IMG/VR virus record: IMGVR_UViG_3300009177_000087
Coordinates: 1-31,909 of that record
Reading direction: 5' to 3' (one strand)
Length of the DNA stretch: 31,909 bases
DNA from: a virus
Shown here: positions 1-31,909 of the stretch, one piece after another
How positions within the stretch are numbered: the first letter of the stretch is position 1
Layout: every line of letters starts with the position of its first letter
Translations under genes and position numbers: made by a program
The notes under the pieces: model-generated
Told to the model about the DNA's origin: nothing
What the model saw: only the letters and a program-made list of their open reading frames with translations
Databases searched by the model: none

Positions 1-1
1 T

Positions 2-166
2 ATCATTGCGTGGAGAGAAGCGGGACTTGACAACGTGGGCGCGGGATGGTACTATCAGGATCGCGACGGGCAGGTGCCGGAACAGTGGCTCCACAATGGC
101 GAGGAGTCACGAATGACCAGCAAGTCCTGCTACGAAGCGGCCAAAGAGCAAGTGTTCGACATATAG
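2..166 (+). CDS. C-terminal fragment of an unidentified early protein (5' truncated)
   Basis: An open frame runs from the window edge to a TAG at 164-166, giving the last 54 residues of a protein whose start lies outside. The fragment contains a tryptophan/tyrosine-rich stretch (GWYYQD) followed by a charged, helical-looking tail. I do not recognise it. It is read as coding because it is open to the edge, ends just before a good ribosome site (GGAG 166-169) and lies in line with the next gene. A promoter-like element (27-55) sits inside it. Confidence 0.5.
   Translation: MIAWREAGLDNVGAGWYYQDRDGQVPEQWLHNGEESRMTSKSCYEAAKEQVFDI
27..55 (+). promoter_or_regulatory. sigma70-type promoter with extended -10
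   Basis: TTGACA (27-32), a 17-base spacer, then TACTAT (50-55) preceded by TG at the extended -10 position. The -10 hexamer is only 4/6 to consensus, but the layout matches seven other promoters in the window. It lies inside the preceding partial gene and would drive the small early genes from 178 on. Confidence 0.5.
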
Positions 167-177
167 GAGAATGACCA

Positions 178-384
178 ATGATGACGATGCGACCAACCAC
201 ACTGGAAGACGTGGATGGGAACGTTATTCCCGGAGGAATCGCTGAGTGTGGGCGATGCAAGGGCAACGTGTTCATCATCACGATGATCCAAACACAGAGC
301 CACCCGCATTACCAGTGCGTTGAGTGCGGCATATCTTATTGCGGCACTTGGGATGGCACCAAATGCGAAGGGATGACCCATTGA
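178..384 (+). CDS. Small zinc-ribbon-like protein
   Basis: A 68-residue protein with two CxxC knuckles (C24/C27 and C47/C50) plus an extra Cys55, spaced like a zinc ribbon. The ATG at 178 sits 8 bases after GGAG (166-169), which favours it over the second ATG at 181. Its stop overlaps the TTG start of the next gene. Small zinc ribbons in phage early regions may bind nucleic acid or host transcription proteins, but nothing here identifies a partner. Function unknown. Confidence 0.7.
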   Translation: MMTMRPTTLEDVDGNVIPGGIAECGRCKGNVFIITMIQTQSHPHYQCVECGISYCGTWDGTKCEGMTH

Positions 385-656
385 TCGAACATTCCGACAG
401 AATCCGGCTCTTCAACTGGGTTCAGGCGCGGGCCAACATACTGAAGGCCGCGTTGGACGAATCGTACAAGAGCCCAACCCCATCCACGGAGCGTTTCATC
501 GAAGAACTCCAAACCCAAGGCAAGACGCTCGCATTACTGGAACTGGCCGCAGCCATTCTCGATATCGGCTGGCACGCTCATCTTTCGGAGTACTCGGATG
601 AACTCATCGTTCCAGAGCCCTATCAACAACAAAGTAGCGAAACTGACCCTATTTGA
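381..656 (+). CDS. Hypothetical early protein, TTG start
   Basis: A 91-residue, mostly helical protein with no recognised domain. The frame is open further upstream, but a TTG at 381-383 overlaps the TGA of the previous gene and has AAGGGA at suitable spacing, so I take TTG as the start. The sequence mixes a charged N-terminus, a Leu/Ala-rich middle helix (LALLELAAAIL) and a Gln/Ser/Glu-rich tail. It overlaps the following HTH gene by 59 bases, and both frames look plausible. Role unknown. Confidence 0.6.
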   Translation: MIEHSDRIRLFNWVQARANILKAALDESYKSPTPSTERFIEELQTQGKTLALLELAAAILDIGWHAHLSEYSDELIVPEPYQQQSSETDPI

Positions 657-894
657 AAAATGCCAGGTGTTCGCTCTGGTTCTTTGTGGGGTGGATTTCG
701 ATGAGATTGCCGAGCATTTCGGCGTAACAAGGAGGACGGTACGGAACATACAGCAAGCCAGCGCCACCAACTACCCCAAGGTATTCGCCGAGTTTGTGTG
801 GTTCGGCTCGAAGCGCGCCTTCTGCCAGCGACACATAACCAGCAAACTTGAGGCCAAGTTTCCTACCATTCAGATCCCGCCGAAAGGGGAATGA
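598..894 (+). CDS. Small helix-turn-helix protein
   Basis: A 98-residue protein with an HTH-like segment in the middle (DEIAEHFGVTRRTVRNI), of the type seen in sigma-like and transposase-like DNA-binding domains. The ATG at 598 follows GGAG (587-590) by seven bases. The gene begins inside the end of the preceding one. The C-terminal third is basic and aromatic (VWFGSKRAFCQRH). It is likely a small DNA-binding regulator of early phage transcription; the target is unknown. The ATGA at 891-894 and the next ATG suggest coupling with the downstream gene. Confidence 0.65.
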   Translation: MNSSFQSPINNKVAKLTLFEKCQVFALVLCGVDFDEIAEHFGVTRRTVRNIQQASATNYPKVFAEFVWFGSKRAFCQRHITSKLEAKFPTIQIPPKGE

Positions 895-896
895 TC

Positions 897-1079
897 ATGA
901 TGCAGATGTTCATTACGCGAATCGCCAACGAGTCGGCGATGGAATTCTCGAAGCGCCGCAGCGTTGAGTTAGGCGAGGCTGAGAGAATGTGGCCCCGCGC
1001 CGAAAAGGTGCGGGATATCCCCAGCGGCTTTACGATGATTTACCGTGGGGAGAACGTCGCGTACTTCGCGGATAAATAA
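897..1079 (+). CDS. Hypothetical early protein (about 60 aa)
   Basis: A short unrecognised protein ending in YFADK. There is an ATG at 891 overlapping the previous stop, but the ribosome site GGGGA (886-890) is too close to it. ATG 897 (or 900) is better placed. The middle is charged (SKRRSVELGEAERMW) and the C-terminal part has a beta-like pattern. It is the last gene before a GC-rich hairpin and the facing minus-strand gene. Confidence 0.55.
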   Translation: MMQMFITRIANESAMEFSKRRSVELGEAERMWPRAEKVRDIPSGFTMIYRGENVAYFADK

Positions 1080-1084
1080 GAAAA

Positions 1085-1120
1085 CGGCCCCGGCGAAATG
1101 ACCAGAAAACGCCGGGGCCG
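1085..1120 (-). terminator. Rho-independent terminator (minus strand)
   Basis: A perfect 11-base inverted repeat (CGGCCCCGGCG / CGCCGGGGCCG) with a 14-base loop. On the minus strand it is followed by TTTTCTTATTT, so it terminates the minus-strand gene at 1147-1386. On the plus strand there is no T run, although the hairpin may still slow transcription leaving 1079. Confidence 0.75.
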
Positions 1121-1146
1121 CACATGTCGGGAAGGAGATACCCGAC

Positions 1147-1386
1147 TTAATCCGTCATGACCAGCAAACCAATCTCATTGACAACCCGTACGAGTGGGTC
1201 CTTGGATTCACCGTCTTCCTTTTCGTAGTCGCCGTTTTCATCCAATCCGCGAGCTTCGTCGTCATAACCCAGCGCTCCGGCGATGTTGGCCATTCCCTCT
1301 TCGTCTTCAAGGAAATACTGCCAGACGGCGCGTAGCGTTAGCAACTGGTCTTCAGTGAACCCAATATTCTTAGTCTTAGCTGGCAT
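1147..1386 (-). CDS. Small, very acidic early protein
   Basis: A 79-residue protein with roughly 19 Asp/Glu against 7 Lys/Arg, concentrated in the second half (YDDEARGLDENGDYEKED). The open frame extends upstream, but ATG 1386 has a strong GGAGG ribosome site, and the promoter at 1417-1445 lies just upstream, so the longer form is rejected. It is the only minus-strand gene in the left half and forms its own transcription unit with a dedicated promoter and terminator. Small acidic early proteins are often DNA mimics or inhibitors of host enzymes; that is inference, as no family was recognised. Confidence 0.75.
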   Translation of the reverse strand: MPAKTKNIGFTEDQLLTLRAVWQYFLEDEEGMANIAGALGYDDEARGLDENGDYEKEDGESKDPLVRVVNEIGLLVMTD

Positions 1387-1416
1387 TGTGAACCTCCGGG
1401 GTTGTAGGACTCCCGC

Positions 1417-1445
1417 AGTATACCACGCCGAGTGGCAGCTGTCAA
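1417..1445 (-). promoter_or_regulatory. Extended -10 sigma70 promoter for the acidic gene
   Basis: Read on the minus strand: TTGACA (1445-1440), a 17-base spacer ending in TGG, then TATACT (1422-1417). It is an almost perfect consensus with an extended -10, and lies 31 bases upstream of the ATG at 1386. Confidence 0.85.
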
Positions 1446-1490
1446 GTCCCTTTCTCACCCCCGCGTGGGCGCGCGGTGCATAGGCCCGCA

Positions 1491-1607
1491 GCTGCCCCGT
1501 GCGTACGGTCCGCTGCCCCGAGCGTATGGGTCGTACGGTGCCCGCCACCCACAGGCCCGCCACCCAGCCGCGCCGCTGGCGTATGGCATCCCGTGGCCCG
1601 CGTATGA
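1491..1607 (+). repeat. GCGTAYGG iteron cluster in the divergent promoter region
   Basis: Between the two divergent promoters are near-repeats of GCGTAYG: 1501-1508, 1522-1529, a TCGTACGG at 1531-1538, 1579-1586 and 1600-1607. Two pairs are spaced exactly 21 bases apart. The segment also holds duplicated GCTGCCCCG (1491, 1512) and GCCCGCCACCCA (1540, 1555). No convincing gene occupies 1387-1685. The repeats could be a replication origin or operator sites for an early regulator, given the PrimPol-helicase gene directly downstream. This reading is inference. Confidence 0.55.
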
Positions 1608-1633
1608 ACCATGTTGCGTGTTTGCATTCAATC

Positions 1634-1662
1634 TTGACACCGCCCGCGCGTACTGCTATACT
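1634..1662 (+). promoter_or_regulatory. Extended -10 sigma70 promoter for the PrimPol-helicase gene
   Basis: TTGACA (1634-1639), a 17-base spacer ending in TGC, then TATACT (1657-1662). The predicted transcript begins near 1669, immediately before GAGGGG and the ATG at 1686, giving a very short leader. Confidence 0.85.
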
Positions 1663-1685
1663 GGTGCTATCGTCGAGGGGAAATC

Positions 1686-4226
1686 ATGTTATCAGCTGTC
1701 ACAGGCGGCTTCTCATTCGAGTCCGCCGATGAGAAACTACTCAGAGAACAGCGCTCAATAACATACCAAATTAACAACAACTTTATTCAAGTTGGTGCCG
1801 TTTTCTTAAAACAGAGCGGCAAGACACCGTACGAGAACGATTGGTTCGCGCGAGGGTACCGCGACACAAACCTCCAGAGTTGGATCGATGACCCAGACCA
1901 CCAAATACTCAATGTCGGATTTAACTTACAGTTCGGATGGGTGGATATTGACATTGATTCGAGCAACCCCGCATATAACCAATGCATCGTTGCCGCACTT
2001 AACCATCTTGGGGTCGATACGCGGTTCCAGTTCGGACGGCTTTCGGTGGGGGCTCCTTCTCATTTGCTCGTCCAGCTTGGCGAGTCCGAAGCCTCCAACT
2101 TTAACCAGCTAAAGCAATTCGAACCCAGCGAATTCCGGATCGGGGGCGTGCGCCACAAAGTAGAGCTGCGCTCCCTCGCAACAAGCACGCAACAAGCAAA
2201 CCTAGTCCGTGAAGCCAAACAAACCGTAATGCCGGGATCGATATATGTCAACAAAGTCAAGGCTGACACTTATGACATTTCCGTCTGGTACCAAGGCGGA
2301 TCCGTTGTTGCCCATTCCGTTGGAGATGTGGCGGTTACGACGCCTCGAAGGACCGAGTTTAACACTATTATCCGAGCCATCGCTTTCGGAACAGCCCTGT
2401 ACTTGTTCCAACCACATTGGGTTGAGGGATCTAGACAAGTCACCGCCCAAAAAATAAGCGGGTGGCTCGCACGCGTGGTCGCCGAAAGCAACGGGCTAAA
2501 CAACCACGAGGCGATCGCAGACGACGTATTCTGCCCCGTCGATTCCGACAGCATCGCCGAAAGTCTGATAGAGTTCATCTGCAAATCGCTGGGCGACGAC
2601 GAGCCTTACATGCGGGTTCGCACATACCGCGATGCGTGCGGCAAGCTCGAGCGAAATCCCGACGCGAAGATTCCCGGCTGGCCGACTATGTCCCAGCTTT
2701 TCGGCGACGACGTAGTGAACGCGCTCCGGGCTGTTCTGATGCCCGGTGCCGACGTGTCAATTCTCACCAAGCTCGCCGAAAGGTACATATACGATGAAAC
2801 TGACGATCTCTATATCGATCGAGAGCGATTCCAAGCTTTTGCCCAATATGCGCACTCCGGCGCCGAATTGGATCGAAGGCATAGAGGGGATTTTGTACGA
2901 GTTGGGGGAAAACCCCGACCAGCCTTTAAGCTCTTTGAGATTTCAACTATTAGGAAAAGGGTTAACACACGAGATTTGTACCCCGAACTTGCCCCCGGCG
3001 GCATATTCAGAATTGACCGTATTGGTGAGCAAATTAGCGACGATAGCGAGGACGAGAGGGTTGTTAATACCGCCTTCAACACCTGGAAAGGTTGGTCAAT
3101 CGCCCCCGCAAACCCCATCGACTCGGACTTGATGCAACTGTGTGTAAGCAATCTTGACCAATTGTTATGCTACTTGACCCGAGACAACGAGGCTCAGGCG
3201 TTATGGATAAAGCAATGGTTAGCATGGACCATTCAGCACCCCGGCGTCAAGCAGCAAGTTGCGCCTGTTATCGTGGGGGGTCAAGGTGTCGGCAAATCAT
3301 TCTTCGGCAACACTTTTCTGATGTCCATATTCCAGAGCTTATGGGGCACGGCCTCGCCGAAATTACTGGAAGGAGCCTTTGCCATCGAGCCGTTCATAGG
3401 CAAGATGGTCGTCTTCATAGACGAGGCCAAGTTCCACTCCGAAGCTAGCACCGAAGAAATCAAGAAGCTAATCCGCAACGTCAGTATCGGCGGCGCGGAG
3501 AAGTTCCAATCGGCGCGAAACTACCGCATCTTTTCCCGCGTCATTTTCGCCAGCAACCACATTGATATGAACTTGGGGCAGGCCAACATACAAGACCGTG
3601 CCCTGTTCTACATGAAAGCGTACGATAGAGAACACAAGAGGATGACCGCCGCTGATTTTCGGCGATGGACGGTAACCCTCAAGCCATTCTTCGACAGGTT
3701 CAATGAATTGCTCGCCCGCAAAGACGCGCGGGAACATTACATGCGCTACTTTATGGATTTCGAGACGGATCGGCACGCGATAGAGAACACCGAAAATTCA
3801 GCGGCCACCGACAACGACATCGTCGCGTCGAACATGAGTTACGCAAGGCGCGTGGCGAAGTTCATCATAGAAGACGGCCGCATAATGGAGGACTCCGACA
3901 TATCGATGCCGTTCACCGTGTCGGACCTCAATAAGCGCGTTGGCGAAGTGTGCCGCGACATGGGCATGCTCCCTGTTCAAGGTGCGCGAGTAATGGCCGA
4001 ATTCCGGGAGGCCAGCGTCCTCGAAGCGCACACCGAAAATGGGCGGAACATGCTGCGGTTCAAGTACAAGATCGCCACTCTAACTGAGATGTTTGGCCTC
4101 GCTATTTCGGTGACGATGGAGCCCAAGTTCATATTTACCGACGAGGACAAGGGCGACAATGATACGACGCTTGCCTCACCGAAAGGGTGGCGGGGGCTAA
4201 ACAGGGCTTTATTCCGACGCGTATAG
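1686..4226 (+). CDS. PrimPol-superfamily 3 helicase fusion (replicative primase-helicase)
   Basis: An 846-residue two-domain protein. The N-terminal third has archaeo-eukaryotic primase (PrimPol) features: the acidic metal motif VDIDID (D87, D89, D91), a His in GAPSHLL (H126) and a third acidic position in HKVELR (E160). The C-terminal half is a D5/DUF5906-like helicase: Walker A GGQGVGKS (531-538, K537), Walker B VVFIDEAKF (D579, E580) and a sensor-type Asn in IFASNH. It probably unwinds and primes at the phage origin. Cyanophage S-2L, the classic Z-genome phage, also uses a PrimPol. The ATG at 1686 has GAGGGG upstream and its own promoter. The protein sits alone, followed by another promoter. 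Confidence 0.9.
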   Translation: MLSAVTGGFSFESADEKLLREQRSITYQINNNFIQVGAVFLKQSGKTPYENDWFARGYRDTNLQSWIDDPDHQILNVGFNLQFGWVDIDIDSSNPAYNQCIVAALNHLGVDTRFQFGRLSVGAPSHLLVQLGESEASNFNQLKQFEPSEFRIGGVRHKVELRSLATSTQQANLVREAKQTVMPGSIYVNKVKADTYDISVWYQGGSVVAHSVGDVAVTTPRRTEFNTIIRAIAFGTALYLFQPHWVEGSRQVTAQKISGWLARVVAESNGLNNHEAIADDVFCPVDSDSIAESLIEFICKSLGDDEPYMRVRTYRDACGKLERNPDAKIPGWPTMSQLFGDDVVNALRAVLMPGADVSILTKLAERYIYDETDDLYIDRERFQAFAQYAHSGAELDRRHRGDFVRVGGKPRPAFKLFEISTIRKRVNTRDLYPELAPGGIFRIDRIGEQISDDSEDERVVNTAFNTWKGWSIAPANPIDSDLMQLCVSNLDQLLCYLTRDNEAQALWIKQWLAWTIQHPGVKQQVAPVIVGGQGVGKSFFGNTFLMSIFQSLWGTASPKLLEGAFAIEPFIGKMVVFIDEAKFHSEASTEEIKKLIRNVSIGGAEKFQSARNYRIFSRVIFASNHIDMNLGQANIQDRALFYMKAYDREHKRMTAADFRRWTVTLKPFFDRFNELLARKDAREHYMRYFMDFETDRHAIENTENSAATDNDIVASNMSYARRVAKFIIEDGRIMEDSDISMPFTVSDLNKRVGEVCRDMGMLPVQGARVMAEFREASVLEAHTENGRNMLRFKYKIATLTEMFGLAISVTMEPKFIFTDEDKGDNDTTLASPKGWRGLNRALFRRV

Positions 4227-4234
4227 AAGACAAC

Positions 4235-4264
4235 TTGACAGGGTACGTGGCGACATGCTATGAT
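4235..4264 (+). promoter_or_regulatory. Extended -10 sigma70 promoter
   Basis: TTGACA (4235-4240), an 18-base spacer ending in TGC, and TATGAT (4259-4264). It lies between the helicase stop and the ATG at 4303 and has an AGGAG ribosome site downstream (4291-4295). Confidence 0.8.
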
Positions 4265-4302
4265 GCAGACGTCGCACCTACCAACCCAACAGGAGTTTAG
4301 TG

Positions 4303-4779
4303 ATGGTTAAGAAAGCAACGCAGACCGAGCCCGAGGTTCAGGAGCCCGCACCGGTCACCGAAACCGCCCCGGCCCCGGCCGAGGAGAAGAAGACCAAGTC
4401 GATCGTTCCGGCTCGCTACGCCGGGAAGTACAAGAAAGGCGGCGTCGACTCCCTCGCCGAGTTCATCAACGCGCAGTGCTCCGAGAAGGGCACGTTCGAC
4501 TTTGCCAAGTTCTGGGATCTGTGCAAGAAAAACGGTCTGCCCACCGAAAAGGTGGACCATTACGCCGGGCAGGTCGCCGAAAAGCGGCATGGCGCACAGG
4601 GTCGCGCTCGCATGACCCTTCGCAACATGCTCGCTACCATCGTTCGTAAGGACGGCAAGCTCATCGCCTTGGACGGTTCCGAGGCTACCCTCTCACTGCC
4701 GAAGCCGACACTGAGTGGAGCCGCTGCGGCGGCGAAGCAGGGTGCAGCGACGGGTGAGGCCGTAACTAGCCAGTATTGA
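4303..4779 (+). CDS. Basic phage protein with disordered N-terminus, unknown function
   Basis: A 158-residue protein. The first ~30 residues are Glu/Pro/Ala/Thr-rich and look disordered. The middle (about 35-130) is Lys/Arg-rich and compact-looking, with ARYAGKYKKGG, a helical stretch and MTLRNML. The tail is Ala/Gly-rich. ATG 4303 is seven bases after AGGAG; a GTG at 4300 is too close. It is the only gene between a strong promoter and a terminator, so it is probably made in quantity early. That pattern, plus the basic core, suggests a DNA- or RNA-binding accessory protein, but I recognise no family. Confidence 0.75.
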   Translation: MVKKATQTEPEVQEPAPVTETAPAPAEEKKTKSIVPARYAGKYKKGGVDSLAEFINAQCSEKGTFDFAKFWDLCKKNGLPTEKVDHYAGQVAEKRHGAQGRARMTLRNMLATIVRKDGKLIALDGSEATLSLPKPTLSGAAAAAKQGAATGEAVTSQY

Positions 4780-4810
4780 GCCCCCCTCGGATACTAAGCT
4801 AGGATCGGCA

Positions 4811-4851
4811 GGGGCGTCTCCGTGTAGAATCGGGGACGCCCCAAATTTTTT
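4811..4851 (+). terminator. Rho-independent terminator
   Basis: An 11-base stem (4811-4821 with 4832-4842, one G-T wobble) and a 10-base loop, followed by AAATTTTTT. The ribosome site of the next gene (GGAGG 4852-4856) starts at the end of the T run, so read-through could directly supply that gene. Confidence 0.85.
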
Positions 4852-4861
4852 GGAGGATATG

Positions 4862-5077
4862 ATGCACGCAGAAACGTTTAAGTATCTGAATCCCACCGAT
4901 GAACAGCTTACCAAGATGACCATTATGCGCGGGGTTGCCGCGGAATACGCTAGTTTTGTAGATGCGCACTTGCCCGAGGGGCCAGACAAAACTTACATCC
5001 TTCGGAAGTTCCGGGAAGTTGCGATGTGGGTAAACATAGCCATCACCCGCAACCCGGATGGCTCGCCACGCACATAA
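4862..5077 (+). CDS. Acb2/Vs.4-like cyclic-nucleotide sponge (anti-CBASS candidate)
   Basis: A 71-residue, two-helix-hairpin-like protein. The pattern F-K-Y-x2-P near the N-terminus, a first helix (MTIMRGVAAEYASFV), a P-x-G-x-D-K turn and a second helix (LRKFREVAMWVNIAIT) match what I know of phage Acb2/Vs.4 proteins. Those form hexamers that sequester cyclic di- and trinucleotides made by CBASS and related systems. The start is ATG 4862, six bases after GGAGG (4852-4856); the ATG at 4859 is too close. The gene follows a terminator and precedes a promoter, so it is an independent cassette. Family assignment is from memory of the motif pattern, without a search. Confidence 0.65.
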   Translation: MHAETFKYLNPTDEQLTKMTIMRGVAAEYASFVDAHLPEGPDKTYILRKFREVAMWVNIAITRNPDGSPRT

Positions 5078-5084
5078 GGGGTAC

Positions 5085-5113
5085 TTGACAGGGACGCCGC
5101 CGTGTGATACAAT
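5085..5113 (+). promoter_or_regulatory. Extended -10 sigma70 promoter
   Basis: TTGACA (5085-5090), a 17-base spacer ending in TGA, and TACAAT (5108-5113). Transcription would start near 5120, before the GGGAG ribosome site and the GTG at 5140. Confidence 0.8.
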
Positions 5114-5139
5114 GGCGGTGTCCAGCATGGGAGCGTGAA

Positions 5140-5631
5140 GTGAAGCAAGAAACCTACGATTACGCAATGCGAGTGTGTGGCGGCGTGTTGAAGCTCGTGT
5201 CCATGATACGGCAAGACACCGCCGAAGTGGTGGCGACAAATGACCACGTTGAAGTAATCAAGCACTACGACAAGGTCCGCAAGCTCACCGAGGAGATCAA
5301 GGAGGCTCGCGAAGCCCTCGACGAGATGGAAAAGCAGCTGAGCCGCGAGCAGGTGCCCGAAGTAATGCGGGCGCACAAAATCAAGACAATCACCATCGAA
5401 GGTGTCGGCCGAGTATCCTTGGGGAATCGCTGGTCTTGCACCATGCTCAACAAGGATGCTGGGTTTGAGTACCTCCGCAACAACAACGCTGCGGGGCTTA
5501 TCATCGAGACGGTCAATTCGCAAACACTAGCCGCTTATGCGAAGGACCTGAGCACCACGAAAGGAGTGGAACTGCCAGCGGACATATTCAAAACAGGCAT
5601 CATGACTTACACGAGCATAACGAAGGCATAA
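5140..5631 (+). CDS. Coiled-coil phage protein of unknown function, replication cluster
   Basis: A 163-residue protein. Residues ~40-75 form a strongly charged heptad-like helix (KLTEEIKEAREALDEMEKQL). The second half looks globular, with a beta-rich IEGVGRVSLGNRWSC followed by helices and a VNSQTLAAYAKDL segment. I chose GTG 5140 because GGGAG (5129-5133) precedes it and the open frame upstream runs into the promoter. Similar small proteins occur beside phage recombination and ssDNA-binding genes, but I cannot name a family. It is first in an operon that continues through the 37-aa peptide and the possible SSB. Confidence 0.75.
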   Translation: MKQETYDYAMRVCGGVLKLVSMIRQDTAEVVATNDHVEVIKHYDKVRKLTEEIKEAREALDEMEKQLSREQVPEVMRAHKIKTITIEGVGRVSLGNRWSCTMLNKDAGFEYLRNNNAAGLIIETVNSQTLAAYAKDLSTTKGVELPADIFKTGIMTYTSITKA

Positions 5632-5635
5632 CGCA

Positions 5636-5749
5636 ATGTCAGCGTGGTGGTTAGTGGCTGGATTCGTAATAGTGGCTTTAATACCGCCCAAATACGACCC
5701 AGCTATCCGCATCAAAGAATGGCTAATGAAGGACAAGGACAAATGGTAG
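5636..5749 (+). CDS. 37-aa single-pass membrane peptide
   Basis: A short frame of 37 codons from ATG 5636 to TAG 5747-5749. It starts MSAWWLVAGFVIVALIPP, a single hydrophobic segment, and ends in a charged tail (IKEWLMKDKDKW). A GAAGG precedes the start, and its stop overlaps the ATG (5743) of the next gene, the usual coupling in this phage. The small size and topology suggest a membrane-acting early peptide such as an inhibitor or superinfection-exclusion factor. Function not determinable. Confidence 0.6.
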   Translation: MSAWWLVAGFVIVALIPPKYDPAIRIKEWLMKDKDKW

Positions 5750-6606
5750 ACTTCCAGACCAAGCAGGGAGCCGAAATGGCACAGGCCCTCGCAAAGCGAG
5801 ACAACAGTAACGTTCCTGATCATCTTCGTCAATTCGCCAAGGCAAAGATCGGCAACATTGACCAGACCGATCTCGTAATACCCCGCATCAAGCTCCTGCA
5901 GGCGCTTTCGCCGGAGCTTACCACGTTCGACAACGCCAAGGTCGGCACGTTCTGGCATACCATCGCTAGCCAGAACCTAGGAGCCGAGCTGTTGGCGATT
6001 CCGATCGTCATCAAGAAATCCTACATCTTGTGGGCACCCCGCAACGATGACCGGGGCATTCTCGCCCGCGCGATGGACGGCATCCATTGGGACCCGCCCA
6101 ACGCTGAGTTCACCGTCAAGCCGAAAGGCAGCTCGCAGTCGGTGACTTACTACACCAAGGAGACGGTCGCCGAAAGCGGGCTGGACCAGTTTGGCTCCAG
6201 CGTTCCCGGCGACTCGCAATCGACCCCGGCTGCGGCGCTCACATACAACATGCTGTGGTTCCTGCCGGAGTTCCCCGAGTTGAGCCCGTCGGTGATCATT
6301 AACACGAGGAGCAGCATCAAGCCGATGCAGCAACTACTGTCGAAGATCGACTCCAAGCCCATCGCCCATTACGTGCAGATGTACAAAATCGGCATCGTGA
6401 TGGCAAAGGGAGCCGAGGGGCCATACTACAACTACACTTACACCGGGGTGGGGTTCGCCGACGGACATGAGGCGGGCATCACCGCCAAAATGTACGAGCG
6501 ATTCCGCGAGGCCGCGTGGCAGGCAAATGAGGAGGCATCCGACGTCTCCGAGGATAACCGCCCCGAGCGGAGCCCCGGCAACCCGGAAATGGCTAGCAAG
6601 TTCTAG
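5743..6606 (+). CDS. Conserved phage replication-region protein, possible ssDNA-binding protein
   Basis: A 287-residue protein. The core (about 40-250) contains IPRIKLLQALSPEL, GTFWHT and APRNDDRGILARAMDG. I associate this pattern with a conserved phage protein encoded near DNA polymerases. The last ~25 residues are acidic/polar and end in Phe (PEMASKF), loosely like the C-terminal tails of ssDNA-binding proteins such as T7 gp2.5. A role in coating ssDNA is therefore possible but unproven. ATG 5743 overlaps the preceding stop and has AAGGA upstream; ATG 5719 is an in-frame alternative. Confidence 0.75.
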   Translation: MVDFQTKQGAEMAQALAKRDNSNVPDHLRQFAKAKIGNIDQTDLVIPRIKLLQALSPELTTFDNAKVGTFWHTIASQNLGAELLAIPIVIKKSYILWAPRNDDRGILARAMDGIHWDPPNAEFTVKPKGSSQSVTYYTKETVAESGLDQFGSSVPGDSQSTPAAALTYNMLWFLPEFPELSPSVIINTRSSIKPMQQLLSKIDSKPIAHYVQMYKIGIVMAKGAEGPYYNYTYTGVGFADGHEAGITAKMYERFREAAWQANEEASDVSEDNRPERSPGNPEMASKF

Positions 6607-6636
6607 GCGCGTCCGCATATTGTAGCGCCTGGAAGG

Positions 6637-6670
6637 CGGGGCCGGTTGTTGCCCATGGCGATCGGCCCCG
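6637..6670 (+). repeat. GC-rich inverted repeat in a short intergenic gap
   Basis: CGGGGCCG (6637-6644) and CGGCCCCG (6663-6670) form an 8-base perfect stem with an 18-base loop, after the stop at 6606 and before the ribosome site of the next gene. There is no T run, so it is more likely an RNA-processing or pausing hairpin than a classical terminator. Confidence 0.5.
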
Positions 6671-6691
6671 TCCCCATCGAAGGAAATAATC

Positions 6692-7027
6692 ATGAGAAAA
6701 TGGATAGTTGTCACCGTCATGACGTTGAGCACCCCCGCTTTCGGTGCGTCCATGGAATACTGCCGCCCTTATGCGGCTCAGGCCGCCGAAATGCTGATGA
6801 AGTACGTTTGGCTCCGGGCTTACACCAGTTGCCTCAACTATGACGAGGAACCGAAGTTACCAACATCCCAAGCCACCCTGTTCCAGCTGATCCCGCCCCC
6901 TCCCGGTTCCGTGCCCGCGACGGCAGCGCCGAAAGAGGTGCCAGTTGCAGATAACGGAAAGGCGCTTTGCATCAAGCACAACATGCGCACAGTTTACAAG
7001 GGCAGAAGTTGGAGATGCACCAAATGA
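6692..7027 (+). CDS. Small secreted/periplasmic protein
   Basis: A 111-residue protein with a typical Sec signal peptide (MRKWIVVTVMTLSTPAFGA, cleavage predicted after Ala19). The mature part has cysteines at C24, C47, C93 and C109, so disulfides are possible, plus a Pro-rich middle (LIPPPPGSVPA). The ATG at 6692 follows AAGGA. The TGA overlaps the ATG of dpoZ (ATGA). A secreted protein inside a replication operon is unusual. It may act in the periplasm on superinfecting phage or on host envelope functions. Not recognised. Confidence 0.7.
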   Translation: MRKWIVVTVMTLSTPAFGASMEYCRPYAAQAAEMLMKYVWLRAYTSCLNYDEEPKLPTSQATLFQLIPPPPGSVPATAAPKEVPVADNGKALCIKHNMRTVYKGRSWRCTK

Positions 7028-8805
7028 TTGACCCAGAACTAGCGCTCAAGATCGTCCGACAATCGAAGCTGATAGCCTTCGACACCGAAACGACGGGGCT
7101 AACCGTCAAGGACAAGGTCTGCGGATGGGTAATCACCGATGAAGAACATTCCATTTATGTGCCTGTTAGACACGGGGGCGGCGGGAACATCCCCAACGCC
7201 GAGGAATTCGAAAAGGCCCTCTATAGTGCCTTTTATAGTCGCTTTCTTAATAATTTTCCTGCTGTGGGCCACAATATTGGGTTCGATTTACGGGTTGCTG
7301 CTCGCCACGGGGTGGTTATAGCCGGACCAGTAGAGGACACAATGATCAACGAGTCCATAATCAACGACCTCACCGTTGGTTACGGGCTCGAAGAATGTGC
7401 TGCCCGACACGGGGTAACAGCGAAAAAGGGAGCAGAACTATATGCCGCCATCGCAGCCAAGTTCGGTGGGCTCGCCGACCGGAAGCAGATGCAGCACTTT
7501 TCGAAGATGGCTGGAGACGATCCTGTCGTCGTGGATTATGCTACCGGTGACGGGACCACCACCTTACAACTACGGCAGGTTCAGCAGCCCATCATCGATC
7601 GCGACGATTTACGGCGGGTCTGGCGGCTGGAATGCGACCTTATCCCCTACCTCGCGCGAATGCACAGCCGGGGGTTGCGGATCGACGCCGAGTACTCCGA
7701 ACGGATTGCCGTCGACATAAAGGCCGCCATCGAAAAGGCGCAGACACAGTTTCCACTAGGGTTCAACGCCCGGTCGCCGAAAGATGTGGAGGGATTGTAT
7801 CGTGCCAACGGTTATCAGGATGCTGACTTCGCTCTCACCGAACAGAAAGCGGTGTCGTTCCGGGAAAAATGGCTTGAATCTAACGATATTGGCCAGTCTA
7901 TCCTCGCCGTACGAAGACTGGAGAAAGCCCGTGACTCGTTCATTAAACCTCTCGTGGATACACACAATTTCGGCGGGCGCGTTTACCCAATACTCAATCA
8001 GTCAAAGTCGGATGACTATGGTGTTGCCGGAGCAAGGCTGTCCTGTTCGGAGCCGAATCTACAAGCGTTCCCAAAGCGAAACATCGATATTGGCCGAGTG
8101 GTCCGAAGATTAGTAATTCCGGACGAGGGGATGCTGATCGAAGAGGCCGACGCCAAGCAGCAGGAACCCCGCCTGTTTACTCACTACTCCGAAGAACCGG
8201 CCCTCGTCGAGGGATACCGAAACGGCACAATGGATATGCACGACCGGGCCAGCGAAGTGCTGGGGCTTGACCGAGAGGTAGCCAAGCGGCTCGGGATGGG
8301 AATGCTGACGATGATGTCGGTTCCGACGCTGGCGGGTCATATGCGTTGGGACACAGAGCGAGCACGTGAAGCGCACGGCGCGTTCCTCACCGATGCCTTC
8401 CCCAAGATCAAGGAAATGCAGCAGACGGTCATGTCTGTTTTTCGGCGGCGCGGATACATCAAAACCATGCTGGGCCGTCGCGCTTATTGTGATGATCCGA
8501 AGTATGCCTATCGGGGCGTGAGCCGCCTGATTCAGAACAACGGCGGCGACCATATAAAGACGTGCATTCTCCGCGCCAACCAATACGAAGACGCGCACCC
8601 CGACAAGGTGCAGATGTTGCTCTCTATTCACGACTCCATGCTGTGGCAACGAACCCCAGACCACAGCCCCGTCGAACTGATAAAGGTCATCGAAAATGTG
8701 GCCGAAGAGATGAAACTGATAGTTCCCATACCATTTGGGCTCGGAAGCGGGCCTGATTGGGCTCGAGCCAGTTATGGCAGTAAACTAGATAAGTACGAAG
8801 ACTAA
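7024..8805 (+). CDS. dpoZ: Family A DNA polymerase with 3'-5' exonuclease, DpoZ type
   Basis: A 593-residue PolA-family polymerase without a 5' nuclease domain. Exonuclease motifs: FDTET (D20, E22), GHNIGFD (D88) and Y172xxxD176. Polymerase motif A is EADAKQQEPR (D376) in place of the usual DYSQIELR. Motif B is REVAKRLGMG (R417, K421). Motif C is IHDSM (H536, D537, S538) where most PolA enzymes have HDE. Company with PurZ, MazZ and DatZ identifies it as the Z-selective replicative polymerase; known DpoZ enzymes favour aminoadenine over adenine, aided by exonuclease proofreading. The ATG at 7024 overlaps the previous stop, with GGAG nine bases upstream. A promoter follows the stop. Confidence 0.85.
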   Translation: MIDPELALKIVRQSKLIAFDTETTGLTVKDKVCGWVITDEEHSIYVPVRHGGGGNIPNAEEFEKALYSAFYSRFLNNFPAVGHNIGFDLRVAARHGVVIAGPVEDTMINESIINDLTVGYGLEECAARHGVTAKKGAELYAAIAAKFGGLADRKQMQHFSKMAGDDPVVVDYATGDGTTTLQLRQVQQPIIDRDDLRRVWRLECDLIPYLARMHSRGLRIDAEYSERIAVDIKAAIEKAQTQFPLGFNARSPKDVEGLYRANGYQDADFALTEQKAVSFREKWLESNDIGQSILAVRRLEKARDSFIKPLVDTHNFGGRVYPILNQSKSDDYGVAGARLSCSEPNLQAFPKRNIDIGRVVRRLVIPDEGMLIEEADAKQQEPRLFTHYSEEPALVEGYRNGTMDMHDRASEVLGLDREVAKRLGMGMLTMMSVPTLAGHMRWDTERAREAHGAFLTDAFPKIKEMQQTVMSVFRRRGYIKTMLGRRAYCDDPKYAYRGVSRLIQNNGGDHIKTCILRANQYEDAHPDKVQMLLSIHDSMLWQRTPDHSPVELIKVIENVAEEMKLIVPIPFGLGSGPDWARASYGSKLDKYED

Positions 8806-8806
8806 C

Positions 8807-8835
8807 TTGACACGGAGGCACGGGTGTGATATGAT
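8807..8835 (+). promoter_or_regulatory. Extended -10 sigma70 promoter overlapping the mazZ start
   Basis: TTGACA (8807-8812), a 17-base spacer ending in TGA, and TATGAT (8830-8835). The -10 hexamer contains the ATG at 8831-8833. Transcripts from here would begin near 8842, inside the gene as annotated. Confidence 0.8.
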
Positions 8836-9142
8836 CGACATACTCAAGATGCACGCGGAAATGACAAAGGGATTGTTTGCGCCGTTCTCATCCGCCGATG
8901 AGCGCTACCTTTCGCTGTGTCTGTGCGGTGAAGCAGGCGAACTCGCCAATTTCATCAAAAAGCGCTGGCGCGAGGGCAATGACATGTTATACGCGGAGGA
9001 GATTAAGGACGAAATCGCCGATGTTCGAGTGTATCTCGAACTGATCGCCGCATGCTTTGGTATTGAAGGCAAAAAGCTGGACGAACGGGTCCAGAGCAAA
9101 CTGGCCAAAGTGGTGGAGAGGCGCAAAAATGCCGTATCGTGA
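8831..9142 (+). CDS. mazZ: MazG-like nucleotide pyrophosphohydrolase, MazZ
   Basis: A 103-residue all-alpha NTP pyrophosphohydrolase. The metal-binding motifs of the MazG superfamily are visible: ExxE in GEAGEL and ExxD in KDEIADV. In Z-genome phages MazZ converts (d)GTP to (d)GMP, the substrate of PurZ, and that role is inferred from the neighbouring purZ, datZ and dpoZ. The start is uncertain: ATG 8831 has a distant CGGAGG and lies in the -10 of its promoter. ATG 8849 or ATG 8861 would be needed for mRNAs made from that promoter. It overlaps the next gene by 14 bases. Confidence 0.8.
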   Translation: MIDILKMHAEMTKGLFAPFSSADERYLSLCLCGEAGELANFIKKRWREGNDMLYAEEIKDEIADVRVYLELIAACFGIEGKKLDERVQSKLAKVVERRKNAVS

Positions 9143-9338
9143 GGGCGACGAAACTGTATCATTCGAGGGAAGGATCGAGGTTTCCACAGCGAAAGCACAC
9201 CTCGTATTCCCCACAATGGGACCGGAACAGGTGTGGGTCCCGAAAAGCCAGCTCGTTAAGATGTCGGAACCAGACGCCGACGGGCTGCGCGTATTTACAG
9301 TAACAGACTGGTGGGCCAAGAAACAAAAGGACCTGTGA
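9129..9338 (+). CDS. Small hypothetical protein, beta-rich
   Basis: A 69-residue protein with alternating polar/hydrophobic residues suggesting a small beta barrel (VSFEGRIEVSTAKAHLVF, LRVFTVTDWWAKK). ATG 9129 lies within the end of mazZ, with GGAGAG upstream. Its TGA overlaps the ATG of the nuclease gene (TGATG). Not recognised; coupling suggests co-expression with dZTP synthesis and the nuclease. Confidence 0.65.
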   Translation: MPYREGDETVSFEGRIEVSTAKAHLVFPTMGPEQVWVPKSQLVKMSEPDADGLRVFTVTDWWAKKQKDL

Positions 9339-9724
9339 TGTTAGAATCCGAATTCAAGGATCACATAATCAGGGATATTCGCAAGGAAGGAGGATACGCT
9401 CGCCGAATAGAGGACAGATTTTCGGTGGGCCAGCCGGACATGTTCCTCATACCGAAGCTGTGCCCCGCGATGTGGATCGAGGCGAAGATTATCAAGGGCA
9501 ACCTGCTTATTCCACGCCCGCGCCAGTTCATCGAACTGCAGCGGCTCTACCGCCCACCACATTGTATCACTTTCATGATTGGTTGTAAAGCAGATCGAAT
9601 GTATATCGCACCACCCGACATGAAAGTGCAGTTGTTGTCTTGCTTAGAATCCACACCCGGCGAAAGGGTGGGCGATTTCATACGACGGGCAATCAAGGAG
9701 GAAGAAGGCATTGAGCGATCCTAA
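9338..9724 (+). CDS. VRR-NUC-like PD-(D/E)xK nuclease
   Basis: A 128-residue protein with the nuclease signature GQPD (D34) followed by WIEAK (E48, K50), plus an N-terminal conserved-looking Glu (ESEFKDHI) and a helix with RPRQFIELQRL. This is the layout of VRR-NUC / Holliday-junction-resolvase-like phage nucleases. It probably processes recombination or replication branches, working with the SNF2 helicase downstream. ATG 9338 has AAAGGA upstream and overlaps the previous stop. A restriction-type role is less likely given the size and context. Confidence 0.75.
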   Translation: MLESEFKDHIIRDIRKEGGYARRIEDRFSVGQPDMFLIPKLCPAMWIEAKIIKGNLLIPRPRQFIELQRLYRPPHCITFMIGCKADRMYIAPPDMKVQLLSCLESTPGERVGDFIRRAIKEEEGIERS

Positions 9725-10040
9725 GACAGCAAGGCAAGTGTTGGAGCAAGCCATCAACGCAATCGAGGAGGGAACCAAGAAACACGGCGACACCGCTAAG
9801 TCGTTCACCATGATCGCCGAACTGTGGAACATATACCTAAAGCACAGATGGGACAACAAAGTATGGGCGATTCATCCCCACGACGTGGCGGTTATGATGT
9901 CGCTGCTCAAAATCGCACGAGCCGCCCACAGTTATAGCTTCGACAACTATGTCGACGAGGCGGGTTACACCGCACTTGCCGCCATGCTTCACCCAACAAC
10001 AACAGCACCACATCCGGGCAAAACCAATGAATCTGTTTGA
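9711..10040 (+). CDS. DUF6378 family protein
   Basis: A 109-residue protein matching the pattern I know for DUF6378: an N-terminal A-x2-VLEQAI helix, KHGDTAKSFTMIAELWNIYL, then HDVAVMMSLLKIARA and a terminal VDEAGYTALAAML. The family is common in phage nucleotide-metabolism and replication regions, with no established biochemical activity that I can cite. The start is TTG at 9711 with a strong AAGGAGG just upstream, and it overlaps the nuclease gene. It ends inside the first codons of purZ, so it is translated together with it. Confidence 0.75.
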   Translation: MSDPKTARQVLEQAINAIEEGTKKHGDTAKSFTMIAELWNIYLKHRWDNKVWAIHPHDVAVMMSLLKIARAAHSYSFDNYVDEAGYTALAAMLHPTTTAPHPGKTNESV

Positions 10041-11061
10041 AAAAACCGGCGTCCACGTCCTCGTCGATGGACAATTCGGCTCCACGGGGAAGGGAGCGCT
10101 TGCCTCATTCCTAGCACGCGAGGCCGTCGAAAGCGGGGCCATAAAGGACTTCCAAGGGGTAATCACCAGCGCGGGGCCTAACAGTGGCCACACTAGCTAT
10201 TGGGGGCACGGCAAGATCATACTCAAGCAGCTGCCCACTTTCGCTGTCCAGGCCCATCTTATGGGTTACACGATCCCGGTGTTCCTGTCGGCCGGGGCGG
10301 TGATTAACCGGGACCAACTGTTCTTCGAAGCCAACACGTATCCCAGCATTCCGATACACGTTCATCCGAACGCAGCGGTGATCACCAAGGAAGCGATGCA
10401 GGAGGAGTTGAAGGGCAGCATCCGGGATATCGCCTCAACGCAGAGCGGAACCGGTGCGGCGCTCGCCCACAAGATATATCGCGAACCAGAGGCCATCGCT
10501 AAGAATAGCCTTGGCCCCACGCCGAAAAACGTGGTGATATCACATGTTCGCCCCAAACCGGACAGTAACGCCTATTTCATGGAAGTGTCGCAGGGGTTCT
10601 CGCTCGGCATCAACTCCGAGTTCTATCCCCATGTAACCAGCCGCGAGTGCACGGTTATGCAAGGCATCGCCGACGCCCGCATTCCGCCGCGACACGTGGC
10701 GAAGACCTACATGTGTGTTCGGACATACCCCATACGGGTCGGGAACCTAGGGACGTACTCCAGCGGCGATTGGTACGAAGACCAGACCGAAACATCATGG
10801 GACGAACTCGGGATCGATCCGGAACTCACCACGGTTACGCAGCGGGTTCGCCGGGTGGCCACCTTTTCGATGAGGCAATACATCGACGCCGTCTACGCGA
10901 ACGATCCGGATTGGGTGGCGGTCAACTTTATGAACTACCTGAACGACGCCAATCAGGCTGAACTTATGGACAACTTGATGGAAGCGCGGGCGCTAGTTTC
11001 TAAAGACCACGGCTTCATCGCCGGGTTCGGCCCCCACGCATCGCAGTGGAGGATATTGTGA
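10027..11061 (+). CDS. purZ: PurZ, 2-aminoadenylosuccinate (dSMP) synthase
   Basis: A 344-residue homologue of adenylosuccinate synthetase, shorter than PurA (about 430). The nucleotide loop reads DGQFGSTGKG (14-23). The PurA catalytic Asp (in WGDEGKG) is replaced by Ser19. The His of the NAGH motif is kept (NSGH, H55). PurZ condenses dGMP with aspartate, using ATP or dATP, to make the precursor of 2-aminoadenine deoxynucleotide. The Asp-to-Ser change fits a dGMP rather than IMP substrate. ATG 10027 is inside the end of the DUF6378 gene, with only a weak ribosome site; a longer in-frame start at 9949 is rejected because it adds a non-conserved tail. It overlaps datZ by four bases (GTGA). Confidence 0.9.
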   Translation: MNLFEKTGVHVLVDGQFGSTGKGALASFLAREAVESGAIKDFQGVITSAGPNSGHTSYWGHGKIILKQLPTFAVQAHLMGYTIPVFLSAGAVINRDQLFFEANTYPSIPIHVHPNAAVITKEAMQEELKGSIRDIASTQSGTGAALAHKIYREPEAIAKNSLGPTPKNVVISHVRPKPDSNAYFMEVSQGFSLGINSEFYPHVTSRECTVMQGIADARIPPRHVAKTYMCVRTYPIRVGNLGTYSSGDWYEDQTETSWDELGIDPELTTVTQRVRRVATFSMRQYIDAVYANDPDWVAVNFMNYLNDANQAELMDNLMEARALVSKDHGFIAGFGPHASQWRIL

Positions 11062-11606
11062 ACCCAATCTTCAGCGAACTAGACATGCGCCTTTCGGTGG
11101 TTCCCCGTTGGGTGGTGGTCCCGACGATCCAGAAGCAGAGCGTGGCGGAGCACTGCTTCAACGTGGAACGGATCGCCCGCCAGATTGCGCAGCAGTGGTT
11201 CAATATTCGCGACACCGACCGGCTGGACCGAATCTCCCAGCTGGCGCTCCATCACGACGATGACGAAGCCATAACGGGAGACATTCCCTCCCCCGCCAAA
11301 ACGATCCTCAGCGAAAAGTACCTTGACAACCGCGCCCGCCTGTGGTACAATGCCCACGGATCGCTGGGGCTCATCGTGAAGCTGGCCGACTTAATGGAGA
11401 TGTACCGATTCTTGGTTATGGAAACCATGCTTGGAAACCAGTATATCGACGAGTATTTGACAGAGCTTCTAAACAAGGTAAGGAACGTCTACCCCGACCA
11501 ATACAAGCGGTGGTTACAGTGGTCCGACGAGATATGCGCAATGAGGGGAACTACAATTGACCCAACTTTTGGAAGTACAAAAAGCGGCACTGAAAGCAGC
11601 GTATGA
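11058..11606 (+). CDS. datZ: DatZ, HD-domain dATP triphosphohydrolase
   Basis: A 182-residue HD-domain protein: H32 (SVAEHCFN), HD dyad H66-D67 in LALHHDDDE, and D111 in KLADLME. It resembles YfbR-type HD phosphohydrolases and has the length of known DatZ. In Z-phages DatZ removes dATP, so adenine is not offered to the polymerase. Immediately downstream of purZ with a GTG start (11058) and GGAGG at 11048-11052; the next gene starts 50 bases before its stop. A promoter (11323-11351) is embedded in it. Confidence 0.85.
   Translation: MNPIFSELDMRLSVVPRWVVVPTIQKQSVAEHCFNVERIARQIAQQWFNIRDTDRLDRISQLALHHDDDEAITGDIPSPAKTILSEKYLDNRARLWYNAHGSLGLIVKLADLMEMYRFLVMETMLGNQYIDEYLTELLNKVRNVYPDQYKRWLQWSDEICAMRGTTIDPTFGSTKSGTESSV
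11323..11351 (+). promoter_or_regulatory. Extended -10 promoter inside datZ
   Basis: TTGACA (11323-11328), a 17-base spacer ending in TGG, and TACAAT (11346-11351). The same architecture as the intergenic promoters, but within coding sequence; it would give the SNF2 helicase gene (11557) its own transcript. Confidence 0.65.
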
Positions 11607-12942
11607 CAAGCCGGGCTTTGCCTACTGGATGGAAATGGGGCTCGGGAAGACGCTTACGGCGCTTTCCGAGTTTGACTCCCTAGTCCACGAGGATAAGGTA
11701 ACGCGGCTGGTGGTGGTTTGTCCCAACTCGTTCAAGGGCGGGTGGGTCAGCGAAATAGAGAAGCAGGAAATTAACGTCGATCCGTGGGTATACGAGAGCG
11801 GCGCGGACAACAACGTATTTCTCAAGCGTTCGTTCAAGAAGCCACCGGTCTTGATCGTAAACTACGAGGCGATACGGCGAGTAGGAACTCAGGAGTTTAT
11901 TCGGCGGTTCATCGCGGGCCGAAAATGTATGGTCGTTTTCGACGAGAGCATCCAGCTGAAAAATAACAAGGCAGACCAAACCAAGGCCGCGATATCGCTG
12001 GCCTCCGGTTTTCGGTATGCCCGCATCCTTAGCGGCAAGCCTATGACGCAAGGCCCCCACGATTTGTGGGGCCAGATGCGAGTCATCGGGAAGCTTAACG
12101 GCTACAACTTCTACGCGTTTCGGGGCATGTTCTGCCGGATGGGTGGTTACCTGAACAAGAAGGTGATCGGCGTCCAAAATGAAAAACAACTGGCGGAGCT
12201 AGTCGATCCGCACGTGTTTCGGGCGACGAAGGATCAGTGGACGGACTTACCGCCGAAAGTGTATACCATCCGCGACGTTGAAATGGGCCAACGCCAGCAC
12301 CAGCAATACCGCACGATGGAGCGGGATTTCGTCACGTGGCTCGAAAACGGCGACAACGTCTCCGTGGACATGGCGATCACGAAATACACCAAGCTGGCCC
12401 AGATACAGTTCGGCTTCCTGATCGACGAACTCGGCGAAGTCCACGAGTTGGTGGAGCCCGAGGCAAACCCCCGAATTAACGCCATCAAAGACATGCTGGA
12501 CGACGAGATAGTGGGCAAACTAATCGTTGTGTATCACCACCGTTATGCCGGAGCCGCACTGCTCAACGCGCTGTCGAAGTACGACCCGGCCATTATTCGG
12601 GGCGGCATGAGTGACGCCGAACTCACCGGGGCGCGGTATCACTTCAACAATGACCCGGAGTGCCGCGTCATCCTAATTCAGACCACGGCTGGGCGTTACG
12701 GACATACCCTGCTGGGCCGGAACACCCCGACGGAGCAATGCTCCACGATGGTGTTCGCCGAAAATACGTGGTCCCTCGACACAAGGTCCCAGCTGGAAGA
12801 CCGGATGCACCGAATAGGGCAGGGGGCTGATTCCTGCCTCTACGTGGACTTGGTGGGTTCCAGCCTCGATCGCCGAATAGTTCAGGCCCTCCAGCAGAAG
12901 CAGTCGGTGTTCGACGCCGTGATGAAGCACATTGGGCGTTAG
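11557..12942 (+). CDS. SNF2-family DEAD/H-box helicase
   Basis: A 461-residue superfamily 2 ATPase: Walker A MGLGKT (G28-T32), motif II DESI (129-132) in place of DEAH, and motif VI QLEDRMHRIGQ (R416, R419). The small size, without extra insertions, is typical of phage SNF2 proteins. It probably translocates on dsDNA to remodel recombination or replication intermediates, perhaps with the VRR-NUC nuclease. The TTG start at 11557 has GAGGGGA upstream and overlaps datZ by 50 bases. It is the last gene of the left operon, and its TAG overlaps the stop of the convergent virion operon. Confidence 0.85.
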   Translation: MTQLLEVQKAALKAAYDKPGFAYWMEMGLGKTLTALSEFDSLVHEDKVTRLVVVCPNSFKGGWVSEIEKQEINVDPWVYESGADNNVFLKRSFKKPPVLIVNYEAIRRVGTQEFIRRFIAGRKCMVVFDESIQLKNNKADQTKAAISLASGFRYARILSGKPMTQGPHDLWGQMRVIGKLNGYNFYAFRGMFCRMGGYLNKKVIGVQNEKQLAELVDPHVFRATKDQWTDLPPKVYTIRDVEMGQRQHQQYRTMERDFVTWLENGDNVSVDMAITKYTKLAQIQFGFLIDELGEVHELVEPEANPRINAIKDMLDDEIVGKLIVVYHHRYAGAALLNALSKYDPAIIRGGMSDAELTGARYHFNNDPECRVILIQTTAGRYGHTLLGRNTPTEQCSTMVFAENTWSLDTRSQLEDRMHRIGQGADSCLYVDLVGSSLDRRIVQALQQKQSVFDAVMKHIGR

Positions 12943-15263
12943 AGTCCTAGATTTCGGAGAATCTTGTATAAGTTGGTAACGTTTTTAGGGTCCACGGCTG
13001 GAGCGGCGGGGGTTCGTTTCTTGATCAGGTCCATCATTTCGTTGGTCAGCTTCTTTGCGCCACGGTCTGCCACGCTGCGACCGTACATGCCAAGTGCCGG
13101 GATGCCGGGGAACGTCGCCAACCCTACCAACGGATTCATGGCATAGGCGAGGGACATACCGCCGATACCGGACGATATAACGCTGGGAAGTGAAGCCAAG
13201 TGCCCAGCAAATCGAGCCCCCTTCATGGCGGGGTCGCCCTTATTAATCCTCTGGAGCGCGTCCAACTCTTCGGACGAAAGATGCTCTACCACGCGCCGGT
13301 CGTTTAGCAGACCCTCTACCTGAGTACCTATCGCTTTATCGAAACCGTGACTATTGGGTCCCGCCGCGTGGACTTGCGCCCGCTTAATGGCTTCCTCTAC
13401 CCTACCCTCCGCTATCGCACGCAATTCCTCCGGGGTGGCTTGTCGCTTTTGCTGAGCGCGCTCTTTCTCGCGTTCTGCCTTGGATTTGCCGGTCTTCGCA
13501 CCCGCCGTACCTTCGATGATAGTGGCCTTGGGGTTCGGGGTCTTGGTTCCAGGCTTGGCTTTATTTAGTTGTGGCTGGTTCGGTTCAACGGTACCCGCCG
13601 CCGCCTTTCGGGGAACAATGTCCAAAGGTGCGGCAGTAGCTTTGCCCTGAACAATACCCTTTGCTCGCAGATTTGCCGCGTGCGCCAGCTTGGCGTCTTT
13701 ATCCGCTTGTTCCAGAGCCGCCGCCGTCTTCGGATTCTTATCGGCAAGGAACCGCTGATGCGCCCTTGCAAGCCTCGCATCCGCGTCGTCGTATTTCTTC
13801 TGGGCGATGGCCTGCTCTTCCGGAGTACCGGCGGTTCCTTCTGCCCTTGGCCCCGGATCGGCCAGCACGCCTTTCGGCGCGGGGTCAGCGAAATTAGCGA
13901 TCCTGTCATCCAGTTCCTTCAACGTAGCCCCTAGGCGCTGCCTCTGCGATGCTGTTGCATTGCCCGCCGAAAGCTGGCGGTCAATTACCTCGCGCTGGGC
14001 TTGCAGGGATGCCAACGTCTGAACAGCCGGTTCCGCAGCCAGCGGACCAGCCGGAGCGACGGGTGGAGCAGCAGGAGGAGCCGCTTCGGCAACCGGAGCG
14101 ACGGGGGCAACTAGAGCCGCCGTAGGAGCCGAAGGAGCCGCCGAAAGTTTGTCGATAGTTTTGGTATGCCTGTCTATTGAATTGGTAAGGGCCGTCTTCT
14201 GGTGGGCGAGCGAATTTCTGCGGGCAAGCCCCAGATTCGGGTTTGCAAGCTCTGCATCCACGTCAGCCAGAGCCTTCTGGGACCGTACCAAACCGGCCTT
14301 CGCGTCGGTTAGCCGTTTTGGCTCGGCTTTCGGTGCGACCAGAGGGCCTGCCGGAACGGCCGCAGGAGCCACAGGAGGCGCGACGGGCGGCATAGCCGGA
14401 GCGCCCTGAGCCAGCGGACCAGCGGGCGGAGGCGGGGCTACGGGAGGGGCAGCAGGAGGGGCTGCAGGAGGCGGTAACGGAATGACGTCGAGCGGCCCCG
14501 GCCTCTCTTCGGGGACCGCCATTGCAGGCATGTTCGCTTCTTCCCCGATCTTTACTCCAGCTTTCTCAACATTGGACGGAGTCGGAGCACCCGGATCGAC
14601 GGGGCGAACCCTCGGGCCTTTCAGCCCAATGGCATCGGCGGCGCTCTTAGCGCCTCGCGACATTCTACCACCTAGCTGTTCATCCAGCCACCTTGCCGCT
14701 CCCGGAATAGCACCGATGGCTTGGGCTATTGCGTGACCGCCCGCGCCGAAAGCACCGCCAACAGCCGCGCCCTGTTGCACATCATCGCCATGCATTGCAG
14801 CATCGGCCGCGCCGTAACCAGCGTTCTCCAAGGCGGATGTTATCAACCCGGCAATGAACTTGACATCTTTCGGTCCACCGAGCCACTTGGTAACCCTTGG
14901 AACAGCGGTGGGAAGCAGCGGAGCCGTGCCGATCGCCCCGAGCACGTCCATTTCCGTTCCACCGCCGACTTCCATCCTTCTCTTTTCGGTCTCATATTTT
15001 TCAGCCTCATAGCCTTTGGAACCGGGCATCGCCGAAGCGAATCGGTCGCCAAGACCGAAAGCAGAGTCAGCCAGAATGCGCCCCGCGGAGTCTACGGAAC
15101 TGAGCAGCCTTTGCCCGAGCGGCAGATGCAGATGCTGCTGGCGAACGATACCCGCTATCTGAGCTTGGAGCGCGTCGTAGGACTCGGCCTGAGTTTCGCC
15201 GGGGGCGTCGTACGTGTCCCCGTTCGGCATCTCCCAACGCCAATACTTGGGTTCTTCGGCCAT
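12939..15263 (-). CDS. Large Ala/Pro-rich internal virion protein (putative ejection protein)
   Basis: A 774-residue protein. The N-terminus is aromatic (YWRWEMPNGDTYDAPGE). Next is a glycine/alanine-rich amphipathic stretch (around 150-200). Long Pro-Ala linkers lie near 250-310 and 375-410, separated by charged coiled-coil segments. Near the C-terminus there is a hydrophobic region (YAMNPLVGLATFPGIPALG) and a basic helix. This composition and its place at the 3' end of the virion operon match ejected internal proteins of podoviruses. ATG 15263 follows GGGAGAG and overlaps the upstream stop. No catalytic motif seen. Confidence 0.7.
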   Translation of the reverse strand: MAEEPKYWRWEMPNGDTYDAPGETQAESYDALQAQIAGIVRQQHLHLPLGQRLLSSVDSAGRILADSAFGLGDRFASAMPGSKGYEAEKYETEKRRMEVGGGTEMDVLGAIGTAPLLPTAVPRVTKWLGGPKDVKFIAGLITSALENAGYGAADAAMHGDDVQQGAAVGGAFGAGGHAIAQAIGAIPGAARWLDEQLGGRMSRGAKSAADAIGLKGPRVRPVDPGAPTPSNVEKAGVKIGEEANMPAMAVPEERPGPLDVIPLPPPAAPPAAPPVAPPPPAGPLAQGAPAMPPVAPPVAPAAVPAGPLVAPKAEPKRLTDAKAGLVRSQKALADVDAELANPNLGLARRNSLAHQKTALTNSIDRHTKTIDKLSAAPSAPTAALVAPVAPVAEAAPPAAPPVAPAGPLAAEPAVQTLASLQAQREVIDRQLSAGNATASQRQRLGATLKELDDRIANFADPAPKGVLADPGPRAEGTAGTPEEQAIAQKKYDDADARLARAHQRFLADKNPKTAAALEQADKDAKLAHAANLRAKGIVQGKATAAPLDIVPRKAAAGTVEPNQPQLNKAKPGTKTPNPKATIIEGTAGAKTGKSKAEREKERAQQKRQATPEELRAIAEGRVEEAIKRAQVHAAGPNSHGFDKAIGTQVEGLLNDRRVVEHLSSEELDALQRINKGDPAMKGARFAGHLASLPSVISSGIGGMSLAYAMNPLVGLATFPGIPALGMYGRSVADRGAKKLTNEMMDLIKKRTPAAPAVDPKNVTNLYKILRNLGL

Positions 15264-17389
15264 TACTTCTCTCCCGGCTTAACGGGGCGAACCTTGAGGC
15301 CCTTGTAGGTGCCCGTTGGTTCACCAGTATCGGACACCGCCTCTTCCATCGCCGCGTCAATTTCATCGTAGGTAGGAATACGATACCCGTTGCTCTTTGC
15401 GTCTGGTGATTTTGGATCGTAGACACCGTTCACCATTAACTCGCGGGCTGCCTTATATTGTACCAAGTTGCGTCGAAGAACCTGATCATTGTCCCACTGG
15501 TCCAGCGAACCTAAGGCCCGCTTTAGCAACAAGGCATCAGAATCAGTGACGTTGCCCAGAGCGCCACCGGTATCTGAAGCCTGCCGCATTTCATTGAGAG
15601 ACTCAATGGAAGTGGACGAGTTGATGACGCCTAGATTGTTTGCCAACGTGCGCTGTGAACCGCCCGGCTTCCAGTTAAGAGCCGCGCCCCAACCGGTAAC
15701 ACCTAGCCACGAGTGTTTATTTTCGTCGATGGCTCGAATGGCATCATCGACAGCGCGGTTGATAATCCTAAACTTAACGCGCTTATTGACGCCGGTGTTT
15801 TCTTTCTTCGACTCCGCCAGCGCAGCCTTAACCTCGTCATCACCCGTCTTCTGTTGGACAGCCAGAGTGTCGGCCGCAGTCTTGGCGGTTTCAGCCTTGG
15901 TTTTGGCTTCATCTAGAGCAGCAGGACCGGTTTCGCCGCCGATCTTGCGAGTAATAACAGTCCCATCCGGGTTGCGTAATGGTTCCAGAGTGTCGGGATC
16001 GGTAACTACTTCATAGCCTTCTTGAACCTTGCCACCAACTCCACCAGCTCCGCCAGCACCCACCGAAATAGAGGTACCACCGAAAGCACCTATCTTTACC
16101 AGCTGGGCTGGGGACAGAGGCTTGAGGCCACGCTTCGCGCGATCGGCATTTACAAGTTCCGTGATAGCCTTCTCTTTCTCCAGCGGGTCTTTCGGCGCGG
16201 TCGTAGCGAGTATCTGCCCATTGTCGATGCGCTTTCCGGAGTCCTTTTCAACCAGCACCTTGCTGCCGTCTGCCTGTTCAACATATATCGTATCAGGCAC
16301 TTTCTTCGGCGAAAGGGTCTTAACCAGAGCACCGGTATCCTTATCAATTAACATCTGGGTGCCGTCTGCCGCCGTCACAACCTCATTGTTCGGCTTAGAA
16401 GCCTCCTTAACGAATTCGTCGAGAGCGTCCGTCTCATTGAGATAAGTAGCGGCTGCTTCGGTGATACCAAACTGCTTCTGAATGAGTGGCAGATACTGCT
16501 CACGAAGCTTCTTGGACGCAGCCTTAGCCGCCGCCTCATCCTGCTTAATCTTCAGTTCGCCCTCTTGGACCGAAAGGCCACCCTCCGAAACCTTCTGAGC
16601 CCGCTCTTTCAGAGCCTGATCAGCCGGAGCGTTCTTAATATCCAGTTGTAGCTTCTTTTCGGCGAGGGTTGGTCCCGTAAACACGATGGGCTTACCATCC
16701 TTACTGCCAACCGGCACCTTACTAACCTTGTCTACGAGTATGTGATTTCCATCGCCCGCGTCGATGAACTCCGTTTCAGGCGGGTTGTCTGGGGAAATTT
16801 GGTGAATAATGTGTCCGTCGCGCGTGTCGATAAGCATCTGTCCTTGACGGCCGGACTGAACCACTTGCGTGTGCGGCTTCGCCATCTCCTGAATAACAGT
16901 ATCAAGCCCGCCCGTGCGATCCAGATACTCAAGGGTAGCGGGGTCAAGGCCGTATTGCTTGCCCAACGCTGGAAGCTGCGACGCACGAGCAGCACGATCC
17001 GTTTGTTCCTGCTGCATCTTCTGCAGAGCAATGAGATTGTCCATGCTCATTCCACCCGCGCCGGAACCAGCGCCACCCTTGCCGATGGTTGCAAGCAAAG
17101 CATCACGGTTGTCCTGATACGGCGAAAGACCAGCAGCAATCATCGTCGCGCCGCGCTGGAAAGCTGCCGTTCGCTGGCTCTGCTCCATCAGCTTTGTGTA
17201 CATCGCCACAAGGTCTGGAGGCGACTGATAAGCCTGTGGTTGCGCCGGAGGAGCAGCTGGAGGAGCGCCGCCATCGGTAGGAACAGCACCAACCGGAGGA
17301 ACAGCACCAGACGCAGCCTTTATCGCATCGGGGGTTAGTTTGCCCCCGCTCATCAATGTCTGCATCAGCGCGCCAATGTTAAAGGCCAT
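15263..17389 (-). CDS. Large internal virion protein with duplicated module
   Basis: A 708-residue protein. Pro/Ala-rich spacers occupy residues 30-55. Two copies of a ~90-residue unit lie at roughly 139-229 and 300-388, each with a helix ending near KPHT/KPNN followed by QMLID, an ISP/LSP turn and ILVDK/VLVEK. The remainder is helical, charged and Ala-rich. I take ATG 17389 rather than GTG 17392 because AGGACA is better spaced and it overlaps the upstream TGA. Likely a structural or ejected protein of the inner tail/core; no enzyme motif recognised. Confidence 0.7.
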   Translation of the reverse strand: MAFNIGALMQTLMSGGKLTPDAIKAASGAVPPVGAVPTDGGAPPAAPPAQPQAYQSPPDLVAMYTKLMEQSQRTAAFQRGATMIAAGLSPYQDNRDALLATIGKGGAGSGAGGMSMDNLIALQKMQQEQTDRAARASQLPALGKQYGLDPATLEYLDRTGGLDTVIQEMAKPHTQVVQSGRQGQMLIDTRDGHIIHQISPDNPPETEFIDAGDGNHILVDKVSKVPVGSKDGKPIVFTGPTLAEKKLQLDIKNAPADQALKERAQKVSEGGLSVQEGELKIKQDEAAAKAASKKLREQYLPLIQKQFGITEAAATYLNETDALDEFVKEASKPNNEVVTAADGTQMLIDKDTGALVKTLSPKKVPDTIYVEQADGSKVLVEKDSGKRIDNGQILATTAPKDPLEKEKAITELVNADRAKRGLKPLSPAQLVKIGAFGGTSISVGAGGAGGVGGKVQEGYEVVTDPDTLEPLRNPDGTVITRKIGGETGPAALDEAKTKAETAKTAADTLAVQQKTGDDEVKAALAESKKENTGVNKRVKFRIINRAVDDAIRAIDENKHSWLGVTGWGAALNWKPGGSQRTLANNLGVINSSTSIESLNEMRQASDTGGALGNVTDSDALLLKRALGSLDQWDNDQVLRRNLVQYKAARELMVNGVYDPKSPDAKSNGYRIPTYDEIDAAMEEAVSDTGEPTGTYKGLKVRPVKPGEK

Positions 17390-18096
17390 CACTGTTGTCC
17401 TGTTAGACTAAGACCATACCGCTTTCGGCGACTATCCAGTAGAGTAGCCATTAGGGCAGAAGCCCCGGCGCTCAAATCTGCGCCTCCGGAGCCCGCCGAA
17501 ATAGGGGCACCAACGGATTGAACCGGAGCCTGTTCCTCGGAGGTATTGACGTTGCCACCGATACCTTGCTGTATCATCTTCAAGCCCGCCGCCATCGGAT
17601 CAGAAGCAGCCGGAGCAGCCGGAGCCCCCGGAGTCGCGGTAAGCGTGGTGCCCACCGAACCGGGCTTAACGCCGCCGAGCGAGTTGACGAGCCACGCCGG
17701 GGCGTTTGCACCCCTTCCGCCCGCGCCCCAGACACCGGGCGTGTCGAACCCGACATGGAACGTGGTATTTCCCATATAGTCGGAGCCAGCGCCTATTCCT
17801 GCCGCCCCTCCTGCTTTAGATGCTTGCAAAAATGATTCAATGATCGGCAAATCATCCTTGTTCGTAAAGTCGAGCGCGCGTCCGCCCTTAATGAGCTGTA
17901 TATCTCCCGCGCCACCCAGATCATGGCGATGTGAACCGGTACGATGAGACCCAGACGCTTCCTGTCCGCCCGAGACAACCCGTACGGCATCGATCCCCGC
18001 CTTCTCTGCTGCTTGTTGATAAATACGTGTAAGCTCCGTCTTCAGCTGCTGATTACGGATGGAGCCTTGATTAGCGTAGAGTAGATTATACGCCAC
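17389..18096 (-). CDS. Virion-associated peptidase M15-like peptidoglycan hydrolase
   Basis: A 235-residue protein. The N-terminal domain shows a zinc-peptidase pattern: GSHRTGSHRHDLGGAGD with H58 and D65, and a later His in TTFHVGFD (H114), like M15 D,D-carboxypeptidases or endolysin peptidases. The second half is an Ala/Gly/Pro-rich linker ending in a basic LLDSRRKRYG tail that resembles the tail of the next upstream gene product. It probably cuts peptide bonds of peptidoglycan during DNA entry. The start is GTG 18096 with GGAGG five bases upstream. It overlaps the upstream gene by 11 bases. Confidence 0.7.
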   Translation of the reverse strand: MAYNLLYANQGSIRNQQLKTELTRIYQQAAEKAGIDAVRVVSGGQEASGSHRTGSHRHDLGGAGDIQLIKGGRALDFTNKDDLPIIESFLQASKAGGAAGIGAGSDYMGNTTFHVGFDTPGVWGAGGRGANAPAWLVNSLGGVKPGSVGTTLTATPGAPAAPAASDPMAAGLKMIQQGIGGNVNTSEEQAPVQSVGAPISAGSGGADLSAGASALMATLLDSRRKRYGLSLTGQQ

Positions 18097-18820
18097 CGGG
18101 GCCTCCGCTATCTAATGTAACACCCTGGTACCGTTTTCGGCGAGTCGCCATGAGAGCCGCCATCATTTGCGCCGCTGCCGACGCGCTCGGTATATTGGCG
18201 TCGACGCTGGAAGGTGTGAGCTGGTTCGCCGAAGGATCAGACTTAGACCGTGAACCGAGCGAAGCAGCGAAAGTACCGAGCCCCGCGAGGATGTCCGCGA
18301 GCTTGGAATTACCCGGAGCGGCTGCTGTGGTTCCCGGCCTAGTGGGGGGCAGCGGAACACCTGAGGCGTCTGGTGCTGATATTCCCGCACCGGGTCCATC
18401 AGCCGGAATTGGAAAAGCGGCCGCGCCCGTTCCACCATATCTTGCGGAATTTAGTGAGATACCTAGCGGCTTGGTCGCATCACTAAATCCGGCGTCTAAA
18501 GGAATCCTAACTCTCGCCGCGCCATGGAACGGTGCCCAACTTCGTTGGCGAGCAGCGGAGTCCAAAGCAAACTCAATGCCTGCCCTCCAGTCTTTTCGGG
18601 GGTCATAGTTGGACTTCAGCATCTCCTTGCCGAGCCCGCCCTCCACATTCAGCTGGAAAGCGCCATAAGATGGCTCGTAAGTGCCGTCTTTCCGTTTAAT
18701 GTTACTCCGCTGGAACGGGTCTGTAACCCCGCCCTCCGACATCGCTACTTGAACAGCGATGTCCGGATCGATGCCGCGAGCAGCTGCCGCCTTGCGGATG
18801 AAGTCTTCGATGTAGTTCAT
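18086..18820 (-). CDS. Virion-associated lysozyme-like transglycosylase
   Basis: A 244-residue protein. The first ~130 residues have a lytic-transglycosylase/lysozyme pattern: a helix with the probable catalytic Glu29 (VAMSEGG) and SYGAFQLN (51-58), as in SLT folds. A long Pro/Gly/Ala linker follows. The end ALMATRRKRYQG parallels the tail of the downstream M15-like protein. It likely cleaves the glycan backbone during genome delivery. ATG 18820 overlaps the stop of the ART-like gene (ATGA). The ribosome site is weak, so coupled translation is likely. Confidence 0.7.
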   Translation of the reverse strand: MNYIEDFIRKAAAARGIDPDIAVQVAMSEGGVTDPFQRSNIKRKDGTYEPSYGAFQLNVEGGLGKEMLKSNYDPRKDWRAGIEFALDSAARQRSWAPFHGAARVRIPLDAGFSDATKPLGISLNSARYGGTGAAAFPIPADGPGAGISAPDASGVPLPPTRPGTTAAAPGNSKLADILAGLGTFAASLGSRSKSDPSANQLTPSSVDANIPSASAAAQMMAALMATRRKRYQGVTLDSGGPGGV

Positions 18821-19800
18821 TTTTTTCTCATTAATTTTATGGTGTTCTTAGCCTGCTCTATCTTTGCCTTGTAGTATTCCGGCGGGAAATCCATAAACAT
18901 TCCCCCCTTCAAAATACGTTGATAGTTTTCCAGTTTCTTTTGCATTCGTTCAACGGACGGATGATATATCTCCTGCATGAACGCATCATCTGTTAATTTC
19001 TCGGTACCGACCGGCCCCAATTGGGTAGGCACATTTTCGGCGTTCGGTGAAACATAGTCCTTATTGCTAAGTACCCCGCGCAACTTACCCGCTTCTTGCG
19101 CAACTTCTGAGAACTTAGGAACAGCGCGAGAGGGATCCATTAACATTACCGCGTGATCGTACGGATCTTCTGAATATGGATTCCAGTGCGGGTATTTAAC
19201 TGAGTCATATCCAAAATCCTTAAAAGCATCTAGGGTTGGCTTCCCCTCTTTAAGACGGTTATAGATGTCCAACAAATCCGGATTATCAAAGGAAGAAAAG
19301 TACTCCAAGGTGTCCGCAACATGTACGGGATCGTTCCATTTTAATGGGTCTGCCGGGAAATCCAACTGCCTGCCCGGATCAGCGTACATCGGATAAGTAC
19401 GGGGACCGGCCAGCGTCATCCCTTTTGGCAATTTACCACGATCCTGCGCTAGAAGTAAATTTATGTCAGGGGTGTCATAGTTCATGCTGTAATAATCGGC
19501 TATATTGGGTGACGAGGTTAAATGTAGTCCTTCGTCGTACAAACTACCACCGGGCCGATCGTAGTTTACCCTCCTGTTGGTTCCATGGTACAACTCTTCC
19601 AACGGCGGCCCCGGCTTTGAAAAATCGGGATGTACACTTTCAGGAGCCACCGGCTTTGCGAGTACGCCCTTAACCGGCGACCTTCCAATAAGCTTAGCGC
19701 CACTTCCAGCAAGCGTCTTGCCTTCGGCCTTGAGCAGCCCGGTCCCAAGCTTCTCGTCCAGCGTACCAAGAATGCCCTTTATGAGCTTCTGACTAGCCAC
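18817..19800 (-). CDS. ART-like protein, third tandem paralogue
   Basis: A 327-residue protein. Residues 1-50 form a leader shared with two upstream paralogues (LIKGILG, LDEKLGTG, AGSGAKLIGRSP). The core then has YHGTNRR (H72), GLHLTSSPNIADYYS (91-105), PRTYPMYADPG and, near 220, FGYDSVKYPHWN...AVMLMDPSRAVPKF. This order resembles phage ADP-ribosyltransferase domains: YHGT, G-h-h-T plus Tyr, a PMY strand, then GYD and a MDPS strand at the position of the third catalytic residue. If active, it would transfer ADP-ribose from NAD to a host target. The start is GTG 19800 in a GTGGCTAG context shared by all three. The region is visibly richer in A+T. Confidence 0.6.
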   Translation of the reverse strand: MASQKLIKGILGTLDEKLGTGLLKAEGKTLAGSGAKLIGRSPVKGVLAKPVAPESVHPDFSKPGPPLEELYHGTNRRVNYDRPGGSLYDEGLHLTSSPNIADYYSMNYDTPDINLLLAQDRGKLPKGMTLAGPRTYPMYADPGRQLDFPADPLKWNDPVHVADTLEYFSSFDNPDLLDIYNRLKEGKPTLDAFKDFGYDSVKYPHWNPYSEDPYDHAVMLMDPSRAVPKFSEVAQEAGKLRGVLSNKDYVSPNAENVPTQLGPVGTEKLTDDAFMQEIYHPSVERMQKKLENYQRILKGGMFMDFPPEYYKAKIEQAKNTIKLMRKK

Positions 19801-19803
19801 TTG

Positions 19804-20976
19804 TTACTCTTCCGTTAGCTTTTTGAGTAGAGCTTTATACGCTTTCGTTTGGCCAAGAGCCTTATCGTTTATGTCCTGATCAACATGGAAATCTCCCGTC
19901 GCCCACGCTTGATCCGCCTTGTCTTTCAGTATTTTTTCTGCCTGAATACTTTCAGGAGTAGCCATCGCCGCGTGCTTATCCTTTAATTTTTGAATATTTT
20001 TTGCTAAGGCGGCCTTTTTGTTCGGCGGAAGCTGGCCATACTTGTACTCTAACTCCATGTGGTCAATTTCATTCATAAGTTTTCGCTGGGTCGGGTTCCA
20101 TAGCTCGTATAAAAATTCCTCGGGCGGCAACGCATGAACGCCCTCTGGTCCCAACACATCCGCAATATCCTGAGCGGTTATGTCGGGATACGCAATTTTT
20201 TCCGGGGCCAACACCCCTCTTACTTTTGCAGCTTGTTGACCGACTTCTGAATACTTTGGTACGGCTCGCGACGGGTCCAACAACATTAAAGCCTGTCCCG
20301 AATCCGTGTTGTCTATCGGGTTGTAATGTGGATACCCCACCGAATGGTAACCCAAATCCGTTAAGGTTGTGCCCACAGGCTTTCCGCCACGCATATCTTG
20401 TATTATTTTTTCATAGATGGGATCGTTAAGATAATTCCCCCAATCGGTTTTCGACCAATACCGCCTCTGTTCATCAATGGAATCCGCCACTTGCTCCGGG
20501 TCTACCCATTTTCCGGCGTCCGCCGGGAAATGAATCTTATTCCCAGGATCGGCATACATAGGATAAACACGCGGCCCCGCCAAGCTAAACTTTGGTACCT
20601 TATCAGTGGCCGCCGCTTTCAGCAAGTTTAAATCTGGCGTATCGTAGTTCAATGCATAAAAATCAGACACCATCGGGGTGCTCGTTAAGTGCAGCCCAAA
20701 ATCATCATAAAATCCAGCGCCGGGTCGGTCAAAATTTGCCCGTCTGTTCGTGCCGTGATACACTTCTTCCAACGGTGGTCCCGGCTTCAAGAAATCTGGG
20801 TGCACACTTTCAGGCAACGGCTCTGCAGGCTTCGCAAGAATGCCACGAACGGGGGACCTTCCAACAAGCTTCGCCCCACTTCCAGCAAGCGATCGGCCCT
20901 CGGCTTTAAACAAGCCGGTACCGAGCTTCTCGTCGAGTGCCCCGAGTATACCCTTAATGAGCTTAGTGCTAGCCAC
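19804..20976 (-). CDS. ART-like protein, second tandem paralogue
   Basis: A 390-residue paralogue, the longest of the three. It shares the N-terminal leader (LDEKLGTGLFKAEGRSL) and ART-like core: YHGTNRR (H74), FGLHLTSTPMVSDFYA (Y107), PRVYPMYADPG, then LGYHSVGYPHYN and ALMLLDPSRAVPKYSEVG. It has an extra C-terminal helical region of about 110 residues (LWNPTQRKLMNEID, NKKAALAKNIQKLKDKH). Start GTG 20976 overlaps the upstream TAG by one base, with AAGGG nearby. It is closer to the third paralogue than to the first. Function inferred as ADP-ribosyltransferase only from the motif order. Confidence 0.6.
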   Translation of the reverse strand: MASTKLIKGILGALDEKLGTGLFKAEGRSLAGSGAKLVGRSPVRGILAKPAEPLPESVHPDFLKPGPPLEEVYHGTNRRANFDRPGAGFYDDFGLHLTSTPMVSDFYALNYDTPDLNLLKAAATDKVPKFSLAGPRVYPMYADPGNKIHFPADAGKWVDPEQVADSIDEQRRYWSKTDWGNYLNDPIYEKIIQDMRGGKPVGTTLTDLGYHSVGYPHYNPIDNTDSGQALMLLDPSRAVPKYSEVGQQAAKVRGVLAPEKIAYPDITAQDIADVLGPEGVHALPPEEFLYELWNPTQRKLMNEIDHMELEYKYGQLPPNKKAALAKNIQKLKDKHAAMATPESIQAEKILKDKADQAWATGDFHVDQDINDKALGQTKAYKALLKKLTEE

Positions 20977-21896
20977 TATTTGCCCTTTTGTCTTTCTTCG
21001 AATATAAGATCGGCAATACGGTCGGCAAATCCTCCCCTCGCCGCTTCCTCCGACGACGGTTCTTGTAATGCGTACTTGATTAGCGTATCCATGTCCATAT
21101 CTGGGTAGCCAGCAAGTAGCTGGTGCATCATCGCTTTATCGTCCAAAGGCGGCCGATCCGTATCTAACCCCAACACCCCCCTAGCTTTCTTTGCTTGTTG
21201 TCCAATATCCGAAAATTCCGGAACGGCGCGACGGCGATCAAATAACATCAGCCCCTTACCTGTCGCCGGGGCATATCGAGGACGATCCCGATAAGGAGTG
21301 TCGTGTCCATACAACATAGAGTCATAGCCCGCATCACGGAGAGTTTTAACAACCGGCTTATCAAAAGCCAATTGTTGTAAAATGTAATCTATTTCGCGGG
21401 GCACTTCCATGTCTTGATAGTCTTCGTAAGCACGCATCGCTACTCGATAGGGATCATCCCAAGGACCATAATCTCGTTCAAACCCCGTAAAAGGCTTGCC
21501 CGGATCGACTAGCATTGGATAAACCCGAGGCCCCGCCGGTCCCTTTACCCTCTGAATGGGTTTGTCCAAATACGGATGAAGCGCGTAAACATCTGCAATA
21601 CCCGGTGAACCCGTTAAATGTAGCCCCTCATCCGCTAAATTGCCTTTCGGCCTATCAAAGGGGTATTTTCTATTAGATCCGTGAAGCATACGCCACAACG
21701 GGTCGCCAGTTTCTTTCAACAAATCCGGGTGCACAGTGTTAGGATTCAGTGGCTTCGCAAGAACTCCAGGGGGTGTTCTGCCAACAAGCTTCGCGCCGCT
21801 GGTCGCAAGCGATCGGCCCTCGGCCCCAAATATCTTTGTGCCCAGATTGTCTTCGAGGGCATTGAGTATGCCCTTGACGAGTCTCGTGCTAGCCAC
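20976..21896 (-). CDS. ART-like protein, first tandem paralogue
   Basis: A 306-residue paralogue, the most divergent. It keeps the leader (VKGILNALEDNLGTK, AEGRSLATSGAKLVGR) and the ART-like elements: LHGSNRK (H72), GLHLTGSPGIADVYAL (Y104), PRVYPMLVDPG, DAGYDSMLYGHD and KGLMLFDRRRAVPEFSDIG. The DPSR of the other copies has become DRRR, so one site residue may differ. The C-terminus is short and acidic. Its GTG start at 21896 is inside the last codons of the upstream gene, with no clear ribosome site, so expression is probably coupled. Confidence 0.6.
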   Translation of the reverse strand: MASTRLVKGILNALEDNLGTKIFGAEGRSLATSGAKLVGRTPPGVLAKPLNPNTVHPDLLKETGDPLWRMLHGSNRKYPFDRPKGNLADEGLHLTGSPGIADVYALHPYLDKPIQRVKGPAGPRVYPMLVDPGKPFTGFERDYGPWDDPYRVAMRAYEDYQDMEVPREIDYILQQLAFDKPVVKTLRDAGYDSMLYGHDTPYRDRPRYAPATGKGLMLFDRRRAVPEFSDIGQQAKKARGVLGLDTDRPPLDDKAMMHQLLAGYPDMDMDTLIKYALQEPSSEEAARGGFADRIADLIFEERQKGK

Positions 21897-22944
21897 TTGT
21901 TAGGATACCCATCGGCACGGTCTTGAGGCCACCCACTTCCCGTACGACGCCGGGATACTTCTTCTCCACATCTTGCGCCATCGGACCGATGACTTTCGGT
22001 GTATCTTTCCGCTGCCCCTTGTACCGATATGAGTAGAGCGGCAACCCCGTGGTCTTCGCCTTGCCGACGCGCTTAATGTCGGTCTTCGCGCGCTTATCCG
22101 ATATGCCCATCATCATCGGCAAGAATTGCATCAGCCCGCCGAAAATGGTGCCGAAGTCCATCCCCTGCTTTTCGGAGGTAGACGTCTTCTCCATGTTTTC
22201 GGTCTTGCCGTACGGAGACATACCCAACGCCGAGAGGCGCATGTTAAGCTGCTCCAATGGGTAGTCGCGCTTCTCATAGAACCGGGACTTTTTGGCGTCG
22301 AGTTCAGCTTGGCGCTGTTTTTGCTCCTGCGAACCCGCTCCGAGAAGAGCGCTGGCATCGCCAAGTCTTGTTCTGGCCCTCGCATCGGCCGTATTCGTAA
22401 TACCAGCGGCGGCGTCTCGCATTCCGGAGCGATCGGTAAACATGTTGGCGACGGCAGTGTCGTATCCAGACTTGCGAAGCTCCGCCGAAAGGTCGCCTAT
22501 CCCTCTGGCACCCTCGGCGGCGAGAATGCCCTTCTGAACACCAGCAGCGGACCCGCCGAAAGCGCCCGCCTTCATCGCGGCGTCGTCGGCAGCCGACAAC
22601 TGGCCGGTAAGAGCCCGGTTCGCGTTGTCGATGGAGCGGCTCTCAACGTTGTCAATATACGGGTTGAGGTATTGCGTAGGATCGAACGGCCCCGCAGACT
22701 TGTCGTAAAGACCCTTGGCGTCGCTGTACCAAGGGGTCTCCGAACCAGCCCCCTCGGATATCATCTTGTAGCCTTGGTTCGTCATTGCCGACGGGTCTAC
22801 AACATCCTGTCCGCCCCACTGCTTAAGGGGGCGAGCAGATATTCTTTGCGCCATCCCGTAGTTGGCTTGCGAAGCCTTGTCCACCCAAGCCGGAAGCTTT
22901 ACTTCGGTTGTTTGAGTGGTGTGAGCAGGAGCGCTACCGCCCAT
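21889..22944 (-). CDS. Structural protein with peptidase S74-type intramolecular chaperone domain
   Basis: A 351-residue protein. The first ~280 residues are helical and Ala/Gly-rich (TQYLNPYIDNVESRSIDNANR, KSRFYEKRDYPLEQLN). They resemble phage proteins that accompany the tail fibre or inner tail. The C-terminal ~70 residues start at Ser282 with ISDKRAKTDIKRVG and continue with PLYSYRYKG and VIGPMAQDVEKKYP, the signature of the S74 chaperone that trimerises and self-cleaves at its Ser. ATG 22944 (AAAGGA nine bases upstream) is preferred over GTG 22977. It overlaps its upstream neighbour by 11 bases. Confidence 0.75.
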   Translation of the reverse strand: MGGSAPAHTTQTTEVKLPAWVDKASQANYGMAQRISARPLKQWGGQDVVDPSAMTNQGYKMISEGAGSETPWYSDAKGLYDKSAGPFDPTQYLNPYIDNVESRSIDNANRALTGQLSAADDAAMKAGAFGGSAAGVQKGILAAEGARGIGDLSAELRKSGYDTAVANMFTDRSGMRDAAAGITNTADARARTRLGDASALLGAGSQEQKQRQAELDAKKSRFYEKRDYPLEQLNMRLSALGMSPYGKTENMEKTSTSEKQGMDFGTIFGGLMQFLPMMMGISDKRAKTDIKRVGKAKTTGLPLYSYRYKGQRKDTPKVIGPMAQDVEKKYPGVVREVGGLKTVPMGILTSG

Positions 22945-23302
22945 TTTCCAAATCCTTTGCAAAGTAGCCGCCGACACGGTACCAACCCGGTTCAGCGAAC
23001 TTCCACCATCCGTCGCGGCCGACTGCAGTTACTCGATTTGCCCCGATGCTTCGGGCGAAGTTATAGATTTCGGGGAGCGCATGGGTCGCTTCTTCGATAA
23101 ACCCTACTACCAAGGCTATGTCCACCACCTTTCGGCGGGGAAATTCGTTGACTTGTGTTACGATCCAAGTGTCACCCACCGCGAAGCTCTGCATCTTGCC
23201 TTCGTTGATAAGGCCCATTATGTCGTCAAAAGTGTACAGGTTGCCGAAAGCGTCCAGCGCCCGCTCCACTTTAATCCGCATGTCGTCGCGAGTAATGTTC
23301 AC
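22934..23302 (-). CDS. Conserved phage protein, possibly GNAT-like fold
   Basis: A 122-residue protein with the sequence order W-IVTQV, EFPRRKVVDIALVVG, an ATHALPEIYNFARSIGANRV helix-strand and VGRDGWWKF. This pattern occurs in small phage tail-region proteins; a GNAT-like fold is my guess from the strand/helix layout. The GTG start at 23302 overlaps the previous stop (GTGA); ATG 23281 is a possible alternative. It is probably a minor tail or assembly protein. Confidence 0.6.
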   Translation of the reverse strand: MNITRDDMRIKVERALDAFGNLYTFDDIMGLINEGKMQSFAVGDTWIVTQVNEFPRRKVVDIALVVGFIEEATHALPEIYNFARSIGANRVTAVGRDGWWKFAEPGWYRVGGYFAKDLENGR

Positions 23303-23505
23303 CCTGACACCAGCGTTGCCGTGATGGCCCCCGCATCACTCACTTTGATCTCGTACGTTTTCTTGCCGGGGGATAGGAGCAACACGGAGTGATTGCCCGA
23401 TACCGCCGAAAGTACGCTGTTCGCAACCCTGTCACGATCCGCCTCCACCCGACGCAAGAAATCGGAAAGACCCGGCTCCCTAAAATCGGGTACCTTTACG
23501 CTCAT
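23299..23505 (-). CDS. Small hypothetical virion-operon protein
   Basis: A 68-residue protein with a helical N-terminal half (LSDFLRRVEADRDRVANSVL) and a beta-rich C-terminal half (YEIKVSDAGAITATLVSG). ATG 23505 overlaps the upstream stop (ATGA), and GGGG precedes it. Unrecognised; encoded between the large tail protein and the GNAT-like protein. Confidence 0.6.
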   Translation of the reverse strand: MSVKVPDFREPGLSDFLRRVEADRDRVANSVLSAVSGNHSVLLLSPGKKTYEIKVSDAGAITATLVSG

Positions 23506-25004
23506 TTCTTACCCCGCATCTTCGCGTCGATGAGAATGGGTCCCACCGTGGACCAATCGGAGTTCGCCACCATGTCCATACGTAACCGCATGTCACGGGC
23601 TGTCTCGCGAATATCCACGTAACCGGTGGGTTGCTTCTTCTGCTTCGTCGTGTATACCTCGGGGGCGTAACCAGCTCGAGCGTTGGTTTTGACCACCGAA
23701 AAGCGGAGGGCGTTGATATCGCCCGCCACATCGGGCATTATCTTGTTGAGCGTGATGAAATTCTCTCCGCCCGTCACGTTCAAGTTTTGAGATTCTATCC
23801 ACGGCATTTCGGCGCCCGGATAGTTCCACCCGGCTTCGTGTCGCCATACGTTCACGCCGTCGGACATAATTGGAAATGGATCGTTGGCGTAAACGTAACC
23901 GCAAGTGCGGGACAGCTTGCCCATCGTCCATATCTTGCTACGATAGTCCCATACAGCGAACCGATCCGTATGACCATCCGGCGAACTGGTGCTCACGTAG
24001 AACCACCACACTTCACCCTTATTGGAGATGTGCACGCAAGCGCCCTGATTACGCGTTGCCGTGACATTGATGGTATCTTGAATGCGATCCCAGATATCAC
24101 ATGGGATAATTCGAGGAGCGGTACCGTCGAAAATCCACCACCCGTCGAAAGATGGCCACACGACGCCTTCCGGCGTCTCACATATCGATGCGGGGCTGTA
24201 CGGAATGGACACCTTGCCGATCGGGTGGTACGAATATACGTAAGGGAGCCCCACCCATTCGATGAGGTAGCTCATCGTCGTAGTAAACATCACGATGCCG
24301 TTGGAGAACAACTGCTGCGTGATGATGGGCGAACGGGGCGATACGTCGTAGAAGTTGGACCGGCTCAGAATATCCGTACCGAGCGTCCAGTTCGTGTCGT
24401 CGCCAGCGTTAGACCACCCGAACTTAGCAAAGTCGTTAAGCGCGAACAGCATCGCGTGCCGTTCAGGGGTGATCACGAACGCTCGATTGCCGATGGGAGC
24501 GTTAAGAATGGCGGCTAATGGTACCGTGGGCGTCGAAGGCTTCCAGCCCAGATAGCGCCCATCCATGCTGGTCATAACACGCAGTTCTTCGCCCCAATTG
24601 TCCATCGAAAACACGGGGGTGGTCAGCAGCTGCTTGCTCGGACCGGGTCGGGGCGTTCCGTACTTAGCAGAGTTATACTTAAGGTCGCCGTATCCTTGAT
24701 TGTTCTGTGGCAACGGGGCCATTCCGCCGACCGGTGTAATATCGGTTACAGCGCCTGATATCTCTACGTAACAATTTTGTTCGCACAGATACGCATTCAC
24801 TACTATATTATTATTGGTTACCCATCGATGCATCTTTCGGAGACGCGAGGCGAACGGCCCAAGGGTAAGGTGTTCCCACCCGCCGATGGGACGAAGCGTA
24901 GAACCGTTGTCCCATCTAATAAGGTGCGCCTCACGCCAATTCGTAATCTTGGCGTTCTTCGACGCAAAAGTTGTAACGCCGGGAGGGAATTCGACGGGTG
25001 TCAT
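23502..25004 (-). CDS. Large tail structural protein (beta-rich, stabilisation/tube-like)
   Basis: A 500-residue, beta-rich protein with many Trp/Tyr/Gly strands (PIGGWEHLTLGPF, WDYRSKIWTMGKLSRTCGYVY). It opens FPPGVTTFASKNAKI, reminiscent of the podovirus tail proteins that make up the short tail body. No catalytic motif. ATG 25004 overlaps the stop of the small membrane-protein gene. Its position after the fibre and adaptor genes supports a tail role; exact subunit unknown. Confidence 0.7.
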   Translation of the reverse strand: MTPVEFPPGVTTFASKNAKITNWREAHLIRWDNGSTLRPIGGWEHLTLGPFASRLRKMHRWVTNNNIVVNAYLCEQNCYVEISGAVTDITPVGGMAPLPQNNQGYGDLKYNSAKYGTPRPGPSKQLLTTPVFSMDNWGEELRVMTSMDGRYLGWKPSTPTVPLAAILNAPIGNRAFVITPERHAMLFALNDFAKFGWSNAGDDTNWTLGTDILSRSNFYDVSPRSPIITQQLFSNGIVMFTTTMSYLIEWVGLPYVYSYHPIGKVSIPYSPASICETPEGVVWPSFDGWWIFDGTAPRIIPCDIWDRIQDTINVTATRNQGACVHISNKGEVWWFYVSTSSPDGHTDRFAVWDYRSKIWTMGKLSRTCGYVYANDPFPIMSDGVNVWRHEAGWNYPGAEMPWIESQNLNVTGGENFITLNKIMPDVAGDINALRFSVVKTNARAGYAPEVYTTKQKKQPTGYVDIRETARDMRLRMDMVANSDWSTVGPILIDAKMRGKK

Positions 25005-25180
25005 TTCTTTGCCATGTAAGCCGCCAACGCGCCTGCCATTACACCAACCGCTCCAACCGCCGCGTTACGCGCCAACTCTGATACTTGAATGCCTAGGAAT
25101 ATAGCAACAACGATCAGCACCAACACTATGCCGAGCGTAAAGGCTAAAACAACGGCGACGGAGCCACGGTATTGACTCAC
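25001..25180 (-). CDS. 59-aa membrane protein, holin candidate
   Basis: From GTG 25180 to TGA 25003-25001 an open frame encodes a 59-residue hydrophobic protein. Segment 1 (about 8-30, AVVLAFTLGIVLVLIVVAIF) is a clear membrane helix; segment 2 (about 38-56, AAVGAVGVMAGALAAYMA) is a weaker one; the end is Lys-Lys. The GTG overlaps the upstream TAG by one base, and its TGA overlaps the downstream ATG. Two helices and a charged end fit a small holin. No other holin was found, but membrane roles in DNA entry are also possible. Confidence 0.6.
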   Translation of the reverse strand: MSQYRGSVAVVLAFTLGIVLVLIVVAIFLGIQVSELARNAAVGAVGVMAGALAAYMAKK

Positions 25181-25530
25181 TAAATCTCTGCCAATTTTTT
25201 CATGCGAGCCTCTTTCTCAGCCTGTGCCTTGACTATGGCCTCTTCCTTCGCTGCTTTCGCCACGATGGTTTTCTGGTCAGCCTTTGTCTTGTAGTATTTC
25301 GGGTCAATCGGTAATGACTGTTTCTCCAATGGCGACGGATCAGCCACTAGGACAAACAAGCCGTCATGATATTTTGTAATTATCTCGACCAGCCCGTAGG
25401 TAGTTGGCGCGGCTATACCAATTGTGTTAGCGTGGGCGAGCATATCAGCCTTGTACTTGTCGATTGCCGCTTGCAAGTCGTAGCCAAGCCCTTGATATTC
25501 ATCCGCCCACATCTCGTATGGCTCGGCCAT
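25180..25530 (-). CDS. Hypothetical protein, possible fibre-assembly or tail protein
   Basis: A 116-residue protein beginning MAEPYEMWADEYQGLGYDL and ending in a Lys/Ala/Glu-rich helix (KAQAEKEARMKKLAEI). The frame is open further upstream, but ATG 25530 has GGAGG five bases away and directly follows the stop of the fibre gene, so I reject the longer form. Its position next to a collar-type fibre suggests a fibre chaperone, but there is no recognised motif. Confidence 0.65.
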   Translation of the reverse strand: MAEPYEMWADEYQGLGYDLQAAIDKYKADMLAHANTIGIAAPTTYGLVEIITKYHDGLFVLVADPSPLEKQSLPIDPKYYKTKADQKTIVAKAAKEEAIVKAQAEKEARMKKLAEI

Positions 25531-25531
25531 A

Positions 25532-26521
25532 TCAACCTCCCTTAATGATGAACGAAAGCAAGAGCGACGGTTGCGCGACGTTGGCCGGATAGCTGCCATA
25601 TGCCGCAACCCCGGTGGCGTCGACATCGGTAGTGGCCTTCGTCGTGTAGTTCGAGCCAGCCGCAGCGCCGCCGCCGCCAGCGCCGGAACCGTAGAACGCG
25701 CCGCCGCCGTTGGGCGCATGGTTGTGGCTGTGATTATGGTTCCTCTGTTCTGCGTCCACAGGAGAGTGCGCCGCCTCGCCGCCGACCCCACCGAGAACAT
25801 CATTCGGCACACCACCGACATAATTCGATATCAGCCGTCCCGGCGTCGGTACCCCCAAACCACCCATGTTCTCTTGACCGACCGGAACTCGTCCACGCAA
25901 ATCAGGCACGCCCATCGTGGTCGAGCCGTCCCCCGCGCCGAACGGATAAGTGGGAGAAAGCCCGCCCCACAGCGCACTAAGTAAGGGGTTGCCAGTCCTA
26001 CTGATGTTCTGACCGTTGCACAAGAACCATCCGGCCGGGGCGCTGTAACCGGCATAAGGTAGTATCGTTCCAGCGGGTAACCCGTACTTAGTGGCAAGGG
26101 GTAAGCCGCCTTCCGTGATACCGAGTTGTGCATTGACTATTCCAGTTGATCGAATGATACTTAATGGCGCGTCAACAAAAACACCAGCATCGTTACACCT
26201 GTAAATAGCGAAGTTTGATCCTGCATTTGCGCCGCTCTCGGCGGTAGTGTCGCCAAGCACTTCAATCCAACGGGTCTTGCCATTCATGTTGCCATAGATA
26301 TTGACCCCCTCCCCGCTCGCAAGTTTATTGAGCGTAATGCCGGCATTAGCCGCCTGTATGCCAAGCGAACCAGTCATCGTGTCGCCGGCCTTGGCAACCT
26401 TGCCAAATAAAATGTTATCGATAGAATCCAAATCAGCGTTTAACTTGGTGCCCCATGTGTCGTCCGAGGCATTTACTTCTGGCTTAACCCAGCCAAAATT
26501 TACTGTTACGGTGTCAGCCAT
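25532..26521 (-). CDS. Tail fibre protein with phage tail-collar domain
   Basis: A 329-residue fibre. The N-terminus ([21 protein letters not shown]) is the usual fibre-attachment type. The collar domain is at about 150-215 ([21 protein letters not shown], then [11 protein letters not shown]). The C-terminus is Gly/Ser/His-rich with HNHSHNH near 265, suggesting metal binding in the tip trimer. It probably binds the host surface. ATG 26521 lies after GGGGAAA and next to the stop of the upstream gene. Confidence 0.85.
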
Positions 26522-27151
26522 TTAATTTCCCCATTCGCGCTCTGGCGCAGACGGCGTCCAACCCATTTGAACTGGCACGTCAGGAACCCAAAAACCATCC
26601 GAAGGTGTGTCGGGCACCCAATCTGGATCAACCGGTAAATCGGGCTTCCAAAACTCGCCGATGTAAACATCCGCGCCGCCAGAAAGCACCACGGAAACGT
26701 TGATACCCGAAACTATAGACCAAAGCTTGGTTAACGAACCAGCAAGGTCCACCGAAACGTACACGGTCCCATCGTAGTTGCGGGAACCAACGCGGGTAAA
26801 GCCACCGGCCGGAATGACCGAGACTATGAGATTGCCGCTGTAACCCTCGGTTTCGAGGAGCCACCCCGCCAACACGGGGGCGAACGAGAAACCACCCGCC
26901 AACGGCTCACTTTCGGTGAGACGAACCGTCGGCACCATCGTAAACGATACGGAGCCCTGCAGATACCTGAACTTAGCGATACGGCCAGCCGGTATCACCG
27001 AAATAGGAACGGTCCCTTGAAGAGGCTGTGATTCGGTGAGACGACCAGCAACAGTAAACGAGGCACTGATTGCCCCTTCAAAGTATTCAAATATCCACGA
27101 GGAGCTATAAAGATGCGCTCCGTACTTTTTCATTCCATACTTGGATGGCAT
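26522..27151 (-). CDS. Tail protein with seven ~20-aa beta repeats
   Basis: A 209-residue protein. From about residue 23 it contains about seven tandem units of ~20 residues, each with a G plus a V/F-rich strand and AGRL-like turn (LQGTVPISVIPAGRI, LQGSVSFTMVPTVRL, YSGNLIVSVIPAGG). The C-terminus has Trp-Pro-Asp motifs (FWKPDLP, DWVPDTP, FWVPDVP). This looks like a beta-solenoid or beta-helix tail component. ATG 27151 overlaps the upstream TAA (TAATG), with no obvious ribosome site. Not a recognised family. Confidence 0.65.
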   Translation of the reverse strand: MPSKYGMKKYGAHLYSSSWIFEYFEGAISASFTVAGRLTESQPLQGTVPISVIPAGRIAKFRYLQGSVSFTMVPTVRLTESEPLAGGFSFAPVLAGWLLETEGYSGNLIVSVIPAGGFTRVGSRNYDGTVYVSVDLAGSLTKLWSIVSGINVSVVLSGGADVYIGEFWKPDLPVDPDWVPDTPSDGFWVPDVPVQMGWTPSAPEREWGN

Positions 27152-27516
27152 TAGTCAGCAGATACCGTTAGCTTGCCAATTTCCCAACGAGCGATGTCGT
27201 CGATGTCGATCGATTTCGGTGTGGTTACTGCGGCCCAAGCGAGGAACGTTCCCGCCGTCGCAGCCGACCAAATGCCGAAATGGGTGATGGTGCCCCAATT
27301 CGTCGTAGCCACAGGATACTGGAGTATCGCAGTATTCGAAGCCACCGTCGGATTGGTGCCTGCGTTAGCGAACGAAACTGGACCTTGCCTGGCGTAAGCA
27401 CCACCTGCAACTTCATTCGCACCGGTATCCCCCGGCGCGGCGGTATGAAGCGATACGAAGCGAGCTGCCAGCAACGAAGCGAGTACATTCGACTCGCCGC
27501 CCGATGAAAGTGGCAT
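27151..27516 (-). CDS. Phage tail-fibre-type protein (Gp80-like)
   Basis: A 121-residue, beta-rich protein. The opening SLHTAAPGDTGANEVAGGAYARQ and the ITHFGIWSAATAGTFL segment are the hallmarks of a small family often annotated as phage tail fibre protein. ATG 27516 overlaps the upstream TAA; AAGGAG is nine bases away. It probably decorates or joins the tail. Confidence 0.7.
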   Translation of the reverse strand: MPLSSGGESNVLASLLAARFVSLHTAAPGDTGANEVAGGAYARQGPVSFANAGTNPTVASNTAILQYPVATTNWGTITHFGIWSAATAGTFLAWAAVTTPKSIDIDDIARWEIGKLTVSAD

Positions 27517-28121
27517 TATCCGAAGCTCCTTCTGTGGCGCTGAGTAAGGCGCGAACCGCTGGCCTTGCTCATCAAGTGTTCTTGGTTGATGTTGTCGATG
27601 AGTTTCGCTGATTGCGCTTCCCAGCGATCGCCCCGCTCATCCTCAAACGCATAAGTAGAGGCGACCGCAAGGGGCTTCAGCGTAAACAGCATCGGGTATT
27701 GGATAAGGGGCCATGTCGGAGTATCGCCGAGGGGCGGCAAACTCTGATAATACGAAATCTCCACCGAAAGGCCGTCAGCGGAGGTTCCACCAACTATTAA
27801 GTAATTGCCCGTCAAGGTGTAACAATTCGGCTGGTCGGCAGACTTGTCGGGGTTGTAAAAATCGTCGCGGGGCACATATCGGAGGGGCTTCCCCCCAACT
27901 ACGCGCACGAAATCAAGTTGTCGCCAATCAGCCGGGAGAAGGTATCGCTGATCGATCAACAGGCCAACGTCTATCTGGAGCATTTCCTTGCAGCGAAGCT
28001 CCTTGCCAAGGATAGCTTCGCACATGCGAATCCACGACGTTACCACCGAATCGGGGTAGACGTCCGGACCCAAATTCACCCAATCACGAAGTGTGTTGCA
28101 ATGGTCGCCGAGGGCTGTCAT
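27516..28121 (-). CDS. Head-tail adaptor protein (SU10-adaptor-like)
   Basis: A 201-residue protein with the pattern of the SU10-type adaptor: an N-terminal helix (LRDWVNLGPDVYPDSVVTSWI), a beta-domain with RYLLPADWRQLDFVRV and LTGNYLIVGG, and a helical end (AYAFEDERGDRWEAQ-type). It would seal portal and tail. The ATG at 28121 overlaps the upstream TGA. Consistent with the SU10-like major capsid protein in the same operon. Confidence 0.7.
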   Translation of the reverse strand: MTALGDHCNTLRDWVNLGPDVYPDSVVTSWIRMCEAILGKELRCKEMLQIDVGLLIDQRYLLPADWRQLDFVRVVGGKPLRYVPRDDFYNPDKSADQPNCYTLTGNYLIVGGTSADGLSVEISYYQSLPPLGDTPTWPLIQYPMLFTLKPLAVASTYAFEDERGDRWEAQSAKLIDNINQEHLMSKASGSRLTQRHRRSFG

Positions 28122-28423
28122 TTACCCACTCTACCTTGCCAAACGCGAAATGCGGCATTATCGGGGTCGTCGAGCCACTTAGCCCAGTCTCGTTCGTCCC
28201 ACTGCTCTCGCATCGCCTTTTCGGCAACGGTGAGTGGCACCCCACGGGCAACTAACTTGTTAGTTGAACGTCTAGGGTGCGCTTCCCGCAGTAAGTGATT
28301 ATTTTCGATGGCCCTTGTAAGGTCCACCTCTGTTTTTACGTGCAGTATCTCGGGTTTGTCGTCTTCCCAGATGGCAGTCCGACGAACCCCGTCAGAATCA
28401 CGATAAACCTTTTTGACTTCCAT
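28118..28423 (-). CDS. Hypothetical virion-operon protein
   Basis: A 101-residue, strongly charged protein (EKAMREQWDERDWAKWLDD) without a recognised family. The only start is ATG 28423, which abuts the -10 of the promoter at 28424-28452; mRNAs from that promoter would begin inside it. The upstream GGGAG is about 12 bases from the ATG. It lies between the DUF3309 peptide and the adaptor. Confidence 0.6.
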   Translation of the reverse strand: MEVKKVYRDSDGVRRTAIWEDDKPEILHVKTEVDLTRAIENNHLLREAHPRRSTNKLVARGVPLTVAEKAMREQWDERDWAKWLDDPDNAAFRVWQGRVGK

Positions 28424-28452
28424 AGCCTAGCAGTGCTCCCGTACGCTGTCAA
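28424..28452 (-). promoter_or_regulatory. Possible extended -10 promoter, minus strand
   Basis: Minus strand TTGACA (28452-28447) followed by a 17-base spacer ending in TGC and TAGGCT (28429-28424). The -35 overlaps the stop of the DUF3309 gene. The -10 is poor, but the TG extension matches the other promoters. It is the only one found in the virion operon. Confidence 0.4.
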
Positions 28453-28610
28453 CCGATTCGTCCCATCAACAGCAGTATTACAAGGATTACCAATACCACG
28501 CCGACGAGCCCCGAAGGATAGTAACCCCAGCTCCGCGCATAAGGCCAGCTAGGCAACGCACCCAACAATACCAACACGAGGATGATGATGAGGATGGTTG
28601 TAATTGACAT
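28449..28610 (-). CDS. DUF3309 family small membrane protein
   Basis: A 53-residue protein with two hydrophobic segments (about 3-18 and 34-49) separated by the signature LGALPSWPYARSWGYYPSG, which matches my memory of DUF3309 (a ~50-aa bacterial membrane protein). ATG 28610 has GGAGG upstream and overlaps the stop of the lipoprotein gene. Phage carriage next to a lipoprotein gene suggests an envelope role, perhaps lysis. Confidence 0.75.
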   Translation of the reverse strand: MSITTILIIILVLVLLGALPSWPYARSWGYYPSGLVGVVLVILVILLLMGRIG

Positions 28611-28768
28611 TATGAGCCTCCTCTCGGGGCCGGAACCGGCTGAGCTTGACGCTGCTCAAGTATAATACGCGCCGCTGGCGCAATTGGTGTTACTTGGCGC
28701 TCTGGCACTGTCTGTACAATGATGCAACCAGCCAGTGTCAGAGCGGCGAGGAACACAAGTAGTCTCAT
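28610..28768 (-). CDS. Small lipoprotein (o-spanin/Rz1-like candidate)
   Basis: A 52-residue protein: signal MRLLVFLAALTLAGC with a good lipobox (LAGC, Cys15), then a Pro/Gln/Ala-rich mature part (PAPRGGS end). ATG 28768 overlaps the upstream TGA (ATGA) and its stop overlaps the next ATG (TAATG). Size and Pro-rich mature part resemble Rz1-type o-spanins, but no partner i-spanin is seen here, so entry exclusion or another outer-membrane role is possible. Confidence 0.7.
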   Translation of the reverse strand: MRLLVFLAALTLAGCIIVQTVPERQVTPIAPAARIILEQRQAQPVPAPRGGS

Positions 28769-28974
28769 CTTCGTATCGGCAGCGGATAGTACGGGGTTCC
28801 GCCGCCTCCGCCCAACGGGCGCTTTTTCTTGGCCTTTTTCGGAAGCTTCCCACCGGGATCGGCATTGACAAAGTCGTTTATCACCGACTTTGGAAGACCC
28901 TTCTTCTTAGCGAAGGCTGGGTCGTTCTTTGCCTTGTAGAACAGCCCTCGCTGTGCTTGCGACTTGAATGGCAT
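28765..28974 (-). CDS. Small basic phage protein, head region
   Basis: A 69-residue protein starting MPFKSQAQRGLFYKAK, a common opening of small basic phage proteins. It has many Lys residues (KKAKKKRPLGGGGG) in the C-terminal half. ATG 28974 has AAGGAGA. It probably binds DNA or the capsid interior; unassigned. It follows the putative terminator downstream of the major capsid protein gene. Confidence 0.7.
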   Translation of the reverse strand: MPFKSQAQRGLFYKAKNDPAFAKKKGLPKSVINDFVNADPGGKLPKKAKKKRPLGGGGGTPYYPLPIRR

Positions 28975-28985
28975 ACTGTTCTCCT

Positions 28986-29026
28986 AAAAGGAGGCGGCGC
29001 GAATGACGGAAGGTCTGAACGCCGCC
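28986..29026 (-). terminator. Putative terminator after the major capsid gene
   Basis: On the minus strand GGCGGCG (29026-29020) pairs with CGCCGCC (28999-28993) and is followed after TCC by TTTT. It lies just past the capsid stop. The stem is short and the loop long (20 bases), so it may attenuate rather than block transcription. Confidence 0.5.
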
Positions 29027-29042
29027 CCAAGTTGGCGGGCAA

Positions 29043-30035
29043 CTAGGTTATAACGGCGCCCTGCTTCACACCGTTAAACATGATATGCGCGAGGGAGTTG
29101 CGCATCTCGATACCCCACTCGGCGAGAATGAGGCGAGTCTCGGCATCGCCGATCTTGGCGATCTGCAACTGCCGGAAGTTCCGGAAGTAGCCAACAGCCA
29201 CGTAATCGGGGTCGAGGATGTACGAAACGTCGGCGGGAAGCCAAAGCGATGGCATCACCTTGACACGGCCGAAATCAGTGGCGATAACGTCAACGGTCGC
29301 CACAACCTCGGTCTTTCCGACAAGCACCTGCGAGATATTGCGACCCTCGAAGGTGGACACCGTCCGCTTGATCGCCGGGGTAACGATCATGTCCGAAGGC
29401 TGGCCGCCATTGGTGTACGACTTCTGCATAGCATCGCCCACCATCACTTCGGTAAACGCCACCTGCGAAGCACCGGCGACAGCAGCGAAAACATCGGTGG
29501 CCAGAACCGGAAGACCGGCCGTAACACCGATAACGCAAGCAGCCGGGGCTGCGAGCTTATCCACCGCCCTTCCGAGCCAATGTGCGATGGCCTCGGTCTT
29601 GCGGGGAGTAGTGATCGAACCATCATCACGAGCCTGACGCCCCGAAAGGATGACTTCGATGTCCGACTTGAGGACCTTCGACATCATCGCCATCTGGTGG
29701 CCCATTTCCGAGCCCTTACCGGCGGCATCCGAAGCCTCCTGCGAACCGGAGACGGTCGCATCGCGCTTCGAAATCTGCGTGACGTTGGTAAGGCGGGCAG
29801 TCGGCTGAGAAGGACCACGAGCCGTAAGCTCGAAACCTTCGAACTGCGCGTTATTCGGATCAACAGCCGGAAGATTTTCGGTCTGCCAATCGAAGGTCCG
29901 GTTCTTAACATTGCGCCGACGAGCCATCGAAAGGATGGGGGTATCGAACGGATCAATGTTGTAGATAGAGTTGCTCAGATCCTCTCTGTTCGCCTTCGCC
30001 TCGTACGTAGAAAATGCGTTCTGAACGCGTGCCAT
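29043..30035 (-). CDS. Major capsid protein (SU10/DUF5309 family)
   Basis: A 330-residue protein. N-terminal signature NIDPFDTPILSMARRRNVKNRTFDW, then a charged helix (ATVSGSQEASDAAGKGSEM), and a C-terminal YVAVGYFRNFRQLQIAKIGDAE. This matches what I know of the SU10 major head protein family (HK97 fold). ATG 30035 has AGGAGAG. It stands alone, with a 145-base gap before and a terminator after, as expected for the most abundant virion protein. Confidence 0.85.
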   Translation of the reverse strand: MARVQNAFSTYEAKANREDLSNSIYNIDPFDTPILSMARRRNVKNRTFDWQTENLPAVDPNNAQFEGFELTARGPSQPTARLTNVTQISKRDATVSGSQEASDAAGKGSEMGHQMAMMSKVLKSDIEVILSGRQARDDGSITTPRKTEAIAHWLGRAVDKLAAPAACVIGVTAGLPVLATDVFAAVAGASQVAFTEVMVGDAMQKSYTNGGQPSDMIVTPAIKRTVSTFEGRNISQVLVGKTEVVATVDVIATDFGRVKVMPSLWLPADVSYILDPDYVAVGYFRNFRQLQIAKIGDAETRLILAEWGIEMRNSLAHIMFNGVKQGAVIT

Positions 30036-30180
30036 AATGGCTCTCCTGTGTTGATAGTGGTCGTTGGACTACTAGGAACACGGAGACCAGTTCAACCTTG
30101 CAACGATCGGTTAAACTAAATTCGCCGAGTATAAGCCCGTTTCGTCTGTGCGCTTCCGGGCCTTCCTAAACTTGCTGCGA

Positions 30181-31251
30181 CTAGCGCTTCCTTCTGGTAT
30201 CCCTGCTGATGATCTGGTCGAAAACGACGGCGGCGTCCTCGATACTTCCAGATTTGCTAAGTTGCTTAGATGCCTGTTGAAAACCCCTAGTTGCTACCTT
30301 GGCGCGGGGTTGACCGCCTCCGGTTGGAACCGGCTTCGCGCCGTTGCCCTGTCGAACAGGGGTCGGCCGCGAGGCCATGATCCTGTCGTATTTCGATGCC
30401 TTGAGAAGAACCTGCAGCATTCTGCTGTCGTATACCTGCGAAAGCTCCTCCTCCGTAAAGCCCTGTACAAGGGCAGTTCGGCGCATCGCCTGAAGGTCTT
30501 TCTGCTTACGCTTCGGGTCCGTCGCCCAATGCTTGGTGTTGGCCCGATCAAATTTCTTGGCCTCCTCCTCGGCATAGGCCGAAAGCTGGACAGCATCACT
30601 CTTCTGGCGCTCTGCAGCGGCCTCTCCGAGCTTGTCCTGCAGCGTCTTCCGGAACCCACGAACCTGATCGTAGTATTTCTGAACCTCGCGAGCTTTGATC
30701 GGGTCCTTCTTGAACTCCTCGTCCCAGTTCGGTTCAGGCGGGACCAGCGTCGAAAGATATCCCTCGATCTCCTTCGCAATGTTCATCGAGTATTCGTAAT
30801 TGTGAACGGCGTCGGCGGCAGTCCGTTGGATGATTTTCTTGGCCTCGTCGACCTCGTTCATCCTCTGATGGAATGTTTGGGTACGTACGTACCCTTCGAG
30901 GGCCTCCTTAAGCGGTACTGTCTGCTCTTTACCGTCAACCATGACGGTAAACTCCTTAGATAGAAGCTCCGCATCGGGGCCTTCCTGATCTTCCTCGTCA
31001 GGCTCCTCGTCAACTTCTTCACCGACTTCATCATCTTCTTCCTCGCCGTCCTCAGTATAAACCTCCGGAGGCTCGTCATCGTCGCCGGGGGCTCGGGCGG
31101 GGGAATCGTCGTCCGTCTCTAGTTCACCGAGGCGCTCAAACATGCGCTCGGGCGGACCAGAACTATCCTCTTTCGGTGCCCTTGCGGGCCTCGACTCAGA
31201 GGCGATATCGTTATCAAACGCCTTCGCGGCGTCGTCTATTGGATCAGCCAT
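30181..31251 (-). CDS. Acidic scaffolding protein
   Basis: A 356-residue protein. Residues 1-100 are extremely acidic and disordered (DDDEPPEVYTEDGEEEDDE). The centre is coiled-coil, and the C-terminal third is basic (GNGAKPVPTGGGQPRAK). This acidic-coil-basic layout directly before the capsid gene marks a phage scaffold. ATG 31251 overlaps the upstream stop. Between it and the capsid gene (30036-30180) I see only a weak hairpin and no further gene. Confidence 0.8.
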   Translation of the reverse strand: MADPIDDAAKAFDNDIASESRPARAPKEDSSGPPERMFERLGELETDDDSPARAPGDDDEPPEVYTEDGEEEDDEVGEEVDEEPDEEDQEGPDAELLSKEFTVMVDGKEQTVPLKEALEGYVRTQTFHQRMNEVDEAKKIIQRTAADAVHNYEYSMNIAKEIEGYLSTLVPPEPNWDEEFKKDPIKAREVQKYYDQVRGFRKTLQDKLGEAAAERQKSDAVQLSAYAEEEAKKFDRANTKHWATDPKRKQKDLQAMRRTALVQGFTEEELSQVYDSRMLQVLLKASKYDRIMASRPTPVRQGNGAKPVPTGGGQPRAKVATRGFQQASKQLSKSGSIEDAAVVFDQIISRDTRRKR

Positions 31252-31519
31252 TTCTTGGTTTCCCGCTGTATTTTTTGCGCATTTTGCTGTCTGTTACCAT
31301 CGACTCAACGCTAGCCCGAAAATCCTGAAGAACCTTAAGGCTCGTATGCGCCGTCACAGCTTCGTCGCTGCCTATCGGCGAATTTTCGAGGATATTGATA
31401 TACATCTCCCGTAACGCCGTGAAAGATTCCAAGATATGTGCATCGTTGAGCAGTGCCAACGCCGAAGCGGCGCGTTCATCAACCTCGTAATCACTACGCT
31501 CCGGTGTCGGGTGGGGCAT
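31244..31519 (-). CDS. Small conserved head-region protein
   Basis: A 91-residue, helical protein (NDAHILESFTALREMYINIL). ATG 31519 overlaps the upstream frame by 26 bases and its stop overlaps the scaffold start. The place between portal and scaffold genes is typical for a small head-assembly protein. Not recognised. Confidence 0.6.
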   Translation of the reverse strand: MPHPTPERSDYEVDERAASALALLNDAHILESFTALREMYINILENSPIGSDEAVTAHTSLKVLQDFRASVESMVTDSKMRKKYSGKPRNG

Positions 31520-31909
31520 CTGCTACCTGTTGTGCCGTGTCCTGTGCTTGCTGCGCGATGTCAGCCTGTTGCTGGCCCTGCTGAATGTCGGCGTGGGTCT
31601 TCAGGATGCCCGCGTCGGTGCTCGCGGCCTCGTTGTCAATTTTATCGAGGGCGTTGGCGACGTTTGCCATTTGGAGAAGGGTTCCATCGACGTGCTCGCC
31701 CCATTGGCCTTCGAGGGCAGCCGAATCGAGTATCCCCTTAACAGTGAGCTGATCTCTGCGGAAATCATCGTCGACACGTAGCTTGCGATCCTGGAAGTCG
31801 GCCTTAGAGATTTCCGACGCTGTCTTCGAGCGAGTCTTCTCCATTTCGGCTTGGGCGAGCATAAGTGCCGGGTCGGGTTCTTTCGGCGTCTGCGCAATCT
31901 GCGCCATAA
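31494..31909 (-). CDS. C-terminus of a larger protein, probably the portal (truncated at window edge)
   Basis: The frame is open to the right edge. Residues resemble the disordered helical C-terminal tail of a podovirus/SU10-type portal: EPDPALMLAQAEMEKTRSK and a Gln/Ala-rich end (QQGQQQADIAQQAQDTAQQ). The ATG at 31907 is likely internal. Portal identity rests on composition and position upstream of the scaffold, so it is tentative. Confidence 0.5.
   Translation of the reverse strand, partial: MAQIAQTPKEPDPALMLAQAEMEKTRSKTASEISKADFQDRKLRVDDDFRRDQLTVKGILDSAALEGQWGEHVDGTLLQMANVANALDKIDNEAASTDAGILKTHADIQQGQQQADIAQQAQDTAQQVADAPPDTGA

Follow-up and report, generated by a model that had tools for sequence, protein, structure and literature searches.

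We study a small gene carried by the Z-type genome of a soil phage; its analysed portion, the whole stretch of 31,909 nucleotides, we refer to as the window. The features of the locus, together with the codons discussed further below, are collected in Table 1. The gene encodes a protein of 71 amino acids (MHAETFKYLNPTDEQLTKMTIMRGVAAEYASFVDAHLPEGPDKTYILRKFREVAMWVNIAITRNPDGSPRT). Its reading frame is present and intact as the first-pass annotation had described it, and the three motifs quoted there, FxYxxP, PxGxDK and LRKFREVAM-NxAI, are all found in the protein (as F6-K-Y8-L-N-P11, P38-E-G-P-D-K43 and L47-RKFREVAM-W-V-N58-I-A-I61). An in-frame ATG at 4859 is a possible alternative start; the start of the relatives falls in the column of codon 4862, where nearly all of them have ATG, GTG or TTG.

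Table 1. Positions in the window of the hairpin gene, its flanking elements and the codons of the ligand-site residues
Feature	Position	Strand	Remarks
acb2/tad1-hairpin gene, predicted sponge for nucleotide immune signals, 71 aa	4862-5077	+	uninterrupted frame
Ribosome-binding site GGAGG	4852-4856	+	sequence reading; 5 nt ahead of ATG 4862
Upstream neighbour, ORF of function unknown, 158-159 aa	4303-4779	+	syntenic in L104 and vB_OspP_OH
Downstream neighbour, Pam3 gp33-like (PF23984)	5140-5631	+	homologous to the Gam-like inhibitor of host nuclease in vB_OspP_OH
Promoter of the following gene, sigma-70-like, TTGACA-17-TACAAT	5085-5113	+	11/12 matches; 8 nt past the stop codon
Promoter ahead of the 159-aa ORF, sigma-70-like, TTGACA-18-TATGAT	4235-4264	+	11/12 matches
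Intrinsic terminator stem-loop, 12 pairs, then T-tract	4811-4842	+	closes the upstream unit just before the hairpin gene
Codon of Y8 (T4 Acb2 Y8; PaP2-type Acb2 Y11)	4883-4885	+	alignment A3
Codon of R23 (column of Acb2 K26 in PaP2 numbering; T4 K23)	4928-4930	+	alignment A3
Codon of R48 (Thr in Acb2: T4 T68, PaP2 T74)	5003-5005	+	subfamily-specific

A single-gene cassette between terminator and promoter

The elements on either side of the hairpin gene recur in related phages: L104, the sister phage, retains the terminator stem together with the promoter of the next gene, and at the corresponding site the Ochrobactrum phage vB_OspP_OH has a stem comparable to it. Sigma-70-like sites number three in the region against 0.6 expected. 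The two listed in Table 1 are closely similar (they begin TTGACAGGG and have an extended -10), which suggests that they form a phage promoter family. The hairpin gene lies between the terminator and the promoter behind it. Because we find no dedicated promoter for it, the gene probably relies on read-through of that terminator, with transcription starting from the promoter at 4235-4264.

Comparison with the two relatives shows what is special about the window at this site. The sister contig (IMG/VR, 19,176 bp), whose PurZ is 95% identical to that of the window, aligns end to end with window positions 1574-4856 (90% identity) and 5076-5607 (84% identity), so that only the hairpin gene and the region of its ribosome-binding site are missing from it; a search of this contig with the Pfam model PF24729, introduced below, gives no match. 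Phage vB_OspP_OH has the gene order in common with the window (primase-polymerase, 153-aa ORF, Gam-like inhibitor, gp34-like, DNA polymerase, PurZ, DatZ-like, helicase), and at the corresponding site it has the terminator-like stem with a promoter-like TTGACT close behind and no sponge gene. The term cassette, used in the first-pass annotation, is thus apt, for a single gene here and a site that is found without it in both relatives. The hairpin gene is an accessory cassette at a terminator-promoter gap that was either gained here or lost by the relatives, and since two lineages are without it, gain is the simpler reading.

Membership of the Acb2/Tad1 hairpin family

Searched against Pfam with hmmscan, an HMM check that the first-pass annotation had proposed, the 71-aa protein matches PF24729 (Acb2/Tad1 hairpin domain) with 28.5 bits (E = 1.8e-6), which is 1.5 bits above the curated cut-off of 27 bits. 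The same model is matched at E 0.01 by 49 of 51 non-redundant relatives (best 1.5e-12), the other two giving no match at that threshold. As positive controls, T4 Vs.4 scores 71 bits and a PaP2-type Acb2 66 bits, and the search of 14 control genomes returns no match. The Pfam E-value, the 250 relatives confirmed by tblastn in IMG/VR and the 13 invariant columns in the alignment of the subfamily place the ORF beyond chance. This alignment holds 51 non-redundant sequences; of the 250 relatives, 80 were retrieved. Elsewhere, the protein matches phrog_1454 (1.8e-10), a group of unknown function; PADLOC and NCBIfam have no family for it, and phmmer against the PDB gives nothing meaningful.

Profiles carry the comparison further. 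Those built from the subfamily only (A1, A2) have a designed helical bundle as their sole match in the PDB, and a profile of the subfamily together with short members from cultured phages, built without any classical Acb2, reaches Acb2 homolog 43 (9PTQ) at 1.2e-6, clearly the best match in the PDB; a solved member of PF24729 is found there only when such intermediates are added. Matches of a third profile, A3, to 8h2j, 8ixz and 7uq2 are circular and were left uncounted because A3 contains classical Acb2, so that only 9ptq is independent. In hhalign the subfamily matches the short PF24729 phage proteins with 98.8% probability (E 5.6e-17). Compared directly, profile to profile, the subfamily and classical Acb2 give 7%, which is not significant, and after addition of the intermediates 76% (E 2.2e-5).

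The predicted structure agrees with the term hairpin given to the protein in the first-pass annotation. In the AlphaFold2 model, computed from the 51-row alignment (pLDDT 92.7, pTM 0.72), a short N-terminal helix (helical turn 7-9) precedes two long antiparallel helices, 13-36 and 41-62 (compare PMC12043709). Strands of three or more residues are absent, and the entire protein is a hairpin. An identity as Tad1 was rejected on these grounds, as the protein has the hairpin only and no beta domain. Foldseek against the PDB ranks 9ptq (Acb2 homolog 43 with 3'cADPR) and 7uq2 (T4 Vs.4 with cGAMP) at the top, with weak E-values to solved Acb2 (0.39 and worse), and against predicted viral structures its top named matches are Acb2/Tad1 hairpin proteins. 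The VIA Z scores of the model are 6.9 for 7uq2, 6.5 for 9ptq and 6.2 for 8h2j, where values below 8 are not decisive for a helical hairpin; unrelated hairpins also reach about 6, and therefore the fold by itself does not settle membership. Membership of the 71-aa protein in the Acb2/Tad1 hairpin sponge superfamily is well supported. The family is already known, and this protein is an additional member of it.

An altered predicted ligand site

We now consider the residues that would line the binding pocket. Y11 and K26 of the PaP2-type Acb2 are, we take it, ligand contacts. Their counterparts here are Y8, which is Tyr in 49 of the 51 relatives, and R23, which is Arg in all 51, where the classical Acb2 set (A4) has an invariant Lys; the change from Lys to Arg is conservative. 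In T4 Acb2 the mutant Y8A is binding-deficient (PMC12657230). Position 48 is different in kind: it is Arg in 51 of 51 relatives and invariantly Thr in A4, and outside the subfamily the T68 column has Thr in all aligned PF24729 proteins save that of Gordonia phage ScarletRaider (Asn). The T68M change in T4 Acb2 is described as lowering affinity (PMC12657230). A tail D66-G67-[STA]-P69-R70 is nearly invariant among the 51 relatives. Read from these columns, the pocket appears to be of the Acb2 kind, yet altered, and because the invariant R48 replaces Thr we file the protein in the sponge superfamily and not as an orthologue of Acb2/Vs.4. The Acb2/Vs.4 pattern of the first-pass annotation stands in part. 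The superfamily is right (PF24729, fold, Y8, a basic residue at 23), whereas PxGxDK and LRKFREVAM-NxAI are marks of the protein's own soil-phage subfamily; T4 Vs.4 (GYKPHTEEK...TIAKTKLKEASMWACRAV) has in common with it only Y8, the basic residue 23, the pattern of the helices and the M/W positions.

Among characterised proteins, T4 Vs.4/Acb2 (7UQ2, cGAMP) resembles the 71-aa protein in Pfam domain, fold, Y8, the basic residue 15 positions later and the M-W of helix 2, but it is 88 aa long, some 20 additional residues separating its helices, has Thr68 for R48, and its identity is low (19%, A3). The PaP2/PaMx33-type Acb2 (p26; 8H2J, 8IXZ) shares the Pfam domain and the fold, with Y11/K26 matching Y8/R23, but is longer (93-94 aa), has Thr74 for R48 and is not significantly related in the direct profile comparison. 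Acb2 proper is a homo-hexamer with separate pockets for dinucleotides and trinucleotides and inhibits CBASS. Tad1 (7UAV, 8KBB-8KBH) has the hairpin domain of PF24729 at its C-terminus, and its N-terminal beta domain is missing from the 71-aa protein. Closest is Acb2 homolog 43 (9PTQ, 3'cADPR), a short PF24729-type hairpin of similar length and the best match by both profile and fold; it differs in having Thr for Y8, Lys for R23 and Thr for R48, and the DG[STA]P tail is absent from its aligned part.

This likeness bears on which signal the protein would bind. 3'cADPR is the signal of Thoeris, and the main ligand could be an ADP-ribose-type signal of this sort (3'cADPR or a relative) in place of a cyclic di- or trinucleotide of CBASS. 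The rank of homolog 43 as the closest solved short homologue speaks for such a ligand, as do the LPEG-x-[DE]K turn that the two proteins have in common between their helices and the presence of R48 where cGAMP-binding Acb2 has Thr. However, homolog 43 itself has Thr at the Acb2 Tyr site (F-D-T-H against F-K-Y-L) and Thr, not Arg, at position 48, so that in its pocket the 71-aa protein shows no special likeness to it. We regard an ADP-ribose-type main ligand as possible, if somewhat unlikely.

Distribution, selection and the Z genome

Among the viral contigs of IMG/VR, relatives of the gene are common, whereas they are rare in bacteria: a search of 84,980 species genomes of bacteria and archaea yields only 2 contigs. 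The subfamily is nearly restricted to phages. Sorted by the neighbour genes they share, 82 of its loci form 19 groups with no neighbour gene in common between them; some adjoin terminase genes, some recombination genes, some other genes. Among the loci of the relatives, the neighbour genes of the window recur only at a contig that matches it at 100%. At one locus (L031, G010:C1:8293-8466) a second PF24729 match, weaker at 24 bits, is located some 1.7 kb away from the first, so that this phage may have two sponges. Four others (L036, L047, L051, L065) have a common C-terminal extension with a YPxxHPAxGDLGxxP-like motif.

These neighbourhoods raise the question of whether the hairpin protein might serve a housekeeping role of the phage, for example in packaging or recombination, and have the fold alone in common with the sponges. 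Many relatives adjoin the small or large terminase subunit or sit in recombination modules, conservation is high (the 13 invariant columns), and a helical hairpin gives comparable Z scores with many folds unrelated to it. Against this, two syntenic relatives have every neighbour but not the gene itself, its 19 neighbourhood groups are unrelated, and the protein matches by sequence a model that finds nothing in the control genomes. Because of the syntenic relatives without the gene and the unrelated neighbourhoods, we reject a terminase or recombination partner as the best reading and consider a housekeeping role quite improbable.

For the gene of the window compared with its relatives, pN is 0.20-0.28 and pS 0.58-0.96, and the median dN/dS among pairs with dS 0.1-1.5 is 0.31, an upper guide because dS is near saturation. 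Purifying selection on the gene is strong over the roughly 80 loci compared, and for a protein engaged in an arms race the conservation of the subfamily is unusually high. Such selection argues against a sponge that has decayed or been repurposed and has lost nucleotide binding, as do the retention of Y8 and R23 and the fact that R48 is invariant, not drifting. A decayed sponge would account for the PF24729 score near the cut-off and for the presence of R48 at a site where the Thr of the T4 protein is reported to influence affinity (PMC12657230); on balance we find it very improbable.

The first-pass annotation had also proposed that the sponge and the Z genome give the phage layered protection. 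A Z module is indeed present in the window (7024-11606), with DNA polymerase A, a MazG-like gene (8828-9142), PurZ (phrog_1211 match 2.7e-52, GSTGKG motif) and a DatZ-like gene, in an order largely as in vB_OspP_OH. But PurZ is found in none of the 49 other carriers of the sponge gene, many of which are fragments, so that a linked system of sponge and Z genome finds no support, and L104, itself a Z phage, is without the sponge gene. From the other side, a PF24729 protein is present in 1 of 12 annotated Z-phage records tested, that of cyanophage S-2L, the classic Z phage, where an unannotated 71-aa ORF (MW334946.1 ~35199-35414; L119:1400-1615; 69.1 bits) lies between S2L_47 and S2L_48, its PF24729 match at 35235-35405 falling largely in a gap without an annotated gene. 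Sponge and Z genome co-occur in the window, and nothing indicates a joint system. Apart from both, the window has at 18817-21896 on the minus strand a tandem triplication, three adjacent paralogous ORFs of 327, 390 and 306 aa that begin MAS..L[IV]KGIL..L; a Pfam scan of the first of them gives no match.

Predicted function and its implications

We think it likely that the gene encodes a small sponge of the Acb2/Tad1-hairpin type, borne as an accessory cassette. Counting against this reading are the narrow margin over the Pfam cut-off, the two relatives without a PF24729 match, the low direct profile score with classical Acb2, the modest fold scores, the Arg at position 48, the high conservation of the subfamily, and the position of the gene behind a strong terminator with no promoter of its own. 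For the 71-aa protein itself, we infer the hexamer, the binding, the identity of the ligand and the anti-defence effect. The predicted hexamer would bind a cyclic-nucleotide or cyclic-ADP-ribose alarm signal and would not cleave it; the signal so sequestered would be the product of a CBASS- or Thoeris-like system of the host, and with the signal held by the sponge the effector would stay off and the infected cell would not kill itself. In the pocket, Y8 and R23 would touch the bound signal in the manner of their Acb2 counterparts, and the invariant R48, R51 and R63 with the DG[STA]P tail would make up the rest of a subfamily-specific site. That it would act on CBASS in particular is plausible. 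It is conceivable, and in our judgement unlikely, that the subfamily of about 250 soil-phage loci marked by R48 and the tail sponges a nucleotide immune signal bound by none of the characterised Acb2, Tad1 and homolog 43 proteins.

Such sponges have a published cost, in that T4 Acb2 triggers the Panoptes defence (PMC12657218, PMC12657230), and the patchy presence of the hairpin gene would fit a cost of this kind. The sister phage that lacks just this one gene would show the gain or loss of a sponge caught in the act. For the family, the fixed Arg and the tail predict a ligand preference distinct to this subfamily, and for the phage, the gene would place a counter-defence sponge on a Z genome.

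What the first reader, a model, noticed from the sequence alone, without database searches (positions are those of the whole stretch)
18817..21896. Three tandem ADP-ribosyltransferase-like paralogues in the virion operon
Three consecutive genes encode YHGT/LHGS, GLHLT plus Tyr, PMY/PML-DPG, then GYDS and LMDPSRAVPKF-type segments, an ART-like order. They sit beside putative ejected wall hydrolases and internal proteins, so they may be injected as host-modifying effectors, like T4 Alt. Diverged copies suggest different targets. I know of no described tandem set of this kind.
Basis: partly seen in the sequence, partly recalled or inferred. Interest (0 to 1): 0.85.

Follow-up and report, generated by a model that had tools for sequence, protein, structure and literature searches.

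The report
Three virion-operon ADP-ribosyltransferase-like cassettes
A bacterial virus carries three side-by-side genes, each a conserved "address label" joined to a fast-changing enzyme-like domain of the ADP-ribosyltransferase fold, sitting among the genes for proteins it probably injects into its host, so they are probably delivered effectors, though their chemistry is altered and untested.

Summary
Three adjacent minus-strand genes (18817-19800, 19804-20976, 20976-21896; 44-56% identical to copy A) sit in a tightly coupled operon between an S74-domain ejection protein and two wall-hydrolase-like virion proteins. The ART reading is supported, though only remotely. PF18760 (ART-PolyVal) is the single Pfam match, below its cut-off, and all core blocks align in order with 23 phage ART-PolyVals. 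A model of the core (pLDDT 81, built with those relatives) finds ART-PolyVals, an anti-CRISPR ART and PARP/toxin ARTs. They are not T4 Alt relatives. The signature is H-H-D rather than the family's H-Y-D. Each protein has a ~52-aa leader (61-81% identical, 58% GC) joined to a more divergent ART core (37-55% identical; rest of gene 46-50% GC) and a variable tail. A close relative has one copy at this site, with 69-93% identical neighbours but only ~43% identical to any of the three; Ochrobactrum phage OH and other relatives have none. Best reading: leader-tagged, rapidly turning-over virion ARTs, probably injected to modify host or defence targets. Packaging, injection and catalysis are inferred; a pseudoenzyme or structural role is not excluded.

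The parts
21889..22977 (-). S74-chaperone 'DNA ejection protein' gene, upstream neighbour; overlaps copy C by 8 nt
   Evidence: PF13884 E 5.7e-11; phrog_4287 DNA ejection protein E 9.1e-36; phiM5 has an S74 tailspike-annotated protein at the matching place, detected in particles
20976..21896 (-). ART-like copy C, 306 aa, first of the three in transcription order
19804..20976 (-). ART-like copy B, 390 aa, second, longest C-terminal tail; start overlaps stop of C by 1 nt
18817..19800 (-). ART-like copy A, 327 aa, third; last 4 nt overlap the next gene
   Evidence: PF18760 E 0.084 whole protein, 0.045 core
21741..21896 (-). leader of copy C (first 52 codons), GC 57.7%
20821..20976 (-). leader of copy B (first 52 codons), GC 57.7%
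19645..19800 (-). leader of copy A (first 52 codons), GC 57.7%
21165..21710 (-). ART-like core of copy C with its RGVL linker
   Evidence: alignment with ART-PolyVals
20206..20781 (-). ART-like core of copy B with its RGVL linker
19066..19611 (-). ART-like core of copy A (residues 64-245); H72, H93, Y104, D222
   Evidence: AF2 model pLDDT 80.6, pTM 0.74; fold searches
18086..18820 (-). lysozyme/SLT-like internal virion protein, downstream neighbour
   Evidence: homologue of phiM5 gp28 (particle proteome), OH gp39 and phiGT1 gp18
17389..18096 (-). putative M15-like peptidase; by sequence reading only (SHRxGxxRHDLGGAGD...FHVG)
   Evidence: sequence; no Pfam match
15263..17392 (-). 709-aa putative internal virion protein
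   Evidence: position and phrog_24864 E 3e-11
12939..15263 (-). 774-aa putative internal virion protein
   Evidence: position; 83% identical homologue at the same place in L010

Best explanation
These are three leader-tagged effector cassettes of a Z-genome podovirus related to Ochrobactrum phage OH. Each protein has a conserved N-terminal leader of about 52 aa, inferred to recruit it into the virion or ejection machinery. The leader is followed by a divergent ART-fold domain related to ART-PolyVal, then a variable C-terminal extension. They are made late with the ejection proteins, probably carried inside the capsid, pushed into the host with S74, lysozyme and internal virion proteins, and there use NAD+ to modify host or defence components before phage transcription starts. 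Copies diversify and are lost or swapped at the leader/cargo boundary, as expected for counter-defence cargo. Shown here: genes, paralogy, operon, homology by fold and profile, leader/cargo difference, copy-number variation. Inferred: packaging, ejection, NAD+ chemistry, target.
For: ART core: PF18760 is the only match in 24,736 Pfam models, in the right register (residues 69-205 to profile 8-115; E 0.084, core 0.045). Core blocks align in order with 23 ART-PolyVals and share H72, G91, Y104, Y136, W155, P158, G197, Y203 and D222. AF2 core model pLDDT 80.6, pTM 0.74. Its viral matches are dominated by polyvalent/ART-PolyVal proteins (53 with E<=0.001). Its best PDB matches are a cyanophage A4 pre-ejectosome chain (8.3e-4), the anti-CRISPR protein 6kyf = AcrIF11, an ART (3.7e-3), then toxin, tankyrase and NatT ARTs (AcrIF11 identity from PMC12421852). 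Virion context: inserted between S74 and hydrolase genes whose phiM5 counterparts were detected in particles; the same S74 - hydrolase - internal protein order occurs without ARTs in OH, phiM5, phiGT1 and other contigs. An ART-PolyVal also sits in the head module of the related podovirus phiGT1 (gp5). Leader/cargo: leader 61-81% identical against core 37-55% and tail 5-29%; GC 57.7% against 46-50%, below every 700-nt window of the other virion genes (minimum 50.5%). Turnover: relative L010 has one copy whose neighbours are 69-93% identical but which is only 42-43% identical to A, B or C; DNA similarity runs through S74 into the leader, stops, and resumes at the hydrolase gene. Packaging of ARTs near head genes is an established phage theme (PMC9503650, PMC5512222).
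Against: The full-length model without ART-PolyVal rows was poor (pLDDT 47) and matched nothing, so the good model is not independent of the homology assumption. A profile of one narrow ART-PolyVal subgroup did not score these proteins above shuffled copies, and profile-profile comparison gave only p = 0.005, probability 7%. The family Tyr is His and the strand-5 Asn is Ala/Gly in all copies. There is no proteomic evidence for packaging. No antitoxin, macrodomain or target gene was recognised that would point to a substrate, though this was not searched for systematically.
Confidence: 0.52

Rival explanations
1. Pseudoenzymes or structural ejection proteins: the ART fold is kept but serves as a binding or building block of the ejectosome or capsid interior, without NAD+ chemistry.
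For: Strand-2 Tyr is His and the strand-5 Asn position is Ala/Gly; the top PDB fold match is a podovirus pre-ejectosome chain; location among internal virion proteins.
Against: OH, phiM5 and other relatives have none here, so they are not required for a virion. Cargo diverges far faster than the structural neighbours. H72 and D222 are invariant in all four copies. AcrIF11Pae1 is described with a non-canonical H-F-H-D set and is active (PMC12421852).
Confidence: 0.25
2. Late intracellular ARTs that are not packaged: made during infection for superinfection exclusion or host shut-off, and located in the virion operon only by recombination history.
For: No packaging data; low-GC cargo suggests recent acquisition.
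Against: Same-operon coupling by overlapping codons; a leader with host-phage composition kept through cargo change fits a shared destination; late expression would miss the early host-takeover window.
Confidence: 0.15
3. Not ARTs: an unrelated phage domain whose short motifs resemble ART strands.
For: No significant single-sequence or PDB profile match; Pfam score below cut-off; narrow profile at shuffle level.
Against: Block-by-block alignment including W155 and Y203, invariant in all 27 rows; specific PF18760 match; ART-dominated fold neighbours.
Confidence: 0.08

Closest known systems
ART-PolyVal (PF18760), Tox-ART-HYD2 clade of polyvalent phage and plasmid proteins
   Same: Order of core blocks, strand-1 His, helix Tyr, W/P and Y landmarks, strand-5 Asp; virion-gene neighbourhood
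   Different: Strand-2 Tyr is His, strand-5 Asn is Ala/Gly; small stand-alone proteins with a dedicated leader instead of large multidomain proteins; below the Pfam cut-off
Sulfitobacter phage phiGT1 gp5 (MT584811, 4918-6081)
   Same: Single ART-PolyVal protein in the structural module of a related podovirus
   Different: Lies between portal and scaffold, one copy, ordinary family member, no shared leader detected (searched only part of phiGT1)
T4 Alt/ModA/ModB
   Same: Proposed logic: packaged ART acting at once on the host; several ARTs in one phage
   Different: R-S-E clade; these proteins have His in strand 1; no detectable sequence relation
AcrIF11 (PDB 6kyf), phage ART anti-CRISPR
   Same: Second-best PDB fold match; shows that non-canonical phage ARTs can be active and disable defence
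   Different: Expressed in the cell, no virion leader known; weak structural score (E 3.7e-3)
Ochrobactrum phage vB_OspP_OH and Sinorhizobium phage phiM5
   Same: Same gene order of S74 protein, wall hydrolase and internal virion proteins; OH also encodes PurZ
   Different: No ART genes between S74 and hydrolase genes

Membership tests
ART-PolyVal / Tox-ART-HYD2 | Score above Pfam curated cut-off (31.2 bits) | tested here: not met
   14.1 and 15.0 bits for copy A, none for B, C and the L010 copy
ART-PolyVal / Tox-ART-HYD2 | His in strand 1 | tested here: met
   H72 in all 4 copies and 22 of 23 ART-PolyVals
ART-PolyVal / Tox-ART-HYD2 | Tyr in strand 2 | tested here: not met
   H93 in all 4 copies; Tyr in 30 of 30 non-redundant relatives
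ART-PolyVal / Tox-ART-HYD2 | Asp in strand 5 | tested here: met
   D222 in all 4 copies and 21 of 23 relatives; definition from PMC5512222; that D222 is the Asp meant is inferred from the alignment
ART-PolyVal / Tox-ART-HYD2 | ART fold with blocks in order | tested here: met
   the model depends on relatives in the alignment
ART-PolyVal / Tox-ART-HYD2 | Part of a multidomain polyvalent protein | tested here: not met
   Proteins of 306-390 aa with one recognised domain
T4 Alt/VIP2 (R-S-E) ARTs | Arg-Ser-Glu active-site set | tested here: not met
   His at the strand-1 position; no Alt-type Pfam, PHROG or NCBIfam match
T4 Alt/VIP2 (R-S-E) ARTs | Packaged and injected | not testable with these tools
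   needs virion proteomics
H-H-h ART clade (KptA-like) | His in strands 1 and 2 | tested here: met
   H72 and H93 in all copies
H-H-h ART clade (KptA-like) | Hydrophobic third position and relation to KptA | tested here: inconclusive
   Ala/Ala/Gly/Ala at the candidate position, but D222 is kept; no KptA family match
Podoviral ejection / internal virion proteins | Encoded within the conserved ejection-protein block | tested here: met
Podoviral ejection / internal virion proteins | Conserved across related virions | tested here: not met
   Absent at the syntenic place in OH, phiM5, phiGT1 and other contigs
Podoviral ejection / internal virion proteins | Present in purified particles | not testable with these tools
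   no proteome for this uncultured phage

The most novel reading that the evidence does not exclude
A modular virion-delivery system: a short phage-specific N-terminal leader that addresses interchangeable cargo to the capsid or ejectosome, used here to deliver a set of ARTs with a new H-H-D active site (possibly acting on nucleotides or nucleic acids rather than proteins), duplicated and swapped as defence changes.
Probability: 0.22. Interest if true: 0.78.

Novelty: new variant of a known kind. Interest (0 to 1): 0.52.

Why it matters
If the leader is a packaging or ejection signal, it would be a minimal address tag for loading proteins into a small podovirus, useful for finding unknown injected effectors (search for the tag) and for studying how phages time counter-defence before transcription. 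The altered active site also asks whether virion ARTs have shifted chemistry. Both points are directly testable with small proteins.

Tried and rejected
BLAST-level relatives: tblastn against phages with copy A, L010 copy and B core, and against plasmids with the A core, found nothing credible. Pattern-guided scans of viral contigs found only an identical contig and L010; genome contigs none; profile over 399 genomes none (no positive control). PDB profile searches: none relevant. Full-length AF2 model: unusable, and its fold search meaningless. Narrow ART-PolyVal HMM against shuffled decoys: no separation. An 'RGVL(A)' motif flanks the ART cores and recurs in internal virion proteins (8 seen, 1.2 expected in the window block; also enriched in L020 and L021, not in OH or L012); paralogues are not independent, so kept as a lead only. 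Leader search found no ART-free carrier of the leader in held loci. T4 Alt membership rejected on the active-site set.
Full report
**What is there.** The window is a virus record of 31,909 bases. Three adjacent minus-strand genes, A (18817-19800), B (19804-20976) and C (20976-21896), encode paralogues of 327, 390 and 306 aa, with 56% (B) and 44% (C) identity to A. They are tightly packed: S74 gene/C overlap 8 nt, C/B 1 nt, B-A gap 3 nt, A/next gene 4 nt. An overlapping contig, 22.9 kb, is 100% identical over 13.5 kb and carries the same three genes.

**Genome context.** Plus-strand genes include a family A polymerase, PurZ-like adenylosuccinate synthetase, a YfbR-like dATPase-type gene and helicase. 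Minus-strand genes are virion genes: scaffold, major head protein, tail proteins, S74 ejection protein, then the three genes, hydrolase-like proteins and two long internal proteins. The nearest named phage is Ochrobactrum phage vB_OspP_OH (PurZ 52.5%, structural protein 39.7%). In OH the S74 gene (gp40) directly adjoins the hydrolase gene (gp39). The same order without ARTs is seen in phiM5, phiGT1 and several IMG/VR contigs. In phiM5 the S74 protein and the hydrolase were detected in particles, and the window's hydrolase neighbour is homologous to that phiM5 hydrolase. The three genes are therefore an insertion into a conserved ejection-protein block.

**Are they ARTs?** Sequence evidence is remote but specific. 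PF18760 is the only Pfam model matched by copy A, in the right register and below the cut-off. Alignment with ART-PolyVals from viral loci places every core block in order. Shared positions are H72, G91, Y104 (F in L010), Y136, W155, P158, G197, Y203 and D222. Profile-profile comparison with one narrow subgroup gave p = 0.005 with low probability, and that subgroup's HMM did not beat shuffles. A full-length model of copy A with only its three relatives failed (pLDDT 47). A model of the core with ART-PolyVal rows reached pLDDT 80.6 and pTM 0.74. Its fold neighbours are ART-PolyVal and polyvalent proteins and, in the PDB, a cyanophage A4 pre-ejectosome chain, 6kyf (AcrIF11), a toxin ART, tankyrase and NatT. 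TM-scores are modest (0.34-0.53 by query), and the model was built with the family in the alignment, so this supports but does not independently prove the fold.

**Active site.** The family is described as His (strand 1), Tyr (strand 2), Asp (strand 5) (PMC5512222). Here His and Asp are kept in all four known copies, and the strand-2 Tyr is His in all four; all 30 non-redundant relatives have Tyr. The strand-5 position that is Asn in 23 of 23 relatives is Ala/Ala/Gly/Ala. Non-canonical sets can be active: AcrIF11Pae1 is reported as H-F-H-D (PMC12421852). A survey places the H-H-h ART clade mainly in RNA repair and small-molecule chemistry (PMC9503650), so a substrate shift is possible but unproven.

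**Leader and cargo.** The first ~52 residues are 61-81% identical between copies, the core 37-55%, the tail 5-29%. All three leaders have 57.7% GC, like the other virion genes; the rest of each gene has 46-50%, below every 700-nt window in the other virion genes (minimum 50.5%). Four-fold third positions are saturated in the core but less so in the leader for AB, BC and BD (46-58% same against 16-27%; Fisher p 0.011, 0.032, 0.034 uncorrected). Leaders therefore seem to have been conserved or exchanged separately from the cargo.

**Turnover.** Contig L010 (IMGVR_UViG_3300045284_000136) is a close relative: S74 89%, hydrolases 69-74%, internal proteins 83-84%, helicase 93% identical. It has one copy only, 42-43% identical to A, B or C. 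Its DNA similarity to the window runs through S74 into the leader, stops near the leader/core junction and resumes at the hydrolase gene. This is the strongest evidence for cassette-like behaviour, but it rests on one relative.

**How it most likely works (inferred steps marked).** Late transcription with ejection proteins (inferred from operon). Leader-directed inclusion in the virion (inferred). Ejection with the hydrolases and internal proteins (inferred). NAD+-dependent modification of a host or defence component (inferred; about half likely). Rapid divergence and copy-number change favour defence targets over a conserved host target such as RNA polymerase (inference). Rivals are a catalytically dead structural role and a non-packaged late effector.

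**Compared with what is known.** Head-packaged phage ARTs and ARTs next to head genes are an established theme: about 44% of phage ARTs lie in such contexts (PMC9503650). Multiple ART domains in one protein are known (PMC5512222), and two of the relatives fetched here also carry two or more ART matches in one ORF (L149, L159). New here are small separate tandem genes with a common leader, the H-H-D signature and cargo turnover. Because strand-2 Tyr and the Pfam cut-off were tested and not met, I do not file them as ART-PolyVal members; they are relatives of that family and may work like it.

Noticed in passing
window 9949-11606 (+), with 6967-8805 (+): PurZ-like gene, dATPase-type (YfbR-like) gene and family A DNA polymerase: a Z-genome (2-aminoadenine DNA) gene set, nearest to Ochrobactrum phage OH.
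   Followed up: partly
window 12939-15263, 18817-20976, 21889-22977 (-); L020, L021: Short motif G[VIL]L[AST], often after R/K, is enriched in ejection-block proteins (8 seen, 1.2 expected in the window) and flanks the ART cores; possibly a processing or packaging site.
   Followed up: partly
window 17389-18820 (-); L010 2646-3762: C-termini of successive internal virion proteins share an RRKRY/RKRG...L(T/S)L-like tail; L010 has an extra 133-aa gene ending in a similar way that was not matched in the window.
   Followed up: no
L191 (phiGT1) 4918-6081: Sulfitobacter phage phiGT1 gp5, annotated hypothetical, contains an ART-PolyVal domain between portal and scaffold genes.
   Followed up: partly
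L194 (G001:C1:1-9600): The identical overlapping contig continues beyond the window's 31909 end with ORFs that look like terminase large subunit and portal by sequence reading, so the phage is about 41 kb, like OH.
   Followed up: partly
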